Positions 1 through 64,000 of a stretch of DNA of 64,000 nucleotides are shown piece by piece. The notes beneath the pieces were generated by a model that ran no database searches, had not been told where the DNA came from, and saw only the letters and a list, made by a program, of their open reading frames with translations. Location of the stretch: the NCBI RefSeq assembly GCF_030064675.1, contig NZ_CP116413.1, forward strand, positions 4,558,001-4,622,000. The letters run 5' to 3'. The first letter of the stretch is position 1. Each line of letters starts with the position of its first letter. The stretch is from Crossiella sp. CA-258035 (lineage in GTDB: Bacteria > Actinomycetota > Actinomycetes > Mycobacteriales > Pseudonocardiaceae). A program made the position numbers and the translations under genes.

Positions 1-596
1 GTCCACTCGTAGGCCTTGTGGTCGCGGTTCAGGTCGATCAGCGAGACCGCGGAGATGCTCACCGTCGCGGTGTGCCCGCCGTGGGTGGCCAGCGCCCGCG
101 CCACCGGCTCGGCCGGTCCAGCGGTGTTGGAGTAGCCCAGCGAGACGTGCGCGCGGAATCCTTCCTCAGGCTCGGGCACGTTGTCCTGGCCCCACACGTC
201 GCCGATAGCCGCGCGGATCTCCAGCCGTAGCTTGGCGAGCGAGTGCAGCGGGAGCGCTGGCATCTGGACTCCCTCGGGGTCGACCTGGGCCGGGCCGAGG
301 GTGGCGGTGATCGGCTCCAGTTCGGCGCAGCGCCGTTGGGCCGCGGCCACGATCCGGTCGACGTCGTCCCTGGCCACCTCGTCGGTGAACCCGATGCCCT
401 GCAACGTCAGGTGCAACCACCGCACCGGGATGGGATCCAGCACCGGCAGCAGGGCCAGCACCGGCTCGTAGTCGGCGACGAGCCGCTGCGCGTCCGGCTG
501 GTCGGCGAAGGTCACGTGCCAGGTGTAGAAGGAGCGGCCAACTCGCCAACCGGGTCGCCACCACCAGTGGTCGCGCATCGGCTCCAGTTCGGACAC
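1..596 (-). CDS. 2'-5' RNA ligase family (2H phosphoesterase), 3' end cut by window edge
   Basis: Translation on the minus strand gives a 2H phosphoesterase-like protein starting VSELEPMRDHWWWRPGW. Both signature motifs are visible: HLTLQGIGFT in the N-terminal half and HVSLGYSN in the C-terminal half, matching the paired HxT/S motifs of the LigT/2'-5' RNA ligase superfamily. This superfamily acts on 2',3'-cyclic or 2'-5' nucleotide phosphodiesters; the substrate here cannot be told. I chose GTG 594-596 because GGGAGG lies 7 nt upstream; an in-frame ATG at 576-578 is the alternative. It begins 17 nt after the stop of the upstream TPR gene on the same strand, so the two are probably cotranscribed. 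The C-terminus lies outside the window. Confidence 0.8.
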   Translation of the reverse strand, partial: MSELEPMRDHWWWRPGWRVGRSFYTWHVTFADQPDAQRLVADYEPVLALLPVLDPIPVRWLHLTLQGIGFTDEVARDDVDRIVAAAQRRCAELEPITATLGPAQVDPEGVQMPALPLHSLAKLRLEIRAAIGDVWGQDNVPEPEEGFRAHVSLGYSNTAGPAEPVARALATHGGHTATVSISAVSLIDLNRDHKAYEW

Positions 597-612
597 CTGC
601 TCGCCTCCCGGG

Positions 613-1608
613 CTATGTGGTCAGTTCCTTGATCACCGTCTCACGGCGGAAGTCGACGATGGAACCCCGCACCCGGCCGGCCACCGCCCCGGGCATGCCG
701 GTCACCATCTCGTCGACCTCCCGCACGCGGTGCAGCAGCGGATGGATGCGGTGTTCGGGCGCGGTCTCCAGCACCGGGGCGAGCGAGTTCTCCGCATTGC
801 CGATGTCTCCGAGCACCAGGTGCGCCTTGACCTGCTGAAGCCGCATCATGCGCTCCGAACCGCGGTTGCGCAGGTGGTCCGGCGCGGCCTCGAACGCGGC
901 CACCGCCCGGTCGGCCTGCTCCAGCGCCCGCGGCGCCTGCCCGAGCGCCAACTCGGCGTCCGACCACAGCGATCCGGCGCGATCCACGGAGCAGGTGAAC
1001 GGACCGTCCAGCTCGTTCTCAACACGCTCGGCCCCGTTGGCGGCAAGCTCGGCCTGGCGCAACGCGACGAGGGCACCGTTCTGGTCCCCGGCTCGTGCGA
1101 GATCCATCGCGAGCGCGCTCGACAGGTACAGGCGCGCCGTGCCGATCCCGGCGTACCGCAGGCCCTCGGCGGCGTGTCCGGCCGCACCGAGGTAGTCCCG
1201 CTGCCAGAAGGCCGTGGTGTGGCGCGTGGCCGCCACCCAGGCGCGCAGCGGGTTGTAGTCGGCGCGATCAGCGCACACCCAGGCCACCCGGGCGTGGGTC
1301 TCGGCCGCGCCGAGCTGGCCCAGGTCGACCGACATCCAGGCCAGCATGGTCAGCGACCAGCCCGCGGCGGCATACAACTCTTGGCTCTGCTGCGGGGTCT
1401 GGTGGCCATCGAGCAGGGTGAACGCCCGGTCGCGCAACGCCTTCGTGCGGGCGAACAACGGCAGGGTCGGTTCCTTGAGGTAGGCCCGCGCTACCTGCCG
1501 CACGTCGGAGTGCAACTCCTGGATGGTGAACTCGCCGACGTTGGTGGATTCCGCCCAGGACAGGAACCGCACGGACTCGTCGGCCGCGCTCATCAGCACC
1601 TCCTCCAC
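613..1608 (-). CDS. XRE-regulator-type TPR protein lacking its HTH domain
   Basis: The 331 residues are all-helical and resemble the C-terminal ligand or TPR region of actinomycete XRE-family regulators (EEVLMSAADESVRFLSWAESTNVGE, then repeated helical hairpins). Such regulators normally run to about 400-430 residues and begin with an XRE helix-turn-helix. Here the same frame is open upstream only to a TAA at 1792-1794. That extension reads like a post-HTH linker (RRVAGGAGLLGAATDADLGFRP), and no HTH is present. GTG 1606-1608 is the longest sensible start. The gene is either a 5'-truncated remnant or a stand-alone TPR protein; I favour a remnant. It sits 17 nt before the 2H phosphoesterase gene. 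Confidence 0.6.
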   Translation of the reverse strand: MEEVLMSAADESVRFLSWAESTNVGEFTIQELHSDVRQVARAYLKEPTLPLFARTKALRDRAFTLLDGHQTPQQSQELYAAAGWSLTMLAWMSVDLGQLGAAETHARVAWVCADRADYNPLRAWVAATRHTTAFWQRDYLGAAGHAAEGLRYAGIGTARLYLSSALAMDLARAGDQNGALVALRQAELAANGAERVENELDGPFTCSVDRAGSLWSDAELALGQAPRALEQADRAVAAFEAAPDHLRNRGSERMMRLQQVKAHLVLGDIGNAENSLAPVLETAPEHRIHPLLHRVREVDEMVTGMPGAVAGRVRGSIVDFRRETVIKELTT

Positions 1609-1794
1609 CAGCTGCGGGCCGGCGTGCTGGCAGGCGGGCGAGGTGCAGGACCGCGTTCGCCGGCGACTGGGCCGGAACCCGAGGTCGGCGTCCGTGGCCG
1701 CGCCCAGCAGTCCGGCGCCTCCAGCGACCCGCCGTGACGTGCCCCGTTGTCCGGCTCGCGCGGACCTGACTCCGTTGGCCCAGTTGGTTACTTA

Positions 1795-1978
1795 CCGTGA
1801 TCAGCCGGCGGGGCGCGGCAAAATGCCGCGCCCCTCAACAGCACGACGGCCAAGGCCGCCGAAGAAAAGATATGGGCCCAACGGCCCATACCACCATCAA
1901 CCTGGTGGTCGCGCCGCAGCAGGTAGGAGCTGGTCGGGGACGCTGTGCTCGGGGTTCATGCCGAGATAGTTCCGCACG
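1795..1978. other. intergenic segment with two perfect hairpins
   Basis: No gene is seen in these 184 bases. They hold two perfect inverted repeats: an 11-bp stem with an AAA loop at 1810-1834 (GGGGCGCGGCA and its complement) and an 8-bp stem with a 4-nt loop at 1871-1890 (TATGGGCC and its complement). The segment lies downstream of the minus-strand gene ending at 1979 and just upstream of the HTH-less regulator remnant. The first hairpin would serve as a transcription terminator for the replication-relaxation-like gene; there is no U-tract. Confidence 0.5.
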
Positions 1979-3049
1979 TCACCTCGGCGGTGGCACCGGC
2001 GTGGCTTCGCCTCCGATTCCCCACCCGGTCAGCTGACGGGTGAGGGTGGCCGGGGTGACCACGGCGGCCCGGAACGCTGATCGACAACTCGGTTCGGCCA
2101 GCACATCGGCGAGTGCGTTGACCCGGCCCGGAGTGCGGCGCTCGCTCAGGACCGCGACGTGTACGGCGTCGGGGGGAAGGAGGCCCGCCAGCTGCCGCAG
2201 CCGGCGGACGTGGCGCACAAGTCCGTCGTACCGGCCGTTGCGCTCGGCCTCGATCGCCACCAGCACCCGGCGGTCCGCGAGCTGGAAGCTGACCAGGGCG
2301 TCAGGGACGATCCATGCTGGCCCTCCGGCGTCGTCGAGCCGGCAGCGGCGGGCGATCCGAAGGACGCCGACCAGCGTCGGCCAGTCGGCGAGCAGCCGCT
2401 CAACACCCGCAGCGAGCAGCCGGTCATGCTCCCGGTCCTGCCGCCGAGGGTGACGGGGGACGGGGCTGGCCGTGGCGGCAGCGACCGCGCGGGCACACCG
2501 GCGGCCTCGCTCGGTCAGCTCCCACCTGCCGCGCCGCACCGCGGTGTCAGCGATCCACCCGGCCTGCCGCCATTCCTGGACCACACCGCGCACGTCGACC
2601 TCGCGCACCAGCCGACCCCATGCCCCGGCCAGCGCGATGGCCTCCCGGGACAGGGCCGGAACCTCGTGCTGGCCCCGCGCCTGCAACGCCAAGGCAAGCG
2701 CCCGGCGGGCTACCTCTCGGCCCGGTGCGGTCCACGGCGGCGCGAACCTCGGAGTCTTCTCGACCGAGTGCGCGCCCAGCTGGGTGAGTCGGATTGGCCG
2801 AGCTGGCCGACCAGGCGAACCGTCCCGGGCCAGCCACCGCACCTGGCACATCCGTCGCACCAGGCGGTGACCCGGCGCCGACGAGCGGCAGCACCGATCG
2901 AGGGTGGCGAGCAACTGGGCGTCGATCCAGCCGAACTCGCTCAACGCCCACCACACCGGCAGCCACTCACCACTGATCGCGGGGTGCGGCTCCGTCTCCA
3001 CGAGTCCGATACGGACGGCCGTCCGCAGGGCCTCACCCCGCACGAGCAT
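1979..3049 (-). CDS. replication-relaxation-like protein (winged helix plus nuclease-like fold)
   Basis: This protein is about 356 residues. The N-terminal half has winged-helix-like stretches (LPVWWALSEFGWIDAQLLATL; WELTERGRRCARAV). The C-terminal half carries EHDRLLAAGVERLLADW followed by PDALVSFQLADRRVLVAIEAERNGRY, a pattern seen in actinobacterial replication-relaxation proteins and reminiscent of a PD-(D/E)xK core (PD...EAE). Such proteins are typical of plasmids and integrative conjugative elements, which fits the divergent ParA/ParB-like genes. The frame stays open to 3343 but would overlap parA, so I place the start at ATG 3047-3049 (or GTG 3056-3058). No strong ribosome binding site is seen. 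The family assignment is from pattern only. Confidence 0.5.
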   Translation of the reverse strand: MLVRGEALRTAVRIGLVETEPHPAISGEWLPVWWALSEFGWIDAQLLATLDRCCRSSAPGHRLVRRMCQVRWLARDGSPGRPARPIRLTQLGAHSVEKTPRFAPPWTAPGREVARRALALALQARGQHEVPALSREAIALAGAWGRLVREVDVRGVVQEWRQAGWIADTAVRRGRWELTERGRRCARAVAAATASPVPRHPRRQDREHDRLLAAGVERLLADWPTLVGVLRIARRCRLDDAGGPAWIVPDALVSFQLADRRVLVAIEAERNGRYDGLVRHVRRLRQLAGLLPPDAVHVAVLSERRTPGRVNALADVLAEPSCRSAFRAAVVTPATLTRQLTGWGIGGEATPVPPPR

Positions 3050-3143
3050 CTCTCGCACACCGCAGGTAGTCGAGTGGTGCCACGTGGGCCGTGGCAGTCC
3101 CGACGTCCTTAAGAGGGGGCCGCATCGACGTCGAGGAGCCACG

Positions 3144-3884
3144 GTGGGCATGCCAAAGATCATCTTGGTGACGAAGTTCAAGGGCGGGGTCGGAGCCACC
3201 CACGCGTGCGCGCTACTGGCGCACGGTCTGGCCGTCGGCGACCCGACGCTGTACGCGGATCTCGAACCCCAGGGCGACGGCGCACAGATCCTGGCTGTAC
3301 CTCTCGGTGCCGCCGGGACGGTCAAGGACTTCGTGTTCAACACTCGGCCGCACGCCGAGGTGCTACGCGAGATCCCGACCTCGGCCCGCGGCTACTACGT
3401 CGCGCCCGACCCGGAACTCAACCGCCCAACCGGACTGCCGCTGTACGACCCGGACCGGCTGCGGCGGGCCGCCGACAGCGCCGGGATCACCTGGGTCGTG
3501 GTGGACGCCGTGAAGTTGCCGGACCCGCGGACGCTGGCGGTGCTCGCCGGCGCGGACCTGGTGCTGTGCGTTGTCGCCAACGCCTTCGGCATCCGCACCC
3601 TCGCCCACGGACACGCGCAGCTGGCCCGGCGGGCGCGGCCCGGCGCCGTGTTCACCCTCGTCGACCGGATCCGCAAGGACCGCAGCGAGATGCTGCTGCT
3701 GGATGACCTGGTCGGACATCCCGACTTTGCGCGGTTCCGCTTGTGCCCCGTCCACATTGGACACGACGGCTGGGTCGCACACGCGGTTCGGCACCGCCGC
3801 AGCCCCTTCGCCGTAGGCAATGCCCAAGCTACCCACCACGCCTCCGCCGAGCTGGCCGCGTGGGTCCGAGGCAGGCTGGCATGA
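3144..3884 (+). CDS. ParA/MinD-like ATPase with degenerate P-loop
   Basis: This 246-residue SIMIBI-class protein begins (V)GMPKIILVTKFKGGVGATHACALLAHG. The deviant Walker A motif of ParA proteins is KGGxGK[T/S]; here it reads KGGVGAT, so the signature lysine is kept but the lysine before Thr is Ala. Later segments fit the family: TLYADLEPQGDG (Walker A' region), ITWVVVDAVKLPD and ADLVLCVVANAFGIRTL. The GTG at 3144 has GAGGAG 5 nt upstream; ATG 3150 is the alternative. It overlaps the ParB-like gene by ATGA (3881-3884), so the pair is translationally coupled. Probable origin is a plasmid or ICE partition module. ATP hydrolysis is doubtful given the missing lysine. Confidence 0.75.
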   Translation: MGMPKIILVTKFKGGVGATHACALLAHGLAVGDPTLYADLEPQGDGAQILAVPLGAAGTVKDFVFNTRPHAEVLREIPTSARGYYVAPDPELNRPTGLPLYDPDRLRRAADSAGITWVVVDAVKLPDPRTLAVLAGADLVLCVVANAFGIRTLAHGHAQLARRARPGAVFTLVDRIRKDRSEMLLLDDLVGHPDFARFRLCPVHIGHDGWVAHAVRHRRSPFAVGNAQATHHASAELAAWVRGRLA

Positions 3885-4858
3885 ACCCGTTGCTGGACAA
3901 CTTGGAGGACAGGGACGGCAGTTCGGCGCTCGGTGAGCTCGGGGAAGCCGACGACGACCGCGTGGCCGTCCCGATCCCGCTGGCTGCCATCACGCGCTGC
4001 ATCCAGGTTTGCGGTGTCGACGCGAGCGAGGAGGACATCGCCGAGCTGGCGGCCAACATCGAGGACGTAGGGCTGCTGCACCCAGTCGAGGTCAACTCGA
4101 ACGGCGACGGCACCTACACCTTGGTCAAGGGCAACAGCCGCCGCCTGGCCCACCTCCAGCTCGGCAAGGAGACCATCCCGGCCTTCGTGGACCCGAGGCC
4201 CTCCACGGAGGAACTCCTGGCCGAGTTCATCCGGGCGCAGGCATCGGAGAACGCACACCGCAAACACCTGACGATCTTGGAGACCCTGAACACCATCAAC
4301 CGCCTCACCGAGCCGCCGTGCTCGTGCAGCCGCAACCAGGTCGGCCGGATCATGCGGTTGCCGTACACCACGCTCTAGCGCTACTGGCGCGTCCACCGCA
4401 CACTCAGGGACCGCGGCCTGGCGTGGCTGCCCGAGGTCCGCCAGTGGCTGAACACGCCGAACGCCACCTGGCTGGCCGCCGCGGCCTTTGCCGCCGACCG
4501 CAACCTGGAACGCACGTTCGCCGCGACCGGCGAGCTGCCCGACCCGGTGTCGACTGGCCTCGCAGCCGAGACGCCGCCGGAACCGGTGGGGGCACCCGAA
4601 CAGGGGGACCAGTTGGCCCCCCTTGACACGCCCACGCCGCAGCAGCCGCAGGCCCGCACTCGCGATTCAACGAGCTCGACCAAGCCACAGACTGGCCGGA
4701 CCACCGAGCTCCCCGACCGCGGCCGCAGACTGTGGCGACGGCTCCAGCGGTTGCTGGACGAGCTGCACTCCGTCGCAGCCGAGCTGCCTCCCGAACTGCG
4801 GCAGGAAATCAGCACGGCGCTCATCGCGAGTGCGAGCCAACTGGACCCGTCCGAATAA
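3881..4858 (+). pseudogene. ParB/Spo0J-like partition protein interrupted by an amber codon
   Basis: The first 165 codons (3881-4378) encode a ParB N-terminal domain: IPLAAITRCIQV, EEDIAELAANIEDVGLLHPVEV, TYTLVKGNSRRLAHLQLG and ENAHRKHLTILE, corresponding to ParB boxes I and II. The frame then meets TAG at 4376-4378, but stays open in the same frame for another 160 codons. That second part reads RYWRVHRTLRDRGLAWLPEVRQWL, a Pro/Gln-rich linker, and a helical C-terminus ending at 4856-4858. A protein of about 325 residues is normal for the family. It is therefore a single gene with one nonsense codon (mutation, readthrough or sequencing error). The N-terminal half alone would lack most of the DNA-binding and dimer regions. 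Confidence 0.7.
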
Positions 4859-4895
4859 CGACCGGTTCTTTCCTTTTAATGGCGAGGAGAACGCT

Positions 4896-5102
4896 GTGTT
4901 CGCTGTCCTAATTGGTCTTCTTATACCGGGCGGAGCCCAGTGGCATGCGCACCGATTCTGGGCAGGGGCCGCCTTCCTCGGCTGTGCGGTGACCGTCGCC
5001 CTGTTCGCATACCAGCGGTTCGGCTGGCCAACCCTCTTGGTGGTCCCGGCGCTGGCGCTGGTTGAGCAGTGGGCTGCCCAGCGCGGGAAGCGCGTTACCT
5101 GA
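4896..5102 (+). CDS. small two-helix membrane protein
   Basis: This 68-residue protein starts VFAVLIGLLIPGGAQWHAHRFWAGAAFLG and continues with a second hydrophobic stretch (WPTLLVVPALALVEQWAA). The LLIPGGAQWHxxRFWAG pattern recalls the Pro-Gly-Gly turn of TM2-type small membrane proteins, but the length and register differ, so this is only a resemblance. GTG 4896-4898 has AGGAGA at 4885-4890, a good spacing. It follows the ParB-like gene by 37 nt on the same strand and may belong to the same operon. Confidence 0.6.
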   Translation: MFAVLIGLLIPGGAQWHAHRFWAGAAFLGCAVTVALFAYQRFGWPTLLVVPALALVEQWAAQRGKRVT

Positions 5103-5301
5103 GCCGCTGCCCGCGGTTCGGCCGCGAGCTTGCACCTCGACAGTTCCACAGCGTGCCCAGCAACGGCGCCGACCGGATCGTTCAGACGCTCCATGCCAAG
5201 GGAGCAACCTCTACCTATCTCGAAGGTGGTGGCAGACCCCTGGCGCCTGCCCGGGGCGTCCATCGCGACGACCGGGACGGCCCTGGCTCGCCAGGGAAAC
5301 C

Positions 5302-6015
5302 ATGCAGGACAACGACCAAACCACGTTCAGCCTAAGTCAGTTCCAGCAGTCCGTGAGAAACTCGTGCCTGCTACGCGGGCTCGATGAGGAGCAGGTCGAG
5401 TTGTTGGCGGCCGAGATGATGACGATCTCGGTGCCAGCAGGAAGCACCATCTACCGAGAGGGCGAACCCGCAGACGACCTCTACGTGGTCGCTGCTGGCA
5501 AGGTCAAGATCAGTCAGTACCTGGGTAAAAAAGCCTGGCAACTGAAGGATCTGCTGGGGCCGGGCGAGATGTTCGGTTCCGGGATCGAGCTCGACCGCGG
5601 TCTTCGTACTGCGACGGCGACCGCGGCCACCGGCGGCATCGTGTGGTGTATCCGTTACTCCACACTGGACAAGTGGACCGCCCAGGAGCCGGAGATCCGG
5701 CGGGAGATGCAGGCCGAGATGTCGCGACGCGCGATGAACCACCGGAACAGGCGCGACGACCAGGTCACGCTGAGCGTCGCGGCCAGGTTGGCGAAGTTGT
5801 TCCTGGACATGGGAAAACGCTTCGGCACGCCAGTGGGCGAGGCGATCAGCCTCAAGCACCACCTGAGCCACGTCGAACTGGGTGACCTCATCGGAGCCAG
5901 CCGCACGGCGGTGCACGGCGCGATGGCGGAGCTCGTTCGGAACAAGCTCATCTCGCAGCGACGCCATGGGGCCGACCTGCTCGACCTCCAGGCGTTGGCC
6001 CGCCTGGCAGATTGA
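5302..6015 (+). CDS. Crp/Fnr-family transcriptional regulator (first of tandem pair)
   Basis: This 237-residue protein has a cyclic-nucleotide-binding-type beta-barrel (ISVPAGSTIYREGEPADDLYVVAAGKVKIS, about residues 45-80), a dimerisation helix, and a Crp-type winged HTH near the C-terminus (HHLSHVELGDLIGASRTAVHGAMAELVRNKLI). The cysteine arrangement of FNR-type iron-sulfur sensors is not seen. The ligand is unknown. ATG 5302 is preceded by a weak GGGAA. The next gene, a paralog of identical length, starts 11 nt downstream, so the two are probably cotranscribed and may heterodimerise. Confidence 0.85.
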   Translation: MQDNDQTTFSLSQFQQSVRNSCLLRGLDEEQVELLAAEMMTISVPAGSTIYREGEPADDLYVVAAGKVKISQYLGKKAWQLKDLLGPGEMFGSGIELDRGLRTATATAATGGIVWCIRYSTLDKWTAQEPEIRREMQAEMSRRAMNHRNRRDDQVTLSVAARLAKLFLDMGKRFGTPVGEAISLKHHLSHVELGDLIGASRTAVHGAMAELVRNKLISQRRHGADLLDLQALARLAD

Positions 6016-6026
6016 GCGGTGCCGCC

Positions 6027-6740
6027 ATGGAGATCATCGACCGCAACGGCCTCGTGCCGGTCCCGCTGAACCACAGGGTGACCTCGTCCTGCCTGTTCCG
6101 CAGCCTCAGTCCCGCCCAAGCGAGCGAGCTGCGACGGGAGATGCGGTTCACCGCCTACGAGCCGGGTGAGCCGATGTTCCTCGAAGGTGAGGAGCACGAC
6201 CGGGTTCACCTCATCTGCTCAGGGAGGGTGAAGCTGAGCCGGACGGTCGAGGAGCAGTCGCACTACCTGCGTGCGCTCGTCGGAGCGGGCGACTTCGCCG
6301 GCCTGCCGCTGCACCTGGACTCCGGACCACGGGACATGAACGCGATCCCGGCAACGGAGGTGATGGCGGCCAGCATCAGTTGCGAGGAGTTGCGATCCTG
6401 GTGCCTGTGGGTACCGGCGATCGGCCTGGATCTCGCCCGCGAGCGACATGCCCGTGCTCGCGAATTCGAGCTCCGCGCGCTGCACCTGGCGCTGCACGAC
6501 ACTGCGGCTCGCCTGGCCCGGTTGCTGATCGCCCTGGCGGAGCGCTTCGGCGCCACCGTCGACGGCGTTCTCCGGGTTGAGCACCAGTTGACCCAGGAGG
6601 AGCTGGCCCAGTTGATCGGATGCAGCAGGGAGACCGCCTGCAAGTCGATCCAGCACTTCGTGACGCGGGGCTGGATCCGTGTGACTGACGACGGTGTGCA
6701 CGTGCTTCAGCCATTGCAGCTCTTGCGACGGGCGCGCTGA
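6027..6740 (+). CDS. Crp/Fnr-family transcriptional regulator (second of tandem pair)
   Basis: This 237-residue regulator is of the same family as the gene before it but clearly diverged. It has an effector barrel (FTAYEPGEPMFLEGEEHDRVHLICSGRVKLSRTV) and a C-terminal HTH (HQLTQEELAQLIGCSRETACKSIQHFVTRGWI). I placed the start at ATG 6027; a TTG at 6012 overlapping the previous stop is possible. A strong hairpin follows at 6758-6795, closing the two-gene unit. Targets are unknown; the next genes downstream are the secreted protein block. Confidence 0.85.
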   Translation: MEIIDRNGLVPVPLNHRVTSSCLFRSLSPAQASELRREMRFTAYEPGEPMFLEGEEHDRVHLICSGRVKLSRTVEEQSHYLRALVGAGDFAGLPLHLDSGPRDMNAIPATEVMAASISCEELRSWCLWVPAIGLDLARERHARAREFELRALHLALHDTAARLARLLIALAERFGATVDGVLRVEHQLTQEELAQLIGCSRETACKSIQHFVTRGWIRVTDDGVHVLQPLQLLRRAR

Positions 6741-6757
6741 CCGAACGGTTGAGGTCA

Positions 6758-6795
6758 GGGGCACCGGAGTCCGCGACGCGCGGCTCCGGTGCCCC
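6758..6795 (+). terminator. intrinsic-type terminator after the Crp/Fnr pair
   Basis: A perfect 12-bp stem (GGGGCACCGGAG and its complement) has a 14-nt loop, 18 nt after the stop of the second regulator. It is followed by TTCCT rather than a true U-run, as is usual in high-GC actinomycetes. Confidence 0.7.
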
Positions 6796-7400
6796 TTCCT
6801 CCGCAACTTCCGTGATCCCGGCAGATGTCCAGTTGTTGTCGGCGCTGGCTGGAATACGGGCGCAGTCCCACTCTGGCGCGGTTAGCCTCGTAAGGAGAGG
6901 CCTGATCACCAGGGGCAGGCCATCTGTGCGAGCCCAGGGATGCTGAAGTTCCCTTGCGAGCGCCTGCGCGGTGATCATGATTAACTCACGTTACAGCTTG
7001 TGGCGATGTACACAGATTTCCTGCGGGATTGCAGGGTGAGGTGGTCTGCATCTAGCCTTCTGCGAGGCACGGGCAGCTCGACAGGTCGCGCCGCCAACGG
7101 GGATTGCAGGGGGGATTGGTTCTGATGCAGTTTTTGTGTGCACGTCTGCTGAATATGTCTTTTCGTCGCGCTGCCTGCAGTTCTGGCCATAGCGTGGACC
7201 GACAGGCTTATTTTGCCGGTCTCCGAGTGTTTCACTCATTCCGAGGAAATCCTCGTTAACAGCGCGCGGGAATTGTGATGTCATTTCTTCCCGTCGCGCG
7301 TCAGCTGGCTGTCATTGTCGCCAGCTCCGATGGCCTATCAGGGCACTAACTTATGTCAATGTGGCTGTCATTGTGCAGCGCACCGGCGGATAGGAAAGCA
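6796..7400. other. long intergenic region, AT-richer than its surroundings
   Basis: I see no credible gene in about 600 bases on either strand. Base composition from about 6960 to 7400 is visibly lower in GC than the flanking genes (ATGATTAACTC, TATTTTGCCGG, TTCACTCATTCC). This is compatible with a promoter or regulatory region for the secreted pseudoprotease gene at 7401, or with transferred DNA. No certain promoter box can be assigned. Confidence 0.4.
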
Positions 7401-9101
7401 GTGCGAAACAGTCGACGTGTTTTGAGCGTCGTGGTCGCAGCGGTGACTGTGGTGAGCGCAGGTGAGATAGGGGCTGGTTCCGGGACCATCGCACAGGCTG
7501 CGGTGGGAGAGCCTGTCGCGCCGAACGCTGACATGTTTCTGGCGAAGGTAGAAGTCGGCGGGCATGTACGCAGTTGTTCCGGTGTCCTGGTGGCTCCGCA
7601 GTGGGTGCTCACCGCCCGCAGTTGCTTCGCCGAGCCGGGCAAGGAGTCGGACGTTCGACCGGGCCCACCGGCATTGCTCACCACCGTCACCGTGGGCCGC
7701 AATCCGCGTTCGGGCAAGTCTGGCTACAGCGCTCCGGTGCTGGAGGTCGTGCCCAGGGACGATCGGGATGTCGCCCTGGTCAAGCTGGCCTTCCCGGTCA
7801 CCGACATCGCCCCGGTGCCGTTGACCGCCTCGGCGCCCGGTGACAGCGAGGTGCTGCGGCTGGCCGGTTACGGGCGCACCGCCACCAAGTGGGTGCCGGG
7901 CGCTCCGCACAGCGGAACCTACGGCGTGACCTCCGTGGCCGGTGCCACGGTCGCGGTCTCGCCCTCCTCCACCACGGCCAGCATCTGCAAGGGGGACGCG
8001 GGCGGGCCTGCGCTGCGGCAGCGCGGGCAGGCGGTGGAGTTGCTCGGGCTGGTCAGCACTTCCTGGCAAGGCGGCTGCCTGGGCGAGACCGAGACCCGGC
8101 GCACCGCCACCCTGGCGCGGGTGGACACCCTGGCCGACTGGGTGCGCACCACCACCACAGAGCGCCCGAACCCGCTGGCGTTTGCGTGGCGGCACCAGTT
8201 GCACGTCTTCTCCCGCGCACAGAACGGGGAGCTCTCCCACTGGTGGATGAACCGTGGGGGCGGGGTGGAGCGTGGTTCCTGGGGCGGGGAGCTGGCCGGC
8301 AATCCAACGGGGTTCATCGACGGCGAGCAGCAGCACGTCTTCGGCCGCGGCCCCGACGGCAGCCTGCGCCATTGGATCTGGGATGCCAGGGTGCCGGAGC
8401 GGGTCGGGCAGGAGACGTGGCACGGTCCGAAGATCACCGGTGATCCGGTGGCCTATGTCTGGAAGGGCGAGCAGCACGTCTTCGCTCGCGCTGAGGACGG
8501 GTCGCTGGCGCACTGGATCTGGTCGGGTTCGCTGCGCAATGACTCCTGGGGTGGTCAGCTGGTCGGCAACCCGGCCGGGTTCGCCCATGGGGAGCAGCAG
8601 CACGTTTTCGCCAGGGACAAGGACTCGCGGCTGGTGCACTGGTATTGGGATGCCCGTGCCGAGCGGCTGACCTCTGAGGTGTGGCAGGGGCCGAAGCTCA
8701 GCAGTGATCCCACCGGTTATCTCTGGCAGGGACAGCAGCACGTCTTCGCCCGGGGGTTGAACGGCAGCCTGGAGCACTGGCAGTGGTCGGACAGGTTCTG
8801 GCAGGACAACTGGGGCGGGCAGATCGAAGGCCGGCCTGCTGGGTTCCCCTATGGTGAGCAGCAGCACGCTTTCGGTCGCGGCCCGGGTGGGGAACTGCGC
8901 CACTGGTACTGGGATGCGCGGACTCAGGGTGAGGTCGTTCGGGAGACCTGGCAGGGCGCGCGGCTTGCCAGCGACCCGAGTGCGCATGTGTGGTTCGACG
9001 AGCAGCAGGTGTTCGCCTTCACGATGAGCCCGGATGGCGAGCTGGGGCACTGGTGGTGGGAGAACGGCAAACCCGTCCAGCACGACACCTGGGGCAAGTG
9101 A
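7401..9101 (+). CDS. secreted trypsin-fold pseudoprotease fused to a tectonin-like propeller
   Basis: This 566-residue protein has an Arg-rich signal peptide (MRNSRRVLSVVVAAVTVVSAG). Residues 35-260 are a chymotrypsin-fold S1 domain. The motifs are degenerate: TARSC (71-75) replaces TAAHC, so the catalytic His is Ser, and GDAGGP (198-203) replaces GDSGGP, so the nucleophile is Ala. The Asp region DRDVALVKL (about 123) is kept. It should be proteolytically dead. Residues 262-566 contain repeats of about 45 residues with a recurring [Q/E]QHVFxR...GxLxHWxWD...W pattern, typical of PLL/tectonin-type carbohydrate-binding propellers. GTG 7401 was chosen because AGGA lies 5 nt upstream and it gives a clean signal peptide; ATG 7353 is in frame but has no SD. 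Probable role: extracellular glycan or surface binding. Confidence 0.8.
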   Translation: MRNSRRVLSVVVAAVTVVSAGEIGAGSGTIAQAAVGEPVAPNADMFLAKVEVGGHVRSCSGVLVAPQWVLTARSCFAEPGKESDVRPGPPALLTTVTVGRNPRSGKSGYSAPVLEVVPRDDRDVALVKLAFPVTDIAPVPLTASAPGDSEVLRLAGYGRTATKWVPGAPHSGTYGVTSVAGATVAVSPSSTTASICKGDAGGPALRQRGQAVELLGLVSTSWQGGCLGETETRRTATLARVDTLADWVRTTTTERPNPLAFAWRHQLHVFSRAQNGELSHWWMNRGGGVERGSWGGELAGNPTGFIDGEQQHVFGRGPDGSLRHWIWDARVPERVGQETWHGPKITGDPVAYVWKGEQHVFARAEDGSLAHWIWSGSLRNDSWGGQLVGNPAGFAHGEQQHVFARDKDSRLVHWYWDARAERLTSEVWQGPKLSSDPTGYLWQGQQHVFARGLNGSLEHWQWSDRFWQDNWGGQIEGRPAGFPYGEQQHAFGRGPGGELRHWYWDARTQGEVVRETWQGARLASDPSAHVWFDEQQVFAFTMSPDGELGHWWWENGKPVQHDTWGK

Positions 9102-9239
9102 GCTCAGCAGCAACACTGGCGACCGGTTAACGAATCCAGAGGCACTCCGCGCAGAGGCTGAGGCGTTCGGTTCCTGAACACTGCTGATGGGTTGAACCCC
9201 ACTCGTGTGCGCGATGAGAAGAACGGATTGAGGAGCAAG

Positions 9240-9770
9240 ATGAAAGCCTTGGCACGTGTGCTCTTGACAGGTTCGGCAGTGGTAGCAGCCGTCACCGCTG
9301 TCGTCATCGCCACCAACCCCGGCAACGCCCACTCGGCTGACCAGATGCCGTCCGTGGTGGAGAACTACGAATATCCGGGCCGGGAACAGATTGAGAGCCA
9401 GGACAAGGTCAAACTGATCGCAGGCGACGGCAACATCATCTACGCGGACTGCACGCAACCGCCCACAGGTCCAGTTGGGCTGATCGAAGTGCGCTCGACC
9501 TCGCTTGAGGTTGGCAAGCAGCACGACGGTCGCGTGTGTTTTCGGGTACTTGGCACCACGGGCAACCTCACGATGAAGCTGCCTGACGTGTTCGAGATCC
9601 GTGGAGATGGACGGCAGCCCGGTACTGGCCACAAGGGCAAGGCCGACGTCGTCAGCAACTCCGGGCAGCAGAAGACCGTCGAGCTCGACCCGGACGGCAG
9701 CATGCAGGTAGGAGTCGGCAACCCTGGCGGAGAGCCGTCCACCCTGCTGCGGCTGGAGATCACCTCCTGA
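9240..9770 (+). CDS. small secreted protein of unknown function
   Basis: This 176-residue protein has a clear signal peptide (MKALARVLLTGSAVVAAVTAVVIATNPGNAHSA, cleavage likely after HSA). The mature part is acidic with predicted beta strands (LIEVRSTSLEVGKQHDGRVCFRVLG; LTMKLPDVFEIRG) and two Cys that could pair. I do not recognise the family. ATG 9240-9242 has AGGAG at 9231-9235. It lies between the pseudoprotease and the polymorphic toxin, all on one strand, suggesting a shared cell-surface context. Confidence 0.7.
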   Translation: MKALARVLLTGSAVVAAVTAVVIATNPGNAHSADQMPSVVENYEYPGREQIESQDKVKLIAGDGNIIYADCTQPPTGPVGLIEVRSTSLEVGKQHDGRVCFRVLGTTGNLTMKLPDVFEIRGDGRQPGTGHKGKADVVSNSGQQKTVELDPDGSMQVGVGNPGGEPSTLLRLEITS

Positions 9771-9961
9771 GGGGCGTTCCTGTGCCAGCGCCATCCACAC
9801 GCGGATGATCTCCACCCTGATCGGTGGCAGCACCTGACCCGAAGTGGCCAGGCAGGGGACCCGCAGGTTCACCGTCTGCTGATAGGGCCGGGCGTGATGT
9901 TGGACTGGGGCCCTGGGCAGGATCGAAGGTCGCATGTTCGAGAAACAGAGGGGGGAATGAG

Positions 9962-12900
9962 ATGAGAGCCCGCAAGGGTGCCGTGCTCGCGGTCGCCCTG
10001 TCACTGGTGAGCAGCATGGTGGTCGTCCCAGCAGGTGCGGCAGCAGCCGAAAACCCGCCGGTGTCCCAGTCGGACGGACGTGCCCGGGTCGTCGCAATCT
10101 GGCAGACCGGGGGGCAGATCGCCAAGGCAGAGGCCGAAAAGGTGCTTACGGGCACCGATGCCCAGATCACGGACTTCCTGACCAACATCTACCCGCGAGT
10201 GGCGAAGCTGGACGATCGGCTCTCTGTCAACCGGATGCAGTCCGCCGGTGGTGTCGCGGTCAAGGAAGCCGCTCAACGCGCACTGGATGACGGCAGCGCC
10301 GGCGCATTGCGGGCCTTCCTGGAAAACGGCTTCCGTAATCCCAAGAACGTCGACCTGCGCGTCGCGGTCAACCAGGTCGTCGCAGCCGGCGGTCCGCAGC
10401 TGAAGGCGGCCGCGCAACCCGCACTCGACGCTGGCACGCCTGAGACACTGGAGAAGTTTCTTTCCACCGGGTGGCGTCTTCCGTTCGAGACGGACTTGCG
10501 TATCCGGGTGAACCAGGCGATGTCGGTCGGAGGGAAGAACGTCCGCGCCGGCGCCCAGCAAGCCCTCGATGCCGGCACCGCCGAGGCCTACCAAGAGTTT
10601 CTGGATATCGACTTCGCCGTATACCAGGCGCGGGACCTAGAGGCCGCGACCATCGGCGAGCTCGCCGGGGTGGCGAAGGAGGCGGGTGAACAGGCCGCCA
10701 AGGAGACCGTAGCTGCGAAGGTTGCCTCCGAGCGCGCGGTGAAGGAGGCCGAACTCGCCAAGGCCGCAGCGGAGGAGGCCGCTCGGGCAACCGAGGCTGC
10801 CAAGGGCAATGCCGACGAGGCCGCAGCGGCGGCAGGCAGGGCGGCATCAGCGGCCAGCGCCGCGGCTGTCGCGGCTCGCGAGGCGGTCAATGCGGCAAAC
10901 GTGGCGAGCAAGGCTGCGTGGACTGCGGCGAACGCAGCTTCGCGCGCGGCGAGTGCGGCGTCGATGGCCGGCAAGGCCGCCTCCCGGGCCTTCAGCGCGG
11001 CCGCCGCGGTGACGACAGATGCCAGCAAGGTGCCTGCCGCGCGGCAGGCTGCGGTCGATGCCGCCGCTGTGGCCGACAATGCCACTGAGGCAGCGGCAGC
11101 GGCACAGGCCGCAGGAGATGCGGCGCGCAACGCCGGCAACGCCGCGGCCGCTGCTGGCAGCGCGGGTGACAACGCGCGGGCCGCCGCGCAGGCAGCGGGC
11201 GAATCGGCGGCAGCCGCACGCCGGGCGGGAGCTGATGCGAACGCGGCGAGCAAGGCGGCTGCGGCTTCCCGCGCTGCCGCGGCACGGGCCAACCGGGCCG
11301 CTAACGCCGCACGGTCGTTCGCCACGATCGCCGCCGCGGCGGCTGACACCGCTAAACAAGCCGCGCTACATGCGGCCGACAACGCGCGAGCGGCCGCCGC
11401 CGCTGCCAATCGAGCCGCTGATCATGCGGGCAGCGCACAGAACGCCGCCGCTGAGGCGACCGCGCACGCCGATGCCGCGACCCAGGCAGCGCTCAACGCG
11501 AACGGTGCCGCCGAGCAAGCCCGCAAGATCTATGATGGGGCCCGTACCTCAGACGCCGAGCGGTTCACCGTCCGGATCGACCAGGCCAGGGAAGCGGCGC
11601 GAAACGCGCACGATGAGGTCCCGCGCAACTTCTTCACCGGTCCCACGTGGGATTTGGCGCAGACCGCGCGCCAGGACGAGGAGACCAAGCAGCTGATCGC
11701 ACAGGCAACCGAGCCTGGTGCCAGTCCGCAGGTCGTTGCGGACAAGGGACGTCAGGTCGCCATGCGACTCGCCAGAGTCGGCGGGCCTTGGACGAAGGCC
11801 GCAGCGCTGGCGGCGCTGGCGGGCATCGACGAAGAGGTGCGCGCTTTCGTCAAGGACGGCATCAAGGTCGCGGCAGGGCAGGACGACCGGACGGTACTGA
11901 CGTCTCTGGCGCAAGACGGAACTGATGCCTTCCGCGCAGCTGCGAAGCAGGCACTGGCCGGTTCAGACGTCGAGGTCGAACGTTTCCTTCTGGAGCGTGA
12001 CTACCCCAGGCGGGACCTCGATGATCGACTGCAGATCAATCACCTTCTTTCGCAAGCCCGCGACGCGGGCCGGCTCACCACGCGTACCGCCGCTCAGAAG
12101 GCCTTGGACGCAGGCACCCGTGCCGCATACCGGAAGTTCCTAGCCGAGGACCGCTACACCGCGGCCGGGCAGGACGAGCGTCTGCTGGTCAATCAGGTCA
12201 AGGCCGATCCAGCCTCTGGTCCGGAAACCGTCGAGATGGCACAGGTGGCGCTGGACGGCCCGCCGGGCGTGCTGCGGCAGTTCCTTGACGTGGAGCGGTT
12301 CGCGACTGCCCGGCGCGACAAGGAACAGTCCGCGCACAACGCTGAGATGGCGAATCTTCTCGCCACGGCCTATGCCGCCGCCGCAGAGGCCGCCCAGCAC
12401 GCCAACGAGGCCCAGGCCGCCGCCGCTACAGCCCGCAACGCTGCCGCGGAAGCAGTTGGCTATGCGCAGCAGGCCAACGAGTTCGCTCAACAGGCGGCCA
12501 CGCACGCTCAGAACGCGCAGAAGTCGGCCAACGAGGCCGCGAAGTCCGCACAGGATGCTGCGAACTCGGCGCGCAAGGCCCGCACCGCGGCAAGCGCAGC
12601 CCAGGCTTCGGCGCGGAAGGCATCGCAGTCAGCGGTGTGGGCGCAGGCGTCGGCGAAGCAGGCGCGCACATTCGCCAACGACGCCTACAAGGCCGCCCGT
12701 ACCGCCGCAGTGGAGGCATTGGCGGCGGGAAAGCTGGCCCAAGAAGCTGCCGACGCAGCCGCTGGCGCAGCCAAGCGTGCAATCGACCTCAGTATCCAGA
12801 AGAAATACGAATACGGCGTTCAGCACCAGCAGTACTGCCAGGGCCGGCACGGCGAGAGCGGCCCGCGATACTCCGAGTGCATGCGGCTGCTCACGATGAC

Positions 12901-14125
12901 TGCGGACGAGCTGGTGGAGCGGGCGTACGAGAACGCTGATGTCTGCCGTGTTCTCGACCACCGCCCAGGCGGGCAGGGCACCGAGAACTGCCTGTCCATG
13001 GTGCTGCACCCGGACTTCGTGCTGACTCAGGTTATCGGTGCGGTCACCAGCATCCTGCAGGTCTACTCTGTCGTGACCGGTGGCGTCGTAGCTGGGGCGC
13101 TGATGGTGCGCCTGGGCGCCGCGTGCGCAGCCTCGGAGGTCTGCGGTGCGGCGCTGGTGGCCTTCACGCCGGAGGCTGGCGCCTACATGCCGTGGCTGGC
13201 GTTGTCGGCACAGGGAACTGCGGCGAGCGCGGCGGTGATGCGTACGCTGGGTGAACTTCAAGCGGTTCTGGTGACCTCGGTCAGCACGGAGGCACGAATC
13301 GCCAGGCTTGGTGCGGAGCTACTGAACCGCCTGCCCGGTTCGATTCGCCTGTGCCGAAGCTTTGCTGCCGATACGCCGGTGCTCATGGCTGATGGCAGCA
13401 CCAAGCCCGTCGCGGACATCCGGGCTGGTGAGATCGTCCGCTCGGCTAACCCTGCCAACGGCGAGGTCGACTCGGCGGCGGTGTCCAGAGCGGTTGTGGG
13501 CGCTGGAGAGAAGCGGATGGTCGACATCTCGGTGGCTGGCGGGGGCAGGATTAGCGCCACCGACACGCACCCGTTCTGGGTGGAGGACACGCACTCGTGG
13601 GTCCATGCAGGAGACCTGCGCATCGGCCAGCATCTCCGTACTCCGGAGGGCACCGTAGCCGTCTCCAGCGTGCATTCCCGGCTCGTGACCGTAACCGTGC
13701 ACAACCTGGATGTGACCGCGCCGGACACGTTCTTCGTTGTGGCTGGCGGCAAGCCAGTGCTGGTGCACAACTCTGAGTGCATCGAACATGTCGTGCTCGG
13801 CTTGCGGGAAGGCGGGGCCCTCAAGGCATTCGCGGACTCGATCAAGGGAAACATCATCACCGTGGACGACTATCGCGGTGTCGTCTTCACCCTTGGTCAA
13901 CTTCTGCAGCTGAACTCCGGCTGGGTCAAGGTGTCGTTCCGGATGGACAACCTGCTCAACGCAGAGAAGGGGGTTGCGGCTATGGTGAACGCCTCTCGCC
14001 TGCGCAGCGCACGCCAGGTGGGAGGTGCAACCGACTACGAGTTGTCCTTGCTGTACGACCTCGGCGTACTCAAGCACGTCAACTTCTACCATAACGGTAA
14101 ACTGATGCCGAACCCGTACGCCTAG
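9962..14125 (+). CDS. polymorphic toxin: ALF repeats, Ala-rich helices, Hint module, C-terminal toxin
   Basis: This 1387-residue secreted protein has the following layout. There is a signal peptide (1-33), ALF-type repeats (about 45-215: ALDxG...FLxxGxxxxxxxDLRxxVNQ...GG), a long Ala-rich helical segment (about 225-525), a second ALF set (about 585-790) and a second Ala-rich stretch (800-940). A hydrophobic region (about 1018-1070) is followed by a Hint module (1131-1270). The Hint module starts with Cys in CRSFAADTPVLMADGS, has TDTHPFWV (block B TxxH), and ends VHN before Ser1271, so the self-cleavage residues are present. The last 117 residues (ECIEHVVLGLREGG...HNGKLMPNPYA) form the variable toxin domain; it loosely resembles HxxLGL...NP[FY] toxin domains, but its activity is unknown. 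ATG 9962 follows a GGGGGGAA ribosome site. The immunity gene follows by 10 nt. Confidence 0.85.
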   Translation: MRARKGAVLAVALSLVSSMVVVPAGAAAAENPPVSQSDGRARVVAIWQTGGQIAKAEAEKVLTGTDAQITDFLTNIYPRVAKLDDRLSVNRMQSAGGVAVKEAAQRALDDGSAGALRAFLENGFRNPKNVDLRVAVNQVVAAGGPQLKAAAQPALDAGTPETLEKFLSTGWRLPFETDLRIRVNQAMSVGGKNVRAGAQQALDAGTAEAYQEFLDIDFAVYQARDLEAATIGELAGVAKEAGEQAAKETVAAKVASERAVKEAELAKAAAEEAARATEAAKGNADEAAAAAGRAASAASAAAVAAREAVNAANVASKAAWTAANAASRAASAASMAGKAASRAFSAAAAVTTDASKVPAARQAAVDAAAVADNATEAAAAAQAAGDAARNAGNAAAAAGSAGDNARAAAQAAGESAAAARRAGADANAASKAAAASRAAAARANRAANAARSFATIAAAAADTAKQAALHAADNARAAAAAANRAADHAGSAQNAAAEATAHADAATQAALNANGAAEQARKIYDGARTSDAERFTVRIDQAREAARNAHDEVPRNFFTGPTWDLAQTARQDEETKQLIAQATEPGASPQVVADKGRQVAMRLARVGGPWTKAAALAALAGIDEEVRAFVKDGIKVAAGQDDRTVLTSLAQDGTDAFRAAAKQALAGSDVEVERFLLERDYPRRDLDDRLQINHLLSQARDAGRLTTRTAAQKALDAGTRAAYRKFLAEDRYTAAGQDERLLVNQVKADPASGPETVEMAQVALDGPPGVLRQFLDVERFATARRDKEQSAHNAEMANLLATAYAAAAEAAQHANEAQAAAATARNAAAEAVGYAQQANEFAQQAATHAQNAQKSANEAAKSAQDAANSARKARTAASAAQASARKASQSAVWAQASAKQARTFANDAYKAARTAAVEALAAGKLAQEAADAAAGAAKRAIDLSIQKKYEYGVQHQQYCQGRHGESGPRYSECMRLLTMTADELVERAYENADVCRVLDHRPGGQGTENCLSMVLHPDFVLTQVIGAVTSILQVYSVVTGGVVAGALMVRLGAACAASEVCGAALVAFTPEAGAYMPWLALSAQGTAASAAVMRTLGELQAVLVTSVSTEARIARLGAELLNRLPGSIRLCRSFAADTPVLMADGSTKPVADIRAGEIVRSANPANGEVDSAAVSRAVVGAGEKRMVDISVAGGGRISATDTHPFWVEDTHSWVHAGDLRIGQHLRTPEGTVAVSSVHSRLVTVTVHNLDVTAPDTFFVVAGGKPVLVHNSECIEHVVLGLREGGALKAFADSIKGNIITVDDYRGVVFTLGQLLQLNSGWVKVSFRMDNLLNAEKGVAAMVNASRLRSARQVGGATDYELSLLYDLGVLKHVNFYHNGKLMPNPYA

Positions 14126-14135
14126 GAGGCCGGTA

Positions 14136-14480
14136 ATGCCTGAAATCGAGTTCCCATTGGCATTTGGCCGCAGGTTCGAGCCCTGGTCCTATCAGGCTAC
14201 CCATGGCGTCTTGCTGTTGCGTAGCAACAAAACCACTGCTGCGCAGACGCGAGTAGACCTCCGTTTTCGCTTCGTGGAGCAGATGACCTTGCGTGCGGTG
14301 ATTGACGAGGTCACCCTCGACCTCGTCGACGGCGTCTACCGGATGTCTCCCGAGGACAACGTGGTGGCCGGGTCCCTTGAAGTGATTGAGGACGATCTGG
14401 AGAGCGGCCAGCCCTCCGTTTTCGACGACAAGTCGCTCGACAGCCACATCATTAGATCGCTCTATCACCACCGCTACTGA
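14136..14480 (+). CDS. candidate immunity protein for the Hint-toxin
   Basis: This 114-residue cytoplasmic protein has no signal peptide and is rich in beta-strand-forming stretches. Its C-terminal half is acidic (DEVTLDLVDGVYRMSPEDNVVAGSLEVIEDDLE). I do not recognise its family. Its start codon lies 10 nt after the toxin stop, with a perfect AGGAGG overlapping that stop, so it is translated with the toxin. Position, size and lack of export are what is expected of an immunity partner; the assignment is by context. Confidence 0.7.
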   Translation: MPEIEFPLAFGRRFEPWSYQATHGVLLLRSNKTTAAQTRVDLRFRFVEQMTLRAVIDEVTLDLVDGVYRMSPEDNVVAGSLEVIEDDLESGQPSVFDDKSLDSHIIRSLYHHRY

Positions 14481-14489
14481 CGCATTGAG

Positions 14490-14539
14490 GCGGGAAGGTA
14501 CTGCGGCTGCACTGGAGCGCAGATCCAGTACCTTCCCGC
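14490..14539 (+). terminator. terminator hairpin after the toxin-immunity pair
   Basis: A perfect 14-bp stem (GCGGGAAGGTACTG and its complement) has a 22-nt loop, starting 10 nt after the immunity stop codon. It isolates the toxin-immunity unit from the genes downstream. Confidence 0.7.
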
Positions 14540-14857
14540 GCTAGCCGCTCGACGAGCAGCGTGTGGCTCGTCTCGCCGGACCTCTCCGACGCGCTGGTGG
14601 ACTCGATCCACCTGCGAGCGCTCCAAAGGGAGCAGTGCACGGGCCGAGCTCGGTCGACGCAAACTCAGTTCCAAGCGCCAGCTGTCACCAGTGCCCGCCT
14701 GCCGCTTGCGTCGAACGACGGTTTGGTGTTCACCAGGCCATGCTCGGACTGACTCGCTGGACGATTCGCCTCCGCAACCCGCTCCGAACTGTCCTGCTAG
14801 TCAGGGCGTTAGCTGGAACCCCGTGGTGGCCATCGCGGCCACGCGGAGGTGATTCCG
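14540..14857. other. intergenic region without recognisable gene
   Basis: About 320 bases show open frames only in shadow registers with unlikely codon use. It probably holds the promoter of the membrane-anchored protein at 14858. I see no repeat or RNA motif. Confidence 0.35.
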
Positions 14858-15433
14858 GTGCAGCAACCCCAGCGCACGAGGCGGCGATGGCTTGTGGTGC
14901 GCGCCGGAACGTTCATCCTGGTGATTGCCACCGCAATCGGCGCGGTGGTCACCCGCGAAGTCGATGGCCAGCCGCTCGTGCTGATCTCCCCGCAATCCAC
15001 CAGCGCGGACTACGTCAAGCGAATCGACGCGGTCGCCCAGGAGATGCTGGCCAACGACACCGCGATGCGCGCCGTGCTCAGCCAGAACACCCGCAACCTC
15101 ACCGCGGAACCGGTCCGCCGATCCTTGGCGACCATGCGGCAGCTGCTCGCCTCGACTGGCACCGAGCTGACCAGGATGCGCAAGGAGAAGCTCGTGCCTG
15201 AGCCGTTCAACTCCAGCCACGGCAAGCTCGTCACCGCCGCGGCCACACTCGACCAGCACTACGACGCCATGGCGCGGGCGATCGCCGCGACGAACGCCGC
15301 CGACCAGCAACAGGCCCTGCTCGCCGCCCGCACCCTCGACACCCGCTACGCCGAGTTGCTCATGGACTACCTACGCGACTACCAGCAACGCCTCCTCTCC
15401 GCGGGCTTCCGTCTGGACAAGGCGCCGAGGTGA
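14858..15433 (+). CDS. membrane-anchored helical protein of unknown function
   Basis: This 191-residue protein has a basic N-terminus, a single membrane helix (about residues 15-32: VVRAGTFILVIATAIGAVV) and an extracytoplasmic region that is almost entirely helical (ADYVKRIDAVAQEML; VRRSLATMRQLLASTGTELTRMRKEK; LLMDYLRDYQQRLLSAG). GTG 14858 is chosen for the near-perfect GGAGGTGA at 14845-14852. It overlaps the next start by GTGA (15430-15433). I do not recognise the family. Being next to a recombinase remnant and tRNA, it is probably accessory. Confidence 0.65.
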   Translation: MQQPQRTRRRWLVVRAGTFILVIATAIGAVVTREVDGQPLVLISPQSTSADYVKRIDAVAQEMLANDTAMRAVLSQNTRNLTAEPVRRSLATMRQLLASTGTELTRMRKEKLVPEPFNSSHGKLVTAAATLDQHYDAMARAIAATNAADQQQALLAARTLDTRYAELLMDYLRDYQQRLLSAGFRLDKAPR

Positions 15434-15640
15434 CGTCCACCCCGCACCTGGCAGGCACCCTGCGGCACAACCCCGACTGCCCCGGATGCGGTGACTACGC
15501 GGTGCTGCTGGCGCGCGAGGCCACCGCCCGCCGGGCGTTCTACGAAGCTGGAGTCGCCCACGCCGACGCGCTGGCCGCGTTCCGGCACGGGGTTATCGCC
15601 TACCTCAAGAGCCGCCACCCGCTGCACGCGGCAGGAAACC
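15430..15640 (+). CDS. small CPGC-motif protein, 3' end lost at a recombinase fragment
   Basis: The frame opens at GTG 15430, overlapping the previous stop. It encodes MTSTPHLAGTLRHNPDCPGCGDYAVLLAREATARRAFYEAGVAHADALAAFRHGVIAYLKSRHP, with a CPGC zinc-knuckle-like pair followed by helices. No stop occurs where this protein should end. From about 15640 the credible coding shifts to another register that encodes part of a serine recombinase. The end coordinate is therefore approximate and the gene is likely truncated by insertion or deletion. Confidence 0.4.
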
Positions 15641-16503
15641 CTGCTGGACCCCGACGATGTGGCGGCGGGCCATGTGGTCCGGTTCCGGCGCGCAGACGCC
15701 AGCCGGGTTGTCCGTTCCCGTCAGCCTGCGCACCCGGCGATCGTGTCTGTCGAGGACTTCACCCAGGCGCAGTTGCTGCGGCGTTTGAAGGGGGCGGGCG
15801 GGTTGAAGACCGCTCGTCGGAGCGAGCGCGCCGGGCGGGCCACGAAGCACACCTACCTGTTCCGCGGTCGGGTCCGGTGCACGATCTGCGAGCGCAAGAT
15901 GGAAGGCAGTCCGCGGGCGCACGGGATGTACTACCGTTGTCCCGCGCGAACCCTCGCACCTGGCTCACAGGCCTTGGCCGCACATCCGCCCACGGTCTAC
16001 CTCCGAGAGGACGCGGTGCAGGAGGCGGTCAATGCCTGGCTCGGCGGGTTGTTCGCGCCGGAGAACGTCGACCGGACCGTTGCCGCGTGGTGGACTCGCA
16101 ACCCGACGCGCATGCCTCATCCGGCGGGCGGGAGGCTGCGCAACAACGGCTGGCCAAAGCCCAGGCGGAATTGAGCCGCTATCAGGAAGCGATTCGTGCG
16201 GGCATTGACCCGCTGGCGTTGGTCGAGGTGATGAACGCGGCGCAGGCAGCACGCGTGGCGGCACAGGCGGAGTTGGACGGGGCGCCGCCCCTGAAGGCAC
16301 TCAGCTCAGCCGAGGTCCACGCGATGATCGACTCGTTGGGAGACGCGGGGGCCGCGCTGAACAGTGCGAAGCCGGAGCGTCTGGCGGACCTGTATGGCGC
16401 GGTTGACCTGCAAGTTCGCTATACGCAAACGGCCCACGTAGCTGATGTGAGCATCAAACCAGTGAGCCGTGTGAATAGTGTGCGTGTCCGAGGGGGGACT
16501 TGA
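15640..16503 (+). pseudogene. serine recombinase C-terminal fragment, frameshifted
   Basis: One register (about 15640-16100) encodes the middle of a large serine recombinase: RQPAHPAIVSVEDFTQAQLLRRLKG and a zinc-ribbon domain (YLFRGRVRCTICERKMEGSPRAHGMYYRCPAR). Near 16090-16100 the coding switches frame and continues as EAAQQRLAKAQAELSRYQEAIRAGIDPLALVEVM, the coiled-coil part, to a TGA at 16501. The catalytic resolvase domain with its nucleophile Ser is missing altogether. It is a dead remnant of the integrase of a former element, directly next to tRNA-Leu. Confidence 0.75.
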
Positions 16504-16567
16504 ACCCCCACCCCCTTTCGGGGACTAGCACCTCAAGCTAGCGCGTCTGCCATTCCGCCACCCGGAC
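16485..16567 (-). tRNA. tRNA-Leu (anticodon GAG)
   Basis: The reverse complement starts GTCCGGGTGGCGGAATGGCA, has an anticodon stem CTAGC/GCTAG with loop TTGAGGT (anticodon GAG, reading CUC), a long variable arm (CCCCGAAAGGGG), a T arm with GTTCAAGTC, and an acceptor stem GTCCGGG/CTCGGAC. The CCA end is not encoded. Type II structure and sequence identify tRNA-Leu. tRNA genes are common integration sites, consistent with the recombinase fragment ending a few bases away. Confidence 0.95.
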
Positions 16568-16674
16568 TTGGCGGTCTCCCGCCAGGCAGGTGAAGGTTAG
16601 CTGATCAACTGGGCCGGTTCCAAATCGGATGGCTGGGGCGGGTCAAGTGGCCGTTCCGGTGATAGAAAGGCCTG

Positions 16675-18006
16675 GTGAGCGAGCAGCGGGTAGGGAGTCA
16701 GCGGGTCGCCGAGGACGAGGTGGTGCGCCTGGCCAGTGAGTTGATCCGGATCGACAGCACCAATACCGGGGATCCGGACACGCTGGTGGGGGAGCGGGCG
16801 GCCGCTGAGTACGTGGCGGAGCAGCTCGCTGAGGTGGGGTTCGAGACCACCTACGTCGAGTCGGGTGCTCGGGGGCGTGGGAACGTGGTCGCGCGGCTGG
16901 CCGGGGCGGACTCCAGCCGGGGGGCGTTGCTGGTGCACGGGCATCTGGATGTGGTGCCGGCTGATGCTTCCGAGTGGTCTGTGCACCCGTTTTCTGGGGC
17001 GGTGCAGGACGGGTATGTGTGGGGGCGGGGGGCCGTTGACATGAAGGACATGGTCGCCATGACGCTGGCGACCGCGCGGCGGTTGAAGCGGGACGGGGTG
17101 GTGCCGCCGCGGGACATCGTGTTCGCGTTCCTCGCTGACGAGGAGGCCGGTGGGCTCCAGGGGGCGCAGTGGTTGGTTGATCACAAGCCGGACTTGTTCG
17201 AGGGGGTCACCGAGGCGATCGGGGAGGTTGGCGGGTTCTCGATCACGGTGAAGGACGGGGTTCGCGCCTATCTGATCGAGACCGCGGAGAAGGGCATTGC
17301 CTGGATGCGGCTGCGGGTCCGGGCGCGGGCCGGGCACGGGTCGATGGTGCACGAGGACAACGCGGTGACGAAGCTGGCCGAGGCCGTGGCGCGGCTGGGG
17401 CGGCACCGGTTCCCGTTGGTCATGACCGACTCGGTGCGGGAGTTCCTGGCCGGGATCAGCGAGCTGACCGGGCTGGAGTTCCCGGAGGACGACCTGGACG
17501 GGACCGTGGCGAAGCTGGGCAACATGGCCCGGATGATCGGCGCGACGCTGCGGGACACCGCCAACCCCACCATGCTCGACGCCGGGTACAAGGCCAACGT
17601 CATCCCCAGCACGGCGGAGGCGACCGTGGACTGCCGGATCCTGCCCGGGCGGCAGGAGGCGTTCGAGCGGGAGCTGGACGCGGTGCTCGGGCCGGATGTG
17701 GAACGCGAGTGGATCGCGAGTCTGCCTGCGGTGGAGACGACCTTCGACGGGAGGTTGGTGGACACCATGTCCGCCTCGATCCTGGCCGAGGACCCCGGTG
17801 CGAAGCTGGTGCCCTACATGCTCTCCGGGGGCACCGACGCGAAGGCGTTCAGCCGGCTGGGCATTCGCTGCTTCGGGTTCGCGCCGTTGCGGCTGCCCGC
17901 GGACCTGGACTTCTCCGCGCTCTTCCACGGCGTGGACGAGCGGGTGCCGGTGGACGCGCTGCAGTTCGGCACCCGGGTGCTGGACCGGTTCCTGCGGGAC
18001 TGCTGA
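16675..18006 (+). CDS. M20-family metallopeptidase (carboxypeptidase/dipeptidase type)
   Basis: This 443-residue cytoplasmic protein carries the M20 signatures. These are HGHLDVVP (about 88-95, metal and catalytic residues), GRGAVDMKDM (118-126, bridging Asp), DEEAGG (155-160, catalytic Glu pair) and a dimerisation lid domain with RAGHGSMVHEDNA. The C-terminal YMLSGGTDAKAFSRLGIRCFGFAPL supplies the last metal ligand region. It is predicted to hydrolyse peptides or N-acyl amino acids using two zinc ions. GTG 16675 is the start. It is the first intact housekeeping-like gene after the tRNA and is transcribed away from it. Confidence 0.9.
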   Translation: MSEQRVGSQRVAEDEVVRLASELIRIDSTNTGDPDTLVGERAAAEYVAEQLAEVGFETTYVESGARGRGNVVARLAGADSSRGALLVHGHLDVVPADASEWSVHPFSGAVQDGYVWGRGAVDMKDMVAMTLATARRLKRDGVVPPRDIVFAFLADEEAGGLQGAQWLVDHKPDLFEGVTEAIGEVGGFSITVKDGVRAYLIETAEKGIAWMRLRVRARAGHGSMVHEDNAVTKLAEAVARLGRHRFPLVMTDSVREFLAGISELTGLEFPEDDLDGTVAKLGNMARMIGATLRDTANPTMLDAGYKANVIPSTAEATVDCRILPGRQEAFERELDAVLGPDVEREWIASLPAVETTFDGRLVDTMSASILAEDPGAKLVPYMLSGGTDAKAFSRLGIRCFGFAPLRLPADLDFSALFHGVDERVPVDALQFGTRVLDRFLRDC

Positions 18007-18025
18007 GAAGGAACCCTGGCGTTCC

Positions 18026-18652
18026 TCATGTGCTGAGGATGGCCACGGCGAGGTCGGTGAGGTGCTCGGCCAGGGGCTCCGGCGGGTCGGTCATGCCCCT
18101 GGTCAGCCAGTCGATGACGATCTCGCTGACGCCGGCCACCGTGGCCAGCAGCAGGCGGTCGTGTCGCAGCCGGTCCCTCGGCCTACCCGTGGCCCTGCGG
18201 ACCAGGCGGCCCAGCAGTTCGGCGTCCCGGTGCAGGGCGGCGCGGCGGCGCAGCTCCATCCGCGGTGCGTTGAGGTAGATGACCCTGGCCCGCTCCGGGT
18301 GCGCCAGCAGGCTGCGCACCAGGGTGGTCATCATGGGGTGCAGCAGCTCGGTCAGGTTCGCCGGGGACTTGGGGGCGGCGGCGGTGACCGCGGCGAGCAG
18401 CCAGTCGTTCTGCTCGCGGTGCACCGTGCGCAGCAGCTCCTGGCGGTCGGCGAAGCACTCGTAGAAGTAGCGCTTGGACACCTTGGCCTGCGCGCACACC
18501 TCGGCCACGGTCACCTCGTCGTACTCGCGCGCGGCGAAGAGCCGGACCGCCGCGGCCACCAGCCGTTCCCGCCGGTCGGCTGCCCGCTCCCGGCGCGACC
18601 GGCCGGCGTAGGTCTCGCCCCTGCGGAGCGCCACTTCTACCTGGTTGGCCAC
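18026..18652 (-). CDS. TetR-family regulator
   Basis: This 208-residue protein has an N-terminal TetR HTH (RRERLVAAAVRLFAAREYDEVTVAEVCAQAKVSKRYFYECFADRQELL) and a helical ligand domain. It is divergently transcribed from the MFS transporter gene 93 nt away, the classical arrangement in which the regulator represses the exporter and is released by the exported substrate. The ligand is unknown. Confidence 0.85.
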   Translation of the reverse strand: MANQVEVALRRGETYAGRSRRERAADRRERLVAAAVRLFAAREYDEVTVAEVCAQAKVSKRYFYECFADRQELLRTVHREQNDWLLAAVTAAAPKSPANLTELLHPMMTTLVRSLLAHPERARVIYLNAPRMELRRRAALHRDAELLGRLVRRATGRPRDRLRHDRLLLATVAGVSEIVIDWLTRGMTDPPEPLAEHLTDLAVAILST

Positions 18653-18745
18653 TTTTCGCCCTTACCCGTCAGCCCCTCCATGACCTACGTTAGTCCTCCC
18701 CACGCAGTGTGGAACGACGACGTTCCCGATGCACCTGGAGGAGCC

Positions 18746-20056
18746 ATGGCGGTTGACCAGACCCGCAGGGTGACCAGTCCCGCCGGAATCCTCAGCCTGC
18801 TGTTCGCGGCCAACCTGCTCAACTTCTACGACCGGACCATCCCGGCCATCGTGGTCGAGCCGCTCAAGCTCGAGTTCACCCTGACCGACACCCACATCGG
18901 CCTGCTCAGCGGCGCGTTCACCGTGGTCTACGCGGTCTTCGGGGTGCCACTGGGCAGGCTGGCCGACCGCACCTCGCGCCGGACCATCCTGGTCACCGGC
19001 CTGCTCGCGTGGAGCCTGCTCACCGCGGCCACCGGCCTGGTCGGCGGCTTCATCAGCCTGCTGGTGGTGCGGATGCTGGTCGGCGTCGGCGAGGCCAGCT
19101 TCGCCCCGGCCGCCAACTCCATGCTGGCCGACCTCTACCCGGCCGGGCGCCGCGCCCGCGCCACCTCGCTGCTCCAGCTCGGCCTGCCCTTCGGCCTGGT
19201 GCTGGCCTTCTTCACCATCGGGCCGATCACCGAGGCATCCGGCAGCTGGCGCACCGCGTTCTACATCGCCGCGGTGCCCGGCCTGTTCGTCGCGGCCCTG
19301 ATGATGTTCATCCGCGAGCCGGCCCGCGGCGCCATGGAGACCGTCGCGCCGCCGCCGGGCGTGCTCGGCCAGGCCTTCCGCCGGGTGCTGCGGATCCGCA
19401 CGCTGTGGTGGCTGATCCTGGCCGGCATCGGCTCGCAGGTCGCCTCCTACTCGGTGGCCACCTTCAGCGTGCCGCTGTTCCAGCGCTACTTCGGCACCAG
19501 CCTGGCCACCGGCGGCATGCTCACCGGCGTGGTGATCGGGGTGACCGGACTGGCCGGGCTGATCGTGGGCGGCCGGATCGCCGACCGGGCCAGTCACCAC
19601 TCACCGGCCGGGCGGGTCTACACCGGCGCCATCGCCCTGCTGCTGGCCGCGCCGCTGACCTTCGCCGCGCTCTCCCTCGGCCCGGACTCGGTCGGCTGGT
19701 TCGTGCTGCTGTTCTCCGCGGGCTGGCTGTTGCAGTACCTGTACTTCACCTCCGTCTACCCGGCGCTGGCCGACGTGGTCGAGCCCCGGCTGCGGGCGAC
19801 CGCGGTGTCGGTGTTCTTCGCCGCCTTCTACCTGCTGGGCGGGTTCGCCGGGCCGGTGGTCGCCGGTGCGCTCTCGGACCGGTTCGCCGCGGCGGCGGTC
19901 GGCATGAGCCCGGCGCGGGCCGCGGCCGAGGGGCTGAGTCAGAGCCTGCTGATCGTCATCCCGCTGGGGCTGCTGCTGACCTCGATCGGGCTGTTCGGCG
20001 CGGCGCGGAAGGTGACCGCGGACAACGCGCGGATGAAGGCTGAAGCGGGGAAGTGA
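18746..20056 (+). CDS. MFS transporter
   Basis: This 436-residue protein has about 12 membrane helices. The first helix holds FAANLLNFYDRTIPAIVVEPL, and loop 2-3 has the major-facilitator motif GRLADRTSRR (G-x-L-a-D-R-x-x-R-R). A second half-copy is seen as GGRIADRASHH. It is closest in pattern to the spinster/anion-cation-type branch of MFS exporters. ATG 18746 has GGAGGAG at 18737-18743. The divergent TetR gene probably controls it. Confidence 0.85.
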   Translation: MAVDQTRRVTSPAGILSLLFAANLLNFYDRTIPAIVVEPLKLEFTLTDTHIGLLSGAFTVVYAVFGVPLGRLADRTSRRTILVTGLLAWSLLTAATGLVGGFISLLVVRMLVGVGEASFAPAANSMLADLYPAGRRARATSLLQLGLPFGLVLAFFTIGPITEASGSWRTAFYIAAVPGLFVAALMMFIREPARGAMETVAPPPGVLGQAFRRVLRIRTLWWLILAGIGSQVASYSVATFSVPLFQRYFGTSLATGGMLTGVVIGVTGLAGLIVGGRIADRASHHSPAGRVYTGAIALLLAAPLTFAALSLGPDSVGWFVLLFSAGWLLQYLYFTSVYPALADVVEPRLRATAVSVFFAAFYLLGGFAGPVVAGALSDRFAAAAVGMSPARAAAEGLSQSLLIVIPLGLLLTSIGLFGAARKVTADNARMKAEAGK

Positions 20057-20140
20057 CCGCGTCGGCGAACGTTGTCGGTGCCTGCCCCTAGTGTTCCCCC
20101 GACGCCGGAAACAGGTTGCGACAAAGGGGAACAGACGCAC

Positions 20141-22777
20141 ATGGGGGAGATCGTGGCGGACCGCGAGCAGGCATGGGCGGTCCCGGAGAGCTGGCGCGTG
20201 CACATGCACCCCCGGCGGGGGACCGGCCCCGTGCCCGAGGTGGCGGTGGACCCGGTGCGGGTCGCCTCCGCGCGGAAGCGGATCGAGGAGCTGGCCGGGG
20301 ACCTCGCGGTGGTGCTGGCACCCGCCCGGTGCGAGCCGCGCCTGGCCGCGGCGGCCCAGGCATACCTGCGCGGCGAACCGGATGCGCTGGGCGCGGCGGC
20401 GGTCGCGGAGATCGCCGCCCACCGCGGGGCCTCGTGGCGGGAAGCCGACGGCCTGGTCGCCTTCGCCGACCTGTGGGCGGAGCAGCACGGTCTGGCGTTC
20501 GCGGCCCGCGCGACCAGCGAGCTGACCGATCTCCGGTGCTGGACCACCTCCATGGAGCCGGAGGGCTGCTCGCTGCAGGTCCGCGAGGGCGAGACCTTCG
20601 AGTGGAGCTGGGAGGGCCAGGGGATCGCGATCCGGGTGCGCGCGCTGCTGGCCGCCGCGACCGAGCCCGAGTACCTGGCCGCGGTCGAGGCGCTGGCCGG
20701 GCTCCAGGGCAGCGAGCGCCGGCGGCTGTGCGCCGTGTACCTGGCCCCGACCCGCCGGGACTGGGTGGACCGGCTCTGCGCCGAGCTGAGCGCGGGAGCT
20801 GAGCTGGTGGCCGCGGAGCTGCTGCTCTGCGCGGTGGACTCCGTCGACCAGCTCAGCCTGCTCACCGGACACGAGCACGTCCTGCCACGGGGGCTGGCCG
20901 AATCGGACGTGCTGCGCACCGCGGTCGAGGCGGTGGGACCGCCGATCGCGCCGTTCCTCGGGCGTGTGCTCGATGGTGACCTGGAGGCCTACCGGCGCGA
21001 GTTCGTCCTCGGGGTGCTGGGCCTGCTGCCCACCGACGAGGCGTTCGAGGCGTTGCTGGCCAGGCTGGGGCAGAAGTTCGTCGGCGACGCCCTGCTGGCG
21101 GTGATGGAGCGGTATCCGGTGCGCGCGCTGCGCCTGCTCACCAAGGCGGCGGCCGAGCGGCCGGGTTCCTCGCTGGTCGCGGTCCTGGCGCGGATGCAGG
21201 CACTGACCACACCCGGGCTGGCGGCCGAGCTGCCCGCGGAGCTGCGGGCGGTGGTCGAGGAGGTCCAGCGCGGCCGGGTCGGCGACGCACCGGAGGCGGC
21301 ACTGCCCCCGGAGCTGGTCAGTCCACAGTGGACCAAGGCCCCGAAGGTCGGCGGCTGGGCGGATCCCGTTGTGCTGCCCCAGGTCCTGCTGCGCGACCGG
21401 CGGCACGCGCTGTCCGCCGCGGCCGCCCGGAACCTGATCTCGATGCTCGCGCTGAGCAGTCCCGACGCGGAGTACCCCGGACTCGAACCGGTCCGGCAGG
21501 CCTGCGATCCGGACTCCCTGGCCGAGTTCGCCTGGTCGCTGTTCCAGCGCTGGCGGATCGCGGACAGTCCCGTGCGCGACGGCTGGGCGCTGACCGCGCT
21601 CGGCAGGCTGGGTGACGACGAGACGGTGCGCAGGCTGGCCCCGGTGGTCCGCGCCTGGCCGGGAGAGGGCGGACACGCGCGCGCGGTGACCGGGCTGACC
21701 GTGCTGGCCATGATCGGCACCGATGTGGCGCTGGCGCACCTGCACTCGATCTCGCAGCGGGTGAAGTTCAAGGCGTTGCGCGAGCGGGCGGTGGAGAAGA
21801 TCGCGGCGGTGGCCGAGGGCCTCGGGCTGAGCCCGGATGAACTGGCCGACCGGCTGGTGCCCGACCTCGGCCTCGACCAGCACGGCACGCTGATCCTCGA
21901 CTACGGGCCGCGCACCTTCACCGTGGGCTTCGACGAGCAGCTCAAGCCGTTCGTGCTCGACGCCGACGGCAAGCCCCGCAAGGACCTGCCCAAGCCCGGC
22001 GCACGCGACGACGCCGAGCTGGCACCGTTGGCGTACAAGCGGTTCGGCGCGTTGAAGAAGGACGTGCGCGCCATCGCCGCGGACCAGATCGTGCGGCTGG
22101 AACGGGCGATGACCAGCCAGCGCCGTTGGCGCGCCGAGGAGTTCCACTCGCTACTGGCCGGGCATCCGCTGCTCTGGCACCTGGTGCGGCGGCTGGTCTG
22201 GCTGGCCGAGCGGGACGGCCAGGTCCTCGGCACCTTCCGGCTGGCCGAGGACCGCACGCTGGCCGACGCCGCCGACGATCCGTTCACCCTGCCCGAGGGT
22301 GTCAAGATCGGCATCGCGCACCCGCTGGCGATCCCCGGCCAGCTCGCGCGGTGGGCCGAGGTCTTCGCCGACTACGAGATCGTGCAGCCGTTCCCGCAGC
22401 TGGGCAGGCCGGTGCACACGCTGACCGACGAAGAGCGCGGCGGCGATGTGCTCGCCCGGTTCCACGGCGTGGTCGCCCCGGTGGGCAAGGTGCTCGGACT
22501 CCAGCGCCGGGGCTGGGTCAGGGCGGCCGCGCAGGACAACGGCTGGGAGCCGTGGATCTCGCGCCCGGTGCCCGGCGGGGCCGTGGTGATGAACCTGGAC
22601 CCCGGCATCACGGTCGGGATGATCGACATGGACCCGGAGCACCGGATCGAGGCCGTGTGGCTCGGCGACGAACCCGACTGGAGCTACCCCAAGGGCAAGA
22701 GTGCGCGAACCTTCGCCGAGCTCGACCCGGTGACCGCCTCCGAGCTGCTGGCCGAGCTGACCGAGCTCACCACGTGA
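20141..22777 (+). CDS. DUF4132-domain protein (YehI/MolR-like), first gene of five-gene operon
   Basis: This 878-residue cytoplasmic protein has long HEAT-like helical repeats in the middle (about 100-560) and a C-terminal DUF4132 region (about 590-790: LAPLAYKRFGALKKDVRAIAADQIVRLERAM...RRLVWLAERDGQVLGTFRLAEDRTLAD, then IGIAHPLAIPG). Escherichia coli YehI has the same domain and the same neighbours. The molecular function is not known; it is presumed a partner or effector of the MoxR/VWA machinery encoded next. ATG 20141 is preceded by AGGGGA. It overlaps the AAA gene by GTGA (22774-22777). Confidence 0.8.
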   Translation: MGEIVADREQAWAVPESWRVHMHPRRGTGPVPEVAVDPVRVASARKRIEELAGDLAVVLAPARCEPRLAAAAQAYLRGEPDALGAAAVAEIAAHRGASWREADGLVAFADLWAEQHGLAFAARATSELTDLRCWTTSMEPEGCSLQVREGETFEWSWEGQGIAIRVRALLAAATEPEYLAAVEALAGLQGSERRRLCAVYLAPTRRDWVDRLCAELSAGAELVAAELLLCAVDSVDQLSLLTGHEHVLPRGLAESDVLRTAVEAVGPPIAPFLGRVLDGDLEAYRREFVLGVLGLLPTDEAFEALLARLGQKFVGDALLAVMERYPVRALRLLTKAAAERPGSSLVAVLARMQALTTPGLAAELPAELRAVVEEVQRGRVGDAPEAALPPELVSPQWTKAPKVGGWADPVVLPQVLLRDRRHALSAAAARNLISMLALSSPDAEYPGLEPVRQACDPDSLAEFAWSLFQRWRIADSPVRDGWALTALGRLGDDETVRRLAPVVRAWPGEGGHARAVTGLTVLAMIGTDVALAHLHSISQRVKFKALRERAVEKIAAVAEGLGLSPDELADRLVPDLGLDQHGTLILDYGPRTFTVGFDEQLKPFVLDADGKPRKDLPKPGARDDAELAPLAYKRFGALKKDVRAIAADQIVRLERAMTSQRRWRAEEFHSLLAGHPLLWHLVRRLVWLAERDGQVLGTFRLAEDRTLADAADDPFTLPEGVKIGIAHPLAIPGQLARWAEVFADYEIVQPFPQLGRPVHTLTDEERGGDVLARFHGVVAPVGKVLGLQRRGWVRAAAQDNGWEPWISRPVPGGAVVMNLDPGITVGMIDMDPEHRIEAVWLGDEPDWSYPKGKSARTFAELDPVTASELLAELTELTT

Positions 22778-23862
22778 TCGAATCCGCCGTGCAGCGCCCG
22801 CCGGCCGAGGTCCGCTACGCCGAGGAGCTGGCCCGCCTGCGCGCGGCCGACGAGTCGCCCCGGCCGCCGGGCTGGGCGCTGAGCCTGGCGGCCGCCCGCG
22901 CGTTCATCCTCGGCGATGCGCGCGCGGGCATCAGCCGCAAGTTCGTCGGCGACCCCTCGCTGATCGACCGGGCGCTGGTCGTGCTGGCCACCAGCAGGGG
23001 ACTGATGCTGGTCGGCGAGCCCGGCACGGCCAAGTCGCTGCTCTCGGAGCTGATCGCGGCCGCGGTCAGCGGGGTGTCCACGCTGACCATCCAGGGCGGG
23101 GCGGCCACCACCGAGGACCAGATCAAGTACTCCTGGAACTACGCCCTGCTGGTCGCCGAGGGACCCTCGCCCCGGTCCCTGGTGCCCGCGCCGCTGTTGC
23201 GCGGCATGGCCGAGGGCCGGGTGGTGCGGTTCGAGGAGATCACCCGCTGTCCGCTGGAGGTGCAGGACTCGCTGCTGTCCCCGCTGTCGGAGCGGGTGCT
23301 CTCGGTGCCCGAGCTGAGCGGACCGGAGTCGATGGTCTTCGCCAGGGACGGGTTCAACGTGATCGCCACCGCCAACACCCGCGACCGCGGCGTGAACGAG
23401 ATGAGCGCGGCGCTCAAACGCCGGTTCAACTTCGAGACCGTGTTCCCGATCGCGGACCTGGGCACCGAGCTCGACCTGGTGGCCACCGAGGCCCAGGCCC
23501 TGCTGCGCCGGTCAGGGGTGAGCGCGCCGCCCCGGCCGGAGGTGCTGGAGGTGCTGGTGACCGCCTTCCGCGAGCTGCGGGCCGGGCGCACCGGGGAAGG
23601 CCGTCCGGTGGACCGGCCCGCCGCGGTGATGAGCACGGCGGAGGCGGTGTCGGTGGCGCACGCGGTCGGCCTGCGCGGCTGGTACCTGCGCGGTGAGGCC
23701 GGGACCGCGGCCGATGTGGTGGCCTGCCTGGCGGGCACCGCGGCCAAGGACAACGCCGAGGACCTGGCCCGGCTGCGGCACTACCTCGACCAGCAGGCGC
23801 AGCGCGGCGGGCAGTGGCCGGAGCTGCACCAGGCCCGGCACCTGCTGCCGGGGACGCCGTGA
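22774..23862 (+). CDS. MoxR-type AAA+ ATPase (YehL-like)
   Basis: This 362-residue ATPase has a Walker A (GEPGTAKS, 81-88), a Walker B-like strand (VVRFEEITR, about 150-158, with Glu-Glu in place of Asp-Glu), sensor 1 (NVIATANTRD, about 195-204), and MoxR-type features such as the ALKRRFNF arginine-finger region. MoxR ATPases act with VWA proteins as chaperones that remodel target complexes. A VWA gene lies two genes downstream. The start overlaps the upstream stop and the end overlaps the next start, both as GTGA, indicating strict translational coupling. Confidence 0.9.
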   Translation: MIESAVQRPPAEVRYAEELARLRAADESPRPPGWALSLAAARAFILGDARAGISRKFVGDPSLIDRALVVLATSRGLMLVGEPGTAKSLLSELIAAAVSGVSTLTIQGGAATTEDQIKYSWNYALLVAEGPSPRSLVPAPLLRGMAEGRVVRFEEITRCPLEVQDSLLSPLSERVLSVPELSGPESMVFARDGFNVIATANTRDRGVNEMSAALKRRFNFETVFPIADLGTELDLVATEAQALLRRSGVSAPPRPEVLEVLVTAFRELRAGRTGEGRPVDRPAAVMSTAEAVSVAHAVGLRGWYLRGEAGTAADVVACLAGTAAKDNAEDLARLRHYLDQQAQRGGQWPELHQARHLLPGTP

Positions 23863-26096
23863 CCGCGACCTTCCTCGGGGTCCGCCACCACAGCCCGGCC
23901 TGCGCCCGCCTGGTCGCCGCGACCATCGCGGAGCTGCGCCCGGCGCACGTGCTGATCGAGGGACCGGCCGACGTCAACGGCAGGCTGGACGAGCTGCTGC
24001 TCGGCCACGAGCTGCCAGTGGCGATCTTCAGCCACTACCGCGACGACAGCGGATCCCAGGTGTCCTGGACGCCGTTGTGCGACTACTCGCCGGAGTGGGT
24101 CGCGCTCACCCAGGGCCGGGCGCACGGGGCCGAGGTCCGGTTCATCGACCTGCCCGCCTGGCATCCGGCCTTCGCCGGCACGCGCAACCGGTACGCCGAC
24201 GCCGAGCGCGGGCACGAGGAGGCGGTCGAGCGGCTGTGCCGGGACTTCGCGGTGGACAACATCGACACCCTCTGGGACCACCTGGTCGAGATCGCCCCGG
24301 CCGACGGGCTCGCCGAGCGGCTGACCGCCTACTTCGACCTGGTCCGCGGCGAGGCCACCGCGGGGGCCGGGGACGCGGCGCGGGAACGGCACATGGCGGA
24401 CTGGGTCCGGGCCGCGGTGGCGGACGCGGCCGGTCGCCCGGTGCTCGTGGTGACCGGCGGGTTCCACACTCCCGCGGTGCGCGCGCTCGCCGAGCAGGAG
24501 GCCGCCGCGCCGGGCTGGCCGGAGGTGCCGGGGGCGGTGGGGGAGAGCTACCTGGTGCCGTTCTCCTTCCGCCGCATGGACTCCTTCGGCGGCTACCAGT
24601 CCGGCATGCCCTCGCCCGGGTACTACCAGCGGCTGTGGGAGCACGGCCCGGAGCGGGCGGCCACCGGGCTGGTCGAGTCGGTCGTGGCGCGGCTGCGCGG
24701 GCGGGGTCAGCCGGTGTCCACCGCGGACCTGATCGCGGCCAAGGCGCTCGCCGACGGTCTGGCCCTGCTCCGGGGGCATCCGCACCCGGCGCGCACCGAT
24801 GTGCTCGACGGCCTGGTCAGCGCGCTGGTCTCGGACGACCTGGACCAGCCGCTGCCGTGGACCACCCGCGGCACGCTGCCCGCGGGCACGCATCCGGTTG
24901 TGGTGGAGATGGTGGCCGCGCTGTGCGGGGACCGGGTGGGCAGGCTGCACCCGGACACGCCCGCGCCGCCGCTGGTGCCGGAGGTGCTGGCCGAACTGGA
25001 CCGGCTCGGTCTCGACCGCGCGGGCCGGGTCGAACTGGATCTTGGCGATGCCGAGGGGCTGGTCCGCAGCCGGGTGTTGCACCGCCTGCGGGTGCTGGAG
25101 ATTCCGGGCTGCACAAGAGAATCCGGACCGGCCACCGGGCTGGACCCGGTATCGGTGGAGCGCTGGCTGCTCTCCGCCGGTGAGCTGCTGCACCCGGCGC
25201 TGATCGAGGCGGGCGCGCACGGGGCCACCCTCGCCGGGGCCGCGGGCAGTGCGCTGGCTGAGCGGGTGACCGAGGCTGGCGGCGATGCGGTGGCGCTCGC
25301 CGGAGTGCTCTTCGACGCCGTGCTGTGCGGGACCACCGAGCTGTCCGAGCAGGTGCTGCGGGCGCTCTCCACCGGGATCGCGCAGGCCAGGGAGCTGGCC
25401 CCGCTGGGCACGGTGCTGGCCACCGCGCTGAGCCTGTGGCGGCACGATCGACTGCTGGGCGCGGCCGGGACTCCGCTGCTCGGCCTGGTGATCACCGAGG
25501 CGTTCGCCAGGGTGCTGTGGCTGGCCGAGCGGGAGCGCGGGGCCGCGGCCGAGCTGTCCCGGCTGGCCGCGCTCGCGGCGGTCCGGGACGCGGTGTGGCA
25601 CGCCGCCGAGCTGGGCGTGGACCGGGCGGAGGCGGCCGCGGTGGCCGCCCGGCTCGCCGCCGATCCGGCCGCGCCCGCCGACCTGCGCGGCGCGGCCTGT
25701 GGACTGGGCTGGGCGCTGGGCGCGGGAGTGGCACCTGAGCGGGCGGTGCTGGGCCTGGCCCGGCCCGCGAGCCTGGGCGACTGGCTCACCGGACTGTTCG
25801 TGCTGGCCAGAGAGGAGGTGCTGGCACAGGGACCCGGTGCCCTGCTCGATGTGCTGGACGAGCTGGTGGGCGGCATGCCGGAGGCGGAGTTCCCGGTGGC
25901 GCTGCCCGCGCTGCGCCAGGCGTTCGCCTTCTTCCCGCCCGCTGAACGCGAGACCATCGCACGCCGCTTGGCGCAACGCCGCCGCACCGTCCCGGCGCTC
26001 CCGGCCGAGCAGCCGGACCGCGCCTCGGCGGCGGCCCTGGAGGCCAAGGTGACCCGGCTGCTCGCCCAGGCCGGGTTGATCGAGGAGACCGGATGA
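23859..26096 (+). CDS. DUF5682-family protein (YehM-like)
   Basis: This 745-residue protein opens with VTATFLGVRHHSPACARLVAATIAELRPAHVLIEGPADVN, the hallmark N-terminus of DUF5682. In this pattern HHSPAC and the IEGPAD strand are conserved. The C-terminal two-thirds is Ala/Leu-rich and helical. Nothing defines an enzymatic site with certainty. It lies between the MoxR and VWA genes with 4-bp overlaps on both sides, as in the E. coli yeh cluster. Confidence 0.8.
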   Translation: MTATFLGVRHHSPACARLVAATIAELRPAHVLIEGPADVNGRLDELLLGHELPVAIFSHYRDDSGSQVSWTPLCDYSPEWVALTQGRAHGAEVRFIDLPAWHPAFAGTRNRYADAERGHEEAVERLCRDFAVDNIDTLWDHLVEIAPADGLAERLTAYFDLVRGEATAGAGDAARERHMADWVRAAVADAAGRPVLVVTGGFHTPAVRALAEQEAAAPGWPEVPGAVGESYLVPFSFRRMDSFGGYQSGMPSPGYYQRLWEHGPERAATGLVESVVARLRGRGQPVSTADLIAAKALADGLALLRGHPHPARTDVLDGLVSALVSDDLDQPLPWTTRGTLPAGTHPVVVEMVAALCGDRVGRLHPDTPAPPLVPEVLAELDRLGLDRAGRVELDLGDAEGLVRSRVLHRLRVLEIPGCTRESGPATGLDPVSVERWLLSAGELLHPALIEAGAHGATLAGAAGSALAERVTEAGGDAVALAGVLFDAVLCGTTELSEQVLRALSTGIAQARELAPLGTVLATALSLWRHDRLLGAAGTPLLGLVITEAFARVLWLAERERGAAAELSRLAALAAVRDAVWHAAELGVDRAEAAAVAARLAADPAAPADLRGAACGLGWALGAGVAPERAVLGLARPASLGDWLTGLFVLAREEVLAQGPGALLDVLDELVGGMPEAEFPVALPALRQAFAFFPPAERETIARRLAQRRRTVPALPAEQPDRASAAALEAKVTRLLAQAGLIEETG

Positions 26097-27214
26097 CCGA
26101 GCCGGACCCGGCGCTCGCGCGCTGGCGGCTGATCCTCGGCGCACCGGCGGATGGCTGCGCGGGCCTGTCGGGCGACGACGCCCGGCGCGATGCCGCGCTG
26201 GAATGGCTCTACGGCCGCGATCCGGACCTGGCCCGCCGTGGCGTGCGCGCCGACCGGCGGGGTGGCAGCGGGCCGTCGGTTCTGTCCACAGTGGACTGGC
26301 TGGACGAGGTGCACCGCCTGTTCCCCAAGGAGACCGTGGAACGGCTGGAACGGGACGCGGTGGAACGGTACGAGATCCTCGACCTGGTGACCGATCCCGT
26401 GGTGCTGCAACGGATCGAGCCCAACCCGACGCTGCTGCGCGCGGTGCTGCGGACCAAGCACCTGATGAACCCCGAGGTGCTGGCCGCCGCCCGGCGCATC
26501 GTGGAGTCGGTGGTGCGCGAGCTGCTGCGGCGACTGTCCACCCAGGTCCGCGCCGCGGTCACCGGCAGCAGGGCATTGCGGCCGCGCAGACGGGCATCGG
26601 CCCGCGGCTTCGACTTCCGCGGCACGATCAAGGCCAACCTCGCGCACTACCAACCGGAACAGCGACGGCTGCTGATCGAGCACCCGCGCTTCCACTCCCG
26701 CACCCGGCGGCACACCGAGCGCTGGCAACTGGTGCTCGTGGTGGACCAGTCCGGCTCCATGGTCGGCTCGGTGATCCACGCCGCGGTCACCGCTGCCTGC
26801 CTGTGGGGCCTGCCCGGCCTGCGCACCCACCTGGTGGTCTTCGACACCGAGGTCGTCGACCTCACCGCCGACGTGACCGATCCGGTGGAGCTGCTGCTCA
26901 AGGTCCAGCTCGGCGGCGGCACCGACATCGGCCGGGCGGTGGCCTACGCGGGCAGCCTCATCGACAACCCCCGGCGCGCGATCATCGCGGTGATCAGCGA
27001 CTTCTTCGAGGGCGGCGCGCAGAACCACCTGGTGCGGCAGGTCCAGCAGCTGGTGCAGCAGGGCACGCAGGTGCTCGGCCTGGCCGCGCTCGACGAGGAC
27101 GCCGAACCGGCCTACGACCGCGCCATGGCACAGCGGCTGGCCGACGTCGGCGCGCACGTCGGCGCGATGACCCCCGGAGAGCTGGCCGCCTTCGTCGCCG
27201 AACGGCTCCGCTGA
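26093..27214 (+). CDS. VWA-domain protein (CoxE/YehP-like)
   Basis: This 373-residue protein has a helical N-terminal part and a C-terminal von Willebrand A domain whose MIDAS motif DQSGS is at residues 218-222 (VLVVDQSGSMVGS). The conserved Thr lies in GGGTDIGRAV and the Asp in AVISDFFEGG. It is predicted to bind a divalent metal and dock its target to the MoxR ATPase. The start codon is in an ATGA overlap with the DUF5682 gene, and its stop overlaps the ATG of the SWIM gene by one base. Confidence 0.9.
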   Translation: MTEPDPALARWRLILGAPADGCAGLSGDDARRDAALEWLYGRDPDLARRGVRADRRGGSGPSVLSTVDWLDEVHRLFPKETVERLERDAVERYEILDLVTDPVVLQRIEPNPTLLRAVLRTKHLMNPEVLAAARRIVESVVRELLRRLSTQVRAAVTGSRALRPRRRASARGFDFRGTIKANLAHYQPEQRRLLIEHPRFHSRTRRHTERWQLVLVVDQSGSMVGSVIHAAVTAACLWGLPGLRTHLVVFDTEVVDLTADVTDPVELLLKVQLGGGTDIGRAVAYAGSLIDNPRRAIIAVISDFFEGGAQNHLVRQVQQLVQQGTQVLGLAALDEDAEPAYDRAMAQRLADVGAHVGAMTPGELAAFVAERLR

Positions 27215-29115
27215 TGCGCGCCGACCTGCTCGGTCTGACGCCTGAGGCGCTGGCCGCCGTGGCCAACCGGGGACTGGGCAAACGCGCGGCCAAGGAACTG
27301 GACACCGGGCCGCCACCGGAGGTCACCGTCGAGGACGGGGGCGCGGTCACCGTCCGGTTCGCCGACGGCACGGTGGCCGGACTGCCTGTCGGCGCGGCCC
27401 TGACCGCCGCGTCCTGCACCTGCGCGGCGACCGGCGTGTGCCGCCACCGGATCGGCCTGGTGCTCGCCTACCAGCGTGAGTTCGGCGCGGCGCCGCCACC
27501 GCCCTGGAGCCCTGGCACGTTCACCGACGCGGAGCTGACCGCCAAGTTCGGTGCCAGGGTGGTCACCGCCGCCCGGCGCACGCACCGGAGCGGCTACACC
27601 GTGCGGCTGCGGCGAGGAAGCCCCGCTGATCCGGTGGCCCGCGCCGACCTGCCTACCGGCACCGTGGCCTTCCTGGCACCCGGCGACCTCGGCTACGCCC
27701 GCGCCGACGGAGCCGCCGGGGACGAGCAGGTGGTCCTGGCCGTGTGGGCCTTCCGCGAGGCCGAACAGCGCGGTTTGACCGGTGCCGAGGTCCGGTTCGA
27801 GGTGGGTGGTCCCGGCGAACCGGCGACCACCACATCCGGGGTGGCGGGCGCGATCGCGCTGACCGGGCAGCTGGTGCTCGACGGCGTGCGGCACACCAGC
27901 CCGGCGTTCTCCGCGGCCTTGCGCCGCGCCGCGGACGAGCTCGGCGCGGCCGGTCTGCACTGGCCGGCGGCCGCGATGGCGGACCTGGTCGAGCAGCTCG
28001 ACGCCTACGCCACCCGTGGCGCGGGCTACCAGGCGGTCCGGCTGGCCGAGCTGGTCACCGAGATCCACGCCCGGCACCGGGCCACCGGTCCGCGGGCCGC
28101 CGTGCTGGGCAGCGAGCAGGCGACGAGCACACCGCTGCGCCGGGTCCGGCTGACCAGCCTCGGCTGCCGGATCCGCGGCACCCCAACGGCACCAGTGGCC
28201 GAGGTGTTCCTGGCCGAGCCCGGGAGCGGCACCGTGTTGGTCGCCCGCCAGTCCTTGTCCACCGGGCCGACCGAGCTGGCCGGACGCCGGTTCGCCGGGA
28301 GCACCCTCGGCGCGTTCGCCACCGCCAACGTGGTCTCCGAAGCCGCCGTCAGGGACGCGCGCGGGCTGGTCCGCTTCGGCGCGCACCGGGCCAGGACCAC
28401 GGTCTCCCCGCTGGGCAACGCCTGGGCCAGCCTGCCCGCCCCGGTGCTGGTGGCCGACCTCGGCGCGCTCGGCTCCGAGCTGGGCGAGTTGCCGCCCAGG
28501 CTGGTCCGGCCCAGGATCGAGGCCGAGCACGTGCGGATGGTGCCGATCGCCGGAGTGTCCGCGCTGAGCTACCACCCCGGCGACCAGCGCCTGGCCGCGC
28601 TCATCACCGGTCCCGGCGGGACCGCGACCATTACCCGCACCCACCACCCGCTCTGCCCCGCCGCCTTGGACTGCCTGGCCGAGGCGCTCAGCGGCGTGCA
28701 CGGCCGCCCCCGGTTCATCAGCGGCACGGTGCGCCGCCACCGCGACGGCCTGCTGCTCGACCCGCTCGCGGTGCTGACCGACCAGCGTGTCCTGGTCCCC
28801 GACCTCGCCACCGGCCCGGCGCACGCCATCCCCACCGTCGCCCCCGAACAGCGCCCCGACCCGCTCGGCCTCGCCCTGAGCGCAGCCACCGCGGTCACGG
28901 CCCAGGCCATCCACCACGGCCTGCGCGACCCGGCCCCGGCCACGCACACCGCCCTCGCCGCCGCGGTGACCGCCCTGTCCGCAGCCGGGCTGCCCGCCGC
29001 CGCCGCGGACCTGTCCGCCTTCGCCGCGGCCCTGCTCGGCGCGGATCGTCAGCTGGCCGTGGACACCTGGCTGCGCGCCCAGATCCGCCTGCTCACCACC
29101 GCGGAGTTCCGCTGA
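27214..29115 (+). CDS. SWIM zinc-finger protein (YehQ-like)
   Basis: This 633-residue protein has an N-terminal SWIM finger, CTCAATGVCRH (Cys68, Cys70, Cys76, His78; CxCx5CxH), followed by a large region of unknown fold rich in beta strands. SWIM fingers bind DNA or proteins. It is the last gene of the operon; its ATG (27214) shares a base with the previous stop. It ends 5 nt from the convergent cupin gene. Confidence 0.85.
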   Translation: MRADLLGLTPEALAAVANRGLGKRAAKELDTGPPPEVTVEDGGAVTVRFADGTVAGLPVGAALTAASCTCAATGVCRHRIGLVLAYQREFGAAPPPPWSPGTFTDAELTAKFGARVVTAARRTHRSGYTVRLRRGSPADPVARADLPTGTVAFLAPGDLGYARADGAAGDEQVVLAVWAFREAEQRGLTGAEVRFEVGGPGEPATTTSGVAGAIALTGQLVLDGVRHTSPAFSAALRRAADELGAAGLHWPAAAMADLVEQLDAYATRGAGYQAVRLAELVTEIHARHRATGPRAAVLGSEQATSTPLRRVRLTSLGCRIRGTPTAPVAEVFLAEPGSGTVLVARQSLSTGPTELAGRRFAGSTLGAFATANVVSEAAVRDARGLVRFGAHRARTTVSPLGNAWASLPAPVLVADLGALGSELGELPPRLVRPRIEAEHVRMVPIAGVSALSYHPGDQRLAALITGPGGTATITRTHHPLCPAALDCLAEALSGVHGRPRFISGTVRRHRDGLLLDPLAVLTDQRVLVPDLATGPAHAIPTVAPEQRPDPLGLALSAATAVTAQAIHHGLRDPAPATHTALAAAVTALSAAGLPAAAADLSAFAAALLGADRQLAVDTWLRAQIRLLTTAEFR

Positions 29116-29119
29116 CCCG

Positions 29120-29512
29120 CTATCCGGTCGCGACGCCGGTGGTCGCGGTGATGTGCGCAGGCAGCTCCTCGTGCCGGTCACCCACGTTGACCGTGCCGGT
29201 CGGCTCGAACATCAGGATCGAGGCGCCCTCAGCCGAGACCGGCCGGTGCTCGACCCCGCGCGGCACCACGAACACCGAACCCCGCGGCAGCACCACCTCC
29301 CGCTCGCCACCGTCCTCGCGCAGTCCGATGCGCAGTTCTCCTTCCAGCACGAGGAAGAACTCGTCGGTGTCGGCGTGGCTGTGCCAGACGAACTCGCCCT
29401 GGACCTTGGCCACTCGGACGTCGTAGTCGTTGACGCGGGTCAGGATGCGCGGGCTCCACAGGTCCTGGAAACCGGCGAGCACGGCGGCGATGGAGATCGA
29501 GTCAGTGGTCAT
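29120..29512 (-). CDS. cupin-domain protein
   Basis: This 130-residue single-domain cupin has motif 1 GEFVWHSHADTDEFFLVLEGELRIG (His, His, Glu metal ligands) and motif 2 LPRGSVFVVPRGVEHRPVS (distal His). Small cupins of this type are metal-binding enzymes or sensors; the substrate is unknown. It is divergent from the GlxA/AraC-type regulator 51 nt away, so that regulator, before its disruption, probably controlled it. ATG 29510-29512 is the start. Confidence 0.85.
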   Translation of the reverse strand: MTTDSISIAAVLAGFQDLWSPRILTRVNDYDVRVAKVQGEFVWHSHADTDEFFLVLEGELRIGLREDGGEREVVLPRGSVFVVPRGVEHRPVSAEGASILMFEPTGTVNVGDRHEELPAHITATTGVATG

Positions 29513-29563
29513 GAGGTCATCCTGCGGCTGGCCCGCGGCGGGCGGGAGTACTAGGAATCGCGT

Positions 29564-30475
29564 ATGTCGCGTGGATCCTCGCACCGGGTGGCCATGATCG
29601 TGGACGCCGGGTCCAACCCGTTCGAGCTGGGCATCGCCACCGAGCTGTTCGGGCTGCGGCGACCGGAGCTGGAGCGGCCCTGGTACGAGTTCACGCTGTG
29701 CGCGGCCGAACCGTCGGTGCCGATGCACCAGGGCATGTTCACCCTCTCCGGCGTGGCCACCCTGGACGCGGCCGAGGCCGCGGACACCGTGATCGTGCCC
29801 AACCGGCCCGATCCGGAAGCCGGGGCCGCGCCCGCGGTGCTGGCCGCGGTGCGGCGGGCCGCGGCGCGCGGGGCCAGGCTGGTCAGCTTCTGCACCGGGG
29901 CGTTCGTGCTGGCCGAGGCCGGTGCGCTGGACGGGCGGGCGGCGACCACGCACTGGCGCTGGGCCGAGCAGTTCAGCGCGCGGTTCCCGGCGGTGCGGCT
30001 GGCGCCGGACGTGCTCTACGTGGCCGACGGGAACGTGTTCACCGCGGCGGGCAGCGCGGCCGCGCTGGACCTCGGGCTGCACCTGATCCGCACCGACCAC
30101 GGCGCGGAGATCGCGAACGCGGTCAGCCGCAGGCTGGTCTTCGCCGCGCACCGGGACGGCGGGCAGCGGCAGTTCGTGGAACGGCCGGTCGCCGAGGTGC
30201 CCGATGTCTCGCTGGCCCCGGTGCTGGCCTGGGCGCAGGCGCGGCTGGACACCCCGCTGACCGTGGCCGACCTGGCCACGCGGGCGGCGGTCAGCCAGGC
30301 CACGCTGCACCGGCGGTTCCAGGCGGAGCTGGGCACCACGCCGCTGGCCTGGCTGACCGGGGAGCGGGTGGCGCTGGCCTGCCGGTTGATCGAACGCGGT
30401 GAGCTGCGGCTGAATTGGGTGGCCGAAGCCAGCGGGCTGGGCACCGCCTCGAACCTGCGGGTCCAGCTGCGGCGG
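29564..30475 (+). pseudogene. GlxA/AraC-type regulator, 5' part (disrupted by the mobile element)
   Basis: The frame encodes 304 residues: a DJ-1/PfpI amidotransferase-like domain (VAMIVDAGSNPFELGIATELFG; VSFCTGAFVLAEAGALDGRAATTHW) and an AraC HTH (DTPLTVADLATRAAVSQATLHRRFQAELGTTPLAWL, then LNWVAEASGLGTASNLRVQLRR). After LRR at 30475 the sequence abruptly ceases to look like AraC and runs on to a stop at 30593-30595 inside the element. The missing end is found at 37453-37500. The hybrid product would have 40 foreign residues in place of the last 15, so the second HTH helix region is disturbed. Target: probably the divergent cupin gene. Confidence 0.85.
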
Positions 30476-30485
30476 TTGTCGCGGC
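30476..30485 (+). repeat. left terminal inverted repeat of the element
   Basis: TTGTCGCGGC pairs with the right end (37437-37446) at 9 of 10 positions. Just inside lie further related motifs (GTGTCCCGTTG and the near-palindrome GTCGCGTTGCGAC, about 30498-30522), likely recombinase-binding sites. Confidence 0.7.
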
Positions 30486-30632
30486 AGTGGCCGTGTCCCG
30501 TTGTGAGCGTGTCGCGTTGCGACCAGCCAGTGAAGCCCATCGGAGCCGTGTGCGTCCACGTTAGACGATCGAACTTGCGGTCGGTGGATGGGTGATGTCG
30601 TGTCGCGGTACTCCTTTGGAACAGGTCTTCGT

Positions 30633-31124
30633 TCAGCCGCATGGTCCGGTGATCCTCGACTTCCTGGCGGTGGGGAGGGTGCGGACGTTGTTCGGTGAGT
30701 CGGCGCGTTGTCGAAGCCGGAGGATCTCTTCGTGCTGCGCGGCGAGTTGTGACAACGCGCGCTCCTTGAACTCGGTGAGCTCGATGATCCGTGCATCGCG
30801 TTCCCGGACGCGTTCACGGAGCTTGGCGTTCTCGGCTTTCAGCCTGGTGATCTGGAGTTCGCGCGGGTCTGAGACGGTGCCCGCCTCGCGGAGATCGGCC
30901 AGCCGACGCTGAAACTCCTGGGCCAGGTGCTGATAGGGCCCTGGCCGCTGGTTGCCCTGCGGGTCGGTGCGTGCGTAGAAGCCCGTTCTGGCGACGCCGG
31001 CTTCTCGTGCGAGAGTCTTGAGGTCGCAACCGCCGCGGGCTGGAAGCTGTCCCAGCAGTAGGCGGTCCATCGCAGCACGGATGCTGGCCTCGTTGCGGCG
31101 GCGCTGTTCGGTGGTCAGCGGCAT
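30633..31124 (-). CDS. DUF6262/TnpC-like accessory transposition protein
   Basis: This 163-residue protein starts MPLTTEQRRRNEASIRAAMDRLLLGQLP, has a small HTH-like segment (DLKTLAREAGVARTGFYART) and a long coiled coil (LKAENAKLRERVRERDARIIELTEFKERALSQLAAQHEEILRLRQ). This is the layout of the small third protein (TnpC-like, DUF6262) that accompanies tyrosine recombinases of Tn554-type elements, where it influences orientation or efficiency. AGGAGA lies about 10 nt upstream of ATG 31124. It lies at the left end of the element, separated from the recombinases by the oppositely oriented methyltransferase gene. Confidence 0.7.
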   Translation of the reverse strand: MPLTTEQRRRNEASIRAAMDRLLLGQLPARGGCDLKTLAREAGVARTGFYARTDPQGNQRPGPYQHLAQEFQRRLADLREAGTVSDPRELQITRLKAENAKLRERVRERDARIIELTEFKERALSQLAAQHEEILRLRQRADSPNNVRTLPTARKSRITGPCG

Positions 31125-31251
31125 GAAGATGTGCTCTCCTGCATTGCGGTCTGCCGAAACGTGGCAGAGTTCTGGGCCAGTTGGCGGCCGATGATCGGTC
31201 TCTCTGCGTCGGCCGTCCACGAGGTCGTGATCATGGAATATCGTGCCGGTC

Positions 31252-31896
31252 ATGACCACGGATGACTGGTTGGCCGACACCCGAACCTCTTATGACACGG
31301 TCGCGGTCAGCTATGCCGACCAAGTGCGCGGCGCCCTCGCCGGACACCAGTACCTGCGCGCGGCTCTGGCGTTGTTCGCCGACAGCGTGCGGATCGCTGG
31401 CGGCGGGCCGGTCGCGGACGTCGGCTGCGGCCCCGGTGAAGTCACCGCCCACCTGCATGAGCTCGGTGTCGACGCCTTCGGTGTCGACCTCTCCCCTGGG
31501 ATGATCGACGTGGCCCGGCGCGACCACCCCGGCCTGCGGTTCGAGGTGGGCTCGATGACGGACCTGGACCTCCCCGTCGCTTCGGTGGCCGGCCTGCTCG
31601 CCTGGCAGTCGTTGATCCACATCCCTGACGACGAGGTGCCGACTGTGTTCGGGCACTTCCACCGAGCATTGCGTCCCGGCGGACCGCTGCAGCTCCTGTT
31701 TCACGTCGGCGACGAGTCGCGGTTGATGACGGAGGGCTATGGCGGTCACCCGATGAAGGTCCATGTCCACCGCCGTCAGCCTGACCAGGTGGCATCCTGG
31801 CTGCGCGATGCCGGATTCGTGGTCGAGGCTCAGATGCTGCTCGACCCGGATGCGAAAGCTCAGCAAGCGATTCTTTTCGCACGCAGTAAGTCCTAA
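31252..31896 (+). CDS. SAM-dependent methyltransferase, passenger of the mobile element
   Basis: This 214-residue class I methyltransferase has motif I VADVGCGPGEVTAHL, an acidic motif II (FGVDLSPGMIDVAR) and the usual motif IV region (VAGLLAWQSLIHIPDDEV). The substrate is unknown. It is clearly paralogous to the methyltransferase at 47423-48067 (shared GxGPGxVTAHL, FGVDLSPxM, EGYGG and ending pattern). The start is ATG 31252; GTG 31243 is in frame. It is the only plus-strand gene in the element and the only cargo-like gene; possible roles are resistance or small-molecule modification. It converges on the third recombinase. Confidence 0.85.
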   Translation: MTTDDWLADTRTSYDTVAVSYADQVRGALAGHQYLRAALALFADSVRIAGGGPVADVGCGPGEVTAHLHELGVDAFGVDLSPGMIDVARRDHPGLRFEVGSMTDLDLPVASVAGLLAWQSLIHIPDDEVPTVFGHFHRALRPGGPLQLLFHVGDESRLMTEGYGGHPMKVHVHRRQPDQVASWLRDAGFVVEAQMLLDPDAKAQQAILFARSKS

Positions 31897-34124
31897 CTTC
31901 TGTATATGTCGGGCTCGCCAGTCAGAACCGGAGGACATGCGGGTGTGCTCCCAGCGGTGCTGGTGGCCTCGTCGATGCTGTCGAGCACTCGTTGGACACG
32001 GTCGTGCTCGCGCCGAAGCCGGGTCTTCTCCCCCGTGGGGACTCTGGGGTTGCCGAGAAACGCTTGGAAGGTGGCCGCCTGCTCGGCCCAGATCGGTCGG
32101 TGGCAGGCGTGGTGGGTGGCCTGCGGGCAGCGGGCCGAGTCGCACAGTCCGATCAGCGGCCGTGTCGCCTCTGTGGTCCCGGCCAGTCGCAGGCAAAGCG
32201 CTTTGGACGGGTCGCGGAACCAGCAGTAGTTGGCCGGGCCGACGTGCAGGCTTGCGGCCTGCGCGCGGAGTAGGTTCTCGATTCGCCGGTCGGTGTCCAG
32301 CACCGTCGGCTCGGCCGGTGCGCTGTCCCGCAGCGCGTTGTCGATGTGGGTGAAGGTCGCGATGAGGCCGCGGGCACCGAGTCCGGCGGGGAGCTGTCCG
32401 GCCTGGAACTGGCGGAATGCGTCGATGGTCAGGCGGAGGTGGTGTTCTTCCTCCAGTTCCTGGACTTCGGCGTGGAAGAGGGCTTGTGATCCGCCGGGGC
32501 GGTTGGCGTAGCCCTCGGTGGTGGCGGTCGACACGTGCTTGAGGTGGATCTTCGCCGCGAGCAGTCCGCCGGGGCGTTGCGCGAGTTCCTGGGCCAGCGT
32601 GCGGCGCAGCATCCGCAGGTTGAGCGGGCCGGCGGGGATCGGTGTCAGGCCGAGTCGCTGCCCGGTCGGTCCGTCGATCCAGTTGCGCAGGCGTGGGTAG
32701 CTGGTGTGGAAGACCATCGCGCCGAACACGGGTTCGCCGGTGTCGCCGCCGTGGAGGCGTTCGGCGAGCGCGATCGCCTGGTCGACCTCGGCGACGACGA
32801 CCCACTCGTCGTCCTCGCCGCCGAACTGGCGGCCTTTGATGACCTTGCTGGCTAGGCGGAAGCGTTGGCCGCCGCCCGTGATCGTGAGGGGAGGCCGTCG
32901 GCAGCCGATGCGTAGTTCCAGCAGTTCGCTGGTCCGCATGCCGCTGGCCGCCGCGGTGAGGATCAGGCAGGCGGTGCGGACCGCGGTGACCAGGCCGCGG
33001 ATCTCGTGGTAGGACACCGGCAGCGTCCAGGCGCGGGCCTTGCCGCCGTCCGCGCCGAGCACTGGTGCCGCGTTGCGGCCCCAGGCGTGCTCGACCCCCA
33101 GCACCCGGACGGTGTGTTCGAGGTGCGGCCGGATCTGCTCGACGTGGCGCAGCAGCACCCGGCCGTAGCCAAGCTGGCGCCCCAGCGGGCTGAGGTTCAC
33201 CGGCAGCACCGGGTCGGCCGGGCTCCAGCCGTCGGCCAGGCGCCGGTCGATCGCGGCCTGCGGCAGCCGCTGCAAGGCGTGGCCCGCCTCGATCTCGCCC
33301 GCGAGGAAGGCGGTGAGCCGCGCGATGCCGATGTCGGTGAGCAGTCCCGGAGGCGCGCTGCCCCACTCAGGAGCCCGGCGGAACTCGCCGCGCAGCTCAA
33401 CGAGATGCGGCCCGATCGTGTCGACCAGATAGAGGCAGGCCGTCAGCAGCGGTTGAAGGACGGGCAGCGGGACCGGTGATGTCCTGTTTTCCCCGGCGCG
33501 TTGGTGCCCGGCGACGGTGTTGGCCGGTGTGCCGTTCCAGGGCGTGAATCCGGGCTGGTAGCGGTCGGTGCTGAACAGTTCGCCGTAGATCGCGACCAGT
33601 TGGAGCACCCAGACGCGGGCGGCGACGCTGCCTGGGGTGTTCGCGGTCTCGGTGGGGTTGCCGTTCGGGTCGTGCTTGACGAACGCGTGTTGCAGGAACT
33701 GGTCGCAGTGCAGCTGGGTGACCTCGGCCAGGCTGCGGACGCCGTGCTTGTCCAGCCAGGACAGCCATTTGATCAGGCTGTTGAGGTGTTTGCGGCAGGT
33801 GCGGGGGCTCAGGCGTTCGCGGTGCGCGTGCGGGAGTCGGGCGACCGCTTCGTGGGTCGGCGCGAGCAGGGCGAGCATGAGTTCTTTGGCCATCCGCCGC
33901 CATGCCGGGTTCGTGATGGCGGTGAAGTCCCACCGCTTCTCGACCGCGCCCATCATCCGGTGTGCGTCGGCCAACCCGTCCAGCACCCAGACGTCCTGGT
34001 CGAACACGGGACGAACGGAGCCGGGCAGCAGGGTGAGCCCTGCCAGCTCGCAGACGTCGGCGCCGGTGAATACCGAGGACGACGGCGGGTGGTCGGTGCT
34101 GGGGAGGAGGTGTTGGTCGGTCAC
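31893..34124 (-). CDS. large tyrosine recombinase, third of the trio
   Basis: This 743-residue protein has recognisable tyrosine-recombinase boxes in its C-terminal half: ILTAAASGMRTSELLELRIGC (box I Arg), GPLNLRMLRRTLAQELAQ (box II, with Asn in place of the usual His) and IHLKHVSTATTEGYANR (His and the nucleophile Tyr). The N-terminal half contains a SAM-like core-binding domain (SPRTCRKHLNSLIKWLSWLDKHGVRSLAEVTQLHCDQFL). A Cys/His cluster near the C-terminus (CDSARCPQATHHACH) may bind zinc. GTG 34122-34124 overlaps the stop of the second recombinase (GTGA), so the genes are coupled. Confidence 0.8.
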   Translation of the reverse strand: MTDQHLLPSTDHPPSSSVFTGADVCELAGLTLLPGSVRPVFDQDVWVLDGLADAHRMMGAVEKRWDFTAITNPAWRRMAKELMLALLAPTHEAVARLPHAHRERLSPRTCRKHLNSLIKWLSWLDKHGVRSLAEVTQLHCDQFLQHAFVKHDPNGNPTETANTPGSVAARVWVLQLVAIYGELFSTDRYQPGFTPWNGTPANTVAGHQRAGENRTSPVPLPVLQPLLTACLYLVDTIGPHLVELRGEFRRAPEWGSAPPGLLTDIGIARLTAFLAGEIEAGHALQRLPQAAIDRRLADGWSPADPVLPVNLSPLGRQLGYGRVLLRHVEQIRPHLEHTVRVLGVEHAWGRNAAPVLGADGGKARAWTLPVSYHEIRGLVTAVRTACLILTAAASGMRTSELLELRIGCRRPPLTITGGGQRFRLASKVIKGRQFGGEDDEWVVVAEVDQAIALAERLHGGDTGEPVFGAMVFHTSYPRLRNWIDGPTGQRLGLTPIPAGPLNLRMLRRTLAQELAQRPGGLLAAKIHLKHVSTATTEGYANRPGGSQALFHAEVQELEEEHHLRLTIDAFRQFQAGQLPAGLGARGLIATFTHIDNALRDSAPAEPTVLDTDRRIENLLRAQAASLHVGPANYCWFRDPSKALCLRLAGTTEATRPLIGLCDSARCPQATHHACHRPIWAEQAATFQAFLGNPRVPTGEKTRLRREHDRVQRVLDSIDEATSTAGSTPACPPVLTGEPDIYRS

Positions 34125-35889
34125 GCCAACTCCTCGGGACGCAGCGGCAGCAGCTCGCCGACGCTGCCACCGATCTCGCTGCCGGCCGTGGTGTCGGCCT
34201 CGGTGTCGAGGGCGTGGGCGGCGTCGGTGATCGCCTGCTGGTCGAAGCGGGGCAAGATCTCGGTCTCCAGTCGGTGGGCGTAGGGGCCGAACACGGCCAG
34301 GGACGCGGTCGTGGGCTGCTGGCGGAACTGTCGGGAGAAGAAACCCTTGAGCCGCAACAGGTTCGGCAGATGACGAGGCAGGAACACCGCCAGCGGACAC
34401 AGCAGACAGACCCACGGCCGTGCGGGGCAGGGCTTGCCCGCCGGACCGAACGGGCTGGCCAGCTGGTTGGCGCAGGCCGCGACGAACACATCCCGCTGTC
34501 CACCGAGCAGTTCGGTGATCGCGGCATCGTCCAACCCGTGCTCGGCGGCCAGCTGCGGCAACCCGGACGCCGCGTCCACGGCCTGTTCGTCGGTCAGGAC
34601 ACGCGGTGGCTTGGCTTTGCGGAGCAGATCGGCCTGCCCATCCTCGATGATCGCTTCGATCGCGTCCTGTTGGGCCGGTGTGGTCACGCTCAGGTAGTGA
34701 TCGCCCTCGACCGCGGCGCTGTGGTTGGGATCGATGGTGGTGCGGCCGGTCCAGCCGCGACGGGACAACAGGTTCTGGTAGGTGGTGCGGATGCGGCTGC
34801 GGTGCAACGAGGTCGGGACACCGTCGACGGTCAGATCGTGCGTGGCGGCCCAGCGTCGGCTCAACCCGTTGCGGAACACCAGACCGGACGCCGGACTTCC
34901 CGCCTCGCTGGCGGGATTGTGGCCCAAGCCCTGGTTCAGCCGGATCCACAACCTCGACCGCAGTTCCTCACCAACGACACGGCGCAGTGGGGCGGAATGC
35001 TCCAGCCACTGCTCCAGCAGGCGAACTGCCTGCCGGGGCAAGGTCAGGCTCTGCGGACCCGAGCGGCCTTTGACGTAGTCGAGCAGGATCGTGGCCTCGC
35101 CTGCCCAGTCGATGTCGGGCACTCCGAGGTCGGCGATGCCGTCGGGGACGATGCCGGTGTAGGCGCCGAACAACAGCACGTAGGCGAACGTGACGTCGGT
35201 CGTCGGGAACAAGGTCCGGGTCACCTGGCCCAGGTTCGTTTGGGCCACCGCGTAGCTCGTCACCCCGGCCCACCGGATCACCTGCGCGCGACCGAGCGGG
35301 CCGTGCCGCAGCAGCAACCAGGCCAGGTTCTCATCGCTCAACCCGCCCGGCATGGATCCATGCCGTCCTCGGCCGCCCGCAGCAGGACCTGCTGCGCGGA
35401 GTGCGCGTCAGAGATGATGCTCTGGCAGCGGTCGACCAGGGTGGCCCATTCTCGCTCGATGTAGGCAGCGAGCGGCTTGTAGGCGGGCTTCGCCTTCAAC
35501 GCCCGACCGTCCAGATGGGCACGCACCTGCGTGTCGAGTTGCTCGGTCGCGGCGTCATATCCGGCCAGCAGAACGCGGGAGTCCGCCTCCCGAAACGCGC
35601 TAACCGACATCCAGTAGCGGATGAGGATGGAGCGGGTCAGGTCGGCCGCACCTCCGGTGAAGCCGGCCGCCGTCAGTTCCCGCACCATGCAGCGCAGCGC
35701 ACCGATGTAATTCCCCGCCGTCGCGCGTGCCCCGATCCCGCCCAACGGATGAGTCAACATCGGCAAGCCCTGGGCGAGATCCTCGGCCAGCTGAGGGTTC
35801 GGCAGCCCGTCCAAGCGAGCGGCCCAGGAGGTGCCGTCCGGGAACTCGAACCGCACCGACAACGGCGTGGTGGTCACGATGGCCGGCAT
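34121..35889 (-). pseudogene. tyrosine recombinase, second of the trio, probable frameshift
   Basis: Two overlapping frames together make one protein of about 590 residues. Codons from ATG 35889 to TGA 35338 give the core-binding part (ending LLRAAEDGMDPCRAG). A second frame from ATG 35353 to TGA 34121 gives the rest (MPGGLSDENLAWLLLRHGPLGRAQ...). The text on both sides of the overlap reads as continuous (CRAGGLSDENLAWLL), suggesting a one-base loss in a G-run near 35340-35350. The catalytic region is degenerate: FGAYTGIVPDGIADL (box I), LHRSRIRTTYQNLL (box II) and DPNHSAAVEGDHYLS (box III). A Cys cluster (CPARPWVCLLCPL) follows. A programmed frameshift or two separate coupled genes remain possible. 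Confidence 0.6.
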
Positions 35890-37346
35890 CAGACCTCCGC
35901 CTCCCCGGCGAACTCGGCCTCGACCTCAGCCGTGATCCCGGCGGGGACGAGTCCGGCCTGTTGCCCGGCGTGCTCGTAGGCCGTGCGATAGACGCGGGTG
36001 ACATCCAAGCGACGCAGATACAGTTCCGTCGTGGTCACGCTGCTGTGCCCGAGCAGATCCCGCAGCACCGCCAACGGGTCGGCCTTGGTCAGGTAAAGCG
36101 CCAGCCCGGCGTCCGCGCCCGCGTCGGCGACCAGCGCCGCGGCCTGCCGGTAGTAGCCACTGACCAACTTCTCCAGCGTGTGGATCGCGAACGAATGCCG
36201 CAGCCGATGCGGGTGCACCAACGGAAACCGCGGCTCAAAACGTTCCCGGACCCGCCGCGACGTGCGGCGAAACACCGTCGGTCAGTCCACAAACGGCGAA
36301 CCGTCTGCCTGCACCGCCAGCAAACACGACCCGCCCTCCGACGCCACCAGCCGCAGCCGCTCGGCCGCGGTCAGCGTGCGCCAGGCCCGCCGGACACCGT
36401 TGATCCGGCCGCCCTCCCAGTCCGGCTCGGTCACCACCAGCGGCTCACCCGTGAGTGGGCGCCAACCAGAACCGTGTGCCGCAGCCGCGCGTTCCAGGTT
36501 GATGTAGTCGTGCACCCGCGCCAGCACGTCGTAGTCGATCCAGGAGGTGCGCTGCTTCGCCCCCTTCGCCACGCCATGCCCCACTGGGAACAGCACCGGA
36601 ACGTCGCTGCGCCGCGCCGGAAGACCCGGCACCTCATAGACCAACAAGTGCGTGAACTCGCGCCGACGCAGCCCACTGGCGGCCACCAACTCGCCCATCG
36701 CCGCGTTGCGCCCCAGATACCGGCCCTGGAACGACTCATCAGCAACGCCGTCCGGGCGAAGCCCACCCAGCGCGCGGACGAACAGCCTGACGAACTCGGC
36801 CTCCAGGTACTTGATCGTGGTGTGCGGCTTCGGTGCCCGCACCTTTGCCAAGTTGCGGCGATACTCCCGCACCACACCCTCGGCGACCCGACGGGCGGTG
36901 GCATAGGTGAACGGCTCCGCCGCGGCATGGCCCTCCGCGAGCGCCCACCGGTAGAACCCGCCCAACACGTTGGTGTGCAGGTTCCACGTGGACGGTTCCC
37001 ACCGTGCTCCCAGCGGTCCCGAGCACAACCGATACCCGGCGTACGCGCTCAGCGCCGACCGCAGCTCCTGCCGCCGCCCGAACACACCGACCCCGACCTC
37101 GTCGAGGAACTCCATCCACGAACGCAGCACATCCGCGTACACCCGCCAGGTGCGCTCGGCCGGGGCACCGCTGACCGGCAACTCCTGCAACCACCGGTTC
37201 ACCGCCACCACTGGACGCTGTGTGCCGTCGTCATCCTCGAACCGCAGATCGTCATCGATCAGCACCGGCATGCGCTCCCGAATCAGCGGCTTGCGGCTGA
37301 CGTGCCACGACTGCCAGCCACTGGCCGAGAAAGTCGTCAAGATCAT
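35889..37346 (-). pseudogene. tyrosine recombinase, first of the trio, interrupted by an opal codon
   Basis: From ATG 37346 the frame encodes a SAM-like N-domain and box I (MGELVAASGLRRREFTHLLVYEV), then reaches TGA at 36282-36284. The same frame continues without interruption: FRRTSRRVRERFEPRF, box II HPHRLRHSFAIHTLEKLV and box III LLGHSSVTTTELYLRR with the Tyr nucleophile, ending at 35889. A full protein would be about 485 residues. The stop separates the catalytic Arg I from His-Arg II and Tyr, so the short product must be inactive. Its last stop shares one base with the ATG of the second recombinase. A CGA-to-TGA change would explain it; sequencing error is possible. Confidence 0.75.
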
Positions 37347-37436
37347 GGCTCCCGTACCTATGTCAACAACAAGGCACGGCGCTGACGGACACTCCCAGCC
37401 GCCCCACACACCATCCAAACGAGACACAGGAACAAA

Positions 37437-37446
37437 GCCGCGACTA
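37437..37446 (-). repeat. right terminal inverted repeat of the element
   Basis: GCCGCGACTA here is the inverted partner of TTGTCGCGGC at 30476-30485 (one mismatch). It is followed directly by the hexamer CGGCGG (37447-37452), which also flanks the left end. Confidence 0.7.
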
Positions 37447-37452
37447 CGGCGG

Positions 37453-37500
37453 CAGACCGGGCTGACGCCGACCGCGTACCGGCGGCGGTTTGCCTCCTGA
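37453..37500 (+). pseudogene. 3' remnant of the disrupted GlxA/AraC-type regulator
   Basis: Sixteen codons, QTGLTPTAYRRRFAS and stop, give the canonical end of an AraC HTH domain (GxTPxxYRRxF). They fit in frame after the LRR that ends the 5' part at 30475, giving an intact protein of 319 residues. It has no start of its own. Confidence 0.85.
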
Positions 37501-37599
37501 TCGTTTGTCAACGGGTTCACGCACCGATGAAACCGTTGTCCCACAGCGGTTCCGCCTGGCTATGTTCGGTGTGATTCCGCTGTCTTCCGGGAGGACTCC

Positions 37600-37878
37600 A
37601 TGCGTTCCTTCAAGCTCTTCGCCGGCGCTTCGGTGCTCGCGCTCTCCGCTGCCGGGCTGTTCGCGGCACCGGCCAGCGCGGCCCCGTGCGGCTACTCCGA
37701 GAGCGGCAACGACGGCCTGTACAACCACTGCCCTTACGACGAGAACATGATCGAGGTCTACATCGACTACCACAACGGCTCGAAGGGCCAGACCTGCGTG
37801 CGCACCGGCACGACCCGGATCGGCGACGCCGACAAGATCTACTTCGCCTGGTCGAACCGGCGCGCCTGCCGCGTCTGA
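37600..37878 (+). CDS. small secreted protein, DUF6355-like
   Basis: This 92-residue protein has a signal peptide (MRSFKLFAGASVLALSAAGLFAAPASA) and a mature part of about 65 residues with four Cys (CGYSES...YNHCPYDE...TCVRTGTTRIG...RRACRV). The CGY...YNHC...V.IYVDY...CV.xGxTxxG pattern resembles the small secreted DUF6355 proteins of actinomycetes; the match is by eye. GGGAGGA precedes ATG 37600. A strong terminator follows. Function unknown. Confidence 0.7.
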   Translation: MRSFKLFAGASVLALSAAGLFAAPASAAPCGYSESGNDGLYNHCPYDENMIEVYIDYHNGSKGQTCVRTGTTRIGDADKIYFAWSNRRACRV

Positions 37879-37887
37879 CCCTTGCGG

Positions 37888-37923
37888 GGGAGCCGGTTCC
37901 CGCTGAGGTGGGAACCGGCTCCC
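37888..37923 (+). terminator. terminator hairpin
   Basis: A perfect 14-bp stem (GGGAGCCGGTTCCC and its complement) with an 8-nt loop lies 10 nt after the stop of the small secreted protein gene. Confidence 0.75.
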
Positions 37924-37970
37924 GCCGCGTTCGGACACCCTGGTGGTGACCAACACCGAGGGGAGTCAGG

Positions 37971-38390
37971 ATGATCGGCGTGATGGTGGTGGCGGCGCTG
38001 GTGGCGCTGCCAGGGGTGCCCGCGGACACCGCGACGGTGACCGGGACGGCCCGGATCCGGATGTCGGATCCGGTCAGCGAGTTCGAGCTCGACCTGCGGG
38101 CCACGACATTCCGGCTCGCGCACCACTACCAGGGACAGAGTGGCTGGCTGACCGCGACCGTGGACTGCGTGCGGGTCGGCGGGCCGGTGGGCGTGGTGAC
38201 CGGGGTGGTGGACCGGGTGCACGGCATCGGGCACATCGCACCGGGGGACCGGTTCAGCCTCAGCGTGCTCGACCGGGGTCGCCGCGACCTGGTGGGCATG
38301 GCCTGGCAGGCGGAGGCGGCGCGCTGTCTCGGACCGGCGCCGAGCACCGTGATCACCAGTGGTGACCTGCGGGTGCGCGGCGAGGACTAG
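37971..38390 (+). CDS. secreted protein of unknown function
   Basis: This 139-residue protein has a short signal peptide (MIGVMVVAALVALPGVPADTATVTG). The mature part is predicted mostly beta (TARIRMSDPVSEFELDLRATTFR; GVVTGVVDRV; GDRFSLSVLDRGRR) and has two Cys. It is not recognised. GGGGAGTCAGG precedes ATG 37971. It ends 11 nt before the SARP-type regulator gene and may be cotranscribed with it. Confidence 0.65.
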   Translation: MIGVMVVAALVALPGVPADTATVTGTARIRMSDPVSEFELDLRATTFRLAHHYQGQSGWLTATVDCVRVGGPVGVVTGVVDRVHGIGHIAPGDRFSLSVLDRGRRDLVGMAWQAEAARCLGPAPSTVITSGDLRVRGED

Positions 38391-38401
38391 ACTTCGGCGG
38401 C

Positions 38402-41400
38402 ATGGGGGCGGAGCTGGTGTTGCTGTCGCGGATCTCCTTCCGCGGCAACGTGATCACCGGCCCGCGCCTGCACGCGCTGCTGGCCCTGCTGGCCGAGGAC
38501 CTGCGCGCCGGGTGCGGCACCGGGCGGCTGGTCGAGGGCCTGTGGCCGGAGGCGCGGCCCGAGCACCCGGTGAAAGCGGTGCAGATCCTCATCTCGCGCG
38601 CGCGGGCCCAGCTGGGCGCGGAGGTCATCGCCAGCACCCCGACCGGCTACCGGCTGACGCTGACCGAGCAGCAGGTGGACGCGACCGCGCTGGCGGCCGC
38701 CGCGGCCGAGGCGCAGCGGTCGGCGCGCGCGGGGGAGCACCTGGCCGCGCTGGCCGCGGCGGAGGCCGGAATCGTGCTGTGTCAAGGGATCGAGCCCGCC
38801 GCCGGGGACGATCCGGTGGCCCGGCTGCGCGCGCGGCTGGCCGGTCTTGGCCCGGACCTGGCGCGGATCAGGGCGCTCGCGCTGGCGCGGCTGGGCAGGC
38901 ATGCCGAGGCAGTCGGACCGCTGGCCGCACTGGTCGAGGAGCGACCACGGGATGAGGAGCTGCTGGCGGAACTGCTGCGCGCCGAGGCGGCGACTGCCGG
39001 GCCCTCGGCCGCGCTGGAGCGGTTCGAGCGGTACCGGCGGTCGCTGCGCGCCGAGCTGGGCGCCGATCCTGGCGAGCCGCTGCGGCAGGCCCACCGTGAG
39101 TTGCTGCGGGCTACCCAGCCGGCGGTGCGCCGAGGCGTGCCGCAGGAGCCGAACCCGCTGCTGGGCCGGGAAGAGGACCTGCGGCGGGTGGCCGAACTGC
39201 TGCGCACGTCCAGGGTGACCTCGATCGTCGGCACCGGCGGCCTCGGCAAGACCAGGCTGGCGCACGCGGTGAGCCGGGCCCCCGAACACCGCCTGGTGCA
39301 CCTGGTGGAGCTGGCCGGGATCGGCGCGGACGAGGAGGTCGCGCCCGCCGTGGCCGCCGAGCTGGGCGCGGACCTCGGCGACCCGGTCCGCGGGCTGACC
39401 CGGATCCTGGCCGGCGGCGCGCTGCTGGTGCTGGACAACTGCGAGCACGTGGTGCGCGGCGCGGCCGAACTGGTCAGGGCCCTGGTCGCGCTCACCCCGG
39501 AGCTGCGCGTGCTGACCACCTCGCGCACCCCGCTCGGCCTGACCTCCGAGGCGGTCTACCCGCTGCCGGAGCTGAGCCTGCCGGCCACCGTGGAGCTGTT
39601 CACCCAGCGGGCCAGGGCCGCCCGCCCCGAGGTCGAGCTGCCCGAGGACACCGTGGCCGAACTGTGCCGCCGCCTGGACGGGCTGCCGCTGGCGGTGGAA
39701 CTGGCCGCGGCCAGGGTGCGGCTGCTCTCGGTGGCCCAGATCGCCCGGCGGCTGGACGACCGGTTCTCCTTGCTGGCCGGGGGTTCCCGGGACGCGCCGC
39801 CCCGGCACCACACCCTGCGCGCGGCCCTGGAGTGGAGCTGGGCGCTGCTGGCGCCCCGGGGACAGCGGGCTTTGCGGACGCTGTCGGTGTTCCCCGGCGG
39901 GTTCACCGCGGAGAGCGCGGCCAGTGTGCTCGGCGCGACCGAGGTGCTCGCCGACCTCACCCACCTGGCCGACCAGTCGCTGATCAAGGTGGTGGACACC
40001 CCGCTGGGCACCCGGTTCCGGATGCTGGAAGCCGTCCGCGAGTTCGGCGCGCGGCAGCGGGCGGCGGCGGGGGAGGAGGACGCGGTCACCGCCGGATTCC
40101 TCGGCTGGGCAACGGAAGTCGGCCGGTCCTGGCACGAGGACGTCTTCGGCGCGGACCCGCTGACCGCCTCCGAGCTGATCAGGGCCGAGCACGACAACCT
40201 CGCGCACGCCCTGCGCCTGGCCGTGGACCGCGGCCACCCACAGGCGGCGGTCGCGGCTGCCGCGCTGCTGGCCACCCTCGGCCTGGTGGACAACAACCAC
40301 CTGCGGATGCTGCGCGCCAGCGACCTGTGCGCCCCGGTGCTCGCCCGCTACCGCCCGGAACCGGAGCTGCTGGAGGTCACCCGGACCGCGGCGGTGCTGT
40401 GCTCGCTGTTCAACTTCCAGGGCCGCGGCCTGCGCGCCGGGCGGGCCCTGCTGGCACTGCGGCGGCTGCCCCCGGGATCGCCGGACTCACCGGTGCGGGC
40501 CTTCGCCCTGGTGCTGACCAAGTCGGTGGAGACCCTGGGCGCGGACGACGAGGTGCTGCGCGAGCTGCGCGAACGCCCGGAACCGCTGCTGGCCGCGGCC
40601 GCGGAGTTCATGGCCGGCTACCTGTGGGAGCGCGACGGCGTGCCGGAGCGGGCGCTGCGCTGCACCGGACGCATGCTGGCCCGGCTGCCCCCGGACGTGC
40701 CGCTGCTGCGGATCCTGGCCATGGTGCGCCTGGCCGAGCTGAACCTACAGCTGGACCGGGCGCAGACCGCGCTCCAGGAGTCCCAGACCGCGTTGCGGGA
40801 ACTGGAAGGACTGGGCCTGTCGGCGGACTTCGTGGGCACCAGGGTCGGCGTGATGCTGGCCAACCTGCACCTGGGCGCGGTGGACGAGGCCGAGCAGTGG
40901 CTGCCCCCGGCCGAGGACGCCGAGGCCACCTACCAGGAGATGTTCCGCCTCGGCGTCGGCGGCGCGATCCTGTTGTCCCGCGGCCAGATCGAGGAAGGAC
41001 TCGCGGTGCTGCGGCGGCTGTCCGGCCCCGCCTGGTCGGTCCAGCCGGAGAACTGGGCGCTGGAGGCCCAGGGCGTCACGGTGGCCGCGCACGCCCAGCA
41101 CGGCCGCCTGGACCTGGTGGCAGACCTGGCCGAGACGCTGCCCGCGCGGCTGGCCGAGCTGCTGGCCGTCCCGGCCGGGCCCGGCACCACGGTGGAGGAG
41201 TTCCCGGTGTGCGGGGTGCTGCTGGTCGCGCTGGCCCTGGTGCGGCTGGAGCGCGGGCACCCGGCGGTGGCCGCGCGGATGATCGCGCTGGCCGAGCGGT
41301 TCCGGTTCTCCCGCGCCTTCCAGCCCACCATGTCCGGCGCGCGGATCACCGGCATCGCCGAACGCGCCGACCAGGCCGCCTACCGGCAGGCCCGGCTGGA

Positions 41401-41470
41401 CTACGCGGGCCGCTCGCAACTGGAGCTGCAGGCGGCGGCCCGCGCACTGGTCGAGCTGGTCAGCGGGTGA
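38402..41470 (+). CDS. SARP/AfsR-type regulator with NB-ARC-like ATPase and TPR-like tail
   Basis: This 1022-residue protein has a winged-helix DNA-binding domain (about 1-90; KAVQILISRARAQLG...TPTGYRLTL) and a bacterial transcriptional activator domain (about 95-240). It also has an AAA/NB-ARC-like domain with Walker A GTGGLGKT (277-284), Walker B LLVLDNCEH and the LDGLPLAVELAAARVRLLS motif, and a long helical C-terminal part. Such large SARPs are activators of secondary metabolism or stress pathways in actinomycetes, often controlled by ATP binding. It is convergent with a P450 gene, overlapping it by 11 bp. Confidence 0.85.
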   Translation: MGAELVLLSRISFRGNVITGPRLHALLALLAEDLRAGCGTGRLVEGLWPEARPEHPVKAVQILISRARAQLGAEVIASTPTGYRLTLTEQQVDATALAAAAAEAQRSARAGEHLAALAAAEAGIVLCQGIEPAAGDDPVARLRARLAGLGPDLARIRALALARLGRHAEAVGPLAALVEERPRDEELLAELLRAEAATAGPSAALERFERYRRSLRAELGADPGEPLRQAHRELLRATQPAVRRGVPQEPNPLLGREEDLRRVAELLRTSRVTSIVGTGGLGKTRLAHAVSRAPEHRLVHLVELAGIGADEEVAPAVAAELGADLGDPVRGLTRILAGGALLVLDNCEHVVRGAAELVRALVALTPELRVLTTSRTPLGLTSEAVYPLPELSLPATVELFTQRARAARPEVELPEDTVAELCRRLDGLPLAVELAAARVRLLSVAQIARRLDDRFSLLAGGSRDAPPRHHTLRAALEWSWALLAPRGQRALRTLSVFPGGFTAESAASVLGATEVLADLTHLADQSLIKVVDTPLGTRFRMLEAVREFGARQRAAAGEEDAVTAGFLGWATEVGRSWHEDVFGADPLTASELIRAEHDNLAHALRLAVDRGHPQAAVAAAALLATLGLVDNNHLRMLRASDLCAPVLARYRPEPELLEVTRTAAVLCSLFNFQGRGLRAGRALLALRRLPPGSPDSPVRAFALVLTKSVETLGADDEVLRELRERPEPLLAAAAEFMAGYLWERDGVPERALRCTGRMLARLPPDVPLLRILAMVRLAELNLQLDRAQTALQESQTALRELEGLGLSADFVGTRVGVMLANLHLGAVDEAEQWLPPAEDAEATYQEMFRLGVGGAILLSRGQIEEGLAVLRRLSGPAWSVQPENWALEAQGVTVAAHAQHGRLDLVADLAETLPARLAELLAVPAGPGTTVEEFPVCGVLLVALALVRLERGHPAVAARMIALAERFRFSRAFQPTMSGARITGIAERADQAAYRQARLDYAGRSQLELQAAARALVELVSG

Positions 41471-42659
41471 GCAGCGGCAGGCTGCGCACACCGAGGGTTT
41501 CCGGGCTGGGCATGAACACCACCGGGCGGTCCGGGTCGACGCGCAGCGTGGGGAAGCGGTCGAACAGGACGTCCAGCACGACCCGGCCCTCCAGCCGGGC
41601 CAGCGGGGCGCCCATGCAGAAGTGCATGCCCCGGCCCCAGGCCAGGTGCGGGTTCGGGTCCCGGCCGGCGTCGAAGGTGTGCGGGTCGGCGAAGACCGAG
41701 GCGTCCCGGTTGGCCGCCGCGGTCCACATCCGCACCATCTGCCCGGCCGGGACCACCGCCTCGCCGATCTTCACCTCGGCCGTGGCGACCCGGTACGCGG
41801 TGGCGAACGGGGACAGCAGCCGGATCGACTCCTCGATCGCGGTCGGGATCAGCGACCGGTCGGCGCGCACCCTGGCCGCCTGCTCCGGGTTGGCGTCCAG
41901 CATTAGCACCGTGTTGCCCAGCATCATGGTGGTGGTGATGTGCCCGGCGAGCAGCAGCAGGCTGCCGAAGGTGGCCACCTGCCGGTCGGTCAGCCGGAGC
42001 CCGTCCACCTCGGCCTGCACCAGCTCGGTGAGCAGGTCCGCGCGCGGGCTTCGGCGGCGTTCGGCGGCGTGCTCGGACATGTAGGCGGTCAGCTGCTCGG
42101 CCATCTCGAACTGCCTGCGCATGATCGCCTGCTGCTGCTCCATGTCGCCGGGGTTGAGCGAGAGCTGCATGTCGTTGCCGAAGCGCTCGTCCACCCAGCT
42201 GCGGAACATGTCCTTGTCGCCGCTGGGCACGCCGAGCATCTCCGCGATCACGGTCACCGGCAGCGGGTAGGCCAGCTCCGCCACCCACTCGAAACCGTCC
42301 CGGTCCTGCACCTGGTCCAGCATCTCGTGCGCGAGCTTGGCGATCCGGGGCTCCAGGTCGGCCACGGTCTTGGGCGTGAACGCGTGGCTGAGCAGCCGTT
42401 TGAGCTTACGGTGCTCGGGCGCGTCGGTCTGCAGCAGGTTCCCGTCGTTGAACTCCGCCGCCGCCTCCTCGCCGACCATGAGCTTGAGCGTGTTGGCGGA
42501 GAAGTTGTCGTTGTCGCCGAGCACCTCGACGACCTCGGCGTAGCCGAACACCTCCCACATGCCCAGCTCTTCGTTGAACGCGACCCGCTCGGCGGGCTGC
42601 TCACCGCGCATCCAGGGGAACTCCTGGTGGATGGTGGTCAAAAGCGACTTCGTGGTCAT
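41460..42659 (-). CDS. cytochrome P450 (CYP105/107-like class I)
   Basis: This 399-residue soluble P450 has the I-helix oxygen-activation motif (LLAGHITTT), the K-helix ExxR (EESIR), and the heme-binding loop WGRGMHFCMGAPLAR with the thiolate ligand Cys348. It needs ferredoxin and ferredoxin reductase, not encoded nearby. The substrate is unknown; the adjacent SARP regulator suggests secondary metabolism. The start is ATG 42657-42659. Confidence 0.92.
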   Translation of the reverse strand: MTTKSLLTTIHQEFPWMRGEQPAERVAFNEELGMWEVFGYAEVVEVLGDNDNFSANTLKLMVGEEAAAEFNDGNLLQTDAPEHRKLKRLLSHAFTPKTVADLEPRIAKLAHEMLDQVQDRDGFEWVAELAYPLPVTVIAEMLGVPSGDKDMFRSWVDERFGNDMQLSLNPGDMEQQQAIMRRQFEMAEQLTAYMSEHAAERRRSPRADLLTELVQAEVDGLRLTDRQVATFGSLLLLAGHITTTMMLGNTVLMLDANPEQAARVRADRSLIPTAIEESIRLLSPFATAYRVATAEVKIGEAVVPAGQMVRMWTAAANRDASVFADPHTFDAGRDPNPHLAWGRGMHFCMGAPLARLEGRVVLDVLFDRFPTLRVDPDRPVVFMPSPETLGVRSLPLLTR

Positions 42660-42789
42660 GCCGCCCAGGCTGGACCGGCCCGGTTTCAGCGTGGCTTCAC
42701 CGCGGTTTCACCGCGCTCGGCCTGGCCCGCCGCCCTCGGCTACGCCGGCTACGCGCTGCGCTGCGGCGAGAACCTGCGCACCACCCCGT

Positions 42790-43266
42790 TCAGCCACAAG
42801 GTCGGCTGGGGCGCGGCGATACTGGCCCGGTGCCCGCGTCCACCCGGTCGAGCGCGACCCGGCGGCCGTCCTTGGTGACGAAGCACAGCTCGACCTGCTC
42901 GCCGGTGTCGGCGTCGGTGTAGACGGGGGAGGAGCTCTCCGGCAGCGGCCGGTGCTCGCGACCCCAGTGCGCCAGCCCGGCCAGCACGAACAGCAGGTCG
43001 TGACCGGCCGGGGTGAGCACGTACTCCTCGCGGGCCCTGGCCCCGGTGTCCCGGTAGGCGCGGCGCTCCAGCACGCCCTCGTGCACCAGCGCGGCCAGGC
43101 GGTTGGCCAGCACATCGGGGGCGATGCCGAGGTTGCGCCGGAACTCCGAGAACCGGGTGCGGCCCCAGCAGGCCTCCCGCGCGATCAACAGCGCCCACTT
43201 GTCACCGAGCAGGTCGACCCCGCGAGCTATCGCGCAGCGAGCCTGCCGGCCGATCACCTGCGTCAT
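42790..43266 (-). CDS. HxlR-family winged-helix regulator
   Basis: This 158-residue protein follows the HxlR pattern: a Cys near the N-terminus (RQARCAIARGVDLLGDKWALLIAREACWG), the winged helix (RFSEFRRNLGIAPDVLANRLAALVHEGVLERRAYRD) and EYVLTPAGHDLLFVLAGLAHWG. The family includes redox and electrophile sensors that use the N-terminal Cys. It is upstream of, and on the same strand as, the P450 gene with a 130-nt gap. Targets are unknown. Confidence 0.85.
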   Translation of the reverse strand: MTQVIGRQARCAIARGVDLLGDKWALLIAREACWGRTRFSEFRRNLGIAPDVLANRLAALVHEGVLERRAYRDTGARAREEYVLTPAGHDLLFVLAGLAHWGREHRPLPESSSPVYTDADTGEQVELCFVTKDGRRVALDRVDAGTGPVSPRPSRPCG

Positions 43267-43326
43267 GACGTGACGGTACCACCGCTAAGTTCGCGGCACC
43301 TACTCAGACGCCGGTGGTGGTCGTGG

Positions 43327-43620
43327 TCAGCGCTTCTTCCGCTTGATCTTGATGTCGCGCATGTCGGTGACCGCGACCTTGAGCACCTGGCGCACCGGAA
43401 TCCCATGTGCGGCAAGCAGTTCCTCCGCTTTCAGCTCGGCGATGCCGTCATCGTCGTCGGGTTCGGCCGGCACCTGGCAGCGGAAGCTGAACACCGTGGC
43501 GTCCGCGTCGTGGCTGAACGAGCCGGCGTCGGTGTACCCGATGCCGCTCACCGCGGCCAGCGCCGCGCGCTGCGCCGCCGACAGCGGCTCGAACTTCCCC
43601 CTGATGGTCACCCGGAACAC
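43327..43620 (-). CDS. DUF6204-like protein
   Basis: This 97-residue protein reads MFRVTIRGKFEPLSAAQRAALAA...GSFSHDADATVFSFRCQVPAE...VTDMRDIKIKRKKR. The FRVTxRGxF start, the FxFRC strand and the TDMRDIKIKRK end match the actinobacterial DUF6204 family. Function is unknown. It follows the TetR gene (stop at 43624) by a few bases on the same strand, so the two form an operon. Confidence 0.75.
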   Translation of the reverse strand: MFRVTIRGKFEPLSAAQRAALAAVSGIGYTDAGSFSHDADATVFSFRCQVPAEPDDDDGIAELKAEELLAAHGIPVRQVLKVAVTDMRDIKIKRKKR

Positions 43621-43623
43621 AGC

Positions 43624-44256
43624 TCAGTCCTCTCGCACGGCATAACCCAGCACCTGCTCTCCCCACACGTCCCGCACCCCGTCCAGCAGCCGGAGCACGG
43701 CGGCCGCGATGGTCGCCGGACGCTGCCCGGCCAGGGTCCGCTTGCCGATCTCGGCGAAGGTCAGCGCGTGCGCCCAGCCGATCTGACCGGCCACCAGTCG
43801 CGGCCGCAGCCCGCGCTCGCCGGTCTCCCGGACCAGTTGCGCGGCAAGGGCATCCACCATCTCCGCGCCGCTGCGCTCGATCCGGGCGGCCAGGGTCGGC
43901 GCGGCCAGCATCATGGCCAGCACCCGTCCGAAACCGGCGGTGAGCCCCACCTTGCGGTCCCGTCGCCGGACCTCGGCGCGCAGGTGGTCGAGCACCGCGT
44001 CCGCCGCGGACACCCCGACCGCCCTGGCCCGCACGATGTCGGCCAGCCGCTCCGGCGAGGTCTCATCCGGCGGCAGCACCAGGTCCTCCTTGACCGGGAA
44101 GTAGTTGTAGACGGTGTTCACCGAGACATCGGCGGCCGCGGCCACCTCGGCCACGGTCACCTGGTCGAAACCGCGGTCCACGAACAGCGCCAGCGCGGTG
44201 TCGGCGATCCGTCGCGCGGTCTCCCGCTTCTTCCGCTCCCGCAGTCCCGGTGTGCT
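43624..44256 (-). CDS. TetR-family regulator
   Basis: This protein of about 210 residues begins VSTPGLRERKKRETARRIADTALALFVDRGFDQVTVAEVAAAADVSVNTVYNYFPVKEDL, a typical TetR HTH, followed by a helical ligand domain. GTG 44254-44256 gives the usual N-terminus; an in-frame ATG at 44301 would add 15 residues, and neither has a clear SD. It is divergent from the alpha/beta hydrolase gene at 44397 with about 140 nt between, so it may control that gene. Confidence 0.8.
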   Translation of the reverse strand, partial: STPGLRERKKRETARRIADTALALFVDRGFDQVTVAEVAAAADVSVNTVYNYFPVKEDLVLPPDETSPERLADIVRARAVGVSAADAVLDHLRAEVRRRDRKVGLTAGFGRVLAMMLAAPTLAARIERSGAEMVDALAAQLVRETGERGLRPRLVAGQIGWAHALTFAEIGKRTLAGQRPATIAAAVLRLLDGVRDVWGEQVLGYAVRED

Positions 44257-44396
44257 CACCGGCAAAAGTGAAGCACATGGCAAACTTGGGGTCGACTCCA
44301 TTTTTCGTGCTCAGTCACAACTGAGTCCCTCGCCACGTCCGTGGGAAGCCGCGCCGTCGGCCGTAACCCATCTCCCCGAACGTCGTTAAGGCCGAC

Positions 44397-45284
44397 ATGA
44401 GCGAAGCCCTGCTCCTGGAAGACGGGACCGTGCTGAACCTGATCCGCCGCGGCGACCCGGCCGCGCCGGTGACCGTGCTGTTCGCGCACGGTTACGCACT
44501 GGACCACCGCGAATGGAACCGGCAGCTGGAGGTGCTGGAAACCGCGGTGGCGCGGCCGGTGCAGCTGGTGGCCTACGACCACCGCGGCCACGGCGAGTCC
44601 AGCCCCGCCACCGCCGAGACGGCCACCATCGACCAGCTCGCCGACGACCTGGCGGTGGTCGTCGAACGCGCGATCCCCAGCGGCCGGGTGGTGCTGGTCG
44701 CGCACTCGATGGGCGGTATGGCCGCACTCGCGCTGGCCGTCCGCCGCCCGCGGCTGTTCTCCCAGCGGATCGGCGGCCTGGTGCTGCTGTCCACCGCGGC
44801 AGGCGGCTTCGCCGAGGCCAACCTCGGCCTCGCCCAACCGGTCGGCCGGCTGGTGCACGAGCTGGAACGCCTGTTCGGCCCGGTGGTCCGCAAGGTGCGG
44901 GAGAAGATCGAACCCGCCAAGACCGCGGGCCTGCGCTGGTTCCTCTTCGGCGCCAAACCACGCTCCGAGGACGTCGACCTCACGGCCGACATGGTCTGGT
45001 CCAACTGGCCGGAAACCGTGGCCCTGTTCAAACCGGCCCTGGACCGTCACGACCGCCAGGCCGCCCTGAGCGTGGTCGAGGGCGCGACCCTGTCCGGGGC
45101 GGAGGTGGTGATCATGACGGGGGACCAGGACCGGTTGTGCCCGACCAGCCACGTCGCGGAGATCGCCAGGGTGTGCGGGTGCGGGGAGCAGGTCATCGTG
45201 GCGGGAGCCGGGCACATGCTGCCGCTGGAACGCCCGGATGAGGTGACCGAGCGGATCGCGACCCTGGTGGACTCGCTGCCGTAG
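44397..45284 (+). CDS. alpha/beta hydrolase
   Basis: This 295-residue alpha/beta-hydrolase-fold enzyme shows the oxyanion strand LFAHGYALDHREW, the nucleophile elbow VAHSMGG (Ser104), the acid in IMTGDQDRLCP and the catalytic His in GAGHMLPLERP. There is no signal peptide. The substrate is unknown; lipase, esterase or haloperoxidase-like activity is possible. It is divergent from the TetR regulator. The dispersed repeat copy A lies about 45 nt after its stop. Confidence 0.85.
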   Translation: MSEALLLEDGTVLNLIRRGDPAAPVTVLFAHGYALDHREWNRQLEVLETAVARPVQLVAYDHRGHGESSPATAETATIDQLADDLAVVVERAIPSGRVVLVAHSMGGMAALALAVRRPRLFSQRIGGLVLLSTAAGGFAEANLGLAQPVGRLVHELERLFGPVVRKVREKIEPAKTAGLRWFLFGAKPRSEDVDLTADMVWSNWPETVALFKPALDRHDRQAALSVVEGATLSGAEVVIMTGDQDRLCPTSHVAEIARVCGCGEQVIVAGAGHMLPLERPDEVTERIATLVDSLP

Positions 45285-45328
45285 TCGATCACAGCTCTGA
45301 GCTGCAGTAATGCTGCTCGCCCTAAATT

Positions 45329-45402
45329 CTTCCTAGTCATGATGACTTCAGTGACGAGTGAAATAAAGCGCAAAGACGAGAAGGAGCCAAACCGCACGGA
45401 GG
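45329..45402 (+). repeat. dispersed AT-rich repeat, copy A
   Basis: The core GATGACTTCAGTG (45341-45353) is followed by ACGAGTGAAAT and, 20 bases on, GAGCCAAACCGCACGGAGG. Over 27 core bases it matches copy B (48357-48383) at 25 positions. It lies between convergent genes, so it is not a promoter for either. The centre has dyad symmetry (TTCA...TGAA). Confidence 0.6.
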
Positions 45403-45478
45403 AGGGAAGCCGGGCGCTCCGGTGGCAGCGGGCCGGTCGCCCGGCGAACGCGCCCTCCACCGCAGCAGACGCCTCCGG

Positions 45479-46048
45479 CTAGGCCCCGCTGGCCGGTGTC
45501 TCCGGGCGGGCGAGCGGGAAGAACACCGGGCTGATCAGATACGGCCTGCGCCCGTCCGTGGGCTGGTTCGCCGCGCGCGCCCGGAGCAGCGCGACCACCT
45601 CGCCCGCCAGGTCCGCCATCTCCGCCTCGCTCAGCCACACCGTGCCCTGCTTGTAGCCCACCAGGTCGGTCGCCGGATCCGCGCCCTCGCGGTCCAGGTA
45701 GCCGTTGAACTCCGCGAGCAGGGCGGCCATGGCGGCGGTGAACAGCCGGCGGTGGTCGTCCAGGGACATCGCCCTTGCCTCGTCGTCGTCGATCTTGGTG
45801 CGGTCCTGGCGGAGGCGGTAGTGGCGTTCGACCGCGCCGTGCACCCGCCGCTCGTCCGCGACCTCCAGCACGCCACCCTCGGCGAGCAGGCCGACGTGGC
45901 GGTACACCGTGGTCTTGGGCACGTCCGGCAGCTGCGCGCACAGCTCAGAGGTGGTGACGGTGCGCCCGCCGGACAGGCACCAGGTGATGCGCAGGCGGAC
46001 GGGGTGCAGCAGCAGGTCGAGGGTGTCCACGGGGCTACGATCCCACAT
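45479..46048 (-). CDS. ArsR-like helix-turn-helix regulator
   Basis: This protein of about 189 residues begins MWDRSPVDTLDLLLHPVRLRITWCLSGGRTVTTSELCAQLPDVPKTTVYRHVGLLAEGGVLEVADERRVHGAVERHY, an ArsR/HTH_20-type winged helix, followed by a helical C-terminal domain. The start is ATG 46046-46048, or GTG 46030. It is divergent from the erythromycin-esterase-like gene; the perfect palindrome at 46057-46074 between them is the likely operator for both genes. Confidence 0.8.
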   Translation of the reverse strand: MWDRSPVDTLDLLLHPVRLRITWCLSGGRTVTTSELCAQLPDVPKTTVYRHVGLLAEGGVLEVADERRVHGAVERHYRLRQDRTKIDDDEARAMSLDDHRRLFTAAMAALLAEFNGYLDREGADPATDLVGYKQGTVWLSEAEMADLAGEVVALLRARAANQPTDGRRPYLISPVFFPLARPETPASGA

Positions 46049-46056
46049 CTGGTACC

Positions 46057-46074
46057 GTTCCCAAAGTTGGGAAC
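46057..46074. promoter_or_regulatory. palindromic operator between the ArsR-like and esterase genes
   Basis: GTTCCCAA-AG-TTGGGAAC is a perfect 8-bp inverted repeat with a 2-bp spacer in the 48-nt divergent region. Its position covers the start region of both genes, fitting autoregulation by the ArsR-like protein. Confidence 0.65.
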
Positions 46075-46096
46075 GCAAGCGACGGGGGTAGGACGA

Positions 46097-47416
46097 ATGA
46101 GCACGAAGATCTCGGGCGCGCGGCTGAGCAGGGCCGCGGTGCGGCCGCTGGCGACGCTGGATCCGGCCGCACCGCTGGACGACCTGAGCTGGCTGGACGA
46201 GGTGATCGGCGACGCCCGGGTGGTCGCGATCGGCGAGAGCGGGCACTACACCACCGAGTTCCCGCGGCTCCGGCACCGGGTGCAGCGGTACCTGGTGGAG
46301 CGGCACGGGTTCCGCGCCTGTGCGGTGGAGAGCGGGGTGGTGGAAGGCAGGCAGGTGGACGACTGGGTTCGCGGCGGGCCGGGGGAGCTGGGCCCGGTGC
46401 TGGCCAACGGGATGAACTCGCTGACCGGGGTGTGGCGGTCGGTGCGCGCCCAGCTGGAGTGGCTGCGCGCGCACAACAGCACGGCGGCGGAGGCGGTCGG
46501 CTGGTACGGGTTCGACCTGGGCGGCTCGAACGTCAGCCTGTTGCCCATGCTGGACGCGGTGCTCGCCTACTTCACCGCGGCCGATCCGGAGTTCCGGCCG
46601 GACCCGGCGATCAGGGAGATCGCGCTGGCCTTCGCAGTGCCGTCGGCCTTCGGCATCCCGGCCGCGCTGGGCGCCTACGCCGGGCTCGCACCCGAGCGCA
46701 GGGACGCGCTGACCGCGGGCCTGGCCGGTCTGCACACCCGGCTGACCAGCAGGCGGCTGCCGTACCTGCGGCGGACCGGCGCGGAGGCCTACGAGTGGGC
46801 GGTGCGCGCGATGCGGGCCACCAGCACCGTGGACGTCGTGGTCCGCGCGATGGCCGCGGGCGACCAGGAGACCGCCCTGTTCAGCCGGGAGGCCACCAGC
46901 GCGGACACGGTGGAGTGGATCCTGGGCCGGGCGGAACGAATCGTGCTGGGCGCGCACAACGGGCACGTCCAGCGCTGGCCGGGCGCGCTGCCGGGGACGG
47001 GACCGATCACCACGCTCGGGGTGCACCTGGCGGACCGGCTGGGGGAGGAGTACCGGGCGATCGGCACGACCTCCGGGCCGGGTCAGATGCTGGGCCGGGG
47101 CTTCCACGCCGGTGAGCTGTTCGAGGAGCTGCCCGCGCCCGAGCCGGACAGCCTGGACGGCGTGCTGGCGGCCAGCCACGACGGCCTCTTCGGCGTCAAC
47201 CTGCGCACGCTGGACCCGGCCGACCGCGACACCCTCCGGGCGGTGCCCCGCCAGTGCCACGGCATGTACTACGCCGAGGTCGACGCGCTGGCCGCCTACG
47301 ACGCCCTGGTGCACGTGCCCAGGGTCAGCGCGGGCGAACCCGACCCCGAGGCGATCGCCGCCTCACCCGAGGACGTGCGGGCGATGTTCGCCAAGTGGCA
47401 GGGGAGTGGCGGCTGA
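46097..47416 (+). CDS. erythromycin-esterase-family protein
   Basis: This 439-residue protein of the erythromycin esterase family has IGESGHYTTEF (Glu47, His50), the second acidic motif FRACAVESG (Glu78), WYGFDLGGS and AHNGHVQRWPG, matching the metal-independent Ere active-site layout. Ere proteins hydrolyse the macrolactone ring of macrolides, but many family members have other, unknown substrates. ATG 46097 follows GGGGGTAGGA. It is divergent from an ArsR-like regulator with a shared palindrome, as in inducible detoxification units. Confidence 0.85.
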   Translation: MSTKISGARLSRAAVRPLATLDPAAPLDDLSWLDEVIGDARVVAIGESGHYTTEFPRLRHRVQRYLVERHGFRACAVESGVVEGRQVDDWVRGGPGELGPVLANGMNSLTGVWRSVRAQLEWLRAHNSTAAEAVGWYGFDLGGSNVSLLPMLDAVLAYFTAADPEFRPDPAIREIALAFAVPSAFGIPAALGAYAGLAPERRDALTAGLAGLHTRLTSRRLPYLRRTGAEAYEWAVRAMRATSTVDVVVRAMAAGDQETALFSREATSADTVEWILGRAERIVLGAHNGHVQRWPGALPGTGPITTLGVHLADRLGEEYRAIGTTSGPGQMLGRGFHAGELFEELPAPEPDSLDGVLAASHDGLFGVNLRTLDPADRDTLRAVPRQCHGMYYAEVDALAAYDALVHVPRVSAGEPDPEAIAASPEDVRAMFAKWQGSGG

Positions 47417-47422
47417 CCGGGG

Positions 47423-48067
47423 TCAGGCCGGGCGGCGCGCGGTGAGCACGACCTGGGGGCGCAGCGACGGCGGCTGAGGCGGCAGCCGCAGCTCGGCGAC
47501 CGGTTCCAGACCGGCGTCGGCCAGCATCCCGGCCAGTTCGTCGGGGTGGTACAGGTGGGTCGTCCAGGACACCGGCAGGCCGCCGTAGCCCTCGGTCCGG
47601 TGGATGTCGCCGTCCCCGACGTGCGTGCCGATCAGCGCCTGCCCGCCGGGGACGAGCGCTTCGGCGAAGGTCCGCAGCACGCCGGGCAGCGCCTCCCGGG
47701 GGAGGTTGAACAGCGACCACCAGCCGAGCACGCCACCGAGTGAGGCAGGCGCGAGGTCGAGCTCGGTGGCCGAGGCGACGGAGAACCGCAGGTCCGGGTA
47801 CTGCTTGCGGGCGTGCTCGACCATCCGCGGGGACAGGTCAACGCCCGAGGCGTCCAGCCCGAGCTCGGTGAGGTGCGCGGTGACGTGGCCGGGTCCGCAG
47901 CCGACGTCCAGGACCGGTCCGAGTCCGCGCACGGACTCGGCGAACCCGGCGAGCATGGCCCGTAGCCACGGCTCGGTCTCCAGCCGGCCGACGGCCAGCT
48001 CCACGTAGGCATCGGCGACCCGGTCGTAGGACTCGCGGACGGTCTCAAGATCGGCAGGCTGCGGCAC
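47423..48067 (-). CDS. SAM-dependent methyltransferase
   Basis: This 214-residue class I methyltransferase has motif I VLDVGCGPGHVTAHL and motif II ASGVDLSPRMVEHAR. Its whole pattern is shared with the passenger methyltransferase at 31252-31896, including EGYGG and the final VVLTAR. The substrate is unknown. It is convergent with the erythromycin-esterase-like gene, ending 7 nt from it. Confidence 0.85.
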   Translation of the reverse strand: MPQPADLETVRESYDRVADAYVELAVGRLETEPWLRAMLAGFAESVRGLGPVLDVGCGPGHVTAHLTELGLDASGVDLSPRMVEHARKQYPDLRFSVASATELDLAPASLGGVLGWWSLFNLPREALPGVLRTFAEALVPGGQALIGTHVGDGDIHRTEGYGGLPVSWTTHLYHPDELAGMLADAGLEPVAELRLPPQPPSLRPQVVLTARRPA

Positions 48068-48097
48068 GGAGGCATCCTATGCGCGGCGTGCGGCGCG

Positions 48098-48328
48098 CTA
48101 GGACGGCCCTCGGAAAGCCGAGATCAGCGCGAGCAGACCGATCCCGGACAGCACCACGCCGAGGACCAGCACCACGGTGCCCCGGTAGTCGGTCATGGTG
48201 GTGGCGCCCCAGCTGAGGGTGACCCCGCCGGCCAGGAGCAGCAGCGCGAACACCACCCCGACAATCGCGGCCGTACGGGTTCGGGCCACCGCAACCTCCA
48301 GCAACGCTTGATCCGGCAGGTGGCTCAT
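48098..48328 (-). CDS. small two-helix membrane protein
   Basis: This 76-residue protein reads MSHLPDQALLEVAVARTRTAAIVGVVFALLLLAGGVTLSWGATTMTDYRGTVVLVLGVVLSGIGLLALISAFRGPS, with two clear membrane helices. It is not recognised. ATG 48326-48328 was chosen; a TTG at 48340 is in frame. Repeat copy B lies just upstream of its start, in a position where it could act as a promoter element. Confidence 0.65.
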   Translation of the reverse strand: MSHLPDQALLEVAVARTRTAAIVGVVFALLLLAGGVTLSWGATTMTDYRGTVVLVLGVVLSGIGLLALISAFRGPS

Positions 48329-48344
48329 TCTGCCCGACAAGCTT

Positions 48345-48413
48345 CTTTCTTGTCACGATGACTTCAGTGTCGAGTGAAATTAATCATTCGAACAGACAAG
48401 CCAAACCCGCCGG
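48345..48413 (+). repeat. dispersed AT-rich repeat, copy B
   Basis: The core GATGACTTCAGTG (48357-48369) is followed by TCGAGTGAAAT and, later, AAGCCAAACCCGCCGGGAG. It shares 25 of 27 core bases with copy A and 22 of 27 with copy C. It is located between two minus-strand genes. Confidence 0.6.
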
Positions 48414-48428
48414 GAGAGGAGCCGGTTC

Positions 48429-49124
48429 TCACGCCTTCGCGGGAACGGTGCGGGCGCGGTCGATGTCCGGGCCGCGGTAGAGGTGTTCCGGGATCCGGGC
48501 CAGCGTCGAGGGGTGCGCCTGCGGCCCGAGCCCGTAGTACTTCTGGAAGCTCATGATCAGCGGTCGCCAGGCGTCCGGGTCGATGTGGTCCTCGGTGCCG
48601 GGCAGCCGGATGTCCTCGTGCGCGAACACCCGCTGCACCCGGACCTCCACCGCCACGATCCCGCCGCGCTGCCGCTCGTCCGCCTCCGCGACCGGGTGCA
48701 CCGCCTCGAGCACCACCTCCATCGCCACCGGGCACTCGGCCACCCTGGGCGGCGCGACCGTCTCCGAGCGGACCGGGGTCAGGCCCGCGCGGCCGAACTT
48801 GTCCGCGACGTGGAAGTAGCCGCGGCGGAGCTTGCCCGGTGGCACCGGGTCCGAGCCGGTGGTCAGGGCGAGGCGGTCGACCGCGGGGGCCAGGGCGTCG
48901 TTGGGCAGGTTGAGCACGGCCTCGCCGGTGCGCAGCAGGTTGCGGGTGGTGTGCGACTTCGCGCTGATGCCCAGCAGCGCGCGCCAGCCGAGCCAGAACG
49001 CCGAGGAGATCGGGGCCAGGTTCGGTGTGCCGTCCTCGTTCTCGGTGGAGACCAGCACGACCGGGGTGCCGAAGTACAGGATGCCGGGCTCGATCGCCTG
49101 GTGCGCACGGGGTTCGGTGTTCAC
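48429..49124 (-). CDS. flavin reductase-like FMN-binding protein
   Basis: This 231-residue protein has the split-barrel flavin-binding fold of flavin reductase-like proteins: ILYFGTPVVLVSTENEDGTPNLAPISSAFWLGWRALLGISAKSHTTRNLLRTGEAVLNLP. The C-terminal part diverges (LIMSFQKYYGLGPQAHPSTLARIPEHLYRG). It probably uses FMN in reduction of a small molecule. The start is GTG 49122-49124. It is divergent from the DinB gene. Confidence 0.8.
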   Translation of the reverse strand: MNTEPRAHQAIEPGILYFGTPVVLVSTENEDGTPNLAPISSAFWLGWRALLGISAKSHTTRNLLRTGEAVLNLPNDALAPAVDRLALTTGSDPVPPGKLRRGYFHVADKFGRAGLTPVRSETVAPPRVAECPVAMEVVLEAVHPVAEADERQRGGIVAVEVRVQRVFAHEDIRLPGTEDHIDPDAWRPLIMSFQKYYGLGPQAHPSTLARIPEHLYRGPDIDRARTVPAKA

Positions 49125-49262
49125 GCCGCCCAGTCTGCGAGGCCACTCAGGACCGCTGCTGGCGGGAATCGGCCGTCATGATCCGGTAGCGGACAGGAGC
49201 TGACCTAGATGGTCGGCAGGATCGTCTCCACACCACCATCACGGAACCCTGGAGGTTGAACG

Positions 49263-49856
49263 ATGTACGCACCCGCCCAGCACGACGAGATCACCGGCCT
49301 GGTCAACTACCTCGACGAGCAGCTCACCGCCATCCGCGCCGCCGCCTTCGGCCTGACCGAGCAGCAGGCGCGCGAGACGCCCTGCCGGAGTGCGCTGTCG
49401 GTCGGGGGCATCATCAAGCACGCGGCCTGGGTCATGCGGGGCGCGCTGGAGCGGTTGCGCGCCGAGGTCACCGAGCAGCCGGTCGACGCGGCGGCCTACG
49501 CCGAGTTCACCGACAGCTTCACCGTGCGCGAGGACGAGACGGTGGCCGGCACCATCGAGGAGTTCGACCGGCTGCGGGCTCAGCTGCTGGCCGCGGTCGC
49601 CGCGACCGATCCGGCCGCCGAGACCATGGCCCCGCCCGCGCCGTGGCACGGGATCTTCGACGCCCGGCCGATCCACGCCCGCTACTTCCTGGTGCACCTG
49701 ATCGAGGAGTGTGCCCGGCACGCGGGGCACACCGACATCATCCGCGAGCAGCTCGACGGGGTGGCGGTGCCGACGCTGGTGCTCACCCTGGCCGGGGCGA
49801 GCGCCAACGACTTCTTCCAGCCGTACCAGCCGGCCCCGGGCACCCTCCTGGCCTGA
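49263..49856 (+). CDS. DinB-family protein (DUF664-type)
   Basis: This 197-residue four-helix-bundle protein has the DinB-like metal site: IIKHAAWVMRGALERL in helix 2 and IHARYFLVHLIEECARHAGHTDIIREQLDG in the third (His...HxxxH). In actinobacteria, such proteins are often metal-dependent thiol (mycothiol) transferases. GGAGG lies at the right distance before ATG 49263. It converges on the MBL-fold gene, almost touching it. Confidence 0.85.
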   Translation: MYAPAQHDEITGLVNYLDEQLTAIRAAAFGLTEQQARETPCRSALSVGGIIKHAAWVMRGALERLRAEVTEQPVDAAAYAEFTDSFTVREDETVAGTIEEFDRLRAQLLAAVAATDPAAETMAPPAPWHGIFDARPIHARYFLVHLIEECARHAGHTDIIREQLDGVAVPTLVLTLAGASANDFFQPYQPAPGTLLA

Positions 49857-49857
49857 G

Positions 49858-50640
49858 CTACGCCGCGAGGTCCAGCCACGCTCCGGTGGGCAGCACGTGT
49901 GCGCGCCCGCCGGCGTGCATGCGGAACTCCTGCGCCGGGTCGGTGACCTCGACGTAGCCCGCGATCTTGTCCGGCACCTCGGCCTCGTAGTGCATCGGCA
50001 CCGCGTGCCGGGCGTCCAGGATCGCCGCGGCCGCGGCGGCCTGCCTCGGGTCCATCGCGGCGGGCAGCGGGCTGGGTGGTTGCAGGTGTGGCGCGTCGAC
50101 CACCGCGCCGTTGGCGGGCAGGAACGCCGCGTCGAACGGGCTGAACCGGCGCGCGATGAGCCACCAGTAGCCGTGGAACATCGTGTCGCCGCCGTGGAAG
50201 ACCCGCTGTCCGTCGGCCTGCACCACCCAGTTCAGCTGCGGGTCGCCCAGCCCGTCGACGGCGGGGACCGCGGTGACCCGGAACGGCCCGAGCTCGCGGG
50301 TGGACCAGGTGTCCACGACCTCGGCGGCCAGCCGGTGCTGGGCCAGTTCGCGCTCGGCGGGCAGCGTCGTGACGTTGTCCACGTCGTCGCCGTGGCCGGG
50401 AGCCGGGCGGAGCACCGGTGCCCCCGGTGTCAGCACTTCCGCGAGCGCGGCCGCGTCGGTGTGGTCCCGGTGCAGGTGGGTGAGGAGGGCGGCGGTGACC
50501 GGCCCGCTCGGCTTCGTCAGTCGCTCGCCGGGCTGCCAGCCGGTGAACAGCGGTGAGAGGTCCCGCACGTAGTCGATCACCAGTCGTTCGCCGTCCGCTT
50601 CGATCTCCAGTCCGGCCCAGCCCAGTCGTCGCATTCGCAT
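49858..50640 (-). CDS. metallo-beta-lactamase-fold hydrolase (UlaG-like)
   Basis: This 260-residue MBL-fold protein has the metal motif THLHRDHTD (residues 54-62, HxHxDH), a later VFHGGDTMFHGYW (Asp ligand) and VPMHYE (His ligand). It begins MRMRRLGWAGLEIEADGERLVIDY, as UlaG-like hydrolases do. The substrate is unknown. It is divergent from a TetR regulator across 67 bp containing a long inverted repeat, so it is probably its target. Confidence 0.85.
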   Translation of the reverse strand: MRMRRLGWAGLEIEADGERLVIDYVRDLSPLFTGWQPGERLTKPSGPVTAALLTHLHRDHTDAAALAEVLTPGAPVLRPAPGHGDDVDNVTTLPAERELAQHRLAAEVVDTWSTRELGPFRVTAVPAVDGLGDPQLNWVVQADGQRVFHGGDTMFHGYWWLIARRFSPFDAAFLPANGAVVDAPHLQPPSPLPAAMDPRQAAAAAAILDARHAVPMHYEAEVPDKIAGYVEVTDPAQEFRMHAGGRAHVLPTGAWLDLAA

Positions 50641-50651
50641 GCGGCGGAAAT

Positions 50652-50697
50652 TAGCGTACGACCGTTCGACAAAGCAATAGCGAACGCGCGTACGCTA
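50652..50697. promoter_or_regulatory. long inverted repeat, TetR operator
   Basis: The two 17-bp arms, TAGCGTACGACCGTTCG (50652-50668) and the inverse of CGAACGCGCGTACGCTA (50681-50697), match at 15 of 17 positions around a 12-bp AT-richer centre. The repeat fills the divergent region between the MBL gene and the tetR gene, ending 11 nt from the tetR start. Confidence 0.75.
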
Positions 50698-50707
50698 TCC
50701 TCGTCAC

Positions 50708-51310
50708 ATGTCACCGCGACGCTCAGTGGCCGAGGCGCAGGCCACCAGGGGCCGGATCCTCGGCCGGGCCGCCGAGATCGCCTCCGAGGAGGGGCTGGAC
50801 GGCATCACCATCGGCCGGCTCGCCGAGGAGCTGGGGATGAGCAAGTCCGGGGTGCACAAGCACTTCGGCACCAAGGAGACGCTGCAGATCTCCACCCTGG
50901 ACAAGGCTTTCGTGGACTTCTGGCACCGGGTGGTCGAGCCCGCGCTGGCCGAGCAGCCGGGGTTGCGGCGGCTGCGCGCGGTGCTGGCCGGCTCCGTGGA
51001 CTACCTGGAAGCGCCATTGCTGCCCGGCGGCTGCCTGATGACCGCGGCGCTCACCGAGTACGACGGCCGCCCCGGCCGGGTCCGGGACGCGGTGGCCGAG
51101 GTGTGGTCGCGGTGGCGGGAGCAGCTGCGGGCGGACCTGGTCGCGGCGGTGGGGGAGGGCGAGCTGCCCGCCGGGTTCGACGTGGACCAGGCGCTGTTCG
51201 AGATCGTCGCCGCCGGGCTGGCGCTGAACGCGGCCATGCAGCTCGAGCACGACCCGGCGGCCGCGGAGCGGGCCCGCCGCGCGATCGAACGGGCCTTGCA
51301 CCAGTCCTGA
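50708..51310 (+). CDS. TetR-family regulator
   Basis: This 200-residue regulator has an HTH in ATRGRILGRAAEIASEEGLDGITIGRLAEELGMSKSGVHKHFGTKETLQISTLDKAF and a C-terminal dimer domain with a GCLMTAALTEYDGRPG motif of the TetR_C-type seen in short-chain-reductase regulators. It is divergent from the MBL-fold gene, with the 17-bp-arm inverted repeat between them as the expected operator. Confidence 0.88.
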   Translation: MSPRRSVAEAQATRGRILGRAAEIASEEGLDGITIGRLAEELGMSKSGVHKHFGTKETLQISTLDKAFVDFWHRVVEPALAEQPGLRRLRAVLAGSVDYLEAPLLPGGCLMTAALTEYDGRPGRVRDAVAEVWSRWREQLRADLVAAVGEGELPAGFDVDQALFEIVAAGLALNAAMQLEHDPAAAERARRAIERALHQS

Positions 51311-51350
51311 CCGCACGTCGGTGGCGTCCGGCCATCGGCGCGCTTGTTGA

Positions 51351-51430
51351 CTTTGTCTTATTGATGGTATCAGTGTCGACTGAAATCAATTCTGATAGAA
51401 CAAAAAGAACCAACCAACGCACGGAAACAG
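51351..51430 (+). repeat. dispersed AT-rich repeat, copy C (diverged)
   Basis: The core GATGGTATCAGTG (51363-51375) is followed by TCGACTGAAAT and then GAACCAACCAACGCACGGA. Its centre is a perfect dyad TCAGT-GTCG-ACTGA. It matches copy B at 22 of 27 core bases. It lies between the tetR gene and a membrane-protein gene. Confidence 0.5.
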
Positions 51431-51580
51431 GCAAGTTGAGCAAGCCTTCGCCGGTACGCGGCAGGCAAGCCAGAACGCGTTGGTGCGCAAGGGTTTCCCA
51501 CGTGCGGGGGAGCCGGTTCCAGCCGGGGAGGGAGTCCGCGGGCCGGCATCGCGGCAAGCCTGGAGCCGGAGGTGGTCGCG

Positions 51581-52471
51581 GTGGTGGCAGGGAAGTGGTG
51601 GCAGCGCTGGCCGGAGTGGGTCGCGGGCGCGGCGGCGGTGTGGGCGGTGGGCTACGCGGGGGTGAACCTGGCACTGGGCGGGCCCGCGGTGGTGCTCTGG
51701 CTGACGCCGGTGGCGGTGCTGGTCGCGCTGGCGGCGGTGCGGCCCGCGACGGGCTGGCTGGTGCCGGTGGCGGCCGGGGCGGTGGCAGCGCTGGCGCTGG
51801 TCGCCGGGATGTTCACGGTGATCTCGGTGGTGGTGCTGGTGATCAGTGGGATGGTGGCGGACTGGGCTGGACTGCTCCGGCAGGTGCTGGCGCTGGTGGG
51901 GGCCGGGTTGTTCGCGGCGGCCGCGGAGTCGAGCAGGCGGCGTGGGCGCGGGTGCTGCGGGCGGTGTGGCCGGGCTCCCGGCGAGCCGGTCCGGCCGAGG
52001 TCGGTGCCGGTGGCGGTGCGGCGGACGGCGTACCTCGGCATCGCCGCGTTCGTGCCGTACGTGGTGATGAAAGCGTTGTGGGCTTGGGGTTTCCGGCTGG
52101 GTGACAGTGTGCCGCCGGACCTGGTGGGCGCGGGGCGGGGGCTCTACGGGCTGCTGGCGCGGTACGGGCTGGATGCCACCGCGCTGGCGGCGCTGGCCGG
52201 CATGGTGCTGTTGCTGGCGCTGGTGCGGCCGTGGGGGGAGCGGGTGCCGAGGTGGCTGCTGCTGGGTCCCGCGTGGCTGGGGGCGTTGCTCGGTCCGTAC
52301 GGGGTGGTGGGGCTGGGCTGGGGGGCGATGGTGCTGCTGGGCTGGCTGCCGGGGAGCGCGGACGCGCCGGTGTGGGTGGGGCTGGTGGGCGCGGTGGGGT
52401 TCGGCGGGTTCGGGATCGCCTCGGGGGTGGCGGCGTGGTCCTATCAGCGCCGGACCCGTCAGCTTTGTTGA
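51581..52471 (+). CDS. polytopic membrane protein of unknown function
   Basis: This protein of about 296 residues has roughly seven to eight hydrophobic segments (AAAVWAVGYAGVNLAL; VVLWLTPVAVLVALAAV; LVPVAAGAVAALALVAG and further copies), a Cys-rich cytoplasmic loop (RRRGRGCCGRCGRAPGE) and a C-terminal SYQRRTRQLC. It is not recognised. A GTG start at 51581 is chosen for GGAGGTGG at 51568-51575; neighbouring GTG codons at 51572 and 51584 are possible. Confidence 0.6.
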   Translation: MVAGKWWQRWPEWVAGAAAVWAVGYAGVNLALGGPAVVLWLTPVAVLVALAAVRPATGWLVPVAAGAVAALALVAGMFTVISVVVLVISGMVADWAGLLRQVLALVGAGLFAAAAESSRRRGRGCCGRCGRAPGEPVRPRSVPVAVRRTAYLGIAAFVPYVVMKALWAWGFRLGDSVPPDLVGAGRGLYGLLARYGLDATALAALAGMVLLLALVRPWGERVPRWLLLGPAWLGALLGPYGVVGLGWGAMVLLGWLPGSADAPVWVGLVGAVGFGGFGIASGVAAWSYQRRTRQLC

Positions 52472-52563
52472 CGAGGAGAACCCGAACAGCACGAGGGCCG
52501 CTGGGTGGCGGCGGCCGGGGCGGGAGGCCCTGGTGTGTGCGGTGGCTCAGCCGGGGGCTGGGC

Positions 52564-52794
52564 TCAGATGATGACTCCGGGTAGACCGGCGTGGGCTGGT
52601 CGTCGTTTGCGGCGGAGCCAGACCTTGCGGGTGCCGTCGGAGAACAGCAGCACCCTGGACAGCTCCCATCCGGCGAACTCGGCGTGGATGGCGAGCTGGG
52701 TGGCCGCCGCGCGCCGGGAGACTCCCGGTGGGATGCGCAGCGGCTGGTACTCCCAGTCTCCGTCGGTTACCGCCCCGTCGGTTGCGGCACTCAT
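52564..52794 (-). CDS. DUF5703-like small protein
   Basis: This 76-residue protein reads DWEYQPLRIPPGVSRRAAATQLAIHAEFAGWELSRVLLFSDGTRKVWLRRK, matching the conserved EYxPLRxPxGVSR...HAExxxWELxRxxxxxDGTRxVWLRR pattern of actinobacterial DUF5703. Function is unknown. Its ATG overlaps the stop of the lipoprotein gene (52791-52794), so it is the second gene of that operon. Confidence 0.8.
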   Translation of the reverse strand: MSAATDGAVTDGDWEYQPLRIPPGVSRRAAATQLAIHAEFAGWELSRVLLFSDGTRKVWLRRKRRPAHAGLPGVII

Positions 52795-53795
52795 GGTTGC
52801 ACCACCTGTACCCCTCCTCCGTCGGCGGAGGCGATGAGCACGCGTCCGCTCTTCGGGTCCACCGCGACCGAGTTGGGCTGGTGCACGGTGGCAAAGCGAT
52901 ACTTCTCCTCCGGCGAGCCGGTGGCCACGTGGTAGCCGACCACCTCGTCGCGTTCGGTGAGGGTGATCCAGGCCAGGTCCCTGGTGCGGTCGTAGGCGAT
53001 CCCGTAGGGCGCTCCGGGCACGGGGTAGCGCTGGCGCATGATCAGCGGGTTCGTGGAGAAGGCGAGCAGTTCGCCTGCTCGGGTGTCGATGAGCAGGATG
53101 CGGCCGAAGCGGTCGGTGACCGCGCGGGTGGCGGCATCGCCTGCGCGCAGGCCGGCGCCGAGCTCGCCGGTGGCGGGGTCGACCTCGATGAGGGCGGTGC
53201 GGAGCTCGTCGAGGACGGCGACCTTCTTGCCCGCGGGGAGCACGGCGCTGACGCCGCGGAAGCCCTGGGTGATGGTGCGTTCGAGCTTGCCCTGGGCGTT
53301 GAGCACGGCGATGCCCTGGCCGGGTTCGCGCAGGGCGACGATGGTGCGGTCGCCGACCTGGGTGGCCGAGAGCGGGCCGCCGGTGACCTCGAGGGTGTCG
53401 ACGGTGCCTTCGGGCAGGGTGATGCGGAGGAGTTTTCCGTTGGCGCGCACCGGGGCGAGCAGTTTTCCGTCCACCAGGGACAGTTGGTCGACCGGGCCGG
53501 GCAGCGGGACCTCGCGGGGGGTGGCGGCGAGGTTGGCGTCGGGGTAGAGGAGCAGGCGGGCCGGGTCGTTGACGGCGATGGCCACCGTCTGGGTGGTCTC
53601 GTCGTGCAGCAGGGCGGTGGCCTTGCCGGGCAGGGGGGTCACGGTGCCGGCGGGGACCGCGCCGCGGTGCGGGGCGGTGGCGGGGGTGGCGGGGACGATC
53701 TCGTCCGGTGGCTGCTCGGTGGTGTTGTCCTGGCTGGTGGTGCAGCCGGTGAGCAGGACTGTTCCGGTGAGAAGGGCCGCCATCAGCCGACGCAC
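52791..53795 (-). CDS. beta-propeller lipoprotein
   Basis: This 334-residue protein has a lipoprotein signal (VRRLMAALLTGTVLLTGCTTS; lipobox LLTGC), a Thr/Pro linker, and about six repeats of a propeller type (GKLLAPVRANGKLLRITLPEGTVDTLEV; GPPYGIAYD-like NHL/YncE pattern; HQPNSVAVDPKSGRVLIASADGGGVQVV). It is predicted to be anchored outside the membrane, with a scaffold or sensing role. GTG 53793-53795 follows GGAGG. It is coupled to the DUF5703-like gene. Confidence 0.85.
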   Translation of the reverse strand: MRRLMAALLTGTVLLTGCTTSQDNTTEQPPDEIVPATPATAPHRGAVPAGTVTPLPGKATALLHDETTQTVAIAVNDPARLLLYPDANLAATPREVPLPGPVDQLSLVDGKLLAPVRANGKLLRITLPEGTVDTLEVTGGPLSATQVGDRTIVALREPGQGIAVLNAQGKLERTITQGFRGVSAVLPAGKKVAVLDELRTALIEVDPATGELGAGLRAGDAATRAVTDRFGRILLIDTRAGELLAFSTNPLIMRQRYPVPGAPYGIAYDRTRDLAWITLTERDEVVGYHVATGSPEEKYRFATVHQPNSVAVDPKSGRVLIASADGGGVQVVQP

Positions 53796-53969
53796 TCTGG
53801 TTCCTCCCGTGTTGGCCGTGGTGGGTTCAGCATCCCGGAAGTTCACGCTCTCGTCACGTTCCGGGTGTGAACAACTCCACGACCTGTAACTCGTAGTAGT
53901 TGTTAGGCGAAGTATTACCGTGTTGGCCGTATCCGCCCTGAGTCGCCCCGCCCGGTGAGGAGTCTTCCG

Positions 53970-54257
53970 ATGAACTCGACCAGTTCGCGGGGTTCGTTCG
54001 TGCTGGAGGGGCTGCGGGTGGGGGAGCAGGCGCACGGCCACGGGCACCTGGCTGATGGGCGGGAGTTCTCGTTCGTGTTGCGGCGTGGGGTGGCCCGGTT
54101 GGTGGTCTACCGGGCGGATGCGCCGTCGGTGCCGGGCCGGGCGGATGTGGAGTGGGTGCAGGAGTCGCCGGTGGAGGGTGTTGATCCGGCGGACCGGCGG
54201 GTGGTGGGGGCGTTGTTGCGGTCGATGGTCACGGCAGTGGGCGTTCGGGGTAGCTGA
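53970..54257 (+). CDS. small protein of unknown function
   Basis: This 95-residue protein reads MNSTSSRGSFVLEGLRVGEQAHGHGHLADGREFSFVLRRGVARLVVYRADAPSVPGRADVEWVQESPVEGVDPADRRVVGALLRSMV; it has no signal or membrane segment. It is not recognised. GAGGAGT precedes ATG 53970. Its 3' end overlaps the convergent aldo/keto reductase gene by 29 bp. Confidence 0.55.
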   Translation: MNSTSSRGSFVLEGLRVGEQAHGHGHLADGREFSFVLRRGVARLVVYRADAPSVPGRADVEWVQESPVEGVDPADRRVVGALLRSMVTAVGVRGS

Positions 54258-55206
54258 GCTCGATGGCGCTGACGTCGTCGAGGGCGGCGCGGATGGCCGG
54301 GGGCAGGGTGAGGTCTTCGGCGGCGAGGATGCCGGCGAGCTGGGCGGTGTCGCGGGCGCCGATGACGGGGGCGACGACCAGGGGGCGGTCGCGGACCCAG
54401 GCGAGGGCGACGGCCAGTGGTGAGGTGCCGAGTCCGTCGGCGGCGGTGGCGACGGCTTGCACGATGCGGGCGGTGCGTTCGGTGCGGTGGTGTTCGACGT
54501 AGGGGGCGTAGTGCGGGCTGGCGCCGCGGGAGTCGGCTGGGGTGCCGTTGCGGTACTTGCCGGTGAGCACGCCGCGGCCGAGTGGGGCCCAGGGCAGGAG
54601 GCCGAGGCCGTGGTGGGTGGCGGCGGGGATGACTTCGCGTTCGACGCCGCGTTCCAGGAGTGAGTACTCGACCTGGGTGGAGATCAGGGGGGCGGGGCTG
54701 TGCAGGGCGTGCTGGCGGGCGGCGGCGGTGGCGGTTTGCCAGCCTGAGTAGTTGGAGATGCCGGTGTAGCGGACTTTTCCGCTGGTGACGGCGGTGTCGA
54801 GGGCGGCGAGGGTTTCCTCGATGGGGGTGCTGGAGTCCCAGGCGTGGAGTTGCCAGAGGTCGATGTGGTCGGTGTTGAGGCGGCGCAGGGAGTCGTGGAG
54901 TGCGGTGAGCAGGGCGCCGCGGGAGGCGCCGCCGCCGAAGGGGCCTTCGGTGCGGCGGGCGACGGCTTTGGTGGCCAGGACGAGGTCGTGGCGGGGGATG
55001 GTGTCGCCGAGCAGGCTGCCGAGGATTTCTTCGCTGAGGCCGTCGTTGTAGACGTCGGCGGTGTCGATGAGGGTGCCGCCGGCTTCGAGGAAGGCGAGCA
55101 GCAGGTTGGCGGCTTCGTCGGCGTCGGTGTCGCGTCCCCAGGACATGGTGCCGAGTGCCGTGCGGGAGACGCGGAGGCCGCTGCGGCCGAGCTGTCGCTG
55201 TTCCAC
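54229..55206 (-). CDS. aldo/keto reductase
   Basis: This protein of about 325 residues is an aldo/keto-reductase barrel: LGRSGLRVSRTALGTMSWGRDTD, GGTLIDTADVYNDGLSEEILG (Asp and Tyr of the catalytic tetrad), LVLATKAV (Lys), IDLWQLHAWD (His) and the NADPH-binding end PVIGARDTAQL. GTG 55204-55206 gives the normal N-terminus; upstream in-frame starts exist to 55269. The substrate is unknown. Confidence 0.88.
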   Translation of the reverse strand: MEQRQLGRSGLRVSRTALGTMSWGRDTDADEAANLLLAFLEAGGTLIDTADVYNDGLSEEILGSLLGDTIPRHDLVLATKAVARRTEGPFGGGASRGALLTALHDSLRRLNTDHIDLWQLHAWDSSTPIEETLAALDTAVTSGKVRYTGISNYSGWQTATAAARQHALHSPAPLISTQVEYSLLERGVEREVIPAATHHGLGLLPWAPLGRGVLTGKYRNGTPADSRGASPHYAPYVEHHRTERTARIVQAVATAADGLGTSPLAVALAWVRDRPLVVAPVIGARDTAQLAGILAAEDLTLPPAIRAALDDVSAIELSYPERPLP

Positions 55207-55333
55207 GGCGGTCAACGATAGGTGCTTGGTTAGCCGTTCGTGGGTAGCTGGGGCGTGGCGGCGGGTCACTCGGTCGTGTGACCGGTGTCACGGTCGCCTA
55301 CCGGGTTTGTTACTAGCGAGTAAGGTTCGGCGG

Positions 55334-56380
55334 GTGCGACTTGGGCTGAACCTCGGATACTGGGGCGCCGGTAACGACGCCGAGAACCTTGACCTGGCCA
55401 AGGAGGCCGATCGACTCGGCTACTCCGTGGTCTGGGCCGCGGAGGCCTACGGCTCCGACGCGCCCACCGTGCTGAGCTGGATCGCGGCGCAGACCGAACG
55501 CATCGATGTCGGTTCGGCGGTCTTCCAGATCCCGGCGCGGACCCCGGCGATGGCGGCGATGACCGCGGCGACCCTGGACACGCTCTCCGATGGCCGGTTC
55601 CGGCTGGGGCTCGGGGTGTCGGGGCCGCAGGTCTCGGAGGGCTGGCACGGTGTGCGTTTTGACAAGCCGCTGGGCCGCACCAGGGAGTACGTGGAGATCG
55701 TGCGCAAGGCGCTGGCGCGTGAGCGGCTGAAGTACGAGGGCCAGCACTACACGCTGCCGCTGCCGGATGGTCCCGGCAAGGCGCTGACGCTGACCGTGCA
55801 CCCGGCGCGCGAGCACATCCCGATCTACCTGGCCTCCATCGGCCCGAAGAACCTGGAGCTGACCGGCGAGATCGCCGACGGCTGGCTGGGTGTGTTCTTC
55901 TCCCCCGAGCACTCCGCGGAGAGCCTGGAGTCCATCCGTCTCGGCCGCGAGCGGGCGGGCAAGACGATGGCGGGCTTCGACGTGGTGCCCACCGTGCCGC
56001 TGGTGGTGGGTGAGGACTGGCAGGCGTGCGCGGACAAGGTGCGGCCGTACGCCTCGCTGTACCTGGGCGGGATGGGCAGCAAGCAGAAGAACTTCTACAA
56101 GGACCTGGCCACCCGGATGGGCTTCGGCGAGCAGGCCCAGGAGGTGCAGGACAAGTTCCTGGCCAAGGACTACGAGGGCGCGCTGGCGGCGGTGCCGCTG
56201 GAGTTCATCGACGCGACCTCGCTGCTGGGGCCCAAGGAGCGGATCACCGAGCGGGTGAAGGCCTTCGCGCAGGCGGGGGTCACCACGCTGACCGTTTCGG
56301 CGATGCTGCAAGATCTTGACGAGGCGACGCTGTCCCTTCGCGTCGCGGTCGAAGCCTTGGAAGCAGCTGGAGTGGGGTAA
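55334..56380 (+). CDS. LLM-class F420-dependent oxidoreductase
   Basis: This 348-residue TIM-barrel protein of the luciferase-like monooxygenase family begins MRLGLNLGYWGAGNDAENLDLAKEADRLGYSVVWAAEAYGSDAPTVLSWIAAQTERIDVGSAVFQIPARTPAMAAM, with GRFRLGLGVSGPQVSEGWHG. The pattern (NLGYWG, AEAYGSDA) is that of actinobacterial F420-dependent enzymes. It reduces or oxidises an unknown substrate with coenzyme F420. GTG 55334 is the start. A divergent aldo/keto reductase lies upstream. Confidence 0.88.
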   Translation: MRLGLNLGYWGAGNDAENLDLAKEADRLGYSVVWAAEAYGSDAPTVLSWIAAQTERIDVGSAVFQIPARTPAMAAMTAATLDTLSDGRFRLGLGVSGPQVSEGWHGVRFDKPLGRTREYVEIVRKALARERLKYEGQHYTLPLPDGPGKALTLTVHPAREHIPIYLASIGPKNLELTGEIADGWLGVFFSPEHSAESLESIRLGRERAGKTMAGFDVVPTVPLVVGEDWQACADKVRPYASLYLGGMGSKQKNFYKDLATRMGFGEQAQEVQDKFLAKDYEGALAAVPLEFIDATSLLGPKERITERVKAFAQAGVTTLTVSAMLQDLDEATLSLRVAVEALEAAGVG

Positions 56381-56452
56381 GTGTCGCAACATCTCGCGGT
56401 CGCCGACCGAGTCATCGCACGCACTGGCGACCGCGGGATGGTGGTCTAGGCC

Positions 56453-57283
56453 ATGACCTGGCTTGAGGCTCTTGTCCTTGGCGTGGTCCAGGGGCTGACC
56501 GAGATGCTGCCGATCTCCAGCTCCGGTCACCTGCGCATCGTCTCCGAGCTGTTCTTCGGCCGGGACGCGGGCGCGAGTTTCACCGCGGTGACCCAGCTGG
56601 GCACCGAGGCGGCGGTGCTGATCTATTTCGCCAAGGACATCTTCCGGCTGGTGGGCACCTGGTTCCGCGGGTTCGCCAGCGCGGAGGTGCGGCGGACGCA
56701 CGACTACAAGCTGGCCTGGTACGTGATCATCGGCACCATCCCGATCAGTGTGCTGGGGCTGCTGTTCAAGGACGAGATCCGCACCAGTGGCCGGAACCTG
56801 TGGATCGTGGGCACCACACTGGTGGTGTTCGGGCTGGTGCTGGGTGCGGCTGAGCTGTACGGGCGGCAGCGGCGCAGCGTGGAGCAGATGACGCTCAAGG
56901 ACGGCATCATCATGGGCTGCGCGCAGGCGATGGCCCTGGTCCCGGGGGTGTCGCGGTCGGGCGGGACGATCACCGCGGGGCTGTTCATCGGGCTGGACCG
57001 GGCGGCGGCGACCCGGTATTCGTTCCTGCTGGCCATCCCGGCTGTGGTGGCGGCGGGGGTGTTCTCGCTGCCGGATGTCTTCGAGCGGGGCGGGGCGAAC
57101 GCGCCGAGCATCGCGCAGATGATCGTGGCCACCGCGGTCGCCTTCGCCATCGGGTACGTGACCATCGCCTGGTTGCTGAAGTACGTGGCCAAGCACAGCG
57201 TGTACGTCTTCGTCTGGTACCGGGTCGTGGTGGGCCTGTTCGTGCTGGCGATGCTGTCCTCGGGCTACATGTCGGCGACCTGA
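56453..57283 (+). CDS. uppP: undecaprenyl-diphosphate phosphatase
   Basis: This 276-residue protein has eight membrane helices of the BacA/UppP family, with both conserved motifs: [15 protein letters not shown] (residues 13-27) and [10 protein letters not shown]. It removes a phosphate from undecaprenyl pyrophosphate at the membrane, recycling the lipid carrier for peptidoglycan and other wall polymers, and can confer bacitracin tolerance. The start is ATG 56453. Its 3' end overlaps the convergent Cys-rich secreted protein gene by 19 bp. Confidence 0.93.
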
Positions 57284-57597
57284 GCGTCCGCGCGGCGGGT
57301 GCAGGTGGCCAGGCAGCGGCGGTGGCTGTCCTCGACGAGGGCGCGGCAGCGCAGGCGCTGTTCCCGGCACTTGCGGGGGTCGCCGCCGCTGCGCAGGCAG
57401 TTGTCCTGGGCGCGGTCGCAGTTGCGCAGGCCGTCCTCCTTCTTGCGGCGGCAGCCGTCGACGCAGGGTCCGGCGGCGGCTTCGGCGCAGGCCGGGGTGG
57501 CCGCGGGGGCCGGGGTGGCGGCGGCGGGTGCGGCGAACAGGGCGCTGAGGGTGGCCAGGGCGAGCAGGCCGCGGGCCAGGCGCGTGCTGTGGGACAT
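57265..57597 (-). CDS. small secreted Cys-rich protein
   Basis: This 110-residue protein has a signal peptide ([32 protein letters not shown]) and a mature part with about ten Cys in a repeated pattern ([63 protein letters not shown]). The spacing suggests disulfide-linked helices. It is not recognised. The start is ATG 57595-57597. Confidence 0.65.
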
Positions 57598-57690
57598 GGG
57601 CTCTGTCGTAACAGCGCGGGCTGGGTGGCGCGCGCGGAACGGGCGGAGGTCACCCGGTCCGTTGACCTTGGCTGCCCGTAAGCTGCCGGG

Positions 57691-58386
57691 GTGGCGACGC
57701 TCATCCTTCTGCGGCATGCACGGTCGGTGGCCAATGGCGCCGGCACCCTGGCCGGCCGGGCCGAGGGGGTCGGGTTGCACGCCGACGGCCAGGTCCAGGC
57801 CGAGGCGCTGGTGGAGCGGTTCGCCGGGGTGCCGATCGCCCGGATCGTGTCCTCGCCGTTGCAGCGGTGTGCCGAGACGCTCGCGCCGTTGGCCGCGGCG
57901 CGGGAGCTGGTGCCGGTGACCGAGCCTCGTCTGTCCGAAGTGGACTACGGGGACTGGACCGGCAAGGCGATCAAGGATCTGCTGGCCGAGCCGTTGTGGA
58001 AGGTGGTGCAGCAGCACCCTTCGGCGGCGGTGTTCCCCAGTGGCGAGGGCCTGGCCGGGGTGTCGGCGCGGGCGGTGGCGGCGGTGCGGGAGCACGATGC
58101 GCGGATCAGCGCCGAGCACGGGGCGGAGTCGATCTGGGTGGCGTGCAGCCACGGAGATGTGATCAAGGCGATCCTGGCTGACGCGCTGGGGTCGCACCTG
58201 GACTCCTTCCAGCGGATCCTGGTGGATCCGGCTTCGGTGTCGGTGATCCACTACACCGAGCACCGGCCGTATGTGTGGAAGGTCAACGACTCCGGGCCGC
58301 TGGCTGGCCTGGTGCGGGCGGAACGGCCGTCGGAGGACGCCACGGTGGGCGGGTCAACCGGCGGGGACACCACCGTCGAGGGCTGA
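57691..58386 (+). CDS. histidine phosphatase (phosphoglycerate mutase-like)
   Basis: This 231-residue protein begins MATLILLRHARSVANGAGTLAGRAEG, the RHG motif with the phosphorylated His9. It has VSSPLQRCAETLAPL, an acidic EVDYGDWTG, and SHGDVIKAILADALG with the second His. It matches the actinobacterial branch of histidine phosphatases (MSMEG_4193-like). The substrate is unknown. It converges on the sensor kinase gene, overlapping it by 33 bp. Confidence 0.88.
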   Translation: MATLILLRHARSVANGAGTLAGRAEGVGLHADGQVQAEALVERFAGVPIARIVSSPLQRCAETLAPLAAARELVPVTEPRLSEVDYGDWTGKAIKDLLAEPLWKVVQQHPSAAVFPSGEGLAGVSARAVAAVREHDARISAEHGAESIWVACSHGDVIKAILADALGSHLDSFQRILVDPASVSVIHYTEHRPYVWKVNDSGPLAGLVRAERPSEDATVGGSTGGDTTVEG

Positions 58387-59598
58387 GCCTGCGGGCAGTT
58401 CGAGGGTGGCCTGGGCGCCGCCGTCCTCGGCGTTGGCCAGGGTGAGGGTGCCGCCGAGGACCTTGGTCTGGGCCAGTGCGATGGTCAGGCCGAGGCCGTG
58501 GCCGCTGCCCCGGTCGCTGGCACCGGTGCGGAAGCGGCTGGGGCCGTCGCGCAGCAGGTCGGGGGCGAAGCCGGGTCCGTGGTCGCGTACCCGCAGGGTG
58601 CGGCCGGAGACGGTGACCTCGATCGGCGGTTGTCCGTGGCGGCGGGCGTTGTGCAGCAGGTTGACCAGGATCCGTTCCAGGCGGCGGGGGTCGGTGAGCA
58701 CGGTTTCGGACTCGCCGCTGACCTCGGCCTCGGGGATGACGGCGGTGACCCGGCGCCGCAGGAAGGTGAGCAGGTCGAGCTCGGTGAGCTCGGCCCGTTC
58801 GGTGGCGGTGTCCAGGCGGGCGACTTCCAGGACGTCTTCGACGAGTCCGCGCAGGGCTTTGATCCGGTCGCGCACCATCTCGGCCGGTCGTCCTGGTGGG
58901 AGGAGTTCGGCGGCGGTGACCAGGCCGGTGACCGGGGTGCGTAGCTCGTGGGCGATGTCGGCGGTGACGCGCTGTTCGGCGGCCAGGCGTTCCTGGAGGG
59001 CGTCGGCCATGGCGTCGACGGCTTGGGCGAGCTCGGCGGTCTCGTCGGCGGGCCGGGTGCCGATGGCGTCGCGGACCCGGACCTCGGTGTCGCCGTCGGC
59101 GACCTGGCGGGCCGCGGCGGCGGCCAGGCGCAGCCGGCGGGACAGGCGCGCGCCCAGGACCACGCCGAGCAGGGTGCCGAGCACGACGACCGCGGCGGAG
59201 CCGATGAGCAGGACCTGGTCGAGCTGGTCGAGGGCGTCGTCCTTGTCGGCGTAGCTGCTGCGGATGGACAGCACGCGGCCGTCGGTTTCGGCCGCGGCCC
59301 AGATCCAGGCCTGGCCGCCGTCGCGGTGCAGGTAGGTGGCGCGGTGGCCGCCGCGGATGGCCTCGCGCAGGTCGCGGGGCAGTTCGGGGGAGTCCAGGTC
59401 GGCGCCGAGGGTGGCGGTGCCGGTCATGCCGTACTCGCGCAGGACGAGCTGGACGCGTTCGTCCTGCAGGCGGCGGGCGTCGGTGAGCTGGGAGCGCTCG
59501 AACTCGGTGTGCACCAGGATGCTCAGCGCGATCGCGACCAGGGCGCTGACCACGGCGATGACGGCGCTGAGCCGCCAGCGCAGGGTGGCGAGGAACAT
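58354..59598 (-). CDS. cseC: sensor histidine kinase, CseC-like
   Basis: This 414-residue kinase has an N-terminal membrane helix (9-30), an extracytoplasmic loop of about 100 residues, a second membrane helix (130-150), a HAMP region, HisKA with the phosphorylated His217 (ADIAHELRTPVTGL), and a HATPase domain (N-box NLLHNARRHG, G1 VRDHGPGFAP, G2 GSGHGLGLTIA). With the adjacent response regulator and lipoprotein it forms the arrangement of Streptomyces cseA-cseB-cseC, which senses cell-wall stress. It starts 4 nt after the regulator. The CseC name is by gene order and pattern. Confidence 0.8.
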   Translation of the reverse strand: MFLATLRWRLSAVIAVVSALVAIALSILVHTEFERSQLTDARRLQDERVQLVLREYGMTGTATLGADLDSPELPRDLREAIRGGHRATYLHRDGGQAWIWAAAETDGRVLSIRSSYADKDDALDQLDQVLLIGSAAVVVLGTLLGVVLGARLSRRLRLAAAAARQVADGDTEVRVRDAIGTRPADETAELAQAVDAMADALQERLAAEQRVTADIAHELRTPVTGLVTAAELLPPGRPAEMVRDRIKALRGLVEDVLEVARLDTATERAELTELDLLTFLRRRVTAVIPEAEVSGESETVLTDPRRLERILVNLLHNARRHGQPPIEVTVSGRTLRVRDHGPGFAPDLLRDGPSRFRTGASDRGSGHGLGLTIALAQTKVLGGTLTLANAEDGGAQATLELPAGSALDGGVPAG

Positions 59599-59602
59599 GG
59601 GT

Positions 59603-60277
59603 TCAGGTCCGGAGTTTGTAGCCGAAGCCGCGGACGGTCTCGATGCGGTCCTGGCCGATCTTGACCCGCAGGCGCTGGACGTGCACGTCGACCACGCGGG
59701 AGTCCCCGCCCCACTGGTAGTCCCACACCTGTTCCAGCAGGACGTCGCGGGTCAGGACGCTGCCGGGGGACTCGGCGAAGCAGAGCAGCAGGCGCAGTTC
59801 GGTGGGGGTCAGCTCGACCGGCTGGCCGGCCAGGCGGACTTCCAGGCCGTGTTTGTGGATCTCCAGGTCGCCGAAGCGCAGCACGGTGTCCTCGGGCTCG
59901 CGTTCGGCGCGGACCATGCGGCGGGCCACCGCGCGGATGCGGGCGACCAGCACGGTGGAGTCGAAGGGCTTGGTCACGTAGTCATCGGCCCCTGCTTCCA
60001 GACCGAGGACGACGTCGACGGGGTCGGAGCGGGCCGACATCATGATCACCGGGGTGGGGCCTTCCTCGCGGATCTGGCGGCAGAGGCTCACGCCGTTGAG
60101 GCCGGGCAGCATGATGTCGAGCAGGGCCACGTCGGGGCGGTCCTGTCGGTAGGCGGCCAGGCCGGTGAGGCCGTCGGCGGCCACGGTGACGGTGAAGCCG
60201 TCGCGTTCCAGGGTCAGCTGGGTGGCCTCGCGGATGACGTCGTCGTCCTCGACCAGCAGCACGTGCAAGCCGCTCAC
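59603..60277 (-). CDS. cseB: response regulator, CseB-like (OmpR family)
   Basis: This 224-residue response regulator has a receiver domain (acidic pocket EDDD at 10-13, phosphoacceptor Asp54 in ALLDIMLPG, Lys in VTKPFD) and an OmpR winged helix (VELTPTELRLLLCFAESPGSVLTRDVLLEQVWDYQWGGDSRVVDVHVQRLRVKI). Sequence pattern (LVEDDDVIREATQL, VVLGLEAGADDYVTKPF) is close to Streptomyces CseB, which activates the sigE gene. No sigma factor gene is adjacent here. Its ATG overlaps the lipoprotein stop by ATGA. Confidence 0.85.
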   Translation of the reverse strand: MSGLHVLLVEDDDVIREATQLTLERDGFTVTVAADGLTGLAAYRQDRPDVALLDIMLPGLNGVSLCRQIREEGPTPVIMMSARSDPVDVVLGLEAGADDYVTKPFDSTVLVARIRAVARRMVRAEREPEDTVLRFGDLEIHKHGLEVRLAGQPVELTPTELRLLLCFAESPGSVLTRDVLLEQVWDYQWGGDSRVVDVHVQRLRVKIGQDRIETVRGFGYKLRT

Positions 60278-60843
60278 TTGTACTCCTCGAAGACGGTGCC
60301 GCTCCAGCGGTAGACGGTGGTCTCCGCGCCGCTGGGGCAGCAGCTGCGGTCGGCCGGTTCGTAGACCGGGTGGCTGAGCACGAAGCCGATGCCGGGTTCG
60401 ACCTTGATGGCGCCGCCGGGGTCCTCGGAGCCGAAGAGTCGTTTGGCCGGGGTGGTGGTGAGCTCGTAGATGAAGTTGCCCAGCACGCCGCGGGTGGCAT
60501 AGGGGGCGGCCTGGCTGCCGGAGCAGGCGCGCACCGAGGCGATCAGCTCGGGGTTGCCGTCGCCGGTGAGGTCGTCGAAGCGGACGTCGACCGGGTAGCG
60601 GCTGTCCCCGCAGGGTTTGAGCTGGGCTTTGATCTTCTCACCGACCAGCGCATCGGCGCGCAGGACGGCGATGGCATCGGCGCTGGGAGCCTGTCCGCTG
60701 CTGGTGGGCGGGCTGGTCGGGGGCGCTTTGACCTGGCTGGCCGGTCCTTCGACCTGCACACCGCCGACGGTGGCGCAGCCGGCCACGGCCAGCACGGCGG
60801 CGGTTGCCGCCCAGGCGCCGATCCGTGCTCGCATGCCGCTCAT
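60274..60843 (-). CDS. CseA-like lipoprotein
   Basis: This 189-residue protein has a lipoprotein signal (MSGMRARIGAWAATAAVLAVAGCATV; lipobox VAGC), a Pro/Ser/Thr-rich linker and a globular part (LKPCGDSRYPVDVRFDDLTGDGNPELIASVRAC...YRWSGTVFEEYK). Position as first gene before the CseB/CseC-like pair, and the Cys-containing KPC...YPVDV segment, suggest the modulatory lipoprotein CseA. The start is ATG 60843 (or 60834). It is divergent from the polysaccharide deacetylase gene. Confidence 0.7.
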   Translation of the reverse strand: MSGMRARIGAWAATAAVLAVAGCATVGGVQVEGPASQVKAPPTSPPTSSGQAPSADAIAVLRADALVGEKIKAQLKPCGDSRYPVDVRFDDLTGDGNPELIASVRACSGSQAAPYATRGVLGNFIYELTTTPAKRLFGSEDPGGAIKVEPGIGFVLSHPVYEPADRSCCPSGAETTVYRWSGTVFEEYK

Positions 60844-61012
60844 TGTGCCCAGGCCAGCACGGCGCGGCCGCATCGGCACACGGCCTCGAACGGGGTGTTA
60901 CCTGCCTGGTGGGGGAGTGCCGGGTGGCTGTTACAGAACCGTCGGACAGCCGAGTCAATCCCCGCTTAGCGTCGAGTTCGACCTGCTCAGACAACTTCGG
61001 GGAGTTGTGCTC

Positions 61013-61765
61013 ATGCTCCAGCGTCTCGGTCCGTTCCGCTATGTGGCCATCGCCGTGCTCGCGTTGATCGTGGTGGCGTTGCTGCTGAACCGGAACACCG
61101 CCGGGACCCCGGAGCCGGTGGCCAGTGACGCGCCACCGAGCACCCCGGACTTCTCGCCGGATCCGGCGTCGCGGCCGGTGCCGGGCGGGGAGCCGGCCAA
61201 GGTGGTGCACAAGGTCGACACCCAGGACCGGGTGGTGTTCCTGACCATCGACGACGGCGCCACCCGCCGCCCCGACATGATCGACATCCTGCGGCGCAAC
61301 GGGGTCAAGGCGACGTTCTTCCTGACCAACTCCTACGTCAAGCAGGACCCCGGCTTCTACAAGAGCCTGCGCGATGCCACCGGCAGCGCGATCGAGAACC
61401 ACACCGAGAGCCACCCCAACCTCAAGGGCAAGTCCCTTGAGGACCAGCGGGCGGAGATCGGCCCGGTCTCCGAAACCTACGCGCGGGAGTTCGGCGCGCG
61501 GCCGACGCTGTTCCGGCCGCCGTTCGGCAACTTCGACGACACCACGCTCAAGGCCGCCGGTGAGGCCGGGATCAAGTGGGTCGTGCACTGGGGCTCGGAG
61601 ATCATCAACGGCAAGGTGCAGTTCAGCGGGCCGCACGAGTTCCGGCCCGGCTCCATCGTGCTCATGCACTTCCGCACCACCTTCGAGCAGGACGTCCAGG
61701 CATTCGTGGACCAGGCCCGCGCGAACAACCTGACCCCCGCTCTGTTGACCGATTACCTGAAATGA
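61013..61765 (+). CDS. membrane-anchored polysaccharide deacetylase (CE4)
   Basis: This 250-residue protein has an N-terminal membrane anchor (8-25), a Pro-rich linker (40-60) and a CE4 NodB domain. The motifs are TIDDGA (catalytic base Asp80 and metal Asp81), HTESH (His130, His134; metal ligands), RPPFGN (168-173) and a C-terminal IVLMHF. It deacetylates wall glycan outside the membrane, probably N-acetylglucosamine or MurNAc. ATG 61013 follows GGGGAG. Its stop overlaps the LCP start (ATGA 61762-61765). Confidence 0.9.
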   Translation: MLQRLGPFRYVAIAVLALIVVALLLNRNTAGTPEPVASDAPPSTPDFSPDPASRPVPGGEPAKVVHKVDTQDRVVFLTIDDGATRRPDMIDILRRNGVKATFFLTNSYVKQDPGFYKSLRDATGSAIENHTESHPNLKGKSLEDQRAEIGPVSETYAREFGARPTLFRPPFGNFDDTTLKAAGEAGIKWVVHWGSEIINGKVQFSGPHEFRPGSIVLMHFRTTFEQDVQAFVDQARANNLTPALLTDYLK

Positions 61766-62976
61766 GCCCGATGTCCGAGCCCAAAGCCACCAATGCGACC
61801 CGCCGGGTGCTCTCCGGCATAGGCAAGACCGGCCTGGTGCTGGTCTCCGTCGCCGCGCTGACCGCCACCGCCGCCGGCTACCTGAGCTACCGGCAGGCCA
61901 CCGTGGGCCTGGCCACCGACAACGTCATCACCGACGACAAGGGCGACCCGGTGCTGCCCAAGGCCCCGGGCACCGACACCAACATCCTGCTGGTCGGCGT
62001 GGACTCCCGCACCGACGCCCAGGGCCGCCCGCTCTCCCGCGAGGTCCTCGACGCCCTGCAGGCCGGGGACGCCAACGGCGAGCAGAACACCGACACCATG
62101 ATGCTGGTGCACGTCCCGGCCGACCCGGGCAAGAAGGCCTTCGCCGTGTCCCTGCCGCGGGACTCCTATGTGGACATCGCAGGCGGGTTCGGCAAGCACA
62201 AGCTCAACTCCGCCTACGCCCGCGCCAAGCTGGCCAAGGCCAAGGAGTTGCGCGGGCAGGGCAAGGATGCCGCGACCGTGGACAAGGAGTCGGTCACCGC
62301 GGGCCGGAAGAACCTGATCAGCACCGTCGCCAAGCTCACCGGGCTGACCGTGGACCACTTCGCCGAGATCAACCTCTACGGCTTCAGCGAGATCACCAAG
62401 GCCGTCGGCGGCATCCCGGTCTGCCTGAACAAGCCGGTGCGCGATGACTTCTCCGGGGCGAACTTCCCCGCGGGCAGGCAGGTGCTGGAAGGGGTGGACG
62501 CGCTGAAGTTCGTCCGCCAGCGCCACGGCCTGCCCGGCGGTGACCTGGACCGGGTGCGCCGTCAGCAGGCGTTCCTGGCCGGGCTGGCCAACCAGGTGCT
62601 CTCCGCCGGGACGCTGACCGACCCTGGCAAGGTCAAGGACCTCATCGACGCCCTGACCCGCTCGGTGGTGCTGGACTCCGGCTGGGACCTGCTCGGTTTC
62701 GCCCAGCAGGTGCAGGGCCTCTCCGGCGGCAAGATCCAGTTCCACACCATCCCGACCCTGCGCTCCAACCTGGCCACCCCCGGCGACGGCGTCGCGGTCG
62801 AGGTCGACCCCGGCAAGGTCCGCTCCTTCATCCAAAGCCTGCTCAACGGTGGCGACGGCACCCCGGCCAACGCCGCGGGCAAGCCCGGCGGCACCCCGGT
62901 GGGCCGGGTCAAGCCGGTGTCCAACAACACCGCCCAGCAGCCCATCGACGCCGCCGGGATCCCCTGTGTCAACTGA
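61762..62976 (+). CDS. LytR-CpsA-Psr family protein
   Basis: This 404-residue protein has an N-terminal membrane helix (about 20-42) and an extracytoplasmic LCP domain. The domain shows TNILLVGVDSRTD, NTDTMMLVHVPADPGKKAFAVSLPRDSYVDIAG (Arg/Asp active-site residues), the ITKAVGGIPVCLNKPVRD region and LKFVRQRHGLPGGDLDRVRRQQ. LCP enzymes attach teichoic-acid-like or arabinogalactan-type polymers to peptidoglycan from polyprenyl diphosphate carriers. It is translationally coupled to the deacetylase, so both act on the cell wall. Confidence 0.93.
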   Translation: MSPMSEPKATNATRRVLSGIGKTGLVLVSVAALTATAAGYLSYRQATVGLATDNVITDDKGDPVLPKAPGTDTNILLVGVDSRTDAQGRPLSREVLDALQAGDANGEQNTDTMMLVHVPADPGKKAFAVSLPRDSYVDIAGGFGKHKLNSAYARAKLAKAKELRGQGKDAATVDKESVTAGRKNLISTVAKLTGLTVDHFAEINLYGFSEITKAVGGIPVCLNKPVRDDFSGANFPAGRQVLEGVDALKFVRQRHGLPGGDLDRVRRQQAFLAGLANQVLSAGTLTDPGKVKDLIDALTRSVVLDSGWDLLGFAQQVQGLSGGKIQFHTIPTLRSNLATPGDGVAVEVDPGKVRSFIQSLLNGGDGTPANAAGKPGGTPVGRVKPVSNNTAQQPIDAAGIPCVN

Positions 62977-63607
62977 CCGCCACGACCAGGCGGCCGCCGG
63001 TGTCCACCCCCCTCACCGGCGGCCGCCCACCTCCTCCCGCCTGCCCTGGTGGGCCGCGGTCCTGCTCGCCCTGACCGCGACCGCGCTCGGTGGCTGGCTC
63101 GGCGGGTCGTTGTTCCCGGCCGGGATCGCGCTGGGCTGTGTGGCCGCCGCCCTCGCGGTGGACGCCCGTGGCCTGTTCGCGGTGGCCGTGCAACCGCCAC
63201 TGGTCACCGCAGCCGTGGTGGCAGGCACCGTCGCGTTGGGGAAACCGCTGCTCAGCGCGTTCTCCGAGCTGGTGTCGGTGTTCCCCTGGCTGGCCGCCAC
63301 CACGGCTGTGGTGATCGCCATCGTGCTCAGCAGGGTGAACCGGGCTCGGCGCGCCGCCGTAGTCAGGGAAGCCTCGCTCGGCGCAGTGAACCGGCGTGAG
63401 ACGCGCGTGAAGGCGGGCACGGCCTCCCGGAGCGGGCGGTCGGAATGGTTGCCTCAAGGCCGGAAAGGGGTGAGCGCCGATGAGCCTCAGAGCACGCCAC
63501 GCCCGTCGTCTGGCCAGTCTGCTGACCGCGCGCACCGGCGCCTACGTGCTGGTGCGCTACGACCGGACCGCCGGCCGCTACCAGGTCCAGTGGAGCGGCG
63601 GTCCTGA
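62966..63607 (+). CDS. DUF6542-like four-helix membrane protein
   Basis: GTG 62966 overlaps the LCP stop. The protein begins VSTDRHDQAAAGVHPPHRRPPTSSRLPWWAAVLLALTATALGGWLGGSLFPAGIALGCVAAALAVDARGLFAVAVQPPLVTAAVV and has about four membrane helices, like DUF6542 proteins next to LCP genes. The frame stays open to 63607, but codons after about 63480 lose the GC-rich third position while the next gene in another frame keeps it. The true end may therefore be earlier, with the present stop a relic of overlap or frameshift. Confidence 0.6.
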   Translation: MSTDRHDQAAAGVHPPHRRPPTSSRLPWWAAVLLALTATALGGWLGGSLFPAGIALGCVAAALAVDARGLFAVAVQPPLVTAAVVAGTVALGKPLLSAFSELVSVFPWLAATTAVVIAIVLSRVNRARRAAVVREASLGAVNRRETRVKAGTASRSGRSEWLPQGRKGVSADEPQSTPRPSSGQSADRAHRRLRAGALRPDRRPLPGPVERRS

Positions 63608-63701
63608 CCGGGAGTCCATGCGCGAGCTGGCCACCGAGTACGCCGAGGAGGTGGCCGAACTCGACGTCGCGGAGCTGGTGTGGCTCCGCAGCAGCGGTTG
63701 A
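63480..63701 (+). CDS. small protein upstream of the anti-sigma-type ATPase gene
   Basis: This 73-residue protein reads MSLRARHARRLASLLTARTGAYVLVRYDRTAGRYQVQWSGGPDRESMRELATEYAEEVAELDVAELVWLRSSG. Strong GC3 bias and the SD-like AAAGGGGTGAG support it as the real reading frame. It is not recognised. It is followed after 37 nt by an anti-sigma-factor-type ATPase on the same strand. Confidence 0.7.
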   Translation: MSLRARHARRLASLLTARTGAYVLVRYDRTAGRYQVQWSGGPDRESMRELATEYAEEVAELDVAELVWLRSSG

Positions 63702-63738
63702 GGTTGATCCACTTCCCGCCGCCGTGGGAGGTCCCCCG

Positions 63739-64000
63739 ATGATCGTGCTCAGCCTGGAGATCGGCAGCGACGCGCACCGGCTACCCGCGGTGGCCGCCGT
63801 CGTGGCCCCGGTGCTGGCCCGCCTGTTCCCGCCCGCCCAGGCCCAGCAGCTGGGCCAGGCGGTGCGGGAGGCGGTGGCCAACGCCATCCAGCACGGCAAC
63901 GCCGCCGACCCGCGCGCCGCGGTCGGCATCACCCTCGCCCTGGCCGAGGACGAGCTGCTGATCCAGGTCAGCGACCAGGGCGAGGGCTTCGTGCCCACCT
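63739..64000 (+). CDS. RsbW-like anti-sigma-factor serine kinase, cut by window edge
   Basis: The first 87 residues read MIVLSLEIGSDAHRLPAVAAVVAPVLARLF...QAVREAVANAIQHGNAADPRAAVGITLALAEDELLIQVSDQGEGFVPT. The N-box EAVANAIQHGN and G1-box VSDQGEGF are those of GHKL ATPases of the RsbW/SpoIIAB type, which phosphorylate anti-anti-sigma factors. GGGAGG precedes ATG 63739. The C-terminus is beyond the window. Confidence 0.85.
   Translation, partial: MIVLSLEIGSDAHRLPAVAAVVAPVLARLFPPAQAQQLGQAVREAVANAIQHGNAADPRAAVGITLALAEDELLIQVSDQGEGFVPT

Follow-up and report, generated by a model that had tools for sequence, protein, structure and literature searches.

Which mobile element interrupts an araC-type regulator gene of Crossiella sp. 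CA-258035, how are its targets chosen, and what has become of this copy? The gene lies in a stretch of 64,000 nucleotides (contig NZ_CP116413.1, positions 4,558,001 to 4,622,000), here called the window. A preliminary description had proposed the intact footprint of a Tn554-like transposon that may target AraC-family genes elsewhere. The split gene and the ends of the insert are laid out as follows.

29564 to 30475, plus strand: 5' part of the araC regulator, 304 codons, FtrA/GlxA type; the open frame continues into the element to 30595
30470 to 30475: CGGCGG 6-bp repeat, D-side junction
30476 to 30485: terminal inverted repeat, D-side end (TTGTCGCGGC); the first element base is the same in 10 other copies
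37437 to 37446: terminal inverted repeat, A-side end (GCCGCGACTA); 9/10 match to the D-side end
37447 to 37452: CGGCGG 6-bp repeat, A-side junction
37453 to 37500, plus strand: 3' part of the araC regulator (QTGLTPTAYRRRFAS, stop), uninterrupted in relatives

Both regulator halves were found where the preliminary description had placed them: joined, 29564-30475 and 37453-37500 encode a single 319-residue protein, whose closest NCBIfam model is FtrA, at 335 bits, below the model cut-off of 425. The window gene is interrupted after CGGCGG at 30475 and picks up again at 37453, leaving an insert of 6,977 bp (30476-37452). Empty sites confirm that one regulator gene was split by a tyrosine-recombinase element whose ends are defined to the base. 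In the same-species genome G552 (L096), the gene is whole, the insert is absent, and the same DNA lies downstream, the flanks matching the window at 96.8% over 1,366 bp on the left and 95.0% over 1,509 bp on the right; D-side and A-side element sequences had no match in this draft assembly of 80 contigs. A congener, G002 (L097), also carries the regulator without the insert, followed by the same downstream DNA. The regulator tail is continuous in all 14 further loci with the closest homologues in relatives (L005 to L018, the first being the G002 gene again), so the tail at 37453-37500 is one that relatives do have.

The CGGCGG at both junctions and the 9/10 inverted repeat, both noted earlier, are present. 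The CGGCGG pair sits within an imperfect 9-bp direct repeat (CTGCGGCGG / CTACGGCGG, 8/9 alike), and the 6-bp repeat of the window copy is identical to the empty-site sequence. The terminal 10-bp inverted repeats, 9/10 alike, are equalled by 0.019% of 200,000 random window position pairs. A search for a second complete copy of the window element's subfamily found none, so that only the window and its empty sites define the A-side end. The subterminal GTGTCTC of the A-side end is also present in L062, L063, and L065.

Within the insert lie the three recombinase-like genes and the methyltransferase reported before. The small gene described as TnpC/DUF6262-like is indeed TnpC-like; a Pfam search gave no DUF6262 match. 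The genes form a module, A-B-C-D, read on the minus strand.

30633 to 31124, minus strand: gene D, GinD/TnpC-like small protein; family profile P=95.7 to gene 4 of a P. aeruginosa operon
31893 to 34124, minus strand: gene C, large tyrosine-recombinase-like protein, 743 aa, open frame
34121 to 35353, minus strand: gene B 3' piece, downstream of a frameshift; K, R, H, and Y present, first catalytic Arg missing
35338 to 35889, minus strand: gene B 5' piece, overlapping the 3' piece out of frame
35889 to 36281, minus strand: gene A 3' piece (HxLRH ... LGH ... Y)
36282 to 37346, minus strand: gene A 5' piece, stopping at an in-frame TGA (36282-36284)

The gap from the gene D stop to the element end is 157 bp. 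The three recombinase-like genes keep the same order in the complete relatives read. Profile comparison with an operon on a P. aeruginosa plasmid (L156) paired the genes one to one (P of 99.6 for A-A, B-B, and C-C and 95.7 for D-D), the best off-diagonal match being 64.3. Operons of Klebsiella (L155) and Paraburkholderia (L150, L154) matched genes A to C at P of 99.1 to 100 and gene D more weakly (60.5, 9.5, and 93.4, respectively); these operons and that of P. aeruginosa were stand-ins for the published GInt proteins in the homology comparison. Gene A has the full set of catalytic residues, and genes B and C have partial sets. Among 18 aligned sequences, Arg is absent at the first catalytic position of the second protein (gene B) in all, and G-x-R-x-x-E is kept by the third (gene C) in all. 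The second protein is without R1 and H2 and keeps K, R2, H3, and Y in most sequences; the third keeps R1, R2, and Y, with H2 mostly altered. A 13-sequence profile of gene B had no match among solved chains at E <= 0.1.

We consider it very likely that a four-gene, three-integrase, site-specific transposon of the GInt/SE type split araC, with dpdA as its commonest target and araC as a secondary one, and that the window copy has decayed. GInts, as described in the accessible portions of PMC5385486, have a four-gene operon, ginA to ginD, encoding three tyrosine-recombinase-like proteins and a TnpC-like small protein; they excise as a circle, for which all four genes are needed. A GInt-type element is named a Tn6571-family transposon in the accessible part of PMC10121019. 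Like GInts, the window element has gene A near one end, enters protein genes site specifically, and shows imperfect direct repeats and cargo (PMC5385486). Unlike in GInts, its cargo lies between genes C and D, whereas GInt cargo starts from the ginD stop codon and is followed by a short AT-rich 3' end; the first catalytic Arg is missing in the second protein rather than the third; the targets are dpdA and araC rather than an ABC transporter gene, ssb, and others; and the host is actinobacterial, whereas the reported hosts are Proteobacteria, Bacteroidetes, Firmicutes, and Verrucomicrobia (PMC5385486). GInt ends carry imperfect direct repeats of 10 to 17 nt (PMC5385486); the end repeats here comprise 6 identical bp within 9 bp at 8/9. 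The word Actinobacteria is absent from the accessible text of that paper (PMC5385486), and the open-access literature, a set without most subscription papers, yielded no actinobacterial GInts.

Strand-biased circularizing integrative elements (SEs; intA-tfp-intB-srap) resemble the window element in the order recombinase, degenerate recombinase-fold protein, large recombinase, and small auxiliary protein, as well as in their few chosen target sites and a 6-bp footprint; in SEs, the second protein lacks the catalytic motif and the footprint is brought from the donor site (PMC10214605, accessible portions). SEs are reported from Gammaproteobacteria, whereas the window element is actinobacterial; in the accessible text, the SE authors detected neither Tfp/Srap homologues in Alpha- or Betaproteobacteria nor a ginC-ginD block in Alphaproteobacteria, where the window family does have close operons (PMC10214605). 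RIT elements (ritABC) also have three consecutive recombinase genes, but theirs encode proteins of 315 to 410 aa, lie between 34-bp terminal repeats, and number three only (PMC10214605, accessible portions), against about 485 (gene A), about 590 (gene B), and 743 aa (gene C), 10-bp terminal repeats, and an extra gene D here.

The label Tn554-like named the right wider group. Tn554 and actinobacterial Tn554-related elements share the 6-bp overlap, target specificity, a TnpC-like partner, and one long recombinase; the actinobacterial ones pair a long recombinase with a typical one and frequently add a TnpC-like partner (PMC3414803, accessible portions). A Tn554-family transposon proper (tnpA, tnpB, tnpC) with one additional recombinase would fit these features and the position of the small fourth gene, but we regard it as quite unlikely. 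Tn554 has two recombinases, TnpA and TnpB, plus TnpC, whereas the module here has three recombinase-like genes, whose order is constant across the complete relatives read and which all match a three-integrase operon one to one; a counterpart of CDS2/Tfp is missing from Tn554 according to the accessible text of PMC10214605.

Target choice was assessed at the D-side ends. Among 11 such ends, eight adjoin dpdA (identified by Pfam PF23859) at one motif, one a glycosyltransferase gene, one unassigned DNA, and one, in the window, araC. The 10 other ends are the loci with D-side terminal bases recovered; outside the count are L051, L090, and L061 (D end absent), L060 (match stops at gene D), L094 and L095 (no terminal bases), L158 to L160 (partial gene D), and L178 to L191 (gene A at 65 to 75% identity, other subfamilies). 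The target core GCGNCGG, which was derived from these same ends, lies beside the D end exactly in 5/11 (the window and four others), with one mismatch in four and with two in two; at random positions, the frequencies are 0.24%, 2.3%, and 9.9%, respectively. The core is common, with 16 occurrences of GCGNCGGCA in the window (scaled up, about 2,300 for a genome), and no more than two of eight unoccupied dpdA genes have it exactly. Some more distant relatives occupy other genes, encoding DUF4244 (L062) and a GinA-like protein (L056); among the complete distant relatives (L055, L056, L058, L059, and L062 to L065), targets were named only for these two, and for L063 by eye.

The suggestion that the element targets AraC genes in other genomes is not supported. 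A preference for the HTH codons of AraC-family genes, with the dpdA copies as a side branch, has in its favor the window copy itself, where LRR codons give the core; it is extremely improbable, given AraC genes at none of the 10 other ends, dpdA at eight of them, and homologues uninterrupted at the insertion point in 14/14 loci of relatives. A missing preferred site does not explain the araC insertion either, because the host keeps two dpdA genes without the element, one of them with an internal TGA. dpdA is part of phage and island DNA-modification systems. We found no report of dpdA as an integration site in the open-access literature, which leaves out most subscription papers.

The element itself is not intact: an in-frame TGA at 36282-36284 interrupts gene A and a frameshift at about 35338-35353 disrupts gene B, whereas each is one open frame in five relatives (L055, L056, L062, L063, and L064). 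These lesions could be sequencing errors. With both genes broken, the window copy is probably immobile. The cargo gene is open.

31137 to 31945 (approximate edges): captured cassette interrupting the A-B-C-D module between genes C and D
31252 to 31896, plus strand: class I SAM-dependent methyltransferase, cassette-borne, convergent with gene C

The cassette edges are the imperfect repeats TGTGCTCTCC / TGTGCTCCC, and the cassette is missing from two relatives, L060 and L093. The methyltransferase frame is open in 11 of the 12 loci that hold it (across 98 to 100% of the alignment in all 11 copies tested) and reduced to scrap in one, L095. Its dN/dS is 0.16 to 0.26 in L052, L053, L089, and L054; in copies less than about 1% from the window the ratio is noisy, with two values above 1. 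The solved chains closest to it are for the most part generic or uncharacterised methyltransferases and indicate the class I SAM fold only. A defence role suggested by a PADLOC mad2 match was set aside; the match covers a methyltransferase-like region. At E <= 1e-40, its family occurs in 198 of the 249 host-family genomes, and in 23 of 30 loci fetched, including the four at 81 to 87% identity (L122 to L125), gin genes are absent from the nearest 1.5 kb or so.

In decaying copies, the methyltransferase tends to outlast the rest. Sixteen other loci, one of which is cut by a contig edge, yielded nothing of gene A or of the A-side end, and scanning ten D-end loci for an A-side-like end turned up scattered partial matches only. 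The D-side parts are mostly 95 to 99% identical between copies (L054, L092, and L093 apart), which argues that the A-side losses are recent; the 300-bp flanks match at 69 to 83% over 49 to 246 bp, share short stretches of 15 to 26 bp, or show no alignment. The A-side alignment limits of the eight D-end copies that carry the methyltransferase all differ (31894, 31958, 31986, 32026, 32249, 32342, 32379, and 33517). The idea of truncated copies as independent mobile units is not supported, since no two of these eight copies share a truncation point.

The loss could instead stem from the mode of insertion, in which one-ended or copy-out joining is anchored at the D end, the opposite boundary varies, and neighboring target DNA is lost. 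This is unlikely, though it fits the absence of the A-side end or any gene A from all 16 other loci, the eight differing limits, the truncated L089 copy flanked by both target halves, and the copy-out movement proposed for related SEs (PMC10214605, accessible portions). Ten of the copies were found via the D side, which biases the count, and selection for the methyltransferase, a gene whose distance is 0.8 kb to the D end and 5.5 kb to the A end, combined with recombinase loss predicts much the same bias. Moreover, five truncation points (including L090 at 31966) lie no more than about 130 bp from the end of the methyltransferase frame (stop at 31896), and L060, L053, and L088 are on short contigs, L060 being cut within gene B. 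It is likewise unlikely that the D end joins the dpdA motif exactly while the other boundary varies with target loss, each jump tending to leave a sealed, truncated copy that delivers a methyltransferase and is unable to move out again.

Returning to the GInt/SE-type transposon, we build on the observed insertion, ends, gene content and order, broken frames, dpdA ends, and open methyltransferase. The subfamily occurs in several actinobacterial genera and probably captured the methyltransferase, between genes C and D, before the araC insertion. A circle or copy intermediate would carry GCCGCGACTA-6 bp-TTGTCGCGGC, two inverted recombinase-binding arms flanking the overlap, and would join target CGGCGG; entry into the AraC-family regulator gene would thus be recombination at this 6-bp overlap. 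The araC site is probably a secondary site; it loosely resembles the dpdA motif, with its core GCGNCGG beside the D end. Genes A and B would have broken after insertion, and selection probably retains the methyltransferase for a presumed benefit.

These findings put a GInt/SE-type module in Actinomycetota, where its ends are known to the base and an empty site exists in the same species, and they indicate dpdA as a recurrent target. They also provide a series of relics in which a single cargo methyltransferase outlives the recombination machinery, and the recent copies are material to test the way in which a single reaction is shared among three recombinase-like proteins whose catalytic sites are unequal.

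The window (G000:C1:4558001-4622000 of the host's single-contig, 9.17-Mb genome) carries a regulator gene starting at 29564 that encodes DJ-1/PfpI and AraC HTH domains; its nearest NCBIfam model is FtrA, with a score under the cut-off. The reading frame departs from the family at 30475 and continues to 30595, and 319 residues are encoded when the two parts listed here are fused.

29120-29512 (-), cupin-domain gene, divergent neighbour of the broken regulator, which may control it
29564-30475, first part of the regulator gene
30476-37452, insert, from the D-side end (30476) to the A-side end (37452)
37453-37500, tail of the regulator gene
Gene order in the insert, from the A-side end: tyrosine recombinase-like genes A, B, and C (-), then a methyltransferase (+), then the small GinD/TnpC-like gene D

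In G552, a genome of the same species, the regulator is unbroken. The left flank matches at 96.8% over 1,366 bp and the right at 95.0% over 1,509 bp, these flanks join at AAGCTACGGCGG followed directly by CAGACC, and this genome has no match to the D-side query or the A-side query. The gene is likewise unbroken in a congener, G002, and the tail is uninterrupted in all 14 araC homologue loci read, G002 included. Because the genes of both relatives are whole, the homologue tails are intact, and G552 is free of element matches, the insertion and both of its boundaries are observed rather than inferred, confirming the split regulator of the preliminary description.

The insert is 6,977 bp long with one copy of the 6-bp repeat counted, and its GC content is 68.5% versus 74-75% in the 5-kb flanks. 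Read inward, its ends, TTGTCGCGGC and TAGTCGCGGC, are alike at 9/10 positions, a similarity equalled by 0.019% of 200,000 random pairs. When abutted, they form a pair of inverted arms with a 6-bp overlap in between, as is typical of tyrosine recombinase core sites; insertion is site specific, with this overlap. Genes C (743 aa) and D are open, gene A is broken by an in-frame TGA (36282-36284), and a frameshift (~35338-35353) divides gene B; A and B are each a single open frame in the relatives' loci L055, L056, L062, L063, and L064. With these two breaks the window copy is predicted to be immobile, although sequencing error could account for them. No second full-length copy of the subfamily was found in the sampled genomes. 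Elsewhere, window positions 5001-18000 have a GC content of 0.62-0.71 per kb versus 0.72-0.78 at 19-30 kb and 38-42 kb and are possibly another island; a tRNA-Leu(gag) lies at 16484-16567 (-).

The element had been described as Tn554-like, which holds for a tyrosine recombinase element with a TnpC-like small gene; Tn554 proper does not fit in gene number. Profile families from actinobacterial and alphaproteobacterial relatives (A, 14 sequences; B, 14; C, 15; D, 13; the window's own sequences are included in C and D, and D entry L146 has only 57 aa) were tested against single operons by profile alignment. Against a Pseudomonas aeruginosa plasmid operon, the matches were A-A (P 99.6), B-B (99.6), C-C (99.6), and D-D (95.7), with top off-diagonal values of 64.3 and 48.4. 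With a Klebsiella operon and two from Paraburkholderia, A to C again matched along the diagonal (P 99.1-100); gene D gave 60.5, 9.5, and 93.4 and is therefore the weakest link. Gene A keeps R-H-R-H-Y in 18/18 rows. In the second protein (B), the first catalytic arginine is absent in 18/18, the later R and Y are present in 18/18, and the last H is present in 17/18; the third (C) has both this first arginine and its tyrosine in 18/18, its box II histidine being replaced in most. In the GInt (ginA-D) report, the missing first arginine belongs to the third protein (PMC5385486), whereas here it belongs to the second. The degenerate protein is second in the SE module (intA-tfp-intB-srap) according to its description, which also states that the ginC-ginD block was not found in Alphaproteobacteria (PMC10214605), whereas our relatives come partly from alphaproteobacterial DNA. 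Compared through stand-in operons and published descriptions, the element carries a four-gene module of the GInt/SE kind and would work likewise. It is not classed as a canonical GInt or SE, because two GInt features failed to hold and the SE features were not clearly matched.

The D-side end was read base by base in ten other copies (L052, L053, L054, L086, L087, L088, L089, L091, L092, and L093), and the element begins at the same position in every one of them. The 3' half of dpdA adjoins eight of these ends, each with a Pfam PF23859 match beginning at profile position 168/169 (five copies) or 186-195 (L052, L087, and L088). Read outward from the element, the adjoining dpdA part begins with an RRQ-like triplet in 8/8 (RRQ, HRQ, RSQ, or RQQ), and SVC directly precedes RRQ at the corresponding point in 5/8 unoccupied dpdA genes. 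The neighbour of the L089 end is a glycosyltransferase gene (3' half); the L091 flank gave no family match. Thus, dpdA is the commonest target found, and the earlier suggestion that the element targets the AraC family elsewhere is not supported, with 0/10 other ends in AraC genes.

The 7-bp stretch next to the D end matches GCGNCGG exactly in the window and 4/10 others, with one mismatch in 4/10 and two in 2/10; at random positions, the frequencies are 0.24%, 2.3%, and 9.9%, respectively. Further target determinants must exist, because the longer motif GCGNCGGCA is exact in 2/8 unoccupied dpdA genes yet occurs 16 times within the window. Distant relatives occupy other genes: DUF4244 in L062 (and, by visual comparison, in L063) and a GinA-like gene in L056. 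In L056 (13572-14924, -), a related element starts just past a GinA-like frame whose PHMLRHF catalytic motif marks its end, an apparent case of one three-integrase module nested inside another. On a Streptomyces plasmid (L149), a module is bracketed by two pieces annotated as "glycosyltransferase" (3356-3664 and 12021-12788), which may be halves of a split target gene. An internal TGA lies in the host's second dpdA (L114, G000:C1:3514063-3514830), which is possibly decaying as well.

Copies share 95-99% identity in the element part (L054, L092, and L093 are more diverged), but their 300-bp flanks show 69-83% identity over 49-246 bp, short 15- to 26-bp matches, or no alignment. Most copies are thus separate, recent insertions and not a single inherited relic; L053 and L086, with flanks 82.5% alike, could be one shared insertion. 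Gene A and the A-side 206 bp had no match in 16/16 other subfamily loci (E ≤ 1e-4), among which L060 is truncated within gene B by its contig edge, and two more, L053 and L088, are on short contigs. In eight D-end copies with the methyltransferase, the A-side alignment ends at 31894, 31958, 31986, 32026, 32249, 32342, 32379, and 33517; the L092 alignment ends at 30527, and L093 pieces reach 34328. The 5' half of the L089 glycosyltransferase lies directly past the truncation, with presumably ~180 bp of the target missing, judging from the family structure as we understand it. The 3' fragment beside the element is the sole dpdA found in G102, G198, G350, G034, G481, and G693 (the last also with a weak 43-position match); G012 has further dpdA fragments and G514 another, complete dpdA.

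Genome samples comprised 397 of the order, 390 and 249 of the family, and 396 of the phylum. Among 390 family genomes, the 1.5-kb A-side query matched 11 others, at only 65-75% identity, and the D-side query matched 13 others, a search biased for end counts in that it finds copies by their D side. The methyltransferase query, without this bias, found six other loci at ≥95% in 249 family genomes, with the D end in 5/6 and the A end in 0/6. Insertion itself might give one-ended products, a less probable alternative; we favor one-sided decay arising mostly from selection on the methyltransferase together with recombinase loss.

In 11/11 copies tested, the methyltransferase frame is open across the 98-100% that aligned; in a twelfth locus, L095, it is reduced to a 136-bp scrap. 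Its dN/dS relative to the window gene is 0.16-0.26 in L052, L053, L089, and L054. Copies nearer to the window gene differ too little for a judgement, and two of their values are >1. The edges of the cassette (~31137-31945) carry TGTGCTCTCC and TGTGCTCCC, and it was probably captured within this subfamily, since genes C and D are directly adjacent in L060 and L093. Methyltransferase DNA also occurs on two plasmids whose records gave no gin match, one from Nocardia (window 31229-31930, 96.7%) and one from Streptomyces (31184-31894, 86.6%). A SAM methyltransferase resident at window 47423-48067 (-) is a paralogue of the cargo (70% DNA identity over 222 bp); the open frame next to it may encode a relative of erythromycin esterase.

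Genes A to D would make a circle and integrate it, as GInts do, with araC as a probable secondary insertion site. Captured cargo is kept while the machinery decays.
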